Shown in pieces: positions 1-64,000 of a stretch of DNA of 64,000 nucleotides. The DNA is from Mesostigma viride (taxonomy: Eukaryota; Streptophyta; Mesostigmatophyceae; Mesostigmatales; Mesostigmataceae): positions 62,001 to 126,000 of the forward strand of contig RPFO01000338.1 of NCBI GenBank assembly GCA_009746045.1, in the 5' to 3' direction. Each line of letters starts with the position of its first letter. Within the stretch, counting starts at the first letter, position 1. The notes below the pieces were generated by a model that saw only the letters and a program-made list of their open reading frames with translations, made no database searches and was not told the DNA's origin. The translations under genes were made by a program, and so were the position numbers.

Positions 1-1038
1 CCGGTCCCTCCTCCTTCGGCCTCGCGGTCTTTGGCCGCGGTTGTTCGGTCCACCGGTCAGGATCCTCGCGCCACCCGCGCTGCCGATTCCCTCAGGGAGT
101 TGTCCCAGGGTGATCGGGACAGGGCTCCTTCTGTGGTGCACGCGACGCCGGAGTCGCGTGACACGCCCATTCCGGGGTATGGTATGTCCGCACTCGCCTG
201 CCGACAGTGTGACCTGCCGCGCGCCTCTGCTGAGCTTGCCATCTCTCCCATGTCCTATGGGTTCTCCCAGGTGTGTCGGGCGCCCCGGGATCGTGGCCTA
301 CCCATTGAGACTGATCGGCCTCCGTTCGACATGGTTATTTTAGCTGATCCGGTGTTCGAGGGTGAGATCCTGGTCCGGCGCGTCCTGTATCGCTGGGCGA
401 GGCGCCACAACGACTTGGACACCTACGGTGGGTTTCAGTGGGCTTACCCTCCCCCTCTGGGCATTATGGCTTCGGATGCCCTTACAGTAGAGTTTCCTGC
501 GGTGCCGGGTGCGGCGTACACTACGGTCCTCCAGCCCATCCTTGAGTGGGATGCCCGCCGCCCGGTGCCTATCCCGGGCCAGGGTCTAGACTCCCGCGGT
601 CACCCTCCTCCTCGTGCCAGCGACTACCTAGAGACATTCGGGTCGCGACAGTGTGTTCGTCGGTGGCGCTCCCGCGAGATTCGGCACATCCGGTTGTGGC
701 CGTCCAACGTGGAGCCCCTGGTGGACCTGTTCTTCCCGACGGGTCTGCGCCCTCGGATTCGGTATCATTGCCTCCTCCTGCGGGCCCTTTGCCTGATCGC
801 GGTAGAGCCTTTCCTTCGCCTCTTTGCCTGTGGCTTTCTGGACTGGGCCCGTGGCCAGGTCGTCCTCACGCAGCATAGGTATTACTGGGCCTTCCTGGGC
901 CTCTTTCCTGACGGCGTGTGGGCCGATGTTTTCCTCACTGTAGATAGGCATGACAATGTTGAGGATGTGGCTCACTACCAGGCCTACCTGGAGGTCCTGC
1001 TGGCCTCTCGTGGCACTTACCAGACGGATGGCCACTAG
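1..1038 (+). CDS. Unrecognised ORF, open at left edge
   Basis: The frame is open from the first base to a TAG at 1036-1038, giving at least 345 residues, so the start lies outside the window. The sequence is GC-rich with sensible codon use. I recognise no protease, integrase, RT or RNase H motif. The C-terminal half is rich in Leu, Phe, Trp and Arg (for example RYYWAFLGLFPDGVWADVFL) and could be a compact helical domain. A purine tract and a probable LTR start lie about 375 bases downstream (1414), so it may be the last ORF of an LTR element rather than a cellular gene. The other frames in this stretch look like shadows. Function unknown. Confidence 0.4.
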   Translation, partial: PVPPPSASRSLAAVVRSTGQDPRATRAADSLRELSQGDRDRAPSVVHATPESRDTPIPGYGMSALACRQCDLPRASAELAISPMSYGFSQVCRAPRDRGLPIETDRPPFDMVILADPVFEGEILVRRVLYRWARRHNDLDTYGGFQWAYPPPLGIMASDALTVEFPAVPGAAYTTVLQPILEWDARRPVPIPGQGLDSRGHPPPRASDYLETFGSRQCVRRWRSREIRHIRLWPSNVEPLVDLFFPTGLRPRIRYHCLLLRALCLIAVEPFLRLFACGFLDWARGQVVLTQHRYYWAFLGLFPDGVWADVFLTVDRHDNVEDVAHYQAYLEVLLASRGTYQTDGH

Positions 1039-1413
1039 ATAGAGGGCCTTAGGCCCGACCTGAGGGTGTTGTCCCTCCGGTATGTAGAGTCGCCCTCATA
1101 TTCTGGCCAGTTGGTTGGCTGTTCTTGGTCCTTAGCGCTGATGTGTTTACTCTGTGTGTCCTGCCCAGTGCCGTCCCCCCCGGCCAGGACTCCGTTCCAG
1201 GCAGTTAGGGGAACCTACCACCAGGCTTGGTGCTGGCTAACCCTACACCACCCGGCGTGGTGGTGGAGACCGTGTGAACTATTGGTGCTTTGTATCTGGG
1301 ATGGTCTATCGATTGTGTTGGTGTGTGCTGGGTGCGTTAGGATTATTTTCCTACCCCTTGGTTCCCTCCTCTCTGCGTAGGGAGAGGGCTCCCTACCTTT
1401 TGTGGGGGGGAGG
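1039..1413 (+). other. Downstream untranslated stretch ending in a purine tract
   Basis: No convincing ORF. It ends in a G-rich tract (about 1399-1413, tgtgggggggagg) directly before a TGTTACG start, as in the polypurine tract upstream of a 3' LTR. Confidence 0.35.
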
Positions 1414-1855
1414 TGTTACGTCGCGTAACAATTCGTTGTAGTTACGGACGTAAATTAGGTCCTTGGCCTCGGTTGTTCCTAGGTTACGTGCAGTTCTAGT
1501 TTGGACATGATTGTCCCCGTAACAGTACTGTGGTATATTGGGTGCCTTTGGGCGCCGCGCCGCGTACTATATTAGTGGTCCTTATCCTTTTGTAGAATGT
1601 AGTGGACCGGCGTGCATCTGTGCACCTGCCTGTGTTTCTGTGGTTCTGCAGGCGAGGGCCAGGTCGGCCCGAGCCTGTTGGACCGTTGGTGACCATTTAT
1701 GCACGTTCCACTCCTTGTGTGGTTACTCGGCGTGTGTTAAGTGAATTGACACATTTAGGCTTGGGTCACGGCAGTGTAGTTGTGTTTCCTTCCTCTATTC
1801 CTGGAGTAAACGGGTTTTGGTAAATGGTTGTATGGCGTATTATAGCAACACTTAC
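1414..1855 (+). mobile_element. Putative 3' LTR, right boundary uncertain
   Basis: It begins TGTTACGTCGCGTAACA, itself an inverted repeat, straight after the G-rich tract. It has the TG start typical of LTRs. Possible CA ends are near 1850 or 1863. No partner LTR or target duplication is in the window, so the call rests on context only. The stretch from there to about 1990 holds nothing I recognise. Confidence 0.35.
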
Positions 1856-1989
1856 GTTAATGCATTGAGATCAGCTCCGTCACGTTCGTCTTTCGCCAGA
1901 GGGTTAAGTAGAGGAGGCCTGACCAGTTTAGGTAGTATCAGGCCCATTAGAGGTAGAGGTGGAGGTAGATATCCGCGGCGTAACACCAA

Positions 1990-2453
1990 GTGAGGGATTT
2001 GATCATGCCTAGACTGACCTTAATAAGTTTAGGTCCAAAACCAAGCCCGTGTAGTATAGCCTCGAGGTATTTCCAGCATATGCGGTCGAATGCTTTTTCA
2101 AAATCCCAAAATAAAATAAGACCTATAATATTGTTGCGCCATGCGTCATCAACAATGTCCATGATCATGGTGATGCTGTCGCTGATGTGTAGGTTGGACC
2201 TGAATCCAACTTGTTCCGGGCCGATCAGATATTATCTAGTACACTATAGAAACGGCGTTGCAAGAGTTTGCTGGCTAGTTTGTAAGGGACTGTGAGCATG
2301 CGAATGGGTCTATAATTTTTCCAACTTGTTTTATCCCCTTTTTTGTGTAAGAGGATGAGGATTGTTTCCGACCACTGGCCCACTACAGTTTCGGTGTTCC
2401 AGATTTCCAGGATGCATTGGTATAGATCCCTGCCTATGAGGGGCCAGAACGTT
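1990..2453 (-). pseudogene. LINE-A reverse transcriptase fragment
   Basis: Read on the minus strand, this continues the LINE-A coding region broken at 2454 by the piggyBac insertion. It shows the RT start motif NYRPIRMLT, then a stop near 2230, then the catalytic strand FWDFEKAFDRICWKYLE (about 2100), matching the F-x-D-x-x-K-A-F-D motif of APE-type non-LTR elements. Homology ends near 1990, before the YxDD box, so the 3' half of RT is missing. With one TTAA removed, the frame runs through from the piece at 5313 (EFFKTFWPLIGRDLYQ), which shows the two fragments were once contiguous. Not functional. Confidence 0.8.
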
Positions 2454-2789
2454 TTAACCCCTCAACCGTCTTTGACTCGTGACTAAAATGAGTCACGAGT
2501 TGCACAGTATGCCACAGGTGCCCCCATTCAGCCTAATTATTTTTTCTAGACCATACTAGGAACCAAGCATAACCATATTAGGGCCCACCTGGGGGTATAG
2601 TGGGTGGTCCCAGTGCTAGCCCCCCCTGCTCTATAAATAGCCCCCCTCTCAGGGGGGTACGGTGAGTGTGCGCGGTGACACCCTTATAATGGATGATGGA
2701 CCCCCTTCCTCAATGAGTTGACCCTGGGGTTGGTTTTGTAGTAGATAGATTTTTTAGTTAGGATGGGATACAAACACTAAAAATTGTAA

Positions 2790-3720
2790 CTCCCCCAGGG
2801 ACCCATCAGCTGGTGCTAAAAATAACTGGTGACTATTTTGAGTCGCGAGTTTTTTGGGGGCTAAAATAGGCATCCTAGTGCAGTTTTGAACATGGAAACG
2901 ATAGGTAAGCATAGAGTATGGGCAAACATGCATGCTAACACTTATTCCAACCTGTGTGCCACCAATACCTGCCATAACCACTGCAGGTCCCTGCCGGATA
3001 TGATTGGAGACGACTACGCGCGGGCCGCGAGTACGGGGTTCACAACCTTATCATGCATGATGGAGCATGTATACCTTGGATTTCACCCTAGTATTTCAGC
3101 GGGGACTGCAACTGTACCCAAGCACTACATCCAAACACTTACATGTCTTGTTTCACCCAGGGACCCACAAGATAATGCTAAAAATAGCTGGTGACTATTT
3201 TGAGTCACCAGTTTGGGGGGGGCTAGAATAGACATCCTAGTGCAGTTTTGAACATGGAAATGATAGGTAAGCATGAAACATGCATGATTATGTTTATTCC
3301 AGCCTATGTGGCACAAATATATGCCACAATAAGCGTAAATGCTTGCAGACCCGCTGATACTGTGGTACTTATTTTTACATGCATGATGGACCTTGCACAC
3401 AAAGTCAAAACATCCCAGCACTCCTAGATAAATTAGTGACCAAGGGACCATGCATGCAGTAACACTGAAAATTGCCAACTAGAAATAATAGGTGGCACTG
3501 TGACCATCACGGAGCAGATTTTCAAACTGCACAAGTTATGCATAAACATGAAAGCTAATAAGACATGACCATGAAACAATAACCCATGCAGGCTAACAAC
3601 ATGAAACCAAATAACACATGCACAGGTGGGACCATGAAACAATAACCCAGGCTAACAACATGAAACCAAATAACACATGCACAGGTGGGTCCATGAAACA
3701 ATAACACACACTTCAAACCA
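2790..3720. repeat. Direct repeats in the piggyBac 3' half
   Basis: A block of about 120 bases (ctggtgactattttgagtc through gataggtaagcat) at about 2825-2910 recurs at about 3188-3275, roughly 365 bases on. A second unit (catgaaaccaaataacacatg and flanks) occurs two to three times between 3545 and 3710. No coding potential seen; this is the noncoding tail after the transposase remnant. Confidence 0.7.
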
Positions 3721-3807
3721 TGCCGGCCCATGGTGATACACGGCGCGCATGAGCGCGGGCAGGAAAGGCCAAATGCCATGCCACGTAGGCAACAAATGCT
3801 AGCATTC

Positions 3808-4997
3808 TTAGTCAGCCTCCGTAGGACTATATCCCAGGCGGACATGCTCCGCCCTGAGATGGCGGCGCCGCGCCACCCCCTTGAGCTTCCGGGTGGTGGC
3901 TGCTGCCCCCCTCGTGGTAGTGGCGCCCTTGAAATTCTTGGCGCATTCGCCACGCTGGGAGAGGCGCTGCCATACCCGCTGCTTCGTCACGTTGAAGTCC
4001 AGCCCCTCCACCTGCCCGGAGTGGAAGAGGCCGAAGCAGTTCCGCTCGCTGTTGCTGCAGAACGCCATGTCACAGTGCTCGCACATGACCGAGGTCTTGT
4101 GCTTCCTGCCTTGCGCCCAGCACAGTTGGCACAGCACCTGCTCCACCCAGAAATTTGCCCATCTCATGCATTGTTAAGGGGTGCCACTCACGCTCACCTG
4201 GCTTGCCCGCCCCCTTGAGCTCAGCATAGTCGTTGGTCTCCTTGACAATCTTGGCCACGACATCACGTTGGGACCAGAAAAGGGAGAACAGCCCGAGGGG
4301 CCCAAACTTGAGCTGGGCAGGGGAAAGGTTTTGATAGCAGGCGGTACCCGTCATCGGCGACAGCACCGGAGTATCGGGAAAAGGAAACACACCTGGCATC
4401 GAGCTCAGCCTCACCGCTCGGCACCGGACCCTCCGCACCCTTCTGGTAAACAAAGTCGTCATCGGAAGCGTCCGAGACAACGCTCTCGCTGGCCGCCGCC
4501 TTGGTCTGACGGCGCCTTTTCGGGGCGTGGCTGATGGCTGGATTCTTCTTCGGGTTGCCGACAGCGCGCTTCCCCGGCTCGCGTCGCTTGACCGGTGTGG
4601 GCAGCTCGATATCCTCGGATTTGTCGTCGTCGTCCTCGCCGGCGTCAGAATCGCTATCCTGGCCCTGCTCGCTATCATCGTCACTGCTACCTGCCGTTGG
4701 GACCTTCCTGGCTGCGCATTCTTTCACTAGAGCTTCGTACTCATCTGATCTGCACGAATATATGAAAATCTGCTCACGGGTGAATGGGTACGTGAGCTTG
4801 TCGTCCGGGAAATAGCACCGTGCACCATCTCCGGACCTGTTCACTGTCACTACCTTGCCCGGCAAACGTACCTCGCTGTGTTTTTCCCCATACTGCTCTA
4901 TCGCCCAGTCTAGTCCGAATTTTTCCACAGGCACTGCCATGAAAATGCCCTTCTTTACCTTGAAAGTCCGTATATCTGCCTGCATTTCGTCCGCCAT
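3808..4997 (-). pseudogene. piggyBac transposase remnant, DDE core deleted
   Basis: From the ATG at 4997 an acidic, charged N-terminal region runs to about 4330, with SDDDSEQGQDSDSDAGEDDD-type stretches and a basic KRRRQTK segment. After a frame change comes the start of the DDE_Tnp_1_7 domain: VAKIVKETNDYAELK, then EWHPLTMHEMGKFLG near 4150-4200. The catalytic aspartates are absent. The sequence then jumps straight to the C-terminal Cys-rich zinc domain (C-x2-C-x12-C-x2-C-x4-C-x6-C plus a following His, about 4020-4135), which in piggyBac binds the termini. The junction lies at about 4145-4165. It retains both DNA-contacting ends but no catalytic core, and at least two frame changes are needed to read it. 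Confidence 0.8.
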
Positions 4998-5312
4998 GTC
5001 TACGTCCGCGCTCCCCCCTTTTTGCGCATCCTTCGTTTTCGTACGTTTTTGTCAATTTTTTTTACCGCCCAAACCTGCACGCACCAGGGTACCCTGTTGA
5101 CTTTGACCAGGGTTTCCACCCTGATACGGTGGTCAAATACGGTCAGACAAGTGTCCTACGGATAGAGTGAATCTAGATCTTTTCGGTGGTCTAGTTGGTT
5201 CCCGCCAAAACCTTCCCGCCAAATCCCTACAGGGCGCACAAACTCATGCCGAATGTGAGGCATGAGAAAAACTCGCAGTCGAAAATCGGCACGAGGACGG
5301 TTTAGGGGTTAA

Positions 5313-6528
5313 AAAACTCTACTGGAAGGCCATCTGCACCAGGTGCGCTACCGGTTTTCATGAGATGTTGAAGTGCTAGAGATGTTTCTTCCATAGTGGG
5401 GCTGGCGTCTAGTAGAGCTTGTTGTGACGGAGAGAGGCGGTGGGGAATAGCATCGAGGATTAAATTTGTGTGGCTGTATTTGCAGAGGGGTCGGGTTCTG
5501 TCCGGAACAGGGTGGAGAAAAAAGCATGTCCAGATTGTAGGATGTCTTGAGGGGTGGTATGGGTGCCAGTCTCGTCTGTAATTTCAGTGATGGTGGTTTG
5601 TGAGCGCGGGGGTGGGATAAATGCAAAGAATTCCTTATTCATTCGTTCACCTTTGACATGCCACCATGTATTTTCCACATCTAGGGCTTCTGCGTGGCGT
5701 TCAAGGCGTAGCTTATCCATCTCAGTCTGGCACAATTGTAGTCGTGTTAACTCGTGCGGGGCTAGGCGGGGTTTGGATTGCAACATAGTGATAACTCGTT
5801 TGTAGTAATTGTAGTCTTTGCCTTTTATGCGGCGTTGTTCTAGATCGTATGCCTTAGAGGAGTCAAGGATGTGCGAGAGGCATGCTTGCATCCAGAGCGT
5901 AGTGCTTGGGTAGTCTACTTGCTTAGTTTTCCAGTCCCGCCATTGTTCTCGGACTAGGGTGCGAAAGGCGGGGTCAGCCAGCAGCTTTTTATTGAGGCGA
6001 GGGACGCCTGGTCCTCTGGGGGGGCTGGAGTGATACACCATGGTGAGAAGGCAGGGGTAGTGATCAGAAAAAACTGTGGAGCATATGACCTCTGCATGAC
6101 AAATGAGGGATGCCCAAAAGGGTGACATAAATATGTAGTCTAGACGGCTAGTGATGCGGGTGCCCTGACGAGTGGACTCGCGAGTATGCAGATGGTCGCG
6201 AGGTTTGATAACATCCTGTAGTGAGAGGCGTGTGAGGTGGTTGGCTAACGAGGTCGCCTCTCAAGCCCAAGGCCATGGTCTAGGTCAACATTAAAGTCAC
6301 CCATTAGTATGACCTCATGAGATTGGTCCAGGAGGGGGGCAACCATAGCAAACAAATCATCAAAAAATTTTATACGGTCAGAGTGTTCGTTGGGGGCATA
6401 TACCGATATAATATAGCCAGTCTTACCGCCCCAGGAGATGCATTGCCGGGTCCAGCGACCCTGCCATGTGTTGGGAGCAGTATCTATGTGTTGGGCCCAT
6501 GGGTTGGCCCAGTCAGTCCCCCTAGTAG
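5313..6528 (-). pseudogene. LINE-A endonuclease and linker region
   Basis: On the minus strand, 6583-6245 contains an APE-type endonuclease: ISVYAPNEHSDRIKFFDDL followed by the active-site motif LMGDFNVDLDHG. After a frame change, 6128-5460 continues with SPFWASLICHAEVICSTVFSDHYP (the S-D-H motif that ends the domain) and a helical linker leading to GLPVEFF, where piggyBac inserted. The family encodes a target-nicking endonuclease joined to RT. The 5' end is truncated near 6528, abutting a (CAA)n tract that belongs to another repeat. ORF1 is not seen. Confidence 0.8.
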
Positions 6529-6915
6529 TAGTAGAGTTGTTGTTGTTGTTGTAGTTGTTGTTGTTGTGTCCCACGCCGCCCAAGGGCAGCAGAGTCCCCC
6601 TTAGTTAGACTCTGCCGATACTAAATATATATCCGGCCCTCGGCCACTACAGATTCTCTGCTGCCCCTGTGCGGCGTGGGACAAAACAACAACAACAACA
6701 ACAACAACAACAGTGTTCAGTACATATGTATGTGCGGCGTGGGCACCACCACCACCAACAACCAACAATGTAGAGTAATCGGGGATCTGGATGATCTGGA
6801 TCTAGCTTCCGAGACAAGGACTGAACAGTCTGAACGCTGAAGACTCTCAATTGCAATTTTCCGTGCCCATGTGTGGCGTGGGACACAACAACAACAACAA
6901 TAATCAAAATTGCAG
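6529..6915. repeat. Cluster of (CAA)n-tailed short repeats
   Basis: Four copies of a short motif, GGCGTGGGAC followed by ACAACAACAA, occur here: one on the minus strand (about 6530-6585, seen as ttgttgttg...cccacgccgcc) and three on the plus strand (about 6672-6712, 6732-6770 with CCA-type units, 6876-6905). Each looks like the 3' end of a retroposon with a (CAA)n tail. The bodies between them are only 60-150 bases long. No ORF is convincing. Confidence 0.55.
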
Positions 6916-7184
6916 TAGATGTGCTCCACCAGACGAAGCTCAGGTGCCTTGTGCCGTACAGCTGGTACGCGACGCGCGACGCCAATCCTCCTAGCGAATA
7001 CCGGGCAAGAATGGGCACGAGCGGTGCGAAATCTGTGATGATCAGAAGAATCCAAGTTGCCTTGCAGCACGGCCCAGAGGCCAGGGACGTGAACAGATGG
7101 CGACGATGGTACCGCGGAGGTTTGCAATAAACGAGACCTGCCAGCGGGGAAGTAGTGCTGGGGACCCGAGCCATTCTCGAAGCC
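6916..7184 (+). promoter_or_regulatory. Upstream region of the glycoprotein gene
   Basis: No ORF. There is no clear TATA box. The start codon context is strong (agccATGGcc). Nothing more specific can be supported. Confidence 0.25.
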
Positions 7185-8910
7185 ATGGCCACGGCATGGC
7201 GTGCGGTGGCCTTCGCCGTGGTGCTGCTGTGCGGGGTTGTTGGGGTAAGCGCTCAAGCCTGCCCGGATCGGACAACCTGTCAGCAATGGGAGCAGGAGCT
7301 TTTCGATGCTGTCCTCGCGGTTATCTCGGATGACGCGCTCTTTGCTTGTGGAACGGCGTTTGACCAATTTACCCGCTGCCCCAAGGACACTGGGACGCTG
7401 GCCAATAAATGCGCCTGCTACACAGAACAGCTATCCATTTTCAACTCATTAACGCTCGCGGGTGGCACGAAAGGAACTTACGACGACCAACTGGCGAGAC
7501 TTTCGGGTTGCCCCGCGACTTATCTGGCGGGCTGCTCACCGGATTCTGCTCAATACATTCAAGGCTACGCGCAGTGCAATTTGACGGCCGCATGGGATTC
7601 AATTGTGCAGCGCATTACTGCCAACCCTCTTACAAATTGCACCTGCGGTAACCGATGCCTGCCTCCGCCCCCGCCTCAGCTCGCAGCGCCCCCGCCCCCG
7701 CCAGTCTGCCCGAACCAGACTACCTGCCAGGCATGGGAGACCAAGCTTGCCGATGATGTCCTCGGGGCGATTTCGGACGACGGCTTCACGGCTTGTGGAC
7801 GGGCCTTCGACCAAATTACCCGCTGCCCCAAGGACACCGGATCGCTGGCCAACAAATGCGCCTGCTACCGAGAGCAGATTATCATGTTCAACACGCTTTC
7901 GGATAACGGCAAAGGCACGTATGACGACCAGCTGGTTCAACTGGCGGGTTGCAACACAACTTTCCTGGCGGGCTGTTCCCTGGATTCTCCTCAATACCTC
8001 CAGGGCTACGCGCAGTGCAACTTGACGGCTGAATGGAATGTCGTTGTGCAGCGCATTACTCCCCCCGCTTCGCCAACTTGCTCATGCTCTGGCAAATGCA
8101 TTTCCTCGCCACCAGTGTCGCCCCCACCGTCGCTCCCACCACCTCCTTCGCCACCACCACCACCCCATCCAAGCCCCCCTCCATCCCCTCCTCCATCCCC
8201 TCCTCCTTCGCCACCTCCATCGCCGCCTCCTTCCCCCCCTCCACCATCCCCTTCCCCCCCACCATCCCCCCCTCCGTCCCCCCCTCCACCATCGCCTCCC
8301 CCACCACCTTCACCCCCACCACCTCCATCTCCCCCTTCCCCACGGCCCCCTCCCCCTTCACCTCCCCCTCCGCCCTCACGAAGCCCCCCTCCCCCATCTC
8401 CCCCGCCTCCTCCCCCCTCCCCAACCACCTCCCCTTCCCCACCGTCCCCACCCCCATCCCCATCTCCACCATCACCGTCACCTCCGCCCCTGTCACCTTC
8501 ACCCCCACCCCACCTTCTCCACGCCCCCCTCCTCCCTCCCCCCACCTCCCTCCCCTTTCCCCCTCCTCCGTCTCCCTCCCCTCCCCATCCCCATCCCCCC
8601 CCCACCCCCTCGCCACGGCCCCCTCCCCCCCCCCCTCCTCCATCCCCCTCACCCCCCATCCCCCTCTCCCCCCACCCCCCTCGCCACGGCCGCCTCCCCC
8701 CCCCCCTCCTCCATCCCCCTCCCCCCACCATCCCCCTCCCCCCTCCTCCATCCCCTCCCCCACCATCCCCCTCCCCCACCCCCATCACCATCTCCCCCCC
8801 CTCGCTCCCCGCTGGCTCCAAACCCTCCCCCCAGCGCAGGCATTGCCAACGCAGCCATGGCATTTGGCCTGACCGTGGCGGCCATGGTCTCCCTGCTGCT
8901 AGTCCTGTAA
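7185..8910 (+). CDS. Secreted Pro-rich cell-wall glycoprotein with two Cys-rich modules
   Basis: From the ATG at 7185 a 23-residue signal peptide ends at GVVGVSA|QAC. Residues about 24-157 and 172-305 are tandem copies of one module with 12 cysteines each and shared motifs (CPxxTTC, FDQxTRCPKDTG, LANKCACY, GTYDDQL, YxQGYAQCNLTA). N-x-T/S sites suggest N-glycosylation. A rod of about 230 residues of SPPP/PPSP repeats follows, the substrate for prolyl hydroxylation and O-glycosylation in algal wall proteins. The frame open from the ATG ends at 8918 in an unremarkable basic tail. A frame shifted by one base ends at 8910 with MAFGLTVAAMVSLLLVL after a small-residue site, a textbook GPI-anchor signal. 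I therefore place the true end at 8910 and suspect a one-base length error or indel in the C-rich tract, or a short intron. I do not recognise the Cys module; the layout resembles pherophorins, but pherophorin signature motifs are not evident. Confidence 0.75.
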
Positions 8911-9560
8911 GACCCTGACTTAGCCTTTGGGGATCTTTGGCGCCGGCCCGTGTCCCTGCGCGTCACTGGCAGCGTGGTCATTGAGTCGGGCCATGTTTCC
9001 TTCTCCGGGACCGACCTGTGCATCGCAGCGAGGAGAGCGCGAGAAAGTCCATGTTTTCTTATTTATGCGAGCCTCTATATTTGTTGGGCAGCACCGGTTT
9101 TCCCTGGGAACTGGAAGATGTTAATTCTGGGTGCGGGAGGTGCACCCAAGAAGAAAAGAGCTTATCAAAAGTTTAAAAGTAGGGCCTATGAATGAGCCAA
9201 TAAGGTTCAAATCAATGGGACTCGGTGTATACTTTAGTGACTGAGTCATTCATTGCTTTCAATGGTCATGCATGCTGGAAGCAGTTGGATCCTAGAAAGG
9301 TCTTAGAACCTGCTAATTATCGGCCTCATCATGCCTTGTGCCGGTGACCGGTGAGCTCCAGAACGCTGCATGGCAAGCAGCCCATGGTTCGGGCTGTTAT
9401 GGCGGCCCTGCAATGCATGACCAGTTTACGCGCTTAGCTTGCCCTTCTGGTGGCATGGTTAGATGCTAATTATGCTTGTTCATGTATCGATATACATTAA
9501 GGGAGACAATCATTCTTTTTCATTAGTGCATGTGACAAACTATTTTACGGTTCATTTGTT
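8911..9560. other. 3' flank of the glycoprotein gene
   Basis: TGTAA at the stop codon matches the green-algal polyadenylation word but overlaps the CDS end. The rest holds no convincing ORF or repeat. Confidence 0.3.
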
Positions 9561-9845
9561 GGTATGTTCATGCCATTAATTAATTAGGAACATAACTCCG
9601 TTGGGAGTAAATGTAGCACATATCCCAGAGAGGGGCATATGGCTTTTAATACATTCTAAGCTACTTCATGCAAGGGTGGGAATTTAAACGACACTTGCTC
9701 GAGGTGCACCAGGGAACCTGCACCCTCATGATCTATCAAGCTCAACCCAGCTAAGGGGAGCCTGTCATTAAATTAAATTAAATTAAATTATAACATGCCT
9801 CCGTTGGGGGGTCATGTAGCACATATTCCTTGATTAATTAATTAA
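9561..9845 (-). repeat. Two stacked retroposon 3' ends with tetranucleotide tails
   Basis: Read on the minus strand, two copies end in a stem-loop (CC-rich arm, CAAC or AACGG loop, GG-rich arm) followed by AT-rich tails: (TAAT)n at about 9574-9590 and (ATTTA)n at about 9768-9790. The right unit contains CATATGCCCCTCTC and GAATGTATTAAAA, also found at 28,150-28,250 (plus) and 52,670-52,770 (minus). It is either a SINE or the 3' end of a LINE; no internal promoter boxes are evident. Confidence 0.6.
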
Positions 9846-11125
9846 TTAGACTCGTGCTCCCGTTGGGGAGTCACGGAGCATTAACCCAGATGGATGGATG
9901 GATGGATGGATGGATGGATGGATGGATGGATGGATGGATGGATGGATGGGTGCCGAACAGTCCTACCGGTCTCATCTATCTACACCGGCTACATACTAAA
10001 TCTATCTAACAGCATTCTAACTACAACATCTATCTAGGCAGCCGTACGCTGCCCTAGGGGAGCTATCTGGCGTGCCTCCCACGGGATTGCACACGCGGGC
10101 GCTTCCCCACTGGGGGTGGCTCGTTGTCCTCTATGACCTGGGCCCACTTGGCCTTGTCCATCATCTTCTTCCAAATCACAGAGAGGCCTAGGCCCCCCAT
10201 GTCCTCTACTAGCTGTTCTTTGAAGGTGCGGGCCTTGCGGCGGCTAACATCACTGGGCCCAGCCCACGTCAGGAGGTGCCGGCCAGGCTGGGCTGGTCGC
10301 AGTCCTGCGGGGGGGCCACGTGAGGTGTCTACCTGGTTGGTGCGAGCTAGGTGCCCTACTAGCTGCAGGCGTCGTTGCTTAATGGTGCTGGTGATATAGG
10401 GCATGCCCTGGTACAGGTCCTCATTGCGGACATGAGCAGCATATCCTACTCTGAAAATGGAACGCAGCATGTTGGTGACCGCGCCGTCCAGCTTGCGGGC
10501 CAGGTCGGCGGTGAGGGTCCACGTCTCGGCTCCATACGTGAGAACAGGAAGGACGAGGACCTTGAACAGGTCCTGTTTCTCGATCTTGCCCAGGGGCTTG
10601 CGCCACAGGGCCCGGTACTGGCGTAAAGCGTGCCAGGCGAGGGAGATGCGATGGTCCACATCAACCTCGCAGCTGGGGAGCAGGCTGCCCAGCAGCTTAA
10701 CGCGGTCCCGATACAGGACTCGAGAGCCGTCTAGGAGATAGAGGGGCGGCGGTGAGTTGGTGAGCCCAACCGCCAGGGCCTCTGTCTTCTTGCTGACCTC
10801 AAGCCCCACTGCACGGGCCTCAAGAGCCAGGCAGTCGAGCCATGTCTGCACGTGCTCAGTGTCCTCGAAGAGGGTGGTGTCGTCTGCGTAGATGATGTCT
10901 GCCAGCCGAATCTCCGTGTCCGCACCGCCATGCCAGAATTTGTTAGCAACCTGCACTCCTGGTTCCCTGCCCACGATGCGGGCAAATCGCTTGCGCGCCT
11001 GAATCATTACGTATTCGACAACAATAATGAACAGGTAGGGCGACAGCACGCAGCCCTGCCACACACCCTTCTGTAAAGGGCATGGGGGCGTGGTCACGTA
11101 AGAAGTGCGCACCGAATATTCCTTG
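9846..11125 (-). pseudogene. LINE-B1, 5'-truncated RT to 3' tail
   Basis: A frame of about 349 residues on the minus strand (11112-10063) starts inside RT at QKGVWQGCVLSPYLFIIV, has the catalytic YADD box at 10879-10890, then the thumb and the LINE signature LTYGAETWTLT, and ends in PPPVGKRPRV. A 3' UTR with a (TCCA)n array, a stem-loop and a (TTAA)n-type tail follows to 9846. It would copy LINE RNA at a nicked target. Missing are ORF1, the endonuclease and the first RT motifs, as expected of 5' truncation during insertion. The reading frame that remains is intact, so the copy may be fairly young. Confidence 0.85.
9888..9950 (+). repeat. (TGGA)n array in the LINE-B1 3' UTR
   Basis: About 15 uninterrupted TGGA units. 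In the LINE copy at 28.3-29.6 kb the same UTR position (complement ATCC) has grown to 594 bp. Confidence 0.95.
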
Positions 11126-13145
11126 ATGGCGGGTGGTGGAAAGGAGAGAGCCGCGTAATCGAACTATCCTAACGCTAAGCTACCTAGTCTAGAAAATCCT
11201 AACTGCCCTACTCGTCAAAACGCCTCCTCCTCTTGGGGGGAGGGGGCTTGCCCACAGGGCCGGGCGTGTGAGCCTTGACAATCTTCTGCCACCGTGTCTT
11301 GTTCTGCATGGCAGTCCAAAGAAGGGAGAGAGAGTGGATGCGGTATTCAAACTGGGCTGGGACCAGTAGGTCATCCAGCAGCACCTGTACGTAGTTCGTG
11401 ACATGTTTCCCTACCCTTTTGGGAATGTCCTTGGGGCCCTGGAGGCCAGGTCAGAATGTGCCGCCCTGGCTGGCCAAGCCGCTGGGGGCCTGCCAGACCA
11501 AGGGCGGTGTCGACCTGGCTAGTGCGAGCAAGGTGTCCTACAAATGCTATCCTACGCTGTCTAATCTCGTCCGAAATACGAGGCATGCCCTGATACAAAG
11601 ACTCTGATGACGGGCGCTTGGAAAACCCTACGTTCAAGACCTGTCGGAGCATCCTGTAAACTGTGCCGTCTAGCCTAGCTGCCAGTGTGGGTGTGAGTGT
11701 CCACGCCTCGGCGCCATACGTGAGCACCGTGAGGACGAGGACCTTGAAGAGCATGCGCTTGCGGTGGTCGCCCAGGCCCTTGGAGCGCCAGTAGGTGTTG
11801 AGCGAACGGAGCCTAGCCCAGGCCAGGCCGATGCGGGTGCCCACATCGTCGGCGGTGTCAGGGAGCCAGCTCCCTAACAGCTTGAAGCGATCGATCGCGG
11901 AACGGGACCGTCGTCCCATCGAGCAGGCGCGGCAGTGGCGGTGTACTGGAGGCCCCAATCACCATCGCCTCAGTTTTGACACTAATCTCCTTAACCCCAC
12001 CGCCCTCGCCTCCAGGCCCAGACAGTCCAGCCAGGTCTGAATGTGCTCGGGGCGCGCGATGAGGGTGGTGTCATCCGCATAAATCAGGTCGGCCAGGCGG
12101 TAACCAGGTCGAACCCCGCCATGCTCTTTCTCGTTAAGGATGTCCAAGCCTGGCTCGAACCCCAGCAGTAAAGCGCGCACGTGCTCGGCGCATGACGTGA
12201 TCCACGACAATAATGAACAGGTATGGGGACAGGACACACCCCGTGGTGAAGGGGGAATGGTGGGGTGGTGCCTTCCGCAGTCCGCACTACTGCCTGTGAG
12301 CCCTCATACAGTCGGCGAATGGCAGCAATAAACGCAGGTGGCACTCGATCCAGAGCTAGGATGGCCCAAAGAGCCTCCCAGAGGACCGTGTCCGAAGGCC
12401 TTGATATAGTCAACAAAAATGAAGACCAGCGGCAAACTGTCAGGGGGAAGGCGACGCACCTCCTCCATCAACCGGCGCGCGACAAACACAGCCATGACAG
12501 TGTTACGACCACGACGGAAACCCATCTGAGACTCACCCAGGTGGGGGTCCAGCGCGGCGCGGAGCCTGTGCAGCATCATGCGCATGAAGACCTTCAGCGC
12601 GTCGCTCTGGAGGCAGACACCCCGGTAGTTACCGGGGTCAGCAGCAGAGCCCTTCTTGTACAGACAGCATGACGCGGATGGCCGTCTGCCACTCAGCAGG
12701 CGGAGGCTCGTCAGAAAGCAGGACACGGTTGCAGAGCGCCAGCAGAAGCTAGATCCCTAACCGCCGGATCAGGGGTCTTCAGCAGCTCAGCTAGCAGAAA
12801 GGTGGTTGGCACCGACCGCCGCATCGTACCGCAGGCGAGCAAGGGCGCCGTCCAATTCCTTCAAAGTGAAGGGGGGGACGACGTGGTCAGTGGCAAGGCA
12901 GCCGTCCTGCAAGGCGGGGACTTGGTAGTCCGCGGCCGAGGAGGGGGGCGCTGGCGGCGGCCGGGGTCCGGCAACCCCGACGCGGGCGGCCGTCTCGGGG
13001 TGAAGCGGCGGGGGGAGGGCGCGAGCCCCACCGGTCAAGGAAACATTGTGGGCCAACCAGCGGTCAAGGCTGACCGGCGCCGTGCCGTCCCCCGTGTGCT
13101 CCACCGGGGTGCGCTGCCGCCGGCCGCCGAGCCGGTCGAGGTGGT
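11126..13145 (-). pseudogene. LINE-B2, RT and C-terminus with frameshifts
   Basis: The minus strand carries, in order: the pre-RT segment (FTLKELDGALARLRYDAAVGA, about 12800-12870), RT finger motifs (NYRGVCLQSD, FRRGRNTVMA), the first catalytic strand FIFVDYIKAFG, a YADD box at 12070-12081, LTYGAEAWTLT, and a C-terminal tail PGPVGKPPPPKRRRRF ending at about 11210. At least four frame changes are needed, so it is dead. It is related to LINE-B1 but clearly diverged. Its 5' end abuts the tail of LINE-C and its 3' end abuts the truncated 5' end of LINE-B1. Confidence 0.85.
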
Positions 13146-13574
13146 ACCACATTAATTAATTAATTAATTAAACTCGTGCTCCCGTTGGGGAGTCACGGAG
13201 CACCGAAGTGCTTTTAATCCCTGTGTGTGCACTACAGGAGAAAGGGCAGAGACCCCCAGTCTCCTTCATGCCAAAGGCATGCCACAGCTGCAATCGGGCG
13301 CGGCTAGCTAAAAGGACAGGCTAACGATCCGGCAAACTGTGGGTGCAATAAGACCCATGTGAGCATGTCATAGCAAGGAGCGTGGGCAAGTAATCTGAAC
13401 ATAGCCAGGGCGTAGCATGGCTGTACTAGAACTAGGCTAAGGCTATGGCTGGTTGTGTACCGTGCGTTGGCGGCACGTGACTAGGTTTGTTGGCACATGG
13501 CTAGGCAAACATTCTAGGCATGGCTGCCTTAGCGACAGTGACTCCAATGGTTACAAGCTAGGGCTATTGCTATT
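13146..13574 (-). repeat. LINE-C 3' untranslated region and tail
   Basis: The minus strand ends with the stem-loop CTCCCCAACGGGAG and (TTAA)n at 13146-13171. About 180 bases next to it (the unit with gggattaaaagcacttcggtg) recur on the plus strand at 29,470-29,600. This shows it is a defined 3' UTR of a LINE family. Confidence 0.75.
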
Positions 13575-14681
13575 CTAGCCCGCTGGGGGCGTCCACATCT
13601 TGTGGTTGATCATCAGGTCCCCGCCCCTCCAGTACACCTTGGGCTTCTGGGGGTCCTGCTTATGGCGGAGGTATTCCGGCCACAGGTCGCGTCGCTGCTG
13701 TTGCTGAGCGGGGGTTAGGTCGTCATCCAGCGTCCAGGTGAGGTCGTGCAACCGCTTGCGACGAGAGAGGAACCGCTGCTTATCCTCAGGGGAGAGGAAG
13801 GTGAGCAGGACTGGTGGGGTGGCCGCCTTGTCCCGTGAGTGGGGAAGGCGGTGGCACCCACGCAGTTCTACCTCACCTACCAGGCCCATGAGGGTAAGAA
13901 GCTGTTTCTTGATCTCGTCAGCAAGGGAGGTTGACGTCTCACCTGGCTTCTGGGGGAAGCGACGTAGCACCACTCGGCACTCGCGGCGAGCGCGATCGGT
14001 GACCTCCCGTTGCTGGGCCTGGCGGTGGTCCTCCAGCTCCTGGAGCTTCGTGGCGATGGCGTCGGTGGTGGAGGCGGTCGCTGTCCGCAGCAGGTCCGCG
14101 TAGGAGAGCGGGAGGTCACCAGCATCCTGCCGGGGTGGCTGGGAGGCAATGGTGGCCGTCTGCTCCGCTAGCTTTGGGACCTGTGTGGCCAGGGCCTCGG
14201 TGTGGGCGGTGATGGCCTCAAGCTTCTTCATGAGCACGCCGCACTTGCCTTCCACCTGGTTAAGGCGAGAGACAAGTGCAGCATGCGTTTCCGAAGCCTG
14301 CGCCGCGGTGTGTAGCGCCGTGAACTGTGGTTGTAGCTTGTGGACGACCTTGGTTTCCACGTTGGAGACCCGGGCCTCGACCGTGTTGAGCGTGGTGTTC
14401 AGCGAGGTCATCTTCTCGGCCAGCGGCCAGGTCACGTGCTCCTCCAGCACTGCGCGGATGTCATCCTTGCAGAGGGAGGAAGCCGATGGGGCTGCCGGCT
14501 GTGCGGGGGCTGGGGCGTTGAGTGCGTTCCAAAGTTCTCTGTGGATGGCGCCGAAGCTGCGCTGGTAGTAGCTGGTCAAGATAGACTCGCGTTGGCGGGA
14601 TTCGGCACAGGTGTAGAGCCAGGACGTGTCGCGGTAGTCGATAGCCGCCGGCCTTGTCCAGGGCACAAAGAGGTACCACAT
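13575..14681 (-). CDS. LINE ORF1-type protein fused to an ORF2-like linker
   Basis: One uninterrupted frame of 368 residues from ATG at 14681. Residues 1-75 (MWYLFVPWTRP through RELWNALNAPA) read like the segment between endonuclease and RT of a LINE ORF2. From about residue 85 it becomes an ORF1 protein: a coiled-coil stretch (NTTLNTVEARVSNVETKVV), then an RRM-like domain (RVVLRRFPQ, then LLTFLSPEDKQRFL) and the C-terminal domain (LDDDLTPAQQQQRRDLWPEY, then VYWRGGDLMINHKMW). ORF1 proteins bind LINE RNA and act as nucleic-acid chaperones. The gene lies just before a LINE 3' UTR, with no RT between. An endonuclease fragment of the same polarity is upstream once El1 is removed (42,282-42,714). 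Confidence 0.7.
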   Translation of the reverse strand: MWYLFVPWTRPAAIDYRDTSWLYTCAESRQRESILTSYYQRSFGAIHRELWNALNAPAPAQPAAPSASSLCKDDIRAVLEEHVTWPLAEKMTSLNTTLNTVEARVSNVETKVVHKLQPQFTALHTAAQASETHAALVSRLNQVEGKCGVLMKKLEAITAHTEALATQVPKLAEQTATIASQPPRQDAGDLPLSYADLLRTATASTTDAIATKLQELEDHRQAQQREVTDRARRECRVVLRRFPQKPGETSTSLADEIKKQLLTLMGLVGEVELRGCHRLPHSRDKAATPPVLLTFLSPEDKQRFLSRRKRLHDLTWTLDDDLTPAQQQQRRDLWPEYLRHKQDPQKPKVYWRGGDLMINHKMWTPPAG

Positions 14682-14932
14682 GTCCTTGCCCTGGTTGCGA
14701 GCCTGGCAGGCCTTGGCATCCGCGATGCACTGGGCCGCCTGAGTCCGCGTCCTGAGCGTGCTCGTAGGCCTCCACGAGGGCGGCCTTGAGCAATGGTTTC
14801 TGCAGCGGGTCCCGGTTACGCTTGAGGCGGTGCCGGGCGGCCAAGACCTTGGGGTCCTGGCGGTAGAGCGGGCCGGGGCGGCCGGCGGCGGGGCATGGCC
14901 GGCAGGTGCCGGGCCGCCAGCAACGGGGCACG
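14682..14932 (-). pseudogene. LINE-C linker upstream of the fusion ORF
   Basis: The minus strand shows VLAARHRLKRNRDPLQKPLL and KAALVEAYEHAQ, typical basic helices between endonuclease and RT of a LINE, in a frame that breaks before the next ORF. El1 inserted at 14932/42277. Confidence 0.55.
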
Positions 14933-15299
14933 AGTTAACGTAAAGGATTTACGTTAGATGGATAGAGATTGTTACGCTCTTTCCAACGGCACCTTGAACG
15001 CCTCATTTGGTTAAGGAACGTAAAAGTTATGACGTTTCCTAGGCTGTGCCGACAGTACCCGGCGCGCCACTGTGGGCGCGTACGGACACAGGATGTACAA
15101 GTGTCACTTTGATAGTCCGCAGGACGTTGACAGGACTTGTACAGGACTTGATGGTCAATTGATAGGTAGGCGCGCTGTAGCGCGCCAGGACCTATGAGAC
15201 AATTGATGCTGAGCAGTGTACGGATAGGTCCACAGGACTAGCCGTATGGACAATTGATAGATCTGCGCGCCAAAGGCGTGCCACACTAGGAGCCGGGTG

Positions 15300-15720
15300 T
15301 TGACAAAGTGTGACAATGCTTGACATGTCAGGTTGATAAAGTGTGACAAAGTGTGACAAAGTGTGACATGTGGTGTGACAAAGTGTGACAAAAGCTATAC
15401 AAATGTTGACAAAACCATGACATATCAGGTCGATTTTACAAGACAATTCTTGACAAATTATCAAGGTGAAAGTGTCAAAAAATGTCACACATTGTCAACG
15501 TCACGCATTGTCAACATGAGAGTGAGATTTTATCACATTTTATCACACCACAATTAGTGACATTTGTGCACATTTATCACAACACAAACGTTGATATATC
15601 ACAGACAATCCTGAAAATTTATCAGGACTATAAAACAGACAAAAAGTGACAAAAAGTGACAAAAAGTGACAAAAAGTGACAAAAAGTGACAAAAACCAGT
15701 GAAATTTTTCTTTTTATTAC
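15300..15720 (+). repeat. CACTA-1 left subterminal repeat zone
   Basis: Many copies of GTGTGACAAA and, at about 15643-15695, five tandem AAAAAGTGAC units. The right zone carries the complementary words, so the two ends are symmetrical. Confidence 0.8.
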
Positions 15721-16446
15721 AAAATAAGCATTACTTAATGCTGACAGCAACAACGATTGTCTCGTAGGCAAAGTTCGGACGGCAGCCCATTGCGTTGCGT
15801 GCAGCCCGTTGTGAGCATGACTTCCACGGAAAGCTCTAAATGCTTGCAAAGAATTTGCAGGCAGCCGCCCGTTGGGTATATTGTGTGCAGCCGTCATTTG
15901 CGGATGTCATTTTGATTAAAAGCTCTCGACTCTCCTGTAAAACACAGAAAAAAGATGCAGAGGTGGAAATAACATCAATGTATACATGGTTGTTGTCAGT
16001 TGTGCAACATTAAAGAGGCAGATTACGTTAAAAAACCTGTACAAAAACTTCCCTCTCTTGCTGCAAATGCAAAGAAGAAAGCACTGATCTATTTGGAACA
16101 AAAAAGGTAGCTGCAGGCAAACATACACTGCGCAAAGAAAACACCTCATCACACAGATTCAAAGACAAACCTGAGCAACCCGTGCATGGACCCTAGACGA
16201 GTCCGCCGGCTACGTCGATGACGACGATGGTGAGGATGCATATGGCACCAGAACAGCCGAGACTTCCTGCAGAAGAAAAACAAAAATTATGAATGTTTAT
16301 TCGTAGTCAATAACAAATTTATTACGGTATCCATTGTGTACGAAATTTGGAGCATATGTTATGTTAATCGATTAGCTGCGCAAGCACACTTCCTTAAGAG
16401 GGCATAACGATTGCAAGGTGCTTAAAACCCACCACAAGGAATTATA

Positions 16447-18345
16447 AAGCTGCCCCACCTGCCCCCCATGACAAGGAAAAACTAACCCATTTGCCTACCC
16501 CCATGACGCGGAATAATCTCCCCCCCATACCTGTCCCCCATGACAAGGAACAAGCCCCCCTGCCTGCCCCCCATGACAAGGATTAAACCCCCCTGCCTGC
16601 CCCCCATGACAACGATTAACGCCCCCCGCCTGGCCCCCAATACAAGGAATAATTACGCCCCCTACCTGCCCCGGGCATGACAAGGAATCATTGACCCCCC
16701 CTGCCTGCCCCCCACGACAAGGAACAACTAACCCCCGCTACCTGCCCCCCACGACAAGGAATCATTGCCCCCCCCTGTCTGCCCCCCGTGACAAGGAATA
16801 ATTAACACTCCCTGCCTGCCCCCCACGACAAGAATCATCCCCTCCCCTGCCTGCCCCCCACGACAAGAATCATCCCCCCCCTGCCTGCCCCACATAACAA
16901 GGAACACTTGACGCCCCCTACATGCCCCCCACGACAAGGAATCATTGCCCCCCCCTGCATGTCCCCCATGACAAGGATCAACTACCCCCCCTGCCTGCCC
17001 CTAATTACAAGGAAAAATTACCCACGCAGCCTGCCCCCCATGTGACAAGGATTAGCCCCCTCTGCCTGAACCCCCATGACAAGGGATAATTACCCCCCCC
17101 CCGCCTGCCCCCCATGACAAGGAGTTACCCCCCCCCTGCCTGCCCCCCATGACAATGAATCATTACCCCCCCTGCCTGCACCACATTACAAGGAATAATT
17201 AAGCCCCGGCCCCTGCCTGCCCCCCATGAAAAGGCAATCAACCCCCCCTGCCTGCCCCCCATGACAAGGAGTAACCCCCACCCCTGCCTGCCCCCCATGA
17301 AAAGGCAATCAACCCTCCCTGTCCGCAACAAGACAAATGTAAAAGAAAAACAAAAATGATGAATGTTTGAAAGTAGTCGCCAACAGAAATATAACGCGGT
17401 CCATTGCTACAAGATTTAGAGCATATGCTCTGTTAATCATGTAGCTACAAAATCGCCATTTCGTAAGGGAGGACAACTGACTGTGAGGTGCTTTCAATCC
17501 CATGACAAGAAATTTTTAAGCTTTTCTGCATGCCCCCATGACAAGGAATAATTAACCTGTCCTGCCTGCCCCCATGGCAAGGAAAAATTATTACCCCCGC
17601 CTTCTCCCACCCCACGACAGGAAATCATTTACCTCCCCTGCCTTCCCCTCATGACAAGGAATAAGAAACCCGTCCTGCCTGCCCCCCATGGACACAAGGA
17701 ATCGTTAACCCCCCCTGCCTTCCCCCACCCCATGACAGGGAATCATTAACCCCCCCTGCCTTCGCCCACCCCACTACAGGGTATCATGAGCCCCCCCTGC
17801 CGTCCCCTCATGACAAGAACAATTAACCCGTCCTGCCTGCCCCCCATGACAAGGAATAAATGTATATGCAATGCGCCTGCCCCCCATGACAAGGAATAAG
17901 TAACCCGTCCTGCCTGCCTCCCATGACAAGGAGTGATTAACCCGTTCTGCCTGTCACCATAAAAAGGAATAATTCACCCGCCCTGCCTGCCCCCAAGACA
18001 AGGAATTACTAACCCGTCCCGCCTGCCCCCATGACAAGGAATAATTAACAGGTCCAGCCTGCCCCCCATGACACGGAATAATTGACCCGTCCTGCCTGCC
18101 CCCATGACAAGGAATAAGTGACCCGTCCTGCCTGCCCCCATGACAAGGAATTATTAACCCGTCCTGCCTGCCCCTAATGACAAGGAATAATTAACCCGCC
18201 CTGCCTGCCCCCATGAAAAGGAACAATTAACCCGTCCTGCCTGCCCCCCATGACAAGGAATAATTAACTTGTCCTGCCTGCCCCCATGACAAGGAATAAG
18301 TAACCCGTCCTGTATGCCCCCATGACAAGGAATAATCCTCACCCC
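16447..18345 (+). repeat. Minisatellite of about 36-bp units in two blocks
   Basis: Roughly 45 imperfect copies of a unit containing CCTGCCTGCCCCCCATGACA then AGGAATAATTAACCC. The two blocks (about 16447-17325 and 17507-18345) are separated by 180 bases that duplicate the sequence just before the first block (16262-16446), so block plus spacer was itself duplicated. The first block favours CCCCCC variants and the second CCCGTCC variants. ORFs read here are repeat artefacts. Confidence 0.9.
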
Positions 18346-19084
18346 TCGGCAAAAATGCCAGGTAAAGGGAGTTAAAAACAACAGGAGGCACTGCATGCGA
18401 TTCCACCTACAGCACGGTGATATCCTTAGTATAGACCCTATGTATGGGATCGTAACCACTACTCACCACAAGTCTCAAGCAGGAGCCAGTCTCAGCCATT
18501 CGCGGGTAGGCCGCATGCCCGTCCGACGGTGTCAGTCACCCGCAAGTACACGCGCAAAATGGAAGAGGAAACGGCAACACAAATGTATACATATGATGAC
18601 GAGCACGGAAAGCACCATGGTAATGAAAGCATTCAGAGAATACACATTAAAATCTCTGAAATACGTGGCAAGCTTTACCCGCAACGAAACGGCCCTACAC
18701 ATTCGAGCACGGGATGCTAACTATATTCGTGTTGTTAGTTAAACCGTACGACAAAAATTCGCTGACCGTGGTGCCGTTGAAGGAGCTTGGCGCGCTCCAG
18801 ACGTCCTGTTCGAGCTGCGTTACAGCGTAAAGAGCTGCTTGGCTCAGGACTGCACACGTTTCTCCCTCAATGGCTACCACCATGTCCTAGCTCAGCATAC
18901 ATACATCGACAGTGCACCTACATCGTTACTGATAGCGGTTGCTGAAGAAATCACATCACTTCGAGGGCCTGCAACATCTCTTATTGCACAATCTTGGATG
19001 GCGCTCACTGCTTACATAGAACTTCGGTGAGTGGCCCCGTTGCTCGAGCCCTCTCTGCCCGGCGGCCGGCGCTAGCCCCAAGCA

Positions 19085-19411
19085 CTAACCGTAGACATGG
19101 TTTTTCCTGCGCGCAACACCTACTTCTGCCTTCGTTGAACGCTGGCCTTTGGCGCAAACTTTGAATTTTGGGAAAGGATGCTGACGGGCAACTGTTGCGC
19201 AATGCAGTTTTTCCGGGTACGGCCGCTCCCTGAATGGTACGGCGATCAAGGACGCGATTACGCCAGCAGCAAGCGATCCCAACCAAGCGATACTGTAGAG
19301 TGACGACTGTTTCTCTACCACTGGTAAATACTCGTCATAAGTACTTTTACTTAATTTACTGGACGTCATCTGATGGCTGTCGGATGACTGGCATGGCCAG
19401 GGCATGGCCAC
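19085..19411 (-). CDS. Small ORF with a possible membrane helix
   Basis: 108 residues from an ATG at 19411. A hydrophobic stretch SLYSIAWLGSLAAGVIASLI is followed by a basic tail. I do not recognise a family. It could be an exon of a captured gene or chance; codon use gives no clear answer. Confidence 0.2.
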   Translation of the reverse strand: MAMPWPCQSSDSHQMTSSKLSKSTYDEYLPVVEKQSSLYSIAWLGSLAAGVIASLIAVPFRERPYPEKLHCATVARQHPFPKFKVCAKGQRSTKAEVGVARRKNHVYG

Positions 19412-21649
19412 AAACTTACGGACCGCCGATAAGAGTCAGCAGACTGACAGACGGCCGCAAATGCGTGGACAATACTAATAGACGACGCCAACTATCGTCT
19501 TGCGCAAAGTCTTGCAAGCTTGTGCAAGTGATTCCCGTGGTGGCGACTTGCGACTTGCGCGGGTGTTCCCGTTGAAGCTAAACGATGACAAACGAAAGAC
19601 GTGCTTGTGCTCCAAGGAAAAGCTTGTGGCCGGGGAAGGTGGAAGACGGAAGCTACGCCAAGGCTCGCAGCCAAGGTGGGAATTACATGCTGTGACTTTT
19701 TCAGCAATGGCGGTATGGTAGGAACGAATAACTACATATAAGGAATAGGATCATAGACTCACTGATGACCGTCATGATTTTCTTAGCAATTAAATCGCCG
19801 TCCTTGATGAAATTTATCTAGCTAGCTCGGAGGGCCAGAAGAAGCCATCGGGGGAGAAACACAGCCAGGATCTAGAATTAAGTTGTCATCGATCTGTTCG
19901 CTGGTAGGCACAGCGCCATTCGGACATCCAGAAGCTAACCCACTCTTAACCGTTTGAGGTGAGTAAGTAATTCTTCGTCCGAAATACTGACAGTCTTGCA
20001 TCGACTTGAACACGCCGTACGCACGTGACATTCTCGTGCATTGCCCTAGGGCCCACCGCCCATGATGCTACATGGGCCGCCCAGAGTTTCCCGCCAAGTT
20101 AGCCATGCTCGCAGTACATTCATTTTCTCCTAGATACACAAGGTCAATTGTACTATTCAAACCAAATCTGGTTCAATTCTTATGAAAGGCATCGATATCA
20201 AGGAGACAACCAGCGCATGGGAGAATCCGGACCATGGTAACTCGAGCCTGCCGATGTGTACAGGTTGCGTCACGTGCTTATGAATTAGGTATTTAAATAA
20301 TGTACAGGTTGAGCGTATCATGTATGCCACGGTCTGCTATTGCGTCACTTTCCTTCTTTTCACAAACTTCCGTTGTTTAAGCTAACGGTTCTCCATACAT
20401 TCGTATGTTGCATCTGTGCTGCCATTTCGATGTCAATTTCGCGCGTGTACTTGTGATGCCTGATACCGTTGGACTTGCACGTGGCCCCATCGCATGTGGC
20501 AGCGGCGTGGTCGGCTGTCCAGCGCGGCCAATTTTTTTATGGTGAGCAACTGTCATCATTCTTCATCTAGTGTCCATTCACGAAGCTGTAAACATGCTGT
20601 GCGTTGCAGCCACCATTGGATGTCCGCATTGTAATTCAGTCCAGGGGCACCCAAAGGCCTTCGGGACTTGATAATGATGTTTTATCGGTTGCAATTCCCT
20701 CATGGGAACGCCTTCTTTATTTGAATATTCAACTCCGGTTTGTTTGTTTGTTCGTTTGTTTAGTACTTTACAACGGTTCTACTGACTGTGCCGTTTAATA
20801 GTTCTTTGTGTTCTGGTATAGCCCAGCCGGCAGCACTGTTGTTACCGCCAATGAAGCACAATTGTGAGCCGAAGAATTGTATTTCTTTGTTTTTAACGCT
20901 AAAGAGGCACATTGGAGAGCCAAAGAATGTACACTTTCTTTGTTTGTTTGGTAGCTAGAAAGCAGGCAGGAGAGCACACACGGGAATAATTTGTTTTCTG
21001 CATTCTTGTTTTATTGAGCGTTTGTAGGTGGTGATCCCTCCAGCATTAATAATTGGAATTAAATGTAGCAGTTTGGAAAGTGTATTTTGTGCTTCCAGCT
21101 TCTATGCATATTTTTGGAGCCCTGCTTTTAGCTACAAATCATACGAACTCCTTTGCCGTTGGGAGACTCTTCTGTGAAATCCAGAAGCCTTGGTTGACAT
21201 GCGTGGCATGGATAGATTTTTTCTTTCTTTCTTGCCTTAGTAGCGTCTTTTTGCTGATAATCACAGGATTTTTTCACCCACCCCCCCACACCCCCCACAC
21301 CAAACGACTCCTTTCTCTGTCAACTTTAGTTATGATGCCTTCTACCTCGTTAGATTTTATTCGTACCCTGTACGGGGCATATATTCAGTTGATTGGCCTA
21401 ACTTTTCCTTCGCATGGATCTGGCGTCAATCTTTCTTCTTTCTTTCTCAGAGTGCCGTATTCACCATAGTAGTGAGATTGCAAGAAAGTAGATCGTAAAG
21501 CATCCTGGCATCTTGGAGAAACTTTACAGCTCCCACTTGTTTTTTCGGCAGTTTGCAACGCAACGCTCTTCTCTAGGGATTCCTGGGGTTTCGCTGTTCT
21601 CCACATCTTGTGAGGTACATGGGGACGAGTTAGGTGAGAATACCCGTCC

Positions 21650-21762
<113 letters not shown>

Positions 21763-22339
21763 CGCTATCTCACTTTCTCGGTCCTAAAATCAAGCCATTA
21801 CTCACAAACAGCCACGCGACTGCTGTGCTCTCACGACGTCTCATTACACACAGCTGATTTCGGGTATTCATCTCACTTAAGATCTTTGTGTGTTCCCTTT
21901 GCTGCTTTGCCGGATAACGCATGTATCCCTTGCATGCAGGCGATCTACCTAACACAACCATGGCGGACACATTGGCCAGCATGGCGGGGAGGGCACCTGC
22001 GGACACAGATTTTGTAGGCTCTGAGCCCTCGTCACATCGCTGTAGCACTGGACATTGTCATGCGATAAATTTCTAGAGAGTCCATTTTTTTCAGCAATGA
22101 TCGCTGGGACAGCCCTATGACGGATGTTATACTGCATTTGTGAGATGCTTGCGGTTGTACATCTTGCACGCCACCCTCGGACTGTGATTGAGTGCACTCT
22201 TCATTCATGTGTTTTGTCAGTAAAGTTTGTCATGCTAATGTAATGCAGAAAACCGCAATTCAGGCAGCAAGGCAGCAGCCATATTGATTTTAATGAAGTA
22301 AGTTTACCTGTGCGTGGTGTTGATTTGTCAGTTTGCTAT

Positions 22340-22690
22340 GCCTTTGTTTATCGTGTTGACATTTTGTCATGTTGACATTTGTTGACATTTTTCTTGCGTT
22401 TGGCCTGCGTTTGTAAACGTCTTGACATTTGTTGACAAATCACCTTGGCTTGTCAGTGTTTTGACATTTGTTGACATCAACATAAAGTTGACATGTCAAC
22501 GATTGTCAACGTTTTGTCAACATTGTCAACATTCTGTCAAGTTTTGTCAAGCTGTTGACATTTTTTTGTCTAGTTTTGTCACACTTTGTCACACTTTGTC
22601 AACAATTTGTCAACAAGTTGTCACACTTTGTCAACAAGTTGACAATTGTTGACAAAAATTTGTCACACTTTGTCAACACCCGGCTCCTAG
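22340..22690 (-). repeat. CACTA-1 right subterminal repeat zone
   Basis: Dense TTGACATTTGTTGACA and TTGTCACACTTTGTCAA words, the inverted counterpart of the left zone. Confidence 0.8.
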
Positions 22691-23204
22691 TGCAGAGTCT
22701 GTGTAATCAATTGATTGATAGTTCAGCTGTGACAGTGCAGCTGAATACTTGGACGCGTGTCACTTTGATAGTCCGCAGGACGTTGACAGGACTTGTACAG
22801 GACTTGATGGTCAATTGATAGGTAGGCGCGCTGTAGCGCGCCAGGACCTATGAGACAATTGATGCTGAGCAGTGTACGGATAGGTCCACAGGACTAGCCG
22901 TATGGACAATTGATAGATCTGCGCGCCAAAGGCGTGCCAGAGTCTGTGTAATCAATTGATTGATAGTTCAGCTGTGACAGTGCAGCTGAATACTTGGACG
23001 CGTCCCTAGCAACCTATATGTGTGACTTGGTAGCACCGGGACGCTAGCTCTTGCGTGCACGCTCTCTTGGCACCGCGACCTTGTCGTCTGTGCTACGTGC
23101 AGTCTTGGACGTGACGTGACTTACGTCTGTGTTCGCTCATTATAATAAAGGCAACTTTCCTGCAAGAGCCATGGATTCCCTCGGGAGTAAACTCTCACTC
23201 AACT

Positions 23205-24153
23205 CGTATTACAATCTTCGCCACAAGAAAAATGCCGGACTCGATGGATCGAGCTAGTTCCGCATACCGAGGGATTCTGAAATTTTGGGCAGTCCAGCGG
23301 ACATCGCCGAATCTCCGGCTGGTCCTTCGACGACTCCTGTTCGTGAAGATCGTCCGGTTCTTAATCCGGCGTGGCAGCGTGTTGTTGACCAGGCGGTAGC
23401 GTCCAGCTCGGAGCTACGCGCTCAGCAGCAGGCACTGCTGCAAGGCTTACGACTGCCACCCCCGCCTCCGCAACCTTCGATTGTTTCGGGGTTTCGCGAT
23501 TATCTCGATTCCATTCGAGCTTTGCTTGCGGACTTCGAAGTCCATACCCGGGCGGGGTTGCAAGCGCCCAGCGCGGTCGCCGAGGTCTCTGAGGAGATCG
23601 ACAACGCGGTTTCATCGCTTACAGGTTATCAGCGCAATCTCGCTAACTGGCTGTCGGTTCGTTCGGGCGTCATTCCGACGATCACAACCAACCTGTTTCA
23701 AGACCTTGCGATTCTGCAGTTGCTGTCGCGAGGCTTCAGGACGCGTGAGCGGCAATTGCTGCTCAACCTTGTCGCGTTCTTGTCTGCTTTGCGAGAGTGG
23801 GCACCGGACGGGTGGGATTTTCTAACGATTCTTACGTGCAACCCGCTCCGCATCAGTCACCCGCCGCCGACGTCGCCGCATTGATCCGGTGACGGGCCGT
23901 CGGTTGGACCCCATCGTCATCGAAACTCCGGTGACGATTGAGGTTGGGCAAGGCCAGGAGGGGCCTGCGCCTGTCGTCAACGATCCAATTTACGACTACG
24001 ACTACTGCGATTTTCGTGGTCTCGACTGAATTCGGCATGGTGGCGCGGTCGGCACCGGGGCAGGCGGCTTTTTGACAGATTGTACATATATACCTGTCTT
24101 TTGTTTTACAGCTGCTTAGCTCAGGGCCATACACACAGCGAGTGTAGTTTACC
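23205..24153 (+). other. El1 leader, with an ORF of unknown role
   Basis: Directly after the LTR comes CGTATTACAATC, not a TGG-type tRNA primer site. A frame without ATG is open from about 23256 to 23884 (TTG at 23285). It encodes about 200 residues, rich in Leu and Arg and apparently helical (DQAVASSSELRAQQQALLQG, then RNLANWLSVRSG). It could be an extra product made upstream of gag or a chance open frame. El2 has an equally long leader with only a short, unrelated-looking ORF (44632-44871). Confidence 0.35.
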
Positions 24154-24501
24154 ATGGCTGAGGGACGCCGTAGCAAGGGCCTAGCCAGTGGCAATAATAA
24201 TGGGGGTGCAGGTAGTGGAACTGCCCACGTAGATGACGTGGGGGTTACCGGCGAGATTACCAATGTACCTGTTAATAATAATACACAAGCTGTTCATGGT
24301 TTTGACCTTACCACTCAGGGCTTATTAATTGTTAATCAGCTGCAACCTGTCACATCAGACTCCAAGCCTAAGCAGGCTGAAGAGTTTGTAGAAGGGCTGG
24401 AAGGGTTTCCTAGTTTGTACGGGGGTACCAACTACTATCAGATCTGGATCAACATATATACTAAAGCTTGTAAAACGCAGCCTTGGCACAATTTTAGCTA
24501 A
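24154..24501 (+). pseudogene. El1 gag, N-terminal piece
   Basis: ATG at 24154 with good context (taccATGG). It has an Asn/Gly-rich N-terminus, then EFVEGLEGFPSLYGGTNYYQ, followed by a stop at 24499-24501 where homology to gag ends. The capsid protein would pack element RNA. The continuation is at 25337, after an unidentified 0.8-kb segment. Confidence 0.6.
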
Positions 24502-25336
24502 CACTCTTTCGAACGGCTTACGGCTCCAGCCACTCAGCGGCGCTACTTACAGTCCGCTTGACGAATGAGCTGCGCGAAATTTCGTTGCGACCAATCACGA
24601 AAAGGTCAAACCACGGCGTCCATATTATCACGGTTTTTGGGCGTTACATCCAGATGAGCCATTTGGCAGAGGTCCGTATGCCCAGATGGCTCCTACTAGA
24701 AAACTCTGCGATTTCCTGTGTTCGCGAGCTCCAGATAAAACCGTCGCAAACTTTTGGGCTGTTGGACCAAACTTTCTGTTGGCGAAATCCCGTTACAAAC
24801 GCGCAGGAAGCTCACACGTGGATTTTCCTCTGCTCCACCTACTGTGAGCGGGTTGTTCCCTGCTTTCTGCGGGTTTGGCGAGGTCACTCATCCCCGCGCG
24901 CATCGCGCTCCCGTGCAGGGGTAGCAGTCAATCTGGAGCTTGAACTCGGCAAGTAGTTCGCGAGCTCCGTCCACTGCGCGGTTAAGCAGTTTGTCCCTTT
25001 TTAGCAATGTACATATTGTGCAATTTCTACTAAATTCGTTTACGTAGACTTCAGGCGCCAAGGCACACCTCATCACACCATTAGTCGTGACGTACCAGGT
25101 TCGAACCTTTATAGGCTTTCCATTGCATTTCGGATTTTTTTCCTTCACCCTTTTGCCAAACTCCATGAATCTTGTGGTCGAAACTCTAAAGCTAGCGCGC
25201 GCTCCTTGGCGGGACTAGCGCCACTTGGCACTCGACGGAGGTACGTGGTGACTCACATCTCCCTAGCCGGGGCTCCCTGGCCGGGGACCGGCCACAAAAA
25301 GTACAAGCTCTAATGTCGCGGGCGAAGCCCGCAAAA
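24502..25336. mobile_element. Unassigned 0.8-kb insertion within gag
   Basis: It separates two in-register halves of gag. I find no terminal inverted repeat. A perfect hairpin GCGGGCGAAGCCCGC lies near its right end (about 25318-25332) and is followed by aaaacttgta, which recalls the 3' end of a Helitron, but the terminal word is not CTRR. Boundaries are approximate. Confidence 0.4.
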
Positions 25337-25555
25337 CTTGTAGGCAGCATGCAGCACGTTTGGCAAGTGCACTGATCAGATCAAGGACCTAACCAGGGAA
25401 TGCAAGAAGGCCAACAAGGCCTGGACAGTATATGTAGCTGAGCTGAAGGAGCTGCTTGAAGACCAGCGCAAGAAGGTCGGCATCCATTGGCAAGACAAGT
25501 ATCAAGGGTGGGAGGTCAAGGGGGATCTCATCCAGAATTTCCTTAGCTATTGCAA
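25337..25555 (+). pseudogene. El1 gag, middle piece
   Basis: Frame KCTDQIKDLTRECKKANKAW and LKELLEDQRKKVGIHWQDKY up to SYC at the CACTA-2 junction. It aligns by eye with the El3 gag piece near 63,700-63,870 (minus), confirming gag identity. Predicted helical. Confidence 0.65.
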
Positions 25556-26061
25556 CACTATACTTTTCGTCCGAGGGTAGTAAAAATGATCCGAGGCGTA
25601 AATTACGAGGTCTTATCTTACTACCTAGATACGAGGCGTGAGATCCAACGCCGTAATCATTACTACCTATCATCCTACGTAGTAATTTTACTAGCCGTAA
25701 GTAAGAGTAACGTTACGACTGCACATCTTTGGTAGTACATTACCGACAGAGTAAATTACCGCGACGGGTCTTGGTTGGTAATCTACCACCTGTAGATTAG
25801 GTGCCAGTGATCCGATGCTGTAAGATACGTTTCAGTAAGTTACTTCGGGGATCTTTGCCTGTACACGGCCAGATGGATAATTATATTGTAATGGAGAAGT
25901 GGGAGAACGTGCGTGTCTATTAGCAAATGCAGCGAAATATAAAAATGTAGTTATCAGCCTTTTTCGCCTATTCAGCAGTTGTCGTTGTCGGCCGTTGTCA
26001 GTAAGCGGCTATAGATTATGTGTGCTGGGGCCGGTGAAAAGACGCTAGCAAAGTTCGTCTG

Positions 26062-28085
26062 AATGGCGTCCAATAGAGGGGATTTTATTCTTAGTGGATT
26101 GTTGGACGAGGAGAAGGCGAGGTTGCTGGCGGAGAATGCGAAAGAGCAGAGGGAAGCAGCGGAAGCCGTGCGTGGAAGATGAGGTAACGGGATGGAGTGT
26201 GGGCCCTGGCTTCTGGTTATGAAATGATGGCGGTTGCAGGCCAGCCGTGCTCGCTGGTAATGGGTGCGTGGTGTTGAAATCCAAGTTCTGCGCGTATTCT
26301 GTTTTTTGGTCAATGATTGAAGGGATGTCGCCTTGTTTTATTTTTGTGCATCTGCGTCCCGTCGTGACTGCCTCGTCATGGACGCCCAGGGGTAGAAGTT
26401 CGAACGAGGGAATGATTTTTCAAACGCCTGGATATGTTATGATAGTACGAATAAATGGTAATGGGTAGAGGCGGCCAAAATTTTGTTGGAAGTGTGCCAA
26501 CGCCGCACATACGACTTGAACAACCCTAGGTATCTTAGGAAAAGGAAACACGGATACGTCGGAGTGGAGGAAGAGGAAGACGATGACGATGGTGAAGACG
26601 GAGAGGTTTACAATGGAGGCCTTGAGAATGGGGAGACATTGAATCAGGAGAGCAGGGTAGCGGTGAGTGGCCCGTCATGAATTACATTGTGGTTGCAGTT
26701 GTTAGCGAGGCGTGTTGATTGCTTCTTGCCGCGGGTAATCGCTAGCGCGCATAACCTTCTTTTTTCAACAGGTGTTCTGGTGCATTGACTGCCGCAAAGC
26801 AATTAATGGGACTGATTATGTGCCTATCATGCCGTTTGGGAATCATACATTGCCAACATTTCGTGTTTAGAAGGCGCGCCTTCAGAAGCATATTCAGCAC
26901 CGCACGAGCCAGGTGCTGAAGGCGTGCTTGGAGAGGAAGGGGTATAAAGTGCGCATGACCGCATCGAAGAAGAAGAAGCAGCAGGAATCGGGCAAGACCA
27001 TGATAACCGAGCCAGGATTGGCTTTCGTGCATGCAGTACATGGTGCGGCGCAGGCAGTGAATGCTGCATCGATTGCAGCGGTGCAGCCTGTGGCCATGGC
27101 GGTGCAGGGCGCGGGTCCTGAAGTGTGGGCGTTGGCGAAGCAGATTCACGATGCTGTCATGGCCACGTTGTGAAGCCAAGGAATGGGTGTTGGTTCCAGT
27201 CAGGTGCCTCGCCCGGAGGAAGCTTTTCTGCTGTAAGCAGAGGTGCGGCATCAAGCATTTGCAATCGCCATGAGAGCAGTGGAGATGTCAGCGGCATGAA
27301 GCATTTGCAATCGCCATGAGAGCAGTGGAGATGTCTGCGGCATTGGGAGATCTGCAGACAATTGCAGGAGGACATTGTGCGGTACGCTTGTAGGGTGTAT
27401 GCTGTGTTGTTCCGCTCGCTAATGGACATGTGCCCCTGTAACCTCTTCCAGGCTAGTATCTGCTATCCACCTCTTCAGGCTTGAAAAGTAAATTGCTGTA
27501 CGGTTCACAATTGGCATGGCTTGACATGCACGCGTCCTTGACTGTGGTCTGCATGGGTTTGGGGTTTAGCGGTTTACATCAGACTCTGCTGTGTGTCTGC
27601 TTAATCAGCCGACGTGTCACATGGGGACAGCAACGGCGCTGGGATGCAGCCCGGTGTGAATGCGAGTAAGGTACGCGCTGTCATGCATGGCGGATGGGGC
27701 GTGGAAGCCACGACCCACGTTTTTGTGTGTGCACGGGGGGCTAGGGGGCAAGTCGTTGTGTTGCTGCCATCCATATGGCCATGGATATGCGGGAAGCTTT
27801 CCCTGTACCCATACTTAATGATGCATGGACTGGTTGTGACAGCCAAGGGTTTAGCTGTCGTGGGTTTGCTGAGTGATCATGGCAGTCTGCTAGGCTGGTG
27901 CTAGAACAGCAATAGCGCGGTTACTGCTATGTCTTGCCCGTGCTAACTGATGCTGCAGCCATGCGTGGAGCGCGAATCGTCCCGAGAGGAGAAGGAGGAG
28001 GCGGGGCCGGTGCACCCATGGGCAGGGCCGGAGAAGAAGGACGCGGAGCACCCAGTGTGGGAGAAGGAGAAGGCGGGGAAGCACT
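26062..28085 (+). other. Possible exons of a CACTA-2 gene
   Basis: Several short open stretches have splice-like borders: an acidic exon ending SRVA before GTGAGT at 26659-26664; an exon after ttttttcaacag (26760-26772) reading VFWCIDCRKAINGTDY with a CxxC; a Lys/Ala-rich frame 26913-27173; and an exon after gatgctgcag (27949-27958) reading PCVERESSREEKEEAGPVHP to a stop at about 28087. They could form one spliced nuclear protein, but I cannot connect the frames with confidence and recognise no domain. Confidence 0.3.
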
Positions 28086-28276
28086 GAAGCTCCACCCCAT
28101 GTCAGGCCTCTAGTATAGGTGCCAGTTAACTAAACCCATGCACGTGCAGGTTGTAGCTCAGAATGTATTTAAAATCATATGCCCCTTTTCAGGTATATGT
28201 GTAACAGTGACTCCCAACGGATATATGTTCCTAATTTATTAAATTCTTACTGAATAATTGTTGTCTTTATGAACCC

Positions 28277-28489
28277 ATGAAGAGCAAAGCCCGGTGGGGA
28301 GTACATGTAACGCATTACCACGAGAAGGGGTCCCCACACCGCATTTCTTCGCTCTCTGTTCCTATGCAGAACAAGAAGAGGTGGAAGACCAATGTCCCGG
28401 CTCACACGCCAGCCCATGTGGGTAAGCCCCCTCCCCCAAAGCGGAAGGGGCGCTTTGGGGAGAAGTGTAGTGAGGATTTTGTAGACTAG
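28277..28489 (+). pseudogene. LINE ORF2 C-terminus inside CACTA-2
   Basis: The end of this frame, MQNKKRWKTNVPAHTPAHVG then KPPPPKRKGRFGE, matches the C-terminus of LINE-B2 (MQNKTRWQKIVKAHTPGPVG then KPPPPKRRRR). It is therefore a 5'-truncated LINE copy in plus orientation that continues into the 3' UTR and ATCC array downstream. A separate retroposon 3' end (CAACGGATATATGTTCC) lies just upstream at about 28130-28250. Confidence 0.7.
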
Positions 28490-28725
28490 ATAGCACTAAC
28501 TTACTTACACCAGACCTGGCAATAAACAAGCATTGATGGGATGGACCCAGCGATACATAATGGGCGTGCATGCGTAAAAAATATACACTATGCATGGCCC
28601 AATGGGCATGCATTCAAATAATTACAAATGAAGGCCGCCATGAGAGCACTGAAGCTAAACCAGACCGGGCCACAATTAACCCTCCAGCACCAAAGTTCCA
28701 CTGCATCATGTAAGACAAGCCTGAC

Positions 28726-29319
28726 ATCCATCCATCCATCCATCCATCCATCCATCCATCCATCCATCCATCCATCCATCCATCCATCCATCCATCCATC
28801 CATCCATCCATCCATCCATCCATCCATCCATCCATCCATCCATCCATCCATCCATCCATCCATCCATCCATCCATCCATCCATCCATCCATCCATCCATC
28901 CATCCATCCATCCATCCATCCATCCATCCATCCATCCATCCATCCATCCATCCATCCATCCATCCATCCATCCATCCATCCATCCATCCATCCATCCATC
29001 CATCCATCCATCCATCCATCCATCCATCCATCCATCCATCCATCCATCCATCCATCCATCCATCCATCCATCCATCCATCCATCCATCCATCCATCCATC
29101 CATCCATCCATCCATCCATCCATCCATCCATCCATCCATCCATCCATCCATCCATCCATCCATCCATCCATCCATCCATCCATCCATCCATCCATCCATC
29201 CATCCATCCATCCATCCATCCATCCATCCATCCATCCATCCATCCATCCATCCATCCATCCATCCATCCATCCATCCATCCATCCATCCATCCATCCATC
29301 CATCCATCCATCCATCCAT
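28726..29319 (+). repeat. (ATCC)n array, 594 bp
   Basis: About 148 uninterrupted ATCC units. Open frames on both strands (Ile-His-Pro-Ser and Trp-Met-Asp-Gly repeats) result from the unit length and are not genes. It sits in the same place as the (TGGA)n array of LINE-B1. Confidence 0.98.
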
Positions 29320-29800
29320 TGATCGGGGTATAGTCCTAGTACAGCCATGCTACGTCCTGGCTATGATGAGATTACTTGCCCACGCTCCTAGTGTTATGCC
29401 ATGCTCACATGGGTCTTATTGCACCCACAGATTGCCGGATCGTTAGCGTGTCCGTTTAGCTAGCGTTCCCGAATGCAGCTGTGGCATGCCTTAGGCATGA
29501 AGGAGACTGGGGGTCTCTGCCCTTTCTCCTGTTGTGCACACACAGGGATTAAAAGCACTTCGGTGCTCCGTGACTCCCCAACAGGAGCACGTGTTTAATT
29601 AATTAATCGGGGTTAGCTAATGCTCCTTGACTCCCTAATGGGGGCATGAGTTTAATAAATGAATTAAGTAGTTAGTTAATTAATCAGGTTGATTCAGATG
29701 AGGTCTGTGCTGGTTCCTTGTGGACTGGCCAGCCAGGGAGATATCTTCTTACATGGTCAGGCCCTTGCCGACCATGTAAGAACCTGTTAGGCGACGCAGT
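29320..29800 (+). repeat. LINE 3' UTR and adjacent LINE fragment
   Basis: 29,330-29,610 is the plus-strand counterpart of 13,146-13,430, ending in CTCCCCAACAGGAG and TTAA units. A second tail (CTCCCTAATGGGGG then TTAATAAATG) follows to about 29,690. 29,715-29,770 reads TGQPGRYLLTWSGPC, matching the LINE-B motif GQPGRHLLTWAGPS. Confidence 0.65.
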
Positions 29801-30191
29801 GGCCAACATTGGACATACCGCCATATCAAAGAGACAACCAGCGCAGGCCAGAAATCGGGAGAATCCGGACCATGGTAGCTCGAGCCTGCCGTTATCTTTT
29901 CCGCGTTTTCGAGTCGTTCAGGATGATGAAGATGAATGGTGATGGAAATGTGTATCCTTGTGCATTGAAATTATGGCTGGCTTACGTGTGGAGCGACTAG
30001 ATGACCTAGACGGTGGGGCCGGAAACAGCATGCTTGATCAGGGCGTGTGTTTCTAGCCTAACTGGCCGGGAGTGTCTAGTGGTGAGCACCATTGCTGCGA
30101 TCGCTCTCCCACCATTTACGAGGAAATACCCGCAAATGGAAAACCACTGAAAAGGTCTAGCTAGTCAGTCATCACGTTAGCCATGCCATGA

Positions 30192-30410
30192 TTCCAAACG
30201 TCCAAGAACTGCACACGGTGCAAAGGCAAAAAGCCGGAGGACAGCACTTTCAAATGTGCGGCGGGAACCAAAAGCCCGCGGATGCCAGAAAACATCGTGT
30301 TGCGGCAGCGACGCGACGATGTGGACAACGAATCCAGTGCCAAGCTCGGAACGGCCGCAAAGGAGATCTGGCATCACATATGTTTGTCTCCGCGATATGA
30401 TTTTAGCTGA
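30192..30410 (+). other. Small ORF with a CxxC motif
   Basis: The frame reads KNCTRCKGKKPEDSTFKC and then a basic, helical-looking tail to a stop at 30408. There is no ATG at the start, so it would need to be an exon. It may be part of a zinc-binding protein; I do not recognise it. Confidence 0.2.
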
Positions 30411-31369
30411 CATGCAGAGCACAGACACTGTTGGCGTCATCCGCTCAACCCCTCTTATTCAGACATGGGACCTCGGATGTGTAGGATTAGTAGCGTTGCC
30501 CAGGCGGACATTGTCAAAGACTACGACCCCCCAGTTGTGGGTCCTAGGAAATTTAACAAGCATGATTGTCTCCTTGTTGATAGGCATTAATTAATCCTTG
30601 ATGATAGGCATTGCTTGCGTGCAAGATTAGCTCGAGGCCCATATTTTAGACTACTAGCTGAGCTGTGGACATACATGTTGTTATTGACGTCTTGACGGAT
30701 ATTGACGTCTTGGGGTGACTTCCACTATATCTTCTTTGGGGAATTCAGAGATCCCGGTCCCCCAACATGGACATGAGACTAATTAAAATCAATTAATCAA
30801 TGTCATGAATAGAGCGCGTTCATGACGTTCAGTCATGAACAGAGCCCTAACCTTAAACACATAAGAAAACAATTATGGCGGGCCATGTGACCAATGTAAG
30901 AAGCTTAGCCCCCAAACATATTGTTGTCTCACGTAATGAATCACTTGCTGATCAACAAATCGATGGTTATCTCATAGGCACAATGTACCTCTGACCATCA
31001 TTGCTGGCCCATGCATGCATGCACCAATGGCAGCCTACATGACACATACATCGCTTATTTGCCATGTAAAAAATGCGACAAAGTGTCCATATAGGTACTC
31101 ATAGATTAGCACAAATTCCTTAGCACGATGTGGACAACTTTACTTAACGGTGAAAGCCTGTCTCGCCCTTATTGCCTTGAGGGTTCCCGGCGATAGGTCC
31201 TGTCTGTTGGTCGACATTTTTCTTTTGCAGCTGGCCATCGTCGGTAGGTATGAATGATCTCGATGCTAGCAATTACGATGATGATACCCGAGGTAGTCTA
31301 TACCTAGGATCGAGAGCTTCTTCTTGTATGGCAATGCCGGCAGTTAACTATTACTCCGAATAAAGAGTT

Positions 31370-32040
31370 AAGAGGTTGGCCCTCGGCAGTCGGCATGGCG
31401 ATCACGGAGCGATGACGGGGCGATGACGGGGCGATGACGGGGCGTTGACGCGCGTGATGAATAGGATCTGTTTGACAGGCGGCGGCTATTGGTAATATAG
31501 ATTGTTGATTAAGAGAAGAGTTTAGATGTTGGCCCGTGGGCGATGACGGTGACGGCGTCACCGTCATCGCCCTCGACGGGCGTCATGAATACGACCTTTT
31601 TGATATGCGGCGGCTATTGGTAATATAGGTCGTTGACTACTACTCCGAATACAAATGTAAAGAGTTAAGAGGTTGGCCCTCGGCTGGCTCGGCATGGCGA
31701 TCACGGGGCGATGACGGGGCGATGACGGGGCGTTGACGCGCGTGATGAATAGGATCTGTTTGATAGGCGGCGGCTATTGGTAATATAGATTGTTGATTAA
31801 GAGAAGAGTTTAGATGTTGGCCCGTCGAGGGCGATGACGGTGACGACCGTCACCGTCATCGCCCTCGACGGGCCCGATGAAAAACCGATGTTTGATATGC
31901 GGCAGCTATTGGTAGTATAGGTCGTTGACTATCACTCCGAATAAACAGTTAACAGGTTAAGGCCCTCGGCCGGGCGATGACGGGGCGATGACGGGGCGTT
32001 GACGCTCGTGATGAATAGGACCTGTTTAATAGGCGGCGGC
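31370..32040 (+). repeat. Tandem repeat of about 288 bp
   Basis: Three copies (about 31370, 31675, 31955) containing GCGATGACGGGGCGATGACG runs and GGCGGCTATTGGTAATATAG. Two of the units contain a long palindrome. Confidence 0.8.
31821..31872. repeat. Perfect 52-bp palindrome
   Basis: Two 25-base arms starting CCCGTCGAGGGCGATGACGG surround a 2-base AC centre with no mismatch. A shorter version of the same arms lies at about 31540-31580. Confidence 0.95.
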
Positions 32041-32064
32041 TATCGCTAATATATAGGTCGGATA

Positions 32065-32600
32065 TTTGTGTAGCACCCCCCTCCTTCCCACGGCAGGTAC
32101 GCAGCGACTCGCTGTTGTGCTGGCTGCAGTTGTGTACCACCTGTACGGTTTTTGTGTACCACCTCCCTCCTTCCCACGGCAGGTACGCAGCGACTCGCTG
32201 TTGTGCTGGCTGCAGTTGTGTACCACCTGTACGGTATTTGTGTACCACCCCCCTCCTTCCCACGGCAGGTACGCAGCGACTCGCTGTTGTGCTGGCTGCA
32301 GTTGTGTACCACCTGTACGGTATTTATGTACCACCCCCTCCTTCCCACGGCAGGTACGCAGCGACTCGCTGTTGTGCTGGCTGCAGTTGTGTACCACCTG
32401 TACGGTTTTTGTGTACCACCTCCCTCCTTCCCACGGCAGGTACGCAGCGACTCGCTGTTGTGCTGGCTGCAGTTGTGTACCACCTGTACGGTATTTGTGT
32501 ACCACCCCCCTCCTTCCCACGGCAGGTACGCAGCGCCCGGCTGTTGTCCTGGCTGCAGTTGTGTATGGTACCACCTGTACGGTATTTGTGTACCACCACC
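32065..32600 (+). repeat. Six tandem copies of an 86-bp unit
   Basis: Each unit contains CTTCCCACGGCAGGTACGCA and GTTGTGCTGGCTGCAGTTGT. Start points are about 32084, 32170, 32256, 32341, 32428 and 32514. All three plus frames and the minus frames are open across it; I regard these as artefacts of the unit. Confidence 0.9.
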
Positions 32601-33600
32601 CTCCATGGCCCATGCAGCCCGGCCCGGCATCGTGCCGTCGCCGACCCGACAACGCTTTCTCGAACAACACGAATTTGAATTTTAGGGACTGGAGCGGCTG
32701 GCACGCTAGCGGCACGACCAACGGAACAAGAGAACCGAGAAACTGTGGCCGCCAGGAGGATAAAGGTTTCAAGGCGCATGCGTTTGAGGCTAGCCAGAAC
32801 CGAATGCGAGGTTTTACTTTATCAAACCGATGTATATCAATGTGGCCAGAATTCTTTTCCAGTTGCGGGGTCGTGTGTCGCCAATTTGTTGTTGGGCCGG
32901 GCACTTCAATCGTGATTGCAAGAAGTCAGTTCACGACGCCGTTAGCGTGGCATTTATGTACAGCAATTCATCGTTCGGCTTCTTTATCCTATCGGCAACT
33001 CCTCACGACGTGTGAGCGTGAGTCGGTTGTCGTGTGAATGGACACTTTCTGGGAAAGTAAGTCACTAGAGTGCCAATTTCACCGATCGCAAAACATTTAC
33101 CCAGTTTGGGCAGATAGACCTGGCTAAATACGAGGGCGAGCGGAAGTAATTGTTGATGCATAGCCATCTGCTTCCTGCGCTTTGTAATTGTAATGAGTTG
33201 TTCGCAAATTGGCGTCTCTAGCGGTTACTCCTCTGTGCACAGCTGGCGACCAAGAAGACTTCATTGGCAGCCGGACTGCGGATGCGCGTCGTTGGAATAT
33301 TAGCAACGTTAACATGTTTGCTGCGTTTTTTGTGAAGCTTGTCTAGCCGACTGCATTTGGGAGACTTGGCAAGGTTGCCTCCAATCGTTGAAGTCACAAC
33401 CTGGGTGTCAATTCACGTTTACTAGCCACGGTCATAGTAACATTCTAATGGCATTTGTCCCAGTTTCAACATGGGTTTTCACTCTGATCTGATGGAGTGA
33501 AGGGCCTAGCTCCGTGGTTTTGTGTCATTGTAGCAGTTTAGTCGCCTGCTAACGTAGTGAATCTTCCATCCCACCTCTCCCACCCCCACCCGCACTTCTC

Positions 33601-33875
<275 letters not shown>

Positions 33876-34599
33876 TCCCACCCCCCGCTCTCTTGTCCCT
33901 CCCGCACCCCTCCTCTCTCTTTCCCTTTTCCTTGGCTGTTGAGAAGGACTGGGGTGAAAACTCCAGACCGTTGGTGGCTGCCTTCAAGCAGGAAGTTTCA
34001 AGGATCAACAAGTTTTTGTGAGCTGTCTGATATGGTCACTGCTGCGACAAAGGTGAGTTATCTTGTTTTTCATGTAATTTTTTTGCTGTAGCTAGGTAAG
34101 CCGGCCATTTTGTACTCCCCTTTCTTTTGCTCTCACGATTTATTCTTGTTGTGGTTTATATGGTCCCGTTAAGTGGCATGCATTATCATTATCCACATTA
34201 GTGTGAGAAACCATCCGCAGTGTTGTAGCTTGCATCTATAACAACAGTTTTTGCTGCCGCCGCCACTGCTATTACCAACATTAAGTCATTCTTGCTTTCT
34301 AAGCACTCTTTTTCCTCTTAGGCTGTTGGTTGGGATACCAGCCACCCTTGCACGCATAAATTCAAGCACCGGGTGCATGTGAAAACACAACCAAGGCAAG
34401 AATGTCCCCCTCTCGCAATATCCCACCCACGCAACGCACCCAATGCAGCAAGAATGGGACCACCTTGTTGCCATGAGCTCTAGCACCGTTGCCACCCCTA
34501 GCTTTCTACTGTTCCCGTCCATCCTTATTTACACTGGCTGCTTTGCTTGCATTTCTGGCTCAGTGCCAGTTTGCACTTGCTAGCTTGCTAAGACAATAA

Positions 34600-34990
34600 T
34601 GCAGCTTGCAAACGGCAAGGGCAAGCACCCGGGTAAGAGCAAAGGCAACCGCACGAGCAAAGGAAAGGGAAACTGGAAGAGCAAGCACAAGGCCAAGGAA
34701 AGGACAAAGGCACTTGTGCTTGCCAAAAGGGCAGGCTCAAGGGAAATGACAAGGGCAAGGGCAGGGGCAGGCACAAGGGAAGCGGATAAGGGCAAGGGCA
34801 GGCGCAAGGGAAAGAGATTAGGACAAGTCAAGCACGAGGGAACGGACAAGGGCAAGGGCAGGCACTAGGGAAAGGATGAGGGCAACGGCAAACACTGGGG
34901 ATCAAAGGATAGGGGCAAGGGCAGATGCTAGGGTAACAGTTAGGGCAAAGGCAGGCACAAGAGAAGAATAAGGGGCCGTGAAGTATAAGT
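34600..34990 (+). repeat. Purine-rich degenerate tandem repeat
   Basis: Many short units such as GGGCAAGGGCAGGCACAAGG. The Lys/Gly-rich frame over it is low complexity. Confidence 0.75.
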
Positions 34991-35204
34991 GGAAATGCGG
35001 GTGGCGACATGGGGTTCGATCGGGCCTGCTGATGCAAATGCAGATTTCAACTGCAGTGACAAACACAAGCGTAGGCATAGGCAACGACAAATTCCTTGCA
35101 TGCGTGCCTTGCTCTTCACCGGCTGGCTCGTTTGCTAGTTGTCTAACAGTTTCTACCGATAAACATCACTTGCCATTGTAAGGTCTGCCTTGCTGCCGTG
35201 CTAG

Positions 35205-35435
35205 TGGGTAGCTGGGTGATCGTGCTTGTTCCTTGTCAAGGGAGGGATGCATGTGGAGTAGGTGGGTGGGTGTGCTTGTTCCTTGCCAAGGAAGGGATGC
35301 ACAAAGGTTAGATAGGTGCACGTGCTTGTTTCTTGTCAAGGGAGGGACGCACAAAGGGTAGGTGGGGGCACATGGTTGTGCCTCGTCAAGGGCGGGATGC
35401 ACGAAGGGTAGGTGGGGGCATGTGGTTGGTCCTTG
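35205..35435 (+). repeat. Tandem repeat of about 53 bp
   Basis: About four to five copies with GTGCTTGTTCCTTGTCAAGG then GAGGGATGCACAAAGGGTAG. Confidence 0.8.
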
Positions 35436-36159
35436 TCTTTTCACCGCCCAAGCGATGGCGATGTAGCATGCATTATACATTTATTCGTGCATTAAAAATC
35501 ACTTTCCTTACAAGCGGCCTTAGCCGACTCCATCTGCCGTTGCCATTTCTCCGTATTGCATTGTCCGGACACGGTTTTTGTGTCGCAGGTCTTCCCCGTA
35601 AAGGCACAAGCTGCCTGCGCGCGGAATTATGTGCAGACACCTCGGTTTCCAACACGACGGCTTCCCGCACATATCGAGCTCTGGATGTACAACATCTTCC
35701 CCCGGCGCACTTGCTCCCGGATGGAGCTTCTGTGCGGTGCCGACATCCCCGGAGCTGTCCTAAGCACCGCATGGAAACAGTATTTCAAGCCACGAAGAGA
35801 AGCCACGAATTTGATATTGACTTGATATTGTCGTCAGAAGACTTGATATGCTATTTTCTGTGAAGGCGTTGGATTTTTGTGCATGACATGTAATCCTGCA
35901 TTTAATAATGAAATTTTTTATGAAATAGGAACTCGTCTTGCATGAGCCTTGCTGCAAATGCCATTCATTTTTTTCCCCCGGGTAAATGGGTGTTAGGGGT
36001 TAGGTTGACCGAAATGATAAGTGAAATCAAAGTGAAATTCTGATAAGTGACATGCGTACTGCAATTCAGAACGACATAGCGACATGATTGTAGTACCGGT
36101 AGTGTACGCGAGAAGCATACGACGTCGTAACCTACGGGACCGAGTACCGGGATCGTAAA

Positions 36160-36320
36160 TTACCAACTCGTAAATTACTACCTCGCAAATTACTACCTCG
36201 TACCTTACTACCTCGTAAATTACTACCTCGTACATTACTACCTCGTACATTACTACCTCGTACATTACTACCTCGTAAATTACTACCTCGTAAATTACTA
36301 CCTCGTAAATTACGACGTCG
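36160..36320 (-). repeat. CACTA-2 right subterminal 15-bp repeats
   Basis: About ten direct copies of TTACTACCTCGTAAA/C. Related words (TAGTAATTTTACTAG, TACTACCTA) occur in the left end at 25,610-25,700. These are likely transposase-binding sites. Confidence 0.85.
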
Positions 36321-36463
36321 GATCTTACCTCGGATCTAACTCGTAGCTTACGAGAAAGATCCGAACTCTTATACAAACGGTATACGTAGTCTGTGCCGTA
36401 AATTACCACCTCGTAATTTACGCCTCGGATCATTTTTACTACCCTCGGACGAAAAGTATAGTG

Positions 36464-37082
36464 AAAATGGTTGAGGAAGCTAGGCAGGGCCCACGGTTTC
36501 AACGTGGCAGACAACATATAGCCCTGACCAACTGGTTGAAGGTCTCTGCGGGGCTGGATAAGGCCACACGTGGATCTCTAAAGGTCATGTGTGCCCCACA
36601 CTCAACCCTCAAGGCCTACAAGGTCATAATCAAACAAGCACTCGAGGCAGAGGAGCTGTTTGAGGGTGGAGTGCCAGCAGTGAAGGCTACCCAGGCAGGT
36701 GGGCGTACCCAGGGGGCTCCAAACGTCTGAGGCTGACAGAAGCCAAGGAGGGCGTAGGGGCAACCACAACAAGCGGAAGGCCAATCATTCACCCGACCCT
36801 GACGGGAGGTCACACTCCAAGTCGGTGTTCAGGCGGGTGGGTGGTCAGCCCAAGCAGGGCAACGCGTCTGACAACGGGGGCAGTGGCCAGGGCAAGTCAA
36901 AGATCCAATGCTACCTGTGCAAGGGGTGGGGGCACATCAAGAAGGAGTGTCCCAGCTTCAAGAAGACCCAGGGCCAGGGCAGCAACAAGAATAACAACAA
37001 CAACAACAACAAGAACAACAACAAGTCCCAGGCAGGCCAGCCTTCAAAGGGCAGTCAGCAAGAAGACAACAAGGAGCAGTGA
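36464..37082 (+). pseudogene. El1 gag C-terminus with zinc knuckle
   Basis: The frame continues from the CACTA-2 junction (MVEEARQGPRFQRGRQHIAL ...) to 36727. After a shift it continues in 36699-37082, where CYLCKGWGHIKKEC (C-x2-C-x4-H-x4-C) is the nucleocapsid knuckle binding RNA. An Asn-rich tail follows to the stop. One frame change breaks it. Confidence 0.8.
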
Positions 37083-37222
37083 CTGTCTGAGGCAACCCCT
37101 ACACACCTTAATTCACCCAAGGGGGAGGCCAGGTGCTCCAATGCAGATTTTATATCTGGGCAACAAGAGGGTGATCTCCAGGTTCAGGTGGCCCCAGGTC
37201 ACCTGGAGAGGTACAGGTTCCT

Positions 37223-40200
37223 ATGAAGACGTCCTTGACAGCTGGTGCAGCTGTAAGAATGTCTGACCCCATGCATCCTCGTGCTGGGCACGAGGGTGGA
37301 CCTCTCATTTTGAGAGAAACCAATGTACAACCACAGAGGGGTGTGAAGGCCTCTGGTGGTATGCATGTGGTCCCTGCTGGCGGTCCAGGTGTTGGGCATG
37401 AGCAGGGTGACTCAGGCTCTGAGTCAGAACAGGATGGAAGTCAGCATGGTGATGCTGGACAACCTGACAGCACAGTCCTGACTGTGCCAGGGACTGCTTC
37501 CTCTGTGTACCAGGAGTTGGGTGCCCGAATCCACAACATGTTTGGGCATGCCACTTCTCTGTCAAACAACTTTGCCTTCCGTATGGGCAGGGCACCCCTT
37601 CTTAAGGCGTGTCAGCAAGCTGCCTCACGGTGTAAGTGCCAGTTGTCCTCCAACAAGCCCAGGAAATCACATGCCAAAGCTCTACCTCAGAGCATTGGTG
37701 ATCTGCAGTGTGATATCCAACACATCAGGGGCATGCAACTGTTGGTGTGCGTGGACAGGTACACAAATACAAGGTGCTGGAGCATTTACCTTCTATGAAG
37801 AACAGGTACTTGCTGGCTGCCCTGCAGAATGTAAGAGCCAAGTTTCCTACCACAAGGATCCAGGTGGACATGCAGTTTCAGCATCTCAAGGGTGATCCAC
37901 CCTTCCTGAGTTGCTGGTTACACCTAGGGAGGCTCATGGGCAGCAGGGTGCTATAGAGAGGGCAATCCAGGAGGTCAAGAAATTGATCATCTCTGAAGAC
38001 TGGGTACCCTTGTCTGCACCTGCACTTGTCAGGAGTGCATGGCTGAGGAACGTGGAGCAGCAGCTGAACAGCAGGGTTAACTTCTACTATGATGGAGTTG
38101 CTGTCAGCCCAATGGGTCTATATCATGGCCTGTGCCCACCACATGTGCTGGAGGGCTGGAAACATGCTGCACATGTCACCTTTGCCAAGCTGAGGGAGAA
38201 GGACCGGGGTTGGAAGATGCTGGAGCCACAAGTGGGTCAGAAGGTCCTAGCTTGGAAGGAACCTAGCCTTTATGGCAAACGTGGTAGCTGGAGTCCTGGG
38301 GTGGTTACCCAGGTTGATGAAGCTAGCCACGCATGCTTGGTCAGCATGGAGGACGAACCAAAGCATGTGCACCGGCTGAGTTGGTCATATGTCAAGCCTA
38401 ACCTGATGAATGAGGGCAGTCAGGCACAAGGCTCACAGGATCTGCAGGATTTTCAGGTCCCAAGTGACATCACTGACGCAACGACCACATCTGTTGCAGG
38501 GGAATCTGTCAGCCCTGGCCAGGTTGCAGAGGTACTTGTTGAACAGGCTGCAAGGTCAACAGCTGGGGAGTCAACTGTCAAGCCCAAGGCTCTAACCAAG
38601 CCCAGGGGGACAAGTTTGGCTGGATTGATTGGGGCTCTACAAAGGGCCAAGAAGCAGCCCAAGGTAGCCAAGCTCAGGTGGCATGGCAATCTGGGGCTGG
38701 ACACTGCCTTAGAGGTAGACACTAATTCTCAGGTTTCCATCATTGGGACCAGAGCTGCAGCAGGGTACAGCATGACTGAACCCAGCTATCAGTTTGTGTC
38801 TGACTTCAGTGGCGGGGTACACGTGAAGGTACTGGGTGAGGTATCTATTCCTATCCTTGGACAGGACACTGCTTTTTGTGTCTTGGAGGGCTATCAGGAC
38901 CTGCTCTTCTGGGGCAGAATTTCCTATGCCAGGATGGGGTAGTGATCACGTCCTCTCTCCTGACTAAGGAAGGGGCTGGTCAGGTCCCACTGATTAATTT
39001 CAGGACCACTCACCTATCACGTGCAGTAACCAGGACGGTTAAGCGTGTGCAAGTGTGCCAGGGGCAGGAGCCCTTGGTTGATGACCTCATATTGCCAGCT
39101 GCTAGTCATCCAAGCAGTTTGGGCATTGGTCCTCACTCACTTGCTGGACACAGCCCTATCAACTACCAAGGCCTGGTGAAGCTCATGTCCTCTCCCATTA
39201 TGTGTCCCCAGGTCACACTGGGTCTGATTAAATCTGGGGAGGACTGGATCTCCAAGAAATGCGTGGAACCTGTCAATGACCTGCCTCCTGCACGACGTCT
39301 ACTCAAGCTCAAGTTTGTCATCAAGATGAAGGAGGTGGACGGGGTCAAGGTACCACATGTCAGGCCAGTGCTGAATGAGTTCAAGGGTACTGGTGAGTGC
39401 ACTGCTGAGGAGTTGTATACCCCTGGCATGCTGCATGACACTTGGAGGCTGCTGCTGTGTGTATTTCTAGGCCTTCTCAACAAGGGCTTGGACTATGGCT
39501 CAGTGGTGGTAGACTTCAAGAGGGCATTTCTGGAGGGGGATGCAGATGTGGCACAGGAAAAGTGGGAGGGCAAGACGCCTTTCTATGTCAGGGTGCCTGC
39601 TGTATGGAAAAGGGACATTCACACTGAGTTCCTTAAAATCCTCAAGGGCCTGGAGGGCCTGAGGTCAAGTCCAATAATCTGGAGGGAGACTCTCAACCGT
39701 TTCCTGAAGGAGCATTGCAACTTGAAGGTCTCTCCTGTAGACCCCTGTCTGTTTCTGGGGCAATGGGAAGGCCTACCAGTGTATGCTTCGCTGCACGGGG
39801 ATGACCTACATCTGATAGCTCCCACGTCGTGGCTTAAGGAGCTGATCTCCATCATTAAGTCCAAGTTTCCTCTGGGTAGGGAGCAATGGCAGGTGGAGAA
39901 TGAGCCTCTGCTGTTTGTGGGCATGGAGGCCACACTGGTGAAGAAGGGGGGGAGTGGCGTATGCTGCTGGTGGGGGGCAATGATTATCAAGAGACCCTCA
40001 TTAGCAAGCTTCCTCCAGTCATCACACAGGCACTGTGTCCCATGGTGAGGGGCATGGTTGCTTGGGTGGCAGGCATTTCCAGGCCAGACCTTATGGTCAT
40101 AGCCAGGTTGCCTGATGACATGCTGATGGAGCTAGGGTCTGCCAAGGTGGCTGATCAGGTCAGGGCTTCATCTGGCATTCTGTTGTCTGCAGTGGATTTA

Positions 40201-40704
40201 TCACAACCCATTTGCATGGAGCTGTATGTGGATAGCTCAATGGACAGCAGGCAGGTCTCCAAGGTCAGGGGCAGGGCTGCAGGGCTCTTTGTGCTCAGAC
40301 AGGAAGGCCTGGGGAGTTTGGTGAGCTGGTTTAGTCGCCTGCACAAACGGGTGGCTGTCAGCAGTGATGTGGCAGAATGCAGGGCTATTTGTGAAGGCAT
40401 TCACACAAGCCTTTATCTGAAGGAGTTGCTTCATCAGATGACTTCTAACACTCCTTGGCCACTTCAGGTTACCACTCTTCTAAAAACAGACTCCATGGGG
40501 ATGGTGCAGTTTGTGCACAGGCAGATGGCCAGAAGTAGGGACTTGGATTATCTCCTTCTTAAGGAATTGTCCTCCTTGGCCAATATTGAGCATATCCCTG
40601 GGGTTGACAATCCTGCTGATGCTTTGACCAAGCTAGTGCAGAAGGCAGCAGTGCAATACAAGGTTCTTCAGTCTCTGATGGACCCATCTCAGCAAGCTGT
40701 CTAA
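37223..40704 (+). pseudogene. El1 pol: integrase, retropepsin-like, RT, RNase H
   Basis: Order seen: a spacer; an HHCC-like finger (HNMFGH ... CQQAASRCKC, about 37530-37645); an integrase core (LQCDIQHIRGMQLL; the Asp equivalent in IQVDMQFQHL; then HGQQGAIERAIQEVKK with the Glu); an SH3-like tail (GKRGSWSPGVVTQV ... HRLSWSYV); a retropepsin-like domain (EVDTNSQVSIIG at about 38715, LLGQNFL at about 38910); RT with VVDFKRAFLEGD and HGDD at 39794-39805; and RNase H (VDSSMDSRQ, AECRAICEG, KTDSMGM, NPADALTK). At least four frame shifts (near 37780, 37910, 38925 and 39960) inactivate it. No protease motif is evident between the zinc knuckle and the integrase. Confidence 0.85.
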
Positions 40705-41654
40705 GCTGGTGCCTGGTTATAGGGCATTGGAGAGCAGATTGTGTGGTAGTGTCAGCATTGTGACTGGCATAATACCTGTATTTTAGTCTGTACTAAGGCT
40801 CATGGACCATGGTACACTCACTCTGATTTTAATCAGGATACAGCCAGGTTTTGGCTGGGGTTCATGCTGTTGACTACACAAGGTTGACAGGTCCATTACA
40901 GACCATGTATTCTATTTTAAAAGAAATGTATATTTGTACATACCTCTCACAATGGTCTGGGAACCTTTATTCTGGGGTTTATAGGGCGGGGTTCGATTCC
41001 CTGGTATTATGTTTCTACAAGCTGGCCTGTTCAGGTGTTTGCCTGTTCAGACTTCCCTAGTTCCCCAGGGCAGGATTTAATTGTTGCCTATGTGTTTCAT
41101 TTTGTCATTTGTTTGCTGTGGCAGTTTACCATCTGGCAAGTAGACGGGCGCCGTAAGACGGGCGCCAATAGACCCCTGTTGAGAGAATGACAGGCAAACT
41201 ATTGTAATACGCCTTACTTTGTCAAGTGGTATTTTAATTGTCATGGATTTATTGTACTTATATTGAATATGTACTGGGTTTTATGGGATTAGTATCTGGG
41301 ATTAATGTAACTCACCGCCAGAAGGTCATTGTACTGGAGGCTCTACCGAGGTGATGGGATTAATTCCTGGAGAAGACCTCATAGAATTAACCTGTATGTA
41401 TTTAATTTTGTGTGTTCTAATATCTGGTGGTACTCTGTAATGCCACTTCCATAGGTTTTTATCCATTTCTCATGGAAATGGTTTTCCCTGTGGCAGATCT
41501 GTTTCTTTTCCAGTTCCTTAAAAGAAAGGGCTGGGGGAATGGCATTGGCCATTAAAGACATCTGTTCAAGCTTCAAGCTGGAGTGAAGGACATTTCAAGC
41601 TACTTCAAGGGTCCCTGGCAGGGGATGTGATCCCTAAAGAAAAGAAGGGATTGG
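40705..41654 (+). other. El1 3' untranslated region and polypurine tract
   Basis: No ORF. It contains the tRNA-like box at 40,988-41,004 and ends in a purine tract aaagaaaagaagggattgg directly before the 3' LTR. Confidence 0.7.
40984..41004 (+). promoter_or_regulatory. tRNA T-arm-like box in the El1 3' UTR
   Basis: GGCGGGGTTCGATTCCCTGG can form a 5-bp stem (one G-T pair) with a TTCGATT loop, matching a tRNA T-arm and the Pol III B box GGTTCGANTCC. The same box occurs at the same place in El2 and El3. Confidence 0.6.
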
Positions 41655-42276
41655 AGTTAACGTAAAGGATTTACGTTAGATGGATAGAGATTGTTACGCT
41701 CTTTCCAACGGCACCTTGAACGCCTCATTTGGTTAAGGAACGTAAAAGTTATGACGTTTCCTAGGCTGTGCCGACAGTACCCGGCGCGCCACTGTGGGCG
41801 CGTACGGACACAGGATGTACAAGTGTCACTTTGATAGTCCGCAGGACGTTGACAGGACTTGTACAGGACTTGATGGTCAATTGATAGGTAGGCGCGCTGT
41901 AGCGCGCCAGGACCTATGAGACAATTGATGCTGACAGTGTACGGATAGGTCCACAGGACTAGCCGTATGGACAATTGATAGATCTGCGCGCCAAAGGCGT
42001 GCCAGAGTCTGTGTAATCAATTGATTGATAGTTCAGCTGTGACAGTGCAGCTGAATACTTGGACGCGTCCCTAGCAACCTATATGTGTGACTTGGTAGCA
42101 CCGGGACGCTAGCTCTTGCGTGCACGCTCTCTTGGCACCGCGACCTTGTCGTCTGTGCTAGTAACGTGCAGTCTTAATTGGACGTGACGTGACTTAGTCT
42201 GTGTTCGCTCATTATAATAAAGGCAACTTTCCTGCAAGAGCCATGGATTCCCTCGGGAGTAAACTCTCACTCAACT
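41655..42276 (+). repeat. El1 3' LTR, 622 bp
   Basis: From AGTTAACG to CTCAACT, followed by the GCACG duplication. It contains the 245-bp segment once. TATA-like cattataataaagg at about 42,209-42,223. Confidence 0.9.
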
Positions 42277-42281
42277 GCACG

Positions 42282-42714
42282 GGCCGCAAAGCCCGCAAAA
42301 ATGGCGGCGTTGGGGGCACCCTTGTCCAGCTCGTCGACGTCCGCCCGGGCCGGCCCAGGGCCGCCAGGTACTCCCGTCGGCACCGGTTCCGCTCCGACGT
42401 GTTCGGCGTCCGTCCAGTCCTCAGGATCTCCCTTGACCGGACGTAGAGCAGACCAGTCAGGGCGGACCACAGGGGCGCGGCGCGCGGGGACGTCAGTGGA
42501 ACCGGAGCCGAAGGGTCGCGCGCACCAGCCGGTGGTCAGAGCACACCGTGGGCGTGTCAAACACTCGGGCGTCCAGAACCGAGGTGCACCTGGGCTGCCG
42601 TACCACCACGTAGTCCAAACAGGCCTGACGGCCGTTAGGGCCACGAAAAGTGACCAAGTCCTGTGAGGGACGTTGGAAGTGACAGTTGACAGCAACCATC
42701 CCGCTATCCCGCAA
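42282..42714 (-). pseudogene. LINE-C endonuclease C-terminus
   Basis: The minus frame reads LVTFRGPNGRQACLDYVVVR and ends VCSDHRLVRATLRLRF, the last strands and the S-D-H catalytic motif of an APE endonuclease. It continues as a low-complexity linker to 42282, where El1 inserted. This is the upstream partner of 14,682-14,932. Confidence 0.75.
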
Positions 42715-42732
42715 AAAGGCAGAAAACAGCTA

Positions 42733-42810
42733 GGGAGTGTACTGGCGGGGCGGGGACCTCTATGTCAACAAGAAACTGTGGAAGCCCCCCCGGGCTTCCC
42801 CGGCCGGATA
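42733..42810 (+). pseudogene. Inverted fragment of LINE ORF1 C-terminus
   Basis: The plus frame YWRGGDLYVNKKLWKPPRAS to a TAG matches YWRGGDLMINHKMWTPP of the ORF1 at 13.6 kb. It points away from the neighbouring endonuclease fragment, so an inversion or a separate insertion lies at about 42,720. The next 390 bases have no gene. Confidence 0.65.
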
Positions 42811-43199
42811 GAGCACTCCAGCTAGTTGTCTAGATGGGGGCAATCGATTATGGGATAGCTTAGGCATTACAGCACTTGAAACGATATACAGCGTTATAGT
42901 ACCTTCAATTAGCTCTGGCACCTTGTGGCCATCAGCTTGCGCCTTAATTAGCCGACGTCTTGAGCCCACCTCACATTTGTAGCATAAGCTATGCGTCAGC
43001 CTACCTATGGTATTGCACTGGTTGTATTGCACCCACAGTGTTGCGCCCCGGCACCATGCCGTGGAGAGAGCGCTCTGTGGCCTGCCCACCTGCGGCAGTG
43101 AGAGAAGCTAGGGCGCCCTCCCTCCTTCTCGCTGCATGTGTATATAGGGTTGAAGGTTCCTTTACTCTGTATTGGCACCCACGTGACGCAGTCACGTGC

Positions 43200-43301
<102 letters not shown>

Positions 43302-43955
43302 GGGGAGTGTTGTCGTTAGCTTCCGTGTCAGCAGCTAGGCGCAAAGCGACTGCCAGCAGTGCCCACGGGGAGCGAGGCATTGGCGTCGAGCAGCATAACC
43401 AAAAAGTGGCGGGCCGGAGTGACCCCCTCAAGGCTATGCAAAGACTCGAAGAACTCCTGGCGTTCCGACGCAGGTATAGACCACTATGGCGTGCATAGCC
43501 CACCCCCACCGTGTCAGAGATGGTGCTTAGCCCCGCCCCTCGACGGAGGTGAAATGTGCTACCATAAGGCGTGGTGTTAGAAACTTAAGCGTGCTGAGGC
43601 TAGCAACTGCCAACAGCGAACACAAAAGACCAACACCACCTTGGCCTGGCGTCCCACTTCCAGCGAAGTAGAAACGCCAACCGCCTGCAAGGCGGTTAGT
43701 GCTCACCGTGCCAAATGGCACCTGCATGGCGACGGTGCTCCTGCACGCCTAGAATGGATACACGATGTGCAATGCAAAATGCGACGAGCTCCTCTACCCG
43801 GCAGCTAATAATGGTCGTCATCTGCTAGCAATTTGCGTGTGTTGAAAGTGGCAAGGGCCAAGGATGCCTGCTGGCCCACCAGGGGAGAACGGCGATGGAT
43901 GATGGGGGTGGATGCGGCGGGGGGTGGAGGTGGGGGTGAAACGGAGGGGGGAAGG
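43302..43955 (-). pseudogene. LINE-D endonuclease, decayed
   Basis: The minus strand shows LALATFNTRKLL (about 43,850), the usual start of an endonuclease domain, and FLVMLLDANASLPVG (about 43,370-43,410), equivalent to the GDFN active-site strand. Several frame changes lie between. The fragment ends at the (TTA)n array. Upstream parts lie beyond El2 at 50,890. Confidence 0.6.
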
Positions 43956-44583
43956 AGTTAATATTGCCTGGCAAGCAATATTATTCTACTAAGCTACTTG
44001 GCTTGTAGAGATTCTACTTCCGGTTACTACAATCCAGAAACGGGTTCATTCTGATGAGTATTGCTCGAGATGTGAGCAAGATACTGTTCTACTACATTCT
44101 ACTTGGATTCGGTGATTCTACGGTGGTTCTTCAAGTGACGCGTGGCATACGGCGTCTTGTCACAGTGTACGATAGGACATTTAGTCTCCGACACTGCGGT
44201 CTATTCAATGCTATTGATTAGACGTAACAAATAGTGACAGGACTTGTGCGACAGGACACTGATGTGACTATTTATGGATAACGAGTCGAGATCTGCTGGT
44301 CCAGAGTGAAGGACAGCAATATTGTGAGATGATCTGTCCTATCAGTCATCTGGATGTGACTGTGTCACAATTAGTATATAACGAGCAGGACGCTGCCACT
44401 TGGTAGCACCACTTTCCCTGCACCTGTGTCCTCGCACCTTCGGCGACGGTTCTCACGTGCCTCGTGCATTCTGTGCTGGTAGCCATAACCAGCAACGTAA
44501 ACCTATTGATTAACATAACTACTTCCTCTGTAGATATTAATCAGTGCAGGCTGAACCACAGTTCAGCCACAGCTTCTTTAACT
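43956..44583 (+). repeat. El2 5' LTR
   Basis: 628 bp. A TATA-like ttagtatataacgagc lies at about 44,372-44,387. The base after the LTR begins CGAATTACAAGCGAG, sharing CG(A/T)ATTACAA with El1. Confidence 0.9.
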
Positions 44584-46057
44584 CGAATTACAAGCGAGTT
44601 CGTAATCTACTGATTACGGCATTGATTTCTGGTGTCGTCAAAATTTACGGTGTTGTTCCATTATAATATGGGAACCACGCGTGAATTTCGTGAACCATCT
44701 CTGGAGGCGCGGTGGATCCTTCGTCAAGCCTCGATTTCAACGTCAGCGGAGCAGTTGTCGAATTTCTTATCTCGAAGGTCGTCGGCAAGCATCTACGTAC
44801 GAATCGGCCTGCAGCAGGATGCGCCATATATGAACGTTAAGTTGCGCGTGCAGTGGATTTCAGTTTTATGATCTGAATTTTACGGGAATGTTGTAGCGGA
44901 CTTTTGTATTCCGTTACTGGCCTGTTTTATGTGCACGGACTTCGCAATAAAAGCTTTGGATTTTATTGTTTCAAGGCCGGGATTTTGTGCTGCGAAACTG
45001 GGTTTTGGTTTCGTGAAAATATGTTGTAGTAATTACGTCGTATGCTATACGAAAAACGTAGTTACGAATATGGAGTCGGTGGGGCCTGGTCCGGATTTGT
45101 TGTGTCGCGCTTCTGCGAATGTAATACGAAGTTTGTTTCGTGCCAGAATTGCGCAGTTAGTTCAATATTTTATGTTGGCTGCTGCATGTGCGCAGTTGCG
45201 ATGGAAGCATTGATACGAAAAATTATATATAATTTCGTATGCAGCGGAATTAAGTGTTGTCACTACGACAACATTGGCACTGCTAGCAGGGCATGTCGGA
45301 TATTTGTCATATATATGTCGATGATGATTATACCAAAGTTTATGCTGTATAAATTCTCTTGTGCAGAACAAGCTCATGCTAATTAATGCATTGGCATTAT
45401 TAATGCTGCATGTTAATGACTTGTTTGCAAGGTCAATTTTGAAGGCGAAAGCGTGGCCGGGTCGGCAGCGAAGTCGCAGCAAGCGAACTGAATCGCTGAA
45501 GACAAATGAAGCGCTGATTGCGAGCGGCTGCGAGTGCTGAAGTGATCGGGCAACTGCGAAAGTCGCCAGCGATCTGGAAAGAGCACGAGTATCGCTGTCA
45601 AGAGCGGGAGAGAGCACAAATGTCGCAAGCGGCTGTCAGAATTTGTCGCCATCGACAATGAAGGTCTTCAAGGCAGCTGCTGAGCGTGTTGGGAGCGAAG
45701 GCACCAGTGAGCAGTCGCCCCGGGCGCGAGTGTCGCGAACGACTGAATGCTATAAGCAACAACAAGAGGAGTTACGGTTGATACCTTTGTTGCATGAAGT
45801 GCAGCCTGGCGTGAAGGCGCACTTGCAAGCAAGGTTGTGATTTATTTGATAATCACTTCAACAGGGTAGGTGCCCAGTGGGGAGCACCTGGATCTGCGGT
45901 CGACGCAGGGTAACATGTTATTTCTGCCATGCAAACAGGGTCATATTGCCCTCTTTGGCATTGGCAAGTGAACCGAGGTGGGTATATTAATTTAACCCAA
46001 CCTGACGGATTCTGCCTTCCCTGGGCTTGCTAGGGTCCGCCAGGGAGGGGGCTAAGA
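44584..46057 (+). other. El2 leader, gag not recognised
   Basis: 1.5 kb with short frames only (44632-44871, 45643-45840). No zinc knuckle is visible. A stem-loop similar to other retroposon ends (gtgcccagtggggagcacc) occurs at about 45,870. Confidence 0.5.
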
Positions 46058-46360
46058 GTGACCCCCCCATTACTCTGGATGAAGTTAATTTGCTCCCTGC
46101 ACTGTCAGGTTGAGGGTACATCCATGGAGGAAGAACACAATGGGGTAGTGACTGGGTCTTCCCACGTCACCATGGTGAAAGCAGTTACCACAAGGCAACA
46201 ACGTTCCCACAAGGCTCTTGGAGGTAGTTTGCGTACTCCTTCAATGTTGGAGGGTGGAAGTCCTGCCTTAGGGCAGGAAGCTCCTTTAGAGGAGGAGGAT
46301 GAGGCTGATGGCCTGAATGATGCAATGGGGAGCAAGTTATTATATATTTATAATAACTGA
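46058..46360 (+). pseudogene. El2 spacer region before integrase
   Basis: 100 residues, Glu/Thr/Ser-rich (VTTRQQRSHKALGG). It resembles the region upstream of the integrase finger in El3 (VVTRQRARHGG), so it is the end of gag or the start of pol. The HxxxxH half of the finger that should follow is missing, so a deletion lies near 46,360-46,405. Confidence 0.5.
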
Positions 46361-46404
46361 GCATGGTTGTAAGTGATAGTGCTGATCAAAGCACATCACC
46401 TAAG

Positions 46405-49400
46405 CAGTAAAGCAGGTTGCTGAGGCTTGTTCCTGTAGGCTGGTTGCTCTCAAGCCTAAGAAGTCTCATGTCAGACAACCTGTGTTGCAGCCTGGATATG
46501 TGCAATGTGATATCCAAGAAATCAGGAAACTGATTTTGTTGGTTGGTGTTGACAGATACACCAAGTACAAGGTGCTGGAGCTGTTGCAAGACAAATCTAA
46601 GCCATGTTTGGTGGCTGGGCTCCAGGCTATCAGATCCAGAATGAAACCAGTGATCCAGCTGCAGTGTGATTTAGAATTTGAGTGCTGCATGGGGCATGAA
46701 GACCTCCCTGAGTTATTTGTTGTACACAGGGAGTCCCATGGCAGTCAAGGCGTGGTGGAGAGGACAATCAGAGAGATCAAGACTATTTTGCTGACGGAGA
46801 AGAAGATTCCAAGATTGGTTCCAGCTATTATCAAGACGGCCTGGTTAAGGTCAGTTGAGGACAGATTGAATGTCAGGGCATCCATGTATGTTGGAGAGGT
46901 CCCTGTGACTCCATTATCATTGCATCTTCGGGAGCTCCCTACTGAGGTTGAGCAAGCCTGGAAAGATAGCCTTATGTTCAAGTTTGCCAAGTTGAGGCAG
47001 AAAGACAAGGGCTGGAGTGTTCTGAAACCTGTTGTTGGCCAGAGGGTAATTGTGTGGAAAGAGCCCAAGCTTGCAGGCAAGCGTGGTAGCTGGCACCCTG
47101 GAGTAGTGACCAGGGTGGAACTAGCTGGGCACAAGTGCTGGGTGAAGATGGAGGATCCTCCCCAGAATGTGCACCGTCTGTCGTGGTCATATGTACGTCT
47201 AAGGGGTGCTGAAGCAGAGGCAGTAACTCCTGATGTGACAACCTTGCCAGTTGGTCATGACGTCATCCCTGATCATCACGTTCCGGCTGGAAGTAATCCC
47301 CGGGTAAGTCCTGGCCAGACCCCTGGACCGGTTAACTTTCCAGATTTAGAGCAGGCAGATGTGGTCCCCTCTAGCCTCACTAAGCATAGAGGTGTGGGCC
47401 TGAAAGATGTGGTGCTGGCTATGCAAAAAGCCAAGCAAAAGCCTCGGGTGTCCAAGCTCAGCCAGTTGGGGGAGTCCGAGTGCACTGCACTAGAAGTAGA
47501 TACCAATGCAGAGGTCTCAATCATGGGGTCTCAGCATACAGGGCAGCGGCAGATTGGCGAGTCTAGCTGTTCCTGGGTGTCTGACTTTAGTGGCAGGGTT
47601 CATATGAAAGTGGTAGGAGAAATCATCTTGCCATTTATGGGTGTAGATGTTTCCTTCCTAGTGCTAGAAGATTACGATGGCCCTATCATTTTGGGTCAGA
47701 ATTTTCTTTGCACCCCTGGAGTTGTGGTTGTATCTCATAGCCTTATTCGTAAGGGTTGGGGTAGCATTCCACTGACTAACTTCAGGGCCCTGAATCTTAA
47801 TTTTTTCTCTGTGAAAGCGATCAGGAATGTGCAGTGGCCTGAGGATCAGATTCCTGTGGCTTCCAGTCTTGTGATGCCAGCTGCTCTCATCCTAGCAGTA
47901 TTGGTATTACTAAGAGATCACTGGCTGCTCATTCTCCTCTTAGCTATGATCAGCTTGTCCAGGAAATGAGTTCTCCTCTGATGTTTGAGGCCTGGAGGCT
48001 AGCATTTGCCAAGGCCCTAGAGGAGTGGTTGCAGTTTGACTGCTGTCAGCCTGTGAATGAAGTTCCTCCATACAGTACACGGTTGAAGCTCAGATTCGTC
48101 ATCAAGCGGAAGGAGGTGGAGGGGGTGTCTGTTCCCCATGTGCGTCCAGTTCTTAATGAATACCGTGGTACTGGGGATCTTCTGGGCGAGGAGTTGTATA
48201 CACCTGGGATGCTACATGATACATGGCGTATTTTATTGTGCCTGTATGTCGGTATGCTGAACCAGGGTGCTGATATGTCTTCAGTTCTGCTAGATTTCAA
48301 GAGAGCATTTCTGAAGGGTGATCCCAGTGTGGCTCAGCAGGTGTGGCATTGTGAAACTCCATTTCATGTGCCAGTTCCTGTAGCCTGGCAGGCAGAGCTC
48401 CAGTCTAGCTACCTGCTGATTCTGAAGGGTCTAGAAGGTCTCAGGTCCAGTCCCATCATTTGGAGGCTCACCTTGGAAGACTTCTTGACTAAGCACTGTG
48501 GGTTGAAGGTGTCATCTGTGGACCCATGTTTATTGCTGGGTAGGTGGCATGATTTACCTGTGTATGCTAGCCTGCATGGTGATGACTTGCACTTGATTGC
48601 TCCCACTAAGTGGTTGAGTCAGTTTGTGCCCATCATTAATGATGCATTTCCTTTGGGAAAAGAATTGTGGCAGAAGCCTGGAGAGGCTGTCACGTTCTGT
48701 GGAATGCAGGCTACATTGGTTCAGGAGGGGAGTCAGTGGCTGATTAAGCTGCAGGCGGGCAATGACTACAAGAGTACCATTCTTCAATCTGTTCCAGAGG
48801 TCATGACGTCATCCATTGCACCTGAGCTGAAAGGCAAGTTGGCCTGGTATGGCAGCATTTGTGGGCCTGACATGATGGTCCATAGCAGATCCCCTGATGA
48901 TGTGCTAATTCTGGAGGAGCCTTCCCAGATTATTGCACATGTTAACAAGTCTCCTGGTATTACTTTAGCTGGGATTGATTTGTCTTTGCCATTTTCCTTG
49001 GATATCTATGTTGATAGCTCCATGGATAGCAGGCAAGTTTCTAAGGTCAGAGGCAGGTCAGCTGGCTTGTTTGTGCTTCAGCAACATAGGCCTAGTCTTG
49101 TGGCCTGGTACAGTCGTCTTCAAAGAAGGGTTGCTGTGAGTTCAGATGTCTCTGAGTGCAGAGCCATTTGTGAAGGGATTCAGTCTAGTTTGTACATCAA
49201 GGAGCTGTTGCTAGCTATGGCTTCAGTGACTCCTCATACTCTTCAGCTGGAAACCTTGATCCTTTCAGATAACATGGGTATGGTCCAGTTTGTGCACAAG
49301 CAGTTGGCCAGAAGCAGAGATCTGGATTATCTCCTGTTGAAGGAGTTGGCAGGTCTGGTGGATATTCAACATCTTCCAGGTTCTGAGAATCCTGCTGATG

Positions 49401-49483
49401 CCTTGACCAAGTTGCCTCACAAGTCTGCTGAGCAATATAAGCTAGCTTCTTTACAAACTGATGAGCTCCTCTGTGTGAGTTGA
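46405..49483 (+). pseudogene. El2 pol, one frameshift
   Basis: Open from about 46405 with the CSC half of the finger; integrase core with QCDIQEIRKLILLVGVD, LQCDLEFECC and HGSQGVVERTIREIK (second Asp to Glu spacing 29 residues); SH3-like GKRGSWHPGVVTRV ... HRLSWSYV; retropepsin-like domain with EVDTNAEVSIMG (DTN codons 47499-47507) and IILGQNFL; RT with LLDFKRAFLKGD and YASLHGDDLHLIAP (HGDD 48575-48586); RNase H with VDSSMDSRQ, SECRAICEG, SDNMGMVQ and NPADALTK; stop at 49483. A single missing base near 47,890, compared with El3, breaks the frame between the protease-like domain and RT. Confidence 0.9.
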
Positions 49484-50261
49484 GCAATTCCAGTTGGAGC
49501 TTTGAGCTTGGTGACTGGTTGGGTGAGAAGAGCTAACATTGAGCTGGGCTCTGTTATGCTGAGAGCTGTGATGCTCTGAGGGCAGTAATGCTCTGTGTAC
49601 ATATGTGTATAATACTGTATTCTATGTAATGCTCATGCAGTCATGGAGCATGATGTTGGTTGGGGGTTTGTCCTCAGTTTGAGGTTTGTCTCAACCAAAG
49701 GGATTTTATAGGGCAGGGTTCGATTCCCTGGGGCTGCTTAGGCGGATTTTCCCGGATTGGCTGACCCATCAACCTTGCTGGTGAGGTGGCGACAGGTCCC
49801 CCTAGTTTTGTCCCAGACAGAGGAAGGTAGTTTGTCATGTGCTTAATATATTTTGTGATGTGCTATTTCTCAGTCCATGATGGTGGGCGCCAGTTCTGAT
49901 AACTATCAATGTCTACCTGATAAGGTCTTGTGGGTAACTTGTGGGGTTCCAATCAGGAGCCATTATGGTGGTGATTCCATTTTAATCATTATTCTGGTTA
50001 GCCACAAGCTGCTACTCCAAACACTTGGCTTTCTACTTCCAGTGGATAGGGAATTCATTGTAATTCGTCATGGCTGAGATGTGTTGTGATCTGGTGCTTG
50101 ATTAATCCCGAGCAGAGACTACAGAGAGCTGGGAGGGATGTCAAGTGCTATGCATGTTGTTTCTATATATGTGTTGCCAAGCCTAACAGCTCTAAAAGAA
50201 AGAAAGGGCTGGAGTTAATATGGCTGTTATGTCCAAGCTCTAAAAGAGAAGAAAGGGCTGG
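49484..50261 (+). other. El2 3' untranslated region
   Basis: No gene. It holds the tRNA-like box (49,714-49,731), then about 85 bases conserved with El3 (GGCTGACCCATC ... GGTGAGGTGGCGACAGGTCC), and ends in a purine tract aagagaagaaagggctgg before the LTR. Confidence 0.75.
49711..49731 (+). promoter_or_regulatory. tRNA T-arm-like box in the El2 3' UTR
   Basis: GGGCAGGGTTCGATTCCCTG, the same box as in El1 and El3, preceded in El1 and El2 by TTTATAGGGC. Confidence 0.6.
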
Positions 50262-50889
50262 AGTTAATATTGCCTGGCAAGCAATATTATTCTACTAAGC
50301 TACTTGGCTTGTAGAGATTCTACTTCCGGTTACTACAATCCAGAAACGGGTTCATTCTGATGAGTATTGCTCGAGATGTGAGCAAGATACTGTTCTACTA
50401 CATTCTACTTGGATTCGGTGATTCTACGGTGGTTCTTCAAGTGACGCGTGGCATACGGCGTCTTGTCACAGTGTACGATAGGACATTTAGTCTCCGACAC
50501 TGCGGTCTATTCAATGCTATTGATTAGACGTAACAAATAGTGACAGGACTTGTGCGACAGGACACTGATGTGACTATTTATGGATAACGAGTCGAGATCT
50601 GCTGGTCCAGAGTGAAGGACAGCAATATTGTGAGATGATCTGTCCTATCAGTCATCTGGATGTGACTGTGTCACAATTAGTATATAACGAGCAGGACGCT
50701 GCCACTTGGTAGCACCACTTTCCCTGCACCTGTGTCCTCGCACCTTCGGCGACCGTTCTCACGTGCCTCGTGCATTCTGTGCTGGTAGCCATAACCAGCA
50801 ACGTAAACCTATTGATTAATATAACTACTTCCTCTGTAGATATTAATCAGTGCAGGCTGAACCACAGTTCAGCCACAGCTTCTTTAACT
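50262..50889 (+). repeat. El2 3' LTR
   Basis: 628 bp, nearly identical to the 5' copy; visible differences are at the gacggttc/gaccgttc and attaacat/attaatat positions. Confidence 0.95.
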
Positions 50890-52402
50890 GAAGGGAAGCG
50901 GTGGAAATAGTGCTTTTCATCGCATTGATTTTGTCCTTCAAGCGTAGGATGCGAGCCTGCCGCTTGCTCGGGGTATTCGGGGTTGGGGCTGATTGCACAA
51001 CGCCGAGGCGTATAGGTACAAACGTGTAATCTAGCAAACGTTGGGTTTTACGAATCTGACAGTTGACAGATGAGGTTGTAGCCCGAAATACCGGCACCAC
51101 CATGGCTTTCACCCGACGGTTAGGTCGAGGCATGGTCTAGTGGAACGGGACTCAGTTTAGAGGCTGTCCCCGAAGCCTGTTAGCCGCGAGCCGACGAGGA
51201 AGGTTGTCTACCTACGGACACCACCGGAGGCAGCACAGTGTCCTGCTAGACACCTCACGAGACTCCGCTCCGGGGGTGTTAATCTGAACACCTTTAAGCT
51301 GTTTCCCATCAAAGAATGCTGCGAAGGAGCCATCCTGAAGCAGACGCAGCTTAATGCGCTTACCCGGGGTCTCGAACTGCTTGGTCTCCTGGATGAGGGT
51401 GCTGTTCCACACGTACGCGCTCCTCGCCTTCAGTTGAGCCGGCGTGTAGTCCTCGTCGATCGAGGCTGAAGTCACCGCGCTGGAGCAGACGACGTGCTCC
51501 CAGCACGAGGCGTTTGTCGTGCATGGAGGCCATGGTGACGACGACCAGGCCCAGAGGGCCTGGCAGCCGAATGGCACGTTCAATGGCAACACGGTTCTGG
51601 AGCTGCAGCTTCCCCAGAAACGCTGGGCCGCGCAGCTCCTCGGCAAGGGAGTGTGCTGTCTCATGTGCTGTCGCGCCTTTCGGAAAGCTTTTGATTACCA
51701 TATTGTGTTGGCGTTGCTGCACTGCATTCTGGGTCACCGCAGCGGTAGCTGCAGACTTGGCCGCCTGTTGAACGATGGTAGTCAACTGCTTGCCGGTGAC
51801 ATCGGCAAACGTGGTAGTTTTGGCAGGGGCTGCCATGGCTTTCTTCATCTCCAGCATCGTCTCCTTCATGCAGGACCTTAATGTCGTCCTGCACGGTCGT
51901 AAAAGACTGTGCGAGGTCCTGCAGCGGCACGGTAATATCGGTCGCGGGGGCTGGCCTGGCGATGGACGTCGCCGGCAGCTCGACAAGTTCAGGGCAGCAC
52001 GAAAAAAGACAGGCAAGCCGACGCTGACGCGTATCGATCCCAACCAGACCACTCATCCGAAGGAGCGTCCATAACCTGGCCGGTGTAAGGTTGGCGAATC
52101 GGGGCGTTGTTGTTGTCGATCGCGGAGCTTCAGCACGCTGGTTACGGCGGCGTCGTTGTAGTCGAGTAAGAAGGTAGCGATGTTTGCCAGGCTCAGACGC
52201 TGGCCTGGCATGTAGAATGATGAGGCCGAATGGAGTCCGGCAAGGAGGTTTCAGTATCTATCGGAGTTGCTTCCGAAGTCTTGGGCCGCTTGTGAGCGGC
52301 GTTCTCGGCGGCGACATTGCTGTCGTTGGCGATTTTGTTTGCAGCAAGCTGGGCATCAATAGACTCGGCGACAGGAGCTGAAGACGATGCGGGGGCCTCC
52401 AT
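50890..52402 (-). pseudogene. LINE-D ORF1 and start of ORF2
   Basis: ATG at 52402 on the minus strand (MEAPASSSAPVAESIDAQLA). Several frames then give a coiled-coil stretch (FTTVQDDIKVL, MLEMKKAMAAP), an RRM-like part (HNMVIKSFPKGATAHETAHS), and a C-terminal domain (DEDYTPAQLKARSAYVW ... FFDGKQLKGVQINTP) ending near 51,270. 51,133-50,895 is a second short frame toward ORF2, which El2 interrupts. ORF1 proteins coat LINE RNA. Four or more frame changes inactivate it. Confidence 0.7.
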
Positions 52403-52639
52403 ATGACCATATCTACGTTTTAATATCCATATCTACGGTTAATAGCACCTAGGCGATGGCAGGGGGCGCAGGCACACGGCTCACGTGCGTGGTGCCGCCA
52501 TAACGTGCAGAAAAATAGCGATATCTGCTGGGCAGGCCGCTGGCGATAACTTGCCTGTCATGGGGGGTTCATGCCATGTATACATCGTGGATTGGCCGCC
52601 AACATGCCAGGGCAGCTGTTGGGGCAAGGCGCCAGCCTG

Positions 52640-52810
52640 GCACTGATCTCCTAATTAATTAATTAATGAAAATTAATTAATTATGTGTGAGCATACCTCC
52701 GTGGGGAGGCTATATGTAACACATGTGTATATCCCTGAGAAGGGGTATATGGTTTTTAATTAATACATTCTGAGCGATCGACAACCTGCAGGTGTTGGGT
52801 TATAACGGCC
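52640..52810 (-). repeat. Retroposon 3' end with (TTAA)n tail
   Basis: Minus-strand unit ending in CCTCCCCACGGAGG and (TTAA)n, with CATATACCCCTTCTCAGGGA upstream. It is homologous to the units at 9.6 kb and 28.2 kb. Confidence 0.65.
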
Positions 52811-52879
52811 ACCTACTCTGAGTGCTTGTACAAGGCGCACCTGCACCATGCCACGTATTCAGCAGCTAGATTAACGTCA

Positions 52880-53427
52880 TCGCTCAAGTGAGTGAACTTC
52901 GACATTGCGGAAGGTCCACGAGAATTCCGAGAAGCTTGCACATGCGTTTGAGAGCAAAATCCTTGGTCGCATGGGCCTTCTTGGTGAGATCAAGCTGGTC
53001 ACCCACCGCCTCCCCGGGGGAAGGCAGGGGCGCCCCCGCTTCTTCTCATCTTGAAGAGCCCATAGGACAAGATTTCGTTTCTCAGACGCCGCAAGCGGCT
53101 CGAGAAGACTCCCTTCACCTTGGACGACGACTTGACCCTGGCGCAGCAACAACGGCGACGGGAGCTAGATGGCCGACCTACCTCCACTATAGCTCCGGCA
53201 GACCACAGCGGGGTCCAAGCCGGTGTACTGGATTAAGGGGGCGACCATCTACGTCGGCCACAAGCCCTGCATGGCAAGCGACCCCCGCGGCCCCCGCACC
53301 TCCCTAGACGCCCCAGCTTAGGGGAATACAGCAGTAGTAGTGTAGAATAGTCAGGCCTAGCCGTGGCCCTCGGTTCTGGACACCCGAGTGTTCAACACGC
53401 CCACGGTGTGCTCTGACCACCGGTTGG
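52880..53427 (+). pseudogene. LINE ORF1 fragment followed by endonuclease end
   Basis: The plus strand reads FTLDDDLTLAQQQRRREL (about 53,115-53,170) and VYWIKGATIYVGHKPCM (about 53,225-53,275), the C-terminal domain of a LINE ORF1. At 53,370-53,425 it reads DTRVFNTPTVCSDHRL, an endonuclease end nearly identical to that at 42.6 kb. The intervening endonuclease is deleted. El3 is inserted directly after. Confidence 0.7.
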
Positions 53428-54130
53428 AGTTAACGTTTCTAAAACGCAATGTATAAGGATATGGTTGCAATGCAGCAATGTGTGAATGTGGTTGGAACGG
53501 AGCTTTGTTAAAATTGGATAATGTTACAGCGCTCACACACTTGAGGCTTGTACGCGAGTTTGCCAAGTCAAGGCAACACACGTGAGGCGGGCTTGCAAGA
53601 GAACTGCCCAATTGGCACTGGCCTATTCTTTATATACTTGTGCACTGCGCTTTGCTAGTCCTGAGCAGCCTAGGAGGCCTGCTCAGTAATAACACTCCCG
53701 GTACAGTATTCACTACCTGCATGTACAGCGCCCAGTTCCTATATACAGTAGGTCGGTCATACAGGTACAGTGACCACAGAGCACAGTCCACAGTGACTAT
53801 TGCCTCTGCACCTAGAAATCCAGGACTAAGCCTGCGGTACCAACAGACCACAGGTTAAGGTTCCTATTTCCTGCGTACGACGTATTAATCCAATACCGTC
53901 GTAGGTTCAGCACCTAATTCCTGTCAGCCCAGGAATTACTGTCGACCCCATATGTCGTCGGCAAATATTCACGTCCGACTTAGAAGAACAGCCGGCTCAC
54001 GCTCGCGCGCGACCGGGCAGTCGGAACGCCATAACTTTCTTGATACTTGTCGGAATGAACTCGTTCCGGTGCCGCTGGAATCGCAGAGATATGCCGAATC
54101 AGGAACACGCCAATGCGCTTGGCGTTAACT
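53428..54130 (-). repeat. El3 3' LTR, 703 bp
   Basis: Its ends are perfect 8-bp inverted repeats AGTTAACG ... CGTTAACT. A purine tract (aagaaaagaaaggattgg, minus) precedes it. The outer 5 bases GTTGG should be the target duplication, but the partner lies outside the window. Confidence 0.85.
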
Positions 54131-54872
54131 CCAATCCTTTCTTTTCTTGAGCTGTAGCAGCTCACACAAGTCTACATACAAACACACACAATGGGTACTG
54201 GACATCCTCCCCGACTACAAGTCACAACCCGCTGGGCATGACAGTCAGCTTGGATTCCTTATTATATGTACATAGCACCCATACTGGTTCAGGAGCACAA
54301 ACAAATGACAATGAGTTCCTATCCCTTCCCGGGAGGCTCGCTGTGTTACCCATGTACAAGAGGTTGGCCAACTGTGGCAGCCCATAGGTGTTCAGTGAAG
54401 AACTTGAGAAGTATGTACAACCTTCAGGACCTTAGGCGAAACCCCACAGTCATCACCCACAACAGCTCATCAGAAAACATTGCTGACCCCCAGACGGGAG
54501 TCGGCGCCGGTCTGCTGCCCCTTATCGAACCAGACACCACATCTAGGCGAAGCACATGCAAAACACAAGCTCCTATACTCATTCCAACCGTGGAAAATCA
54601 GGGGACCTGTCGCCACCTCACCAGCATGGTGGATGGGTCAGCCAGTCCGTGAAACTCCGCCTTAAGACGGCACCAGGGAATCGAACCCCGCCCACAAACC
54701 ACAGATCTGGGGAAACCTCAGACTGAGATGAAAACCCCAGATAGACATCTCTCCATCAGAGACAATGTCAGACATTCCCACACCAGAGACATGTCTCACC
54801 CCTCAAGATGTGCTCAGGATTATGTACAATCAAGCTCTCAGCCTGATATCCAGAGACTTTAGCACCCAGCTC
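54131..54872 (-). other. El3 3' untranslated region with tRNA-like box
   Basis: The box GGCGGGGTTCGATTCCCTGG is at 54,673-54,692 (minus), followed by the block conserved with El2 (GGCTGACCCATC, GGTGAGGTGGCGACAGGTCC). No gene. Confidence 0.7.
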
Positions 54873-57800
54873 TCAGCTTTTAGTAGACAGATATAGACCG
54901 ACTTGACAGTCAGCATTCATGAGCTTCCTCAGTACCTTGTACTGGGCTGGGGCCTTATGCAGCAGCTTGGTCAATGCATCAGCAGGGTTCTCCTCGCCAG
55001 GGATATGCTTCAAGTCAACCAAACTGGCCAACTCCTTCAGCAACAAGTAATCCAGGTCCCGGCTTCTGGCCAGCTGCTTGTGAACAAACTGGACCATACC
55101 CATGCTGTCTGTTAGCAACAACGTCTCCATCTGCAAGGTCCAAGGGGTAACTGACGCCAGCTCCAGCATTAACTCCTTTATGTACATGCAAGCTGGACTG
55201 GATCCCCTCGCATATGGCCCTGCATTCTGCCACATCTGAACTGATACAGACCCTCTTCTGCAGTCTGCTGTACCAGCTGAACAAACTTGCCCTGCTCTGA
55301 TAAAAAGCAAACAGAGCAGCAGATCTCCCCCTAGGACCTAAGTTGGTAACCTGGCGAGCATCCATGGAACTGTCAACAAAGATCTCCAAGGTGATAGGCT
55401 GGGCAAAGTCAATCCCAGACAAAATCAGATCAGGGGTACTCTCCACCAATCAATCGGGCTATGACTCGAGGCTTCTCATCCTCAAGCACATCATCAGGCA
55501 TTCTGCTATGGACCATCAAAGACGGACCACAGATGCTGGCAAACCAGGCCCACATGCCTCTCAACTCAGGTCCTGCAGCCTGGGTGATCTTCTCTGGCAA
55601 GGCCTTCACAATGGTCTGTTTATAATCTCCTCCAGCCTGAAGCCTGATACTCCACTCCCCATCCCTCCTGAACAGGGTAGCCTGCATTCCACAACAGAAC
55701 ACTACAGGCTTGTTGGGCTCCTGCCACAGCTCCTTGCCCAGTGAAAACTTGCCACTGATGACAGGAATAAACTTCTTCAGCCAGGTCGTGGGGGCTAGCA
55801 AATGCAGATCATCTCCATGCAAACTAGCATACACTGGCAGACCCTCCCATTGGGCCAGCTAGCAGCAAACAGGGATCAACTGAAGACACTCTCAAGCCAC
55901 ACTCACTGATCAGAGCTTCCTGCAGCGTGAGTCTCCAGATGATTGGGCTCGACCTGAGTCCTTCCACTGAGGCCCTTCAGAATAACCAGGAAATGTTGAT
56001 GCAGCTCCAGCTTCCAGATAGCAGGCACCTCAACACAGTAAGGCTCATCCTGCTTCCATACCCTCCTGGCCACTTCTGGATCAGATTTTAAAAATGCCCT
56101 CTTGAAGTCCAGCAGCACTGATGACATAGCTGCTCCCCTGTTCAGCAACCCCACGTAGAGACATAGCAAAATTCTCCATGTGTCGTGTAACATCCCTGGA
56201 GTGTACAGCTCCTCTCCTGGCAGACTCCCCGTGCCGTGATACTCATTCAAGACAGGCCTGACATGGGGCACTGATACCTCATCCACAACCTTCCTCTTCA
56301 GCACAAATCTCAAAGCAAGCTTCCTTGATGCTGGGGGACGCCTGTCTGTTGGTGCAGCACACTCAAACTGCAACCACTCCTCCAATGCCTTGGAGAAGGC
56401 GAGCTTCCAAGCCTCAAACAAAGTAGGCGAGCTCATCTCTTGGACTAGCTGGTCATATGTCAAAGGAGAGTGTGCAGCAAGGCTCCTGTGAGTTATGCCA
56501 ATACTGCTGGGGTGCAACACAGCTGGAATCACCAAACTGGCTGCTGGGGGCACCTCCCCTTCATCCCATTTTACACCCTTGACCGGCTTGGCCCTGCAGC
56601 TGATTGGAAATGTTGTCCTGAAATTTTCTAGGGGATTCATCCCCCAGCCATCTCTTCTCAGAGCTGTAGCTCTGATAGAAATCCCAGGATTGCCCAGAAA
56701 ATTCTGACCCAAAATCACAGGGCCATCATAGTCCTCTAGGACAAGGAAGGTCACATCCACACCCATGACAGGGGATGCAGTAACCTCTCCCAACACCCTT
56801 AGATGCGTCCTACCACTGAAATCAGACACCCAGGGGCAACTTGGTTCTCCGACCAGCAGTTCTCCTGTATGCTGAGGTCCCATGACAGAAACCTGTGCAT
56901 TGGTATCTATTTCCATGGCAGCTACCTCAGGATCATCCAACTGGACAAGCTTGGACACCTTAGACTCCTTTTTGGCTCTTTGCAAAGCCTGTACAATATC
57001 TGATAGACGCACACCCCTAGGCCTGGTGTCGGGCCGTTCCGGAGGTGCAGCCTGTCCGCCTGCTTGCCCAACCACTTTATGTGAAGGTACCCCAGGGGCC
57101 GGGCCAGGGTCACCCTGAGGGCTCGATACAGCTGTAGCACCCTGATCAGGAAGTTCCACGTCACCCCCGCCTTGTACACCAACGGGCACCTGGAAGAGGC
57201 CTCCTTGATTACCTCCCCTTACACGGGGACGGATCTTTGACCAGGACAGACGGTGCACTGCTTGGGAGCCATCAATGGCCACCCAGCACTTATGGCCAGC
57301 GGCTTCTACTCGGGTCACCACCCCATCATGCCAGCTGCCACGTTTCCCTGGAAAGCTTGGCTCCTTCCACACAACAACCTGTTGTCCAACGTTAGGTTCT
57401 ATAGGACACTCCAGCCCTTGTCTTTCTGCCTCAGCTTGAGGAACTTGGCCTCTAGCTTCTCCTTCCATGCCTGCTCAGCATCAGCTGGCAGCATCCTGGT
57501 GTGCAGCATAAGAGGATTGATGGCAATGTCACCAAAGAACACTGAAGTCCTGAGGTTCAGCCTATCCTCCACAGAACGTAGCCATGCAGATGTCACAATG
57601 GCAGATGACGTCCTTGGAATCCTCTCCACCAGCAGCACAGTCTTGATCTCTTGGATGGCTCTCTCCACAACCCCTTTCTGGCCGTGGCTCTCCCTGGGTG
57701 TAATCAGCAACTCTGGAAATTCTGGCAGGTTCTCACAGCACTCAAACTGAATGTCACACTGCAGCAACTCCAACCCAGCTAGGGTACCTGCTCCTTGTCA

Positions 57801-57963
57801 ACTTCAGAGCAGCAATTAAGGTAGGCTTCTCCAAGTCAGGCAGGATCTCTAGGGTCTTGTACTTGGTATATCTGTCCACTGCCACCAGCAGCTTCAAACC
57901 CCTGATTCTCTGAATATCTACCTGCACATGGCCTGGCTGCAAAATAGGAGACCTGGCATGAGA
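54873..57963 (-). pseudogene. El3 pol: integrase core to RNase H
   Basis: On the minus strand from the LTR-4 junction: VQVDIQRIRGLKLLVAVD, LQCDIQFECC and HGQKGVVERAIQEIK (integrase); GKRGSWHDGVVTRV ... HRLSWSKI; EIDTNAQVSVMG (DTN at 56,899-56,907) and VILGQNFL; RT with LLDFKRAFLKSD and YASLHGDDLHLLAP (HGDD at 55,808-55,819); RNase H with VDSSMDARQ, AECRAICEG, TDSMGMVQ and NPADALTK. Frame changes occur near 57,770, 57,400, 55,860, 55,450 and 55,250. All catalytic residues other than the altered DTN and HGDD are retained. Confidence 0.85.
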
Positions 57964-57968
57964 CTGCT

Positions 57969-58785
57969 TGTTAGGGATATAATATCCACCTGGCCACAAT
58001 GTATCCCAGCCTGATTTATTTCTTGTTGGATTTATTCCATATGGATTGGGAATTCGATAGCGTTGATAAGCTAGATGGATTGGGCTCAATGAGCTGATCA
58101 ATATTCATGTGCCATAGTCCTATACTTGGACATGGATGACTTGTAACCTGAGTCAGCCTAGTAGCATCACGTATTGGATTGACAAGTGGTGCTATGGCCT
58201 AGTGGACAAGTGTTTGGTCCATGAGCTGACAAGTGTTGAAAGCTCATGATGACACATGTTATGACTTACATGATGACAAGTGGGTAGACTCATTGCATGA
58301 CACTTGTCACTCCAAGGAGAAGAGATGTGTCACTTTATTAATCATGTTATGTGGCACACTATTATGTAGACACTTGGCATCTAGCTATTATGCCAGCTCA
58401 TTGGATCATGTCTAGAATGTTCTAGGAATGTTCTAAGAATATGCCAGGAATATTCCTGGAATATACTGAGAATATGCTGGGAATATGCTAGGAATATGCT
58501 AGGATGTTTCTACAAGCTTCTGTGATGATGTCATTGCTGATGTCATCCTTCCTAGCCTAAAAGGTATAAAAGGAAACTGCCCCCTAAGGGCAGGTACCTC
58601 CATTTCACCTCCATCAACCTCCATTCAAGCTCTTCTCCAACTATTATATTCTAATAAAGCCATTTATTCTTCCACGTAAATTGTCTTCAACCTCTCTTTC
58701 TTTCAGCACCTGCAAGGTGTGTGGGTAGCAAGGCCAAGCACAAGGCATTGTGTAAAACCCATTAGTTCCTCTCCCAATCCAAACA
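57969..58785 (+). repeat. LTR-4 5' LTR
   Basis: 817 bp, TG...CA. TATA box ggtataaaagg at about 58,562-58,572 and polyadenylation-type ctaataaagcc near 58,650. Confidence 0.95.
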
Positions 58786-58797
58786 TGGTATCGGAGG
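58786..58797 (+). other. LTR-4 primer binding site
   Basis: TGGTATCGGAGG directly after the LTR closely matches TGGTATCAGAGC, the site complementary to the initiator-Met tRNA used by copia elements. It contrasts with El1 and El2, which have no such site. Confidence 0.8.
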
Positions 58798-58868
58798 TTT
58801 GTTACTGAGGAACAAGAAGACCACTGTGAACCCAGAGACATCCAGTTCCATTGGCGACTGAAGACACC

Positions 58869-60077
58869 ATGGCTACCAAGGAAGCGTGCTACAAGCAATT
58901 CCGGGCAACAAGCAAGTCCATCACAACGTTTGATGGGCGGTCTCTGAGGAAATGGGAAGAAATCAAGGCTGTGTTGAAGGCCTTAGCATCGGCCTATTGT
59001 GACCTGGTCAAGGTCCTAACTGGAGAGGAGGATTCGCTAAAGGAGGTCAAGACTGCGCTGCTGGAGGCGGAGGAGCTACTGCACGGAAGGCGTTCTGCTC
59101 AAGCAAAGAAGGAGGGCTCCCCTAACGGCCAGGTTTTCCACACTACTACGAAGAAAAGTGGAGGAAAGAGGCGGTGCAATTACTGCAAGAAGGCCGGGCA
59201 CGTGGACACCCAGTGCTGGGAGAAGCATCCGGAGCTGAAGCAAGAACGCAAGAACAAGGCAACGCGACGGAACCAAGCGAGAAAGGAGCACTCACCAGGT
59301 GCCAGCGAGGCGCGTATCACCGAGGAGGCTGCGGAGCGGTCCGGCTTCGTCTTCGCCACCATCGCCGAGTCGCCATCGCCGTCGGATGCTGCTGCACTCA
59401 CGCAGTATGAAAAGAAAGCACCGACCAGCTGGGTGCTGGATTCCGCAGCGAGCTGTCACATGACGCCATGCCCGTCGGACTTCGTGTGCCTGCACCCTCA
59501 TGACAGGGAAATCGCCGGCTCAGGCGGCCAACTGAAGGCGACAGCCATCGGGACTGTCAAACTGAAGCTGCCGGGTCAGGACGCGGACGTGCACCTCCAA
59601 AACGCGCTGCTCGTTCCCAGGCTGAGCACCCGACTTCTATCAGTCGGCCAGCTCGTCAAGGATGGCCACAAGGCGACCTCGCCCAGCGGGTTGCTGTGCT
59701 GGACAGCAGGCACTGCAGCATCGGACGAGGAACAACACCTACTTTTTGCCCGCGCACGGTGCGGACGCAGCGATGGACGCCATCCCAGAGCTGAAATCGT
59801 CGGCGACGAGCTTCAAGAACGACGCTGCCTGTCAAGGGCAGAAAATGGCGAGCAGCGAGCGCAGCATCTCACGTGCCTCGGGACACGCGGCGGAGTGGCT
59901 GGCCGTGGGCCTAACGGTCATACTGGCCATGCTTGCCCGTGTATGCGGGATCGGGGGCGGCCTACTGGGCATTACTCGCACACTGCGTGGCTTTATATAC
60001 TCTGCGCCGGCCCAGTGGAAGTTCACGCCAATTCGAGAAGTTTCCAGCGCAATGGAGAAGTCCGTGTCAGACGCTGA
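58869..60077 (+). CDS. LTR-4 gag and copia protease
   Basis: ATG at 58869 (accATGG), 403 residues in one frame. Residues 10-35 (ITTFDGRSLRKWEEIKAVL) match the start of copia gag. The central part of gag seems deleted, since LTGEEDSLKEVKTALLEAEE follows at once. The zinc knuckle C-x2-C-x4-H-x4-C is at 59,175-59,216. The protease active site VLDSAASCHMT is at about 59,433, with the partner segment LLVPRLSTRLLSVGQL at about 59,610-59,660. Beyond about 59,700 the frame no longer matches pol; neighbouring frames (to 60,519) carry only traces. It is out of frame with any integrase. Confidence 0.75.
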   Translation: MATKEACYKQFRATSKSITTFDGRSLRKWEEIKAVLKALASAYCDLVKVLTGEEDSLKEVKTALLEAEELLHGRRSAQAKKEGSPNGQVFHTTTKKSGGKRRCNYCKKAGHVDTQCWEKHPELKQERKNKATRRNQARKEHSPGASEARITEEAAERSGFVFATIAESPSPSDAAALTQYEKKAPTSWVLDSAASCHMTPCPSDFVCLHPHDREIAGSGGQLKATAIGTVKLKLPGQDADVHLQNALLVPRLSTRLLSVGQLVKDGHKATSPSGLLCWTAGTAASDEEQHLLFARARCGRSDGRHPRAEIVGDELQERRCLSRAENGEQRAQHLTCLGTRGGVAGRGPNGHTGHACPCMRDRGRPTGHYSHTAWLYILCAGPVEVHANSRSFQRNGEVRVRR

Positions 60078-61655
60078 AGTACTTCCAGAAACCGCGGTCC
60101 AGAACAGCCCAGTGCAGGCGGAGCGCGTTGTCGCCGCCAGCATACCAGGTGCTAGTAACCCAAGTCCGGCGACCAGACCAAAGGCGCGGCGCTCGAACGC
60201 TGCCAGCCTAACTGAGGGGGAACAAATTCGTGGCGCGAGGGCGAAATCGACCAAGCTGCAAATTTTTCTAAGTCCTGGACTGCCAAGTCCGGTGCTGGCG
60301 CGAGGCCTCGAGCGAGCCGACAACGACGTGGACAGCGACCTGTCAGCCAAAGTGCGTCAAGCACCAACGGTCAACTCAGGTGCAAAATGCTGCCAAGGTA
60401 TCACGTCGGTCAGTTTACGGTGTTCGGCCAGGCCATGGCATTTGCAATGCGCTAGCTGCAACGACCCTTGGAAATTGTCGCCCAGGATGCACAGACCCCA
60501 CTTCTCAAGGTTGCCCTAATGTTTTGTCTGTGGGAAATGAACTTGTATGTCGACTTTTGTGTCGTGTTTGCTGGAAATTGTGAGGCGCCGTAAGCCTGCG
60601 TTTTCTGGTTCTTTCTTTGTGTTCTTCCAGCAATTATGTGTTTATTTTGCCATGCGTTCAGTGGCATGGCCCACGCATTTTGGTATTGTTCCCACGAGAC
60701 GTTTTCTACGTACCTGGAGTGTATATCCAGAGTTTTTGCACGCTATTTGTGGCACTGTCTGCGGCGTAGTGAAGCGCCGTTGTATCGTCGTCTACGACTT
60801 GTTTTCGTAAGTTAAGTGCCTGTGACGCGTGTGTTATTTTGTTTTGTGCTGAGAGCATTGCTTGTATGCAAATGTTTACGTCCTTTGTGTCGAATTCGGC
60901 TGTGCATTTCGGCATAGCCTGTAATGTCGGACGTAATGTTTACTCTCGGGCATTGATTTGTGAATCGTGACGAAGTAATCGTTACTGTGTTCGCCTTTGT
61001 GGCGGTAATGTTTTGCACGTCCTGTTTTCTTTGCTATGAACGCGTTTATCTGTTATGGCCACTGTGTTTTGTGTTGAAGGTTGTATTGCACCTTGTTTGT
61101 GTGGCATTTGTTGCCATGTTTGTTTGCTCACCCCGTTTATTTGGCGTAAAACGTGATGTTGGTGTCATTTATTTGTGAGATGGCGTATGTTATGTTGCTC
61201 CGTGTGTGTACAGCACGTGTTGTTGCCGTTACCCTACCTCTATACCGTTTGGGTTAGCTCATAGGGACTTCTTTGTTGGCATGTGTTGCCGTATTATATG
61301 TGTGGGACTGTGTGCCCTATTGTGTCCATGGGCAGCCGCTTTGAGTGAGGGGGGAATGTAGCATCTAGAGCACTTTTTCCAACTAAGGGTTGGGTATCAG
61401 CCATCCAGGATGGGCAGCTAGTGCGTTGCTGCTATGGCAGGACACTCATTCGCGTTGCCGGGGGGGGATCAGTGGCGGTAGTGCGGCTCATGACCGCATG
61501 TTGGAGCTTCAAGCGTTTCACGAGGACGGCATCTTCATTTTCAGTTGCACCATGCTAGCAACTGGACGGCATGCTACGAGCATGTGGTTAAGGGGGGTGT
61601 TGAGATTCCACCTACCCAGTCATCTTTTGCATTGTGCCCATGTGGCTAAGGGGGG
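60078..61655 (+). other. LTR-4 internal remainder
   Basis: To 60,519 a shifted frame continues without a recognisable domain. From about 60,540 to 61,340 the sequence is T/G-rich with no gene. It ends in the polypurine tract ctaagggggg just before the 3' LTR; an earlier similar tract lies at about 61,350. Confidence 0.6.
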
Positions 61656-62471
61656 TGTTAGGGATATTATATCCACCTGGCCACAATGTATCCCAGCCTG
61701 ATTTATTTCTTGTTGGATTTATTCCATATGGACTGGGAATTTGATAGCTTGATAAGCTAGATGGATTGGGCTCAATGAGCTGATCAATATTCATGTGCCA
61801 TAGTCCTATACTTGGACATGGATGACTTGTAACCTGAGTCAGCCTAGTAGCATCACGTATTTGATTGACAAGTGGTGCTATGGCCTATTGGACAAGTGTT
61901 TGGTCCATGAGCTGACAAGTGTTGGAAGCTCATGATGACACATGTTATGACTTACATGATGACAAGTGGGTAGACTCATTGCATGACACTTGTCACTCCA
62001 AGGAGAAGAGATGTGTCACTTTATTAATCATGTTATGTGGCACATTATTACGTAGACACTTGGCATCTAGCTATTATGCCAGCTCATTGGATCATGTCTA
62101 GAATGTTCTAGGAATGTTCTAAGAATATGCCAGGAATATTCCTGGAATATACTGAGAATATGCTGGGAATATGCTAGGAATATGCTAGGATGTTTCTACA
62201 AGCTTCTGTGATGATGTCATTGCTGATGTCATCCTTCCTAGCCTAAAAGGTATAAAAGGAAACTGCCCCCTAAGGGCAGGTACCTCCATTCACCTCCATC
62301 AACCTCCATTCAAGCTCTTCTCCAACTATTATATTCTAATAAAGCCATTTATTCTTCCACGTTAATTGTCTTCAACCTCTCTTTCTTTCAGCACCTGCAA
62401 GGTGTGTGGGTAGCAAGGCCAAGCACAAGGCATTGTGTAAAACCCATTAGTTTCCTCTCCCAATCCAAACA
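61656..62471 (+). repeat. LTR-4 3' LTR
   Basis: 816 bp, close to identical to the 5' LTR, followed by CTGCT. Confidence 0.95.
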
Positions 62472-62476
62472 CTGCT

Positions 62477-62990
62477 TGGGCTTTCTAGCAACTAGCCTGC
62501 ACTTGCAAGCTTGAGCAACCTGTTGGCAGATGGAGTACAACTCACTTCCTCCCAGCCGTCTAGCAACTTGCAAAGACTGAGCTGCATGGCCAAACATGGT
62601 ATGCAACCTTGAGGCAATGTCATACAAGAGAGAAAATCTTTTATTGTCATTATTAGCACTCAAGGTATGTACAGATCCCTTATGTACAGGAGGCACCAGG
62701 GTCGTGCCTGTCAGACTGTCTCCAGCCCTATCCTCATCCTGACCATCCTGTGCCAGTCCTGCACGGTCAGAATGCTTCTGAGATCCACCTGGGTCCACAG
62801 CACCAGGTCCTACCTCAGGCTCAGCACCGCCATGGCGGGCACGTTGGCGAGTAACCACTGCAGCTACAGCTGGCATACTCTCTGTGGTAACCAAGCTTGC
62901 CCCATCGTGTCCAATAGGCTCTGTCACTAGAGCATGGGGCTGCCCCTCACTGCCGTCACTAGCAGCTACATTACACACCCCTGGGGGCAC
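62477..62990 (-). pseudogene. El3 pol N-terminus: spacer and integrase finger
   Basis: Minus frame: an acidic, low-complexity spacer (VVTRQRARHGGAEPEVGPGA), then LHTMFGH ... ICQQVAQACKC, the HxxxxH plus Cys half of the integrase finger, then KPKQ at the LTR-4 junction. It continues at 57,963 (SHARSPILQPGHVQ). No D-S/T-G protease motif occurs in this spacer. Confidence 0.75.
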
Positions 62991-63023
62991 CCTCCAGGGT
63001 TCAGGGATGTGTGCAGGCTCAAG

Positions 63024-63873
63024 TCAATGATCAACAGCCTTGCCCTTGCCCTTATCCTGGGATGGACCAGCCTTCTCCTTGCTGCCACCCTGAGCTGGCT
63101 TGCTCTGACCTTCCTGCCTCAGGTACGAGGGACACTCATTCCTGAAGTGACCCTTCCCTTGGCAGAAATAATAACATTCCACCTGACTGATGTCCCGTGA
63201 GGTCCCACTGCTGGGCCCAGCCTTGGGAGGACCACCCACCCTCTTGAAGTCAAACTGGGACTGTGGATGCCCCGACTTCGGAGGTGTCCCCCGTCCAGCC
63301 ATTCTGCCACGCCCCCTCCTGGACCTTCCTCGACCCCTAGACTGAGAGGTCTCAGGCCCCCTCGAGGACGCTGCATGGGCCCCCGTGGCCCGATCCCCTC
63401 ATGGACTTTACTGCAGGCTCAGCAGCCTCCTCGTCCCCTTGACGTGGGCGCTTACCACCTACATATACTTGCCGCTGAAACACTCATACAGCTGGTCCGT
63501 CATGGCAGCCCATGCAGCCATGATGGACTTGGCGCATGTGGATGGTCACGTTATCCATCGTGACAGGATCCAGCTGCAGCGACTTGAGAAAGTCGCCCAT
63601 GGCCAGATCCGGTCTGCAACGAAGAACCCTTTGGCCATGGCGTCCTCCCTCAGCTCAGCTTGACAAAGTCTTCAAAGGCGTGGACCCGCCACTAGCTGCC
63701 CCTTGATGGGCTTGTAGTCCAGGTACTCCTGTTTCAGGTGAGACCCATCTATGGTCCTCTTATCACTCAGGAACACCCTGAGTCGCGTCATAAACGCAGT
63801 CCAGGTATCCCCCGCGGTATGTCGCTCCCGGACGAACTTGAACAGCCTCCTTGCCGACTGCCTTATGTATAGG
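63024..63873 (-). pseudogene. El3 gag with zinc knuckle
   Basis: The minus strand from the CACTA-3 junction reads RRLFKFVRERHTAGDTWTAF, TRLRVFLSDKRTIDGSHLKQ and EYLDYKPIKGQL, which aligns with the El1 gag middle piece. After frame changes it reaches the knuckle CYYFCQGKGHFRNEC (about 63,135-63,180) and a Lys/Gly-rich tail to a stop at 63,024. Several frameshifts and stops. Confidence 0.7.
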
Positions 63874-64000
63874 CACTAGCCCTTAAATGGTGCTCGCGCC
63901 TATTTCTAGGCGCGAGTTCAACTCGCGCCTACAAATAGGCGCGAGATGGGAAGCGGCGCGGCGCGAATGCCAGTAGACATTTCCTTGATATTTTTAGGTC
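63874..64000 (+). mobile_element. Probable left end of a third CACTA transposon
   Basis: It begins CACTAGCCCTTAAATGGTGC exactly where El3 gag homology stops, followed by inverted subterminal words (CTCGCGCCTATTTCTAGGCG and its complement at 63,893-63,945). The other end is beyond the window. Confidence 0.55.

Follow-up and report, generated by a model that had tools for sequence, protein, structure and literature searches.

A retropepsin-like domain between integrase and reverse transcriptase in three LTR-retrotransposon families of Mesostigma viride

The window, the whole stretch of 64,000 nucleotides of Mesostigma viride DNA that was analysed, holds members of three high-copy LTR-retrotransposon families, El1 and El2 on the forward strand and El3 on the reverse strand. 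El3 runs past 57963 towards 64000, and a copia-type element is inserted in its integrase. Separately, a proline-rich ORF at 7131-8918 resembles green algal cell-wall proteins, with no match in Pfam. The features of the three elements are:

36909..36950, +, El1 gag zinc knuckle (CCHC); PF00098 E=8.1e-4, 19.8 bits (cut-off 20.8), frame 36684-37082
37080..37082, +, El1 UGA (context UGA CUG) between gag and pol frame
37083..37528, +, El1 linker from gag to integrase, without a recognised protease domain
37529..38100 (end approximate), +, El1 integrase finger and core; by motifs (finger 37529, D 37706, E 37929), frame-broken in the window copy
38232..38393, +, El1 SH3/Agenet-like integrase tail; by motif and likeness to those of El2 and El3, themselves weak Agenet matches
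38685..39010 (limits approximate), +, El1 retropepsin-like domain; by motifs (EVDTN 38712-38726, with DTN 38718-38726; VSDFSG, at the flap position, 38796-38813; LGQNFL 38909-38926) and profile comparison, with a frame change in the window copy between the flap-position motif and LGQNFL
39275..39868, +, El1 RT, copia type; RVT_2 E=8.4e-7, 29.3 bits (cut-off 31.6); LHGDDLH at 39791
40228..40632, +, El1 RNase H, copia type; by motif and profile of relatives
43956..44583, +, El2 5' LTR, 5'-AGTTAA..TTAACT-3'; TSD GAAGG immediately before
44726..45993, +, El2 segment occupying the place of gag in its subfamily
46404..47030, +, El2 integrase core (D 46500, E 46731); HH half of the finger missing in the window copy
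47034..47195, +, El2 SH3/Agenet-like tail; Agenet E=0.0039, below its cut-off
47481..47807, +, El2 retropepsin-like domain, the exchanged block, type a; block limits transferred from another El2 copy, L039 (EVDTN 47493-47507, with DTN 47499-47507; LGQNFL 47691-47708)
48086..48499, +, El2 RT, copia type, Pfam-matched part; RVT_2 E=0.012, below cut-off, and profile match to copia RT; LHGDDLH at 48572
49010..49411, +, El2 RNase H; by motif and profile
50262..50889, +, El2 3' LTR; TSD GAAGG immediately after
54966..55377, -, El3 RNase H; by motif
55802..56514 (limits by motif), -, El3 RT region; LHGDDLH at 55822
56600..56940 (limits approximate), -, El3 retropepsin-like domain; by motifs (EIDTN 56913-56899, with DTN 56899-56907; flap position 56812-56829; LGQNFL 56712-56695) and profile comparison
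57232..57390, -, El3 SH3/Agenet-like tail; by motif and Agenet E=0.024, below its cut-off
57399..57968, -, El3 integrase core, split by the nested element; rve E=0.16, motif D 57927
57969..62471, no strand assigned, nested standard copia-type element; TG..CA LTRs 98.5% identical, TSD CTGCT
62586..62606, -, El3 integrase finger, beyond the nested element; by motif
63024..63026, -, El3 stop between gag and linker/pol; UGA in a relative, L044
63132..63176, -, El3 gag knuckle region; unbroken in L044, where PF00098 gives E=1.3e-4

El2 has the paired LTRs and target-site duplication of an LTR retrotransposon. LTR pairs were 99.5-99.8% identical in the window copy, L039, L041 and L042 and 96.3% identical in L040, and no paired LTRs were seen in the L043 stretch. 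Duplications of 5 bp (GAAGG, CCTGG and CCTGA) flanked all three copies looked at, and the LTR ends of all three were AG..CT rather than 5'-TG..CA-3', which is usual but not strictly defining. An earlier note on this DNA had read a gag knuckle in each of the three elements; the window copy of El2 has no gag. About 44,726-45,993 holds another segment instead, in which a broken CYFC.. is all that remains of a knuckle.

In copies with an open pol frame of about 1,190-1,200 aa the order is gag, UGA, a weakly constrained linker, integrase, SH3/Agenet-like tail, retropepsin-like domain, RT and RNase H. Motif positions in the window, together with single open frames of identical order elsewhere in the genome, confirmed the proposal of the earlier note that a protease-like domain lies between integrase and RT in El1, El2 and El3. 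Frames of at least 1,190 aa, counted by eye, occurred in 29 of 88, 50 of 82 and 1 of 116 scored rows of the three families (286 rows, some of which are fragments of one copy). The dS between families was near saturation, and a protein from another record (P0001; 1,214 aa, 62% identical) has the same order and the same DTN. The order, common to three diverged families and this protein, is indeed not the rearrangement of a single copy. P0001 is the only homologue found outside the genome: two protein searches, the second scoring only 8,000 candidates, returned it alone, and a scan of viral contigs found no relatives.

By profile comparison, RT and RNase H are of copia type. With hhalign, RT matched the genome's copia RT at 3.6e-5 and RNase H its copia counterpart at 4.1e-8, with no gypsy signal; RT scored 39.4 to copia RT versus 18.5 to gypsy RT, and no gypsy-type RT was found in the elements. 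RVT_2 was matched at E<=0.063 in three of the four pol proteins, always below cut-off, L044 being the one with no match. The integrase core showed a weak leaning to gypsy (score 20.8 and E=0.017 over just 16 columns), and its four best matches included no copia integrase. In the relative L047, rve reached E=0.038.

The retropepsin-like block is under purifying selection, with dN/dS of 0.17-0.30 in five of six pairs, those with finite dS. Two El2 forms were 98.9% identical over about 7.1 kb save for one 327-nt block over the retropepsin-like domain, which was 30.9% different. Thirty loci divided into 19 of block type a and 11 of type b, and all four combinations of these types with two 5' modules were found in El2, which shows recombination. 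Of the 'capture or swap' suggested earlier for the domain, a swap between El2 subfamilies is borne out, and a capture is putative. A DNA search for the type-b donor did not find it (40 of 713 candidates scored, all nearly identical), and four further places fetched from the search all lay in El2, one of them disrupted.

Within the domain, all 42 pattern matches have D-T-N at the position of the clan AA catalytic triad, D-[ST]-G, with codons that differ synonymously, so proteolytic activity is putative. Asp and Thr are invariant, and LGQNFL and VSDFSG identical, in all five sequences compared. The domain has the hydrophobic-hydrophobic-Gly loop of a clan AA retropepsin, and VSDFSG is probably the flap motif by its position. 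The Asn seen in every match would suit a retropepsin fold that has lost its catalytic activity and is retained to dimerise or to link integrase and RT, with processing unneeded or done in trans by a host protease or that of another element; the genome is rich in gypsy-type proteases, which might act in this way (150 matches scored, every one above cut-off). We consider this unlikely, though the most serious of the alternatives, because a pure scaffold could do without the catalytic Asp, which is invariant here with Thr, VSDFSG and LGQNFL, and because block exchange, in our judgement, suits an enzyme somewhat better than a scaffold.

A profile of the five domain sequences aligned with four Ddi1 domains over 73 columns from DTN to LGQNFL (score 25.6, P 9.6e-4). 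No shuffle out of 100 reached this score in either of two runs (maxima 19.6 and 18.1), and eight other pol segments scored at most 15.3. Against Ddi1 plus two gypsy sequences the score was 32.2 (P 6.7e-5; 0 of 100 shuffles, maximum 22.1); the positive control, Ddi1 versus gypsy, gave 34.9. Aligned spans of the domain comparisons covered 73-78 columns with the motifs in order. The genome's gypsy protease alone gave no signal (12.96, reached by 23 of 100 shuffles), and the nested copia protease, a single reference sequence of low power, gave 14.4, reached by 10 of 100; known proteases also miss each other in this comparison (Ddi1 and copia, gypsy and copia). Among nine single domains the best was gypsy RT (17.3), with gypsy protease outside the top four. 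No gypsy relatives that could have been added to the reference profile were found. The description of the domain as gypsy-like rather than copia-like is supported in part: its profile aligns with Ddi1 and Ddi1 plus gypsy and gave no alignment to the nested copia protease, but the gypsy protease by itself showed no signal either.

Judged by sequence profile, the domain is a remote clan AA relative. It is improbable that it is a domain of another kind in which DTN and ILG arose by chance. In favour of that reading, neither protease alone gave a signal, no Pfam protease family matched any of the four domain segments, no solved structure matched the profile at E<=10, and the best Pfam match was DUF6898, found around DTN in two of the four segments (E=0.0034, below cut-off). 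Against this stand the ordered alignment, whose score none of 100 shuffles reached and eight other pol segments fell far short of, an independent weak match of PF13975 to residues 557-628 of P0001 (E=0.086, one of four pol proteins) over the span of the domain, and an Asp-to-loop-Gly distance of 65 residues in five of five sequences, near the 70-71 of the four Ddi1 domains. The DUF6898 match, like those to Agenet, is weak.

A canonical protease in the stretch from gag to integrase, which would have told against the earlier note, was looked for in the copies compared and not found. The linker, at about 140 residues, has room for one; two El1 copies (the window copy and L046) have a single in-frame DSG there, and El1 has an out-of-frame string, 'VLDSWCS' (37,2xx). 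However, the DSG sits in acidic GDSGSESEQD and reads DSD in L047, in which 'VLDSWCS' too is out of frame, and we rejected both candidates. No D[ST]G was found in the linkers of L039, L042, L044, L047 and P0001, nor in 21 forward ORFs of at least 100 aa from four copies or in P0001 as a whole. In profile comparison the linker reached 6.9 with Ddi1 and no more than 13.1 with any of nine single domains, and its dN/dS between copies was 0.44-0.91. An overlooked protease, with the downstream domain as a second copy, is thus very improbable. Some copies are frame-broken, but an assembly artefact or rearrangement of a few copies is scarcely credible given single open frames that carry the whole order, 286 scored rows over three families near synonymous saturation and a protein from another record.

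From the order, the absence of another recognised protease, the remote profile homology, the purifying selection and the block exchange, we think it fairly probable that these are recently active elements with copia-type RT and RNase H, ordered gag-UGA-integrase-SH3-retropepsin-RT-RNase H, in which the retropepsin-like domain is both a candidate for polyprotein processing and an exchanged module. Gag would be made alone, with a fraction of ribosomes reading through the UGA to give Gag-Pol. UGA was followed by C in all five gag-pol junctions looked at; conserved RNA structure 3' of it was rejected (z 0.56, 1.30 and -0.73). In L039 the knuckle lies outside the pol frame, and L046 has a second stop after the UGA. 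The retropepsin-like domain, the sole candidate seen for processing, would act as a dimer inside the particle, like other retropepsins, keeping the presumed catalytic Asp and Thr, flap-position motif and hydrophobic-hydrophobic-Gly loop with Asn in place of the usual Gly. It is an independent module that recombination has passed whole between subfamilies alike in nearly all else, most simply by template switching between co-packaged RNAs.

Known systems share parts of this arrangement. Ddi1 resembles the El domain in profile from catalytic triad to Gly loop, but has D-[ST]-G, whereas the El domain has D-T-N and sits inside a retroelement polyprotein. Ty3/gypsy elements share the fit of the protease-like domain to the Ddi1-plus-gypsy profile and the weak leaning of the integrase core, and differ in RT and RNase H. 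In Gmr1 gypsy elements the protease still precedes integrase. Their integrase is described as lying upstream of RT (PMC8220671), which left the list of known orders in the earlier note incomplete. Ty1/copia elements (Pseudoviridae), described as GAG-PROT-INT-RT-RH (PMC6317226), have copia-type RT and RNase H with integrase upstream of RT, as in El1-El3, whereas the El protease-like domain follows integrase and, in comparison with a single copia protease, gave no match, and El2 LTRs end in AG..CT. Troyka, like El2, is an LTR lineage with ends other than TG..CA; its ends are described as CG..CG, its TSDs as 3 bp long and its position as sister to the gypsy/retrovirus group (PMC12440569). It is not the El lineage. 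An integrase-then-protease order was not found in searches of open-access papers. Tentatively, El1-El3 may represent a deep, undescribed LTR lineage of order gag-IN-PR-RT-RH, a chimera of copia-type RT-RNase H, Ddi1/gypsy-type retropepsin and gypsy-leaning integrase, with UGA readthrough and a working D-T-N protease traded between subfamilies as a cassette.

LTR retroelement classification uses pol domain order. A large plant survey reports assigning 5,410 polyproteins to copia and 8,453 to gypsy, with the two standard orders, and removing all elements of unexpected order as likely mispredictions (PMC6317226), so elements like El1-El3 could be discarded. Placement of the protease bears on the timing of polyprotein processing, and the D-T-N triad offers a sharp test of whether the triad Gly of aspartic proteases is replaceable in nature. 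The recombinational exchange of a domain-sized block is direct evidence for modular pol evolution.

Motif mapping in the window bore out the positions and order that the earlier note had claimed for El1, El2 and El3, which belong to three LTR-retrotransposon families and in which a retropepsin-like domain lies between integrase and reverse transcriptase (RT). Their pol runs from a linker (~140 aa) through integrase, an SH3/Agenet-like tail, a spacer and the retropepsin-like domain to RT and RNase H. A standard copia pol of the same genome (L004) gave rve, SH3 and RVT_2 in Pfam with no protease between them, and a gypsy element (L051) has, by reading, the usual protease–RT–RNase H–integrase order. 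Searches of the genome (440 Mb, 2,243 contigs) returned at least 88 scored matches to the El2 protein, 82 to El3 and 116 to El1, counts that are lower bounds and include a few rows that are pieces of one copy. Open frames of at least 1,190 aa were found in 29/88, 50/82 and 1/116 of these rows, respectively, counted by eye. Copies inspected internally were L039–L043 (El2), L044 (El3), and L046 and L047 (El1).

D-T-N occupied the catalytic position in all 42 matches (40 records, several overlapping the same copies) to a pattern that left the three triad residues free and fixed some neighbours. The D and T codons varied among families (GAT ACC versus GAC ACT), and LGQNFL was out of frame with the triad in three of the 42 (L045, L046 and window El1). 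One clan-AA study gives two motifs, DT/SG and ILG, as hallmarks (PMC2642776). Asp and the loop Gly are 65 residues apart in 5/5 sequences, compared with 70–71 in four Ddi1 domains. A profile of five retropepsin-like sequences aligned with these Ddi1 domains over 73 columns, from DTN to just beyond LGQNFL (score 25.6, P = 9.6 × 10−4); none of 100 column shuffles reached this score (maximum 19.6), the reversed profile scored 10.0 and eight other pol segments scored at most 15.3. Adding two gypsy proteases to Ddi1 gave 32.2 (P = 6.7 × 10−5; 0/100 shuffles, maximum 22.1), against 34.9 for the true relationship between Ddi1 and gypsy. There was no signal against the two near-identical gypsy protease sequences alone or a single copia protease. 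PF13975 matched weakly over the retropepsin-like span in P0001, a homologous pol protein from outside this genome (E = 0.086; one of four pol proteins scanned). A profile of four domain segments retrieved no solved structure at E ≤ 10, a search with little power because the genome's genuine gypsy protease, as a lone query, found only one unrelated chain. Pfam assigned no protease family to these four segments, the best match being DUF6898 (2/4, E = 0.0034, below cut-off), and against nine single domains the top hit was gypsy RT (17.3), with gypsy protease outside the top four. These last two results count slightly against the favoured reading and slightly for the block being something other than a retropepsin, which we consider very improbable; a retropepsin fold relationship, judged from sequence comparison, is likely, though short of proof.

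No second protease was recognised in the copies examined. D[ST]G was absent from P0001 and from all 21 forward ORFs of at least 100 aa in the L039, L042, L044 and L047 stretches, the last of which holds no gag. A lone linker DSG in window El1 and L046 lies within an acidic run, GDSGSESEQD, and is DSD in L047; the linker scored only 6.9 against the Ddi1 profile. dN/dS values, which are rough because dS between families is near saturation, were 0.44–0.91 for the linker (six copy pairs), 0.17–0.30 for the retropepsin-like block (five pairs, the sixth without finite dS) and 0.04–0.28 for integrase (five pairs).

The L044 gag frame (351 aa, CCHC knuckle; PF00098, E = 1.3 × 10−4) terminates at a UGA, after which a 1,196-aa pol continues in frame, and window El1 and L042 share this arrangement from the knuckle onward. 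In L039 knuckle and pol are in different frames, the gag frame is broken at differing places in L039 and L042, and L046 has a second stop after the UGA. C follows the UGA at 5/5 junctions inspected (window El1, L039, L040, L042 and L044). Since UGA stops followed by C are leaky in plant viruses, readthrough is likely; no significant RNA structure was found 3′ of the UGA. A 200-aa ORF precedes gag after the 5′ LTR in L039 (680–1279) and L042 (reverse complement, 1644–2243), with no Pfam match for the L039 copy at E ≤ 0.01. For elements with this gag–UGA–integrase–SH3–retropepsin–RT–RNase H order, the reading we favour with moderate confidence is that readthrough yields Gag-Pol and that the domain would act as its protease.

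The domain is also exchanged within El2. Across block 4080–4406 of L039, 101/327 positions differ from L042, versus 77/7,128 aligned positions outside it, LTRs counted. Between L039 and L040 the block has dS 1.44 and dN 0.24, and seven other measured regions have dS 0.00–0.10. The block is of type a in 19 and of type b in 11 of 30 El2 loci, and the 500-base flanks on each side are 98–100% identical in all but one, the degenerate L028. The exchanged block, 109 codons from six before the catalytic-position Asp to some 33 residues past LGQNFL, thus outlines the domain independently. A second variable module is either gag or, as in window El2, a different ~1.27-kb segment. All four combinations occur among the 30 loci (gag with type a, 12; gag with type b, 7; the other segment with type a, 5; the other segment with type b, 4; two unassigned), which means recombination between the 5′ module and the retropepsin-like block. 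El2 LTR pairs are 99.5–99.8% identical in window El2, L039, L041 and L042, pointing to recent insertion, and 96.3% in L040. Three El2 copies examined (window El2, L039, L042) have 5-bp target-site duplications (GAAGG, CCTGG, CCTGA). Features of the window are as follows.

43956–44583 and 50262–50889: El2 LTRs, starting AGTTAA and ending TTAACT (5′-AG..CT-3′, not TG..CA), as in L039 and L042
44584–44620: follows the El2 5′ LTR; lacks the TGG start of the usual tRNA primer site and appears self-complementary by eye (ATTAC..GTAAT)
44726–45993: segment replacing gag in a propagating El2 subfamily (also L040), joining pol beside the gag–pol UGA; only short ORFs (113–157 aa) listed in window El2
57969–62471: small standard copia-type element nested in the El3 integrase; TG..CA ends, LTRs 98.5% identical, target-site duplication CTGCT
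10063–11163: RT-bearing frame (RVT_1, E = 7.3 × 10−9), probably a non-LTR element
28706–29335 and 33500–34000: long simple repeats, one reading (SIHP)n, one (RE)n/(SL)n

RT and RNase H matched the genome's copia (E = 3.6 × 10−5 and 4.1 × 10−8) and not gypsy. The integrase showed a weak gypsy affinity (16 columns; score 20.8, E = 0.017), and its top four matches included no copia integrase; rve matched two of four members (best E = 0.0053), and the best solved structures were retroviral integrases (E = 0.085 and weaker). The SH3-like tail matched neither copia nor gypsy. With single sequences as references, these affinities are no more than a hint of a chimeric origin from copia-type RT/RNase H and a gypsy-leaning integrase. 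The three families are filed as LTR retrotransposons with copia-type RT that fail the copia order. Open-access titles, abstracts and passages yielded no description of a protease after integrase. A plant survey removed elements with unexpected domain order (PMC6317226), and elements like El1, El2 and El3 could be missed through such removal.
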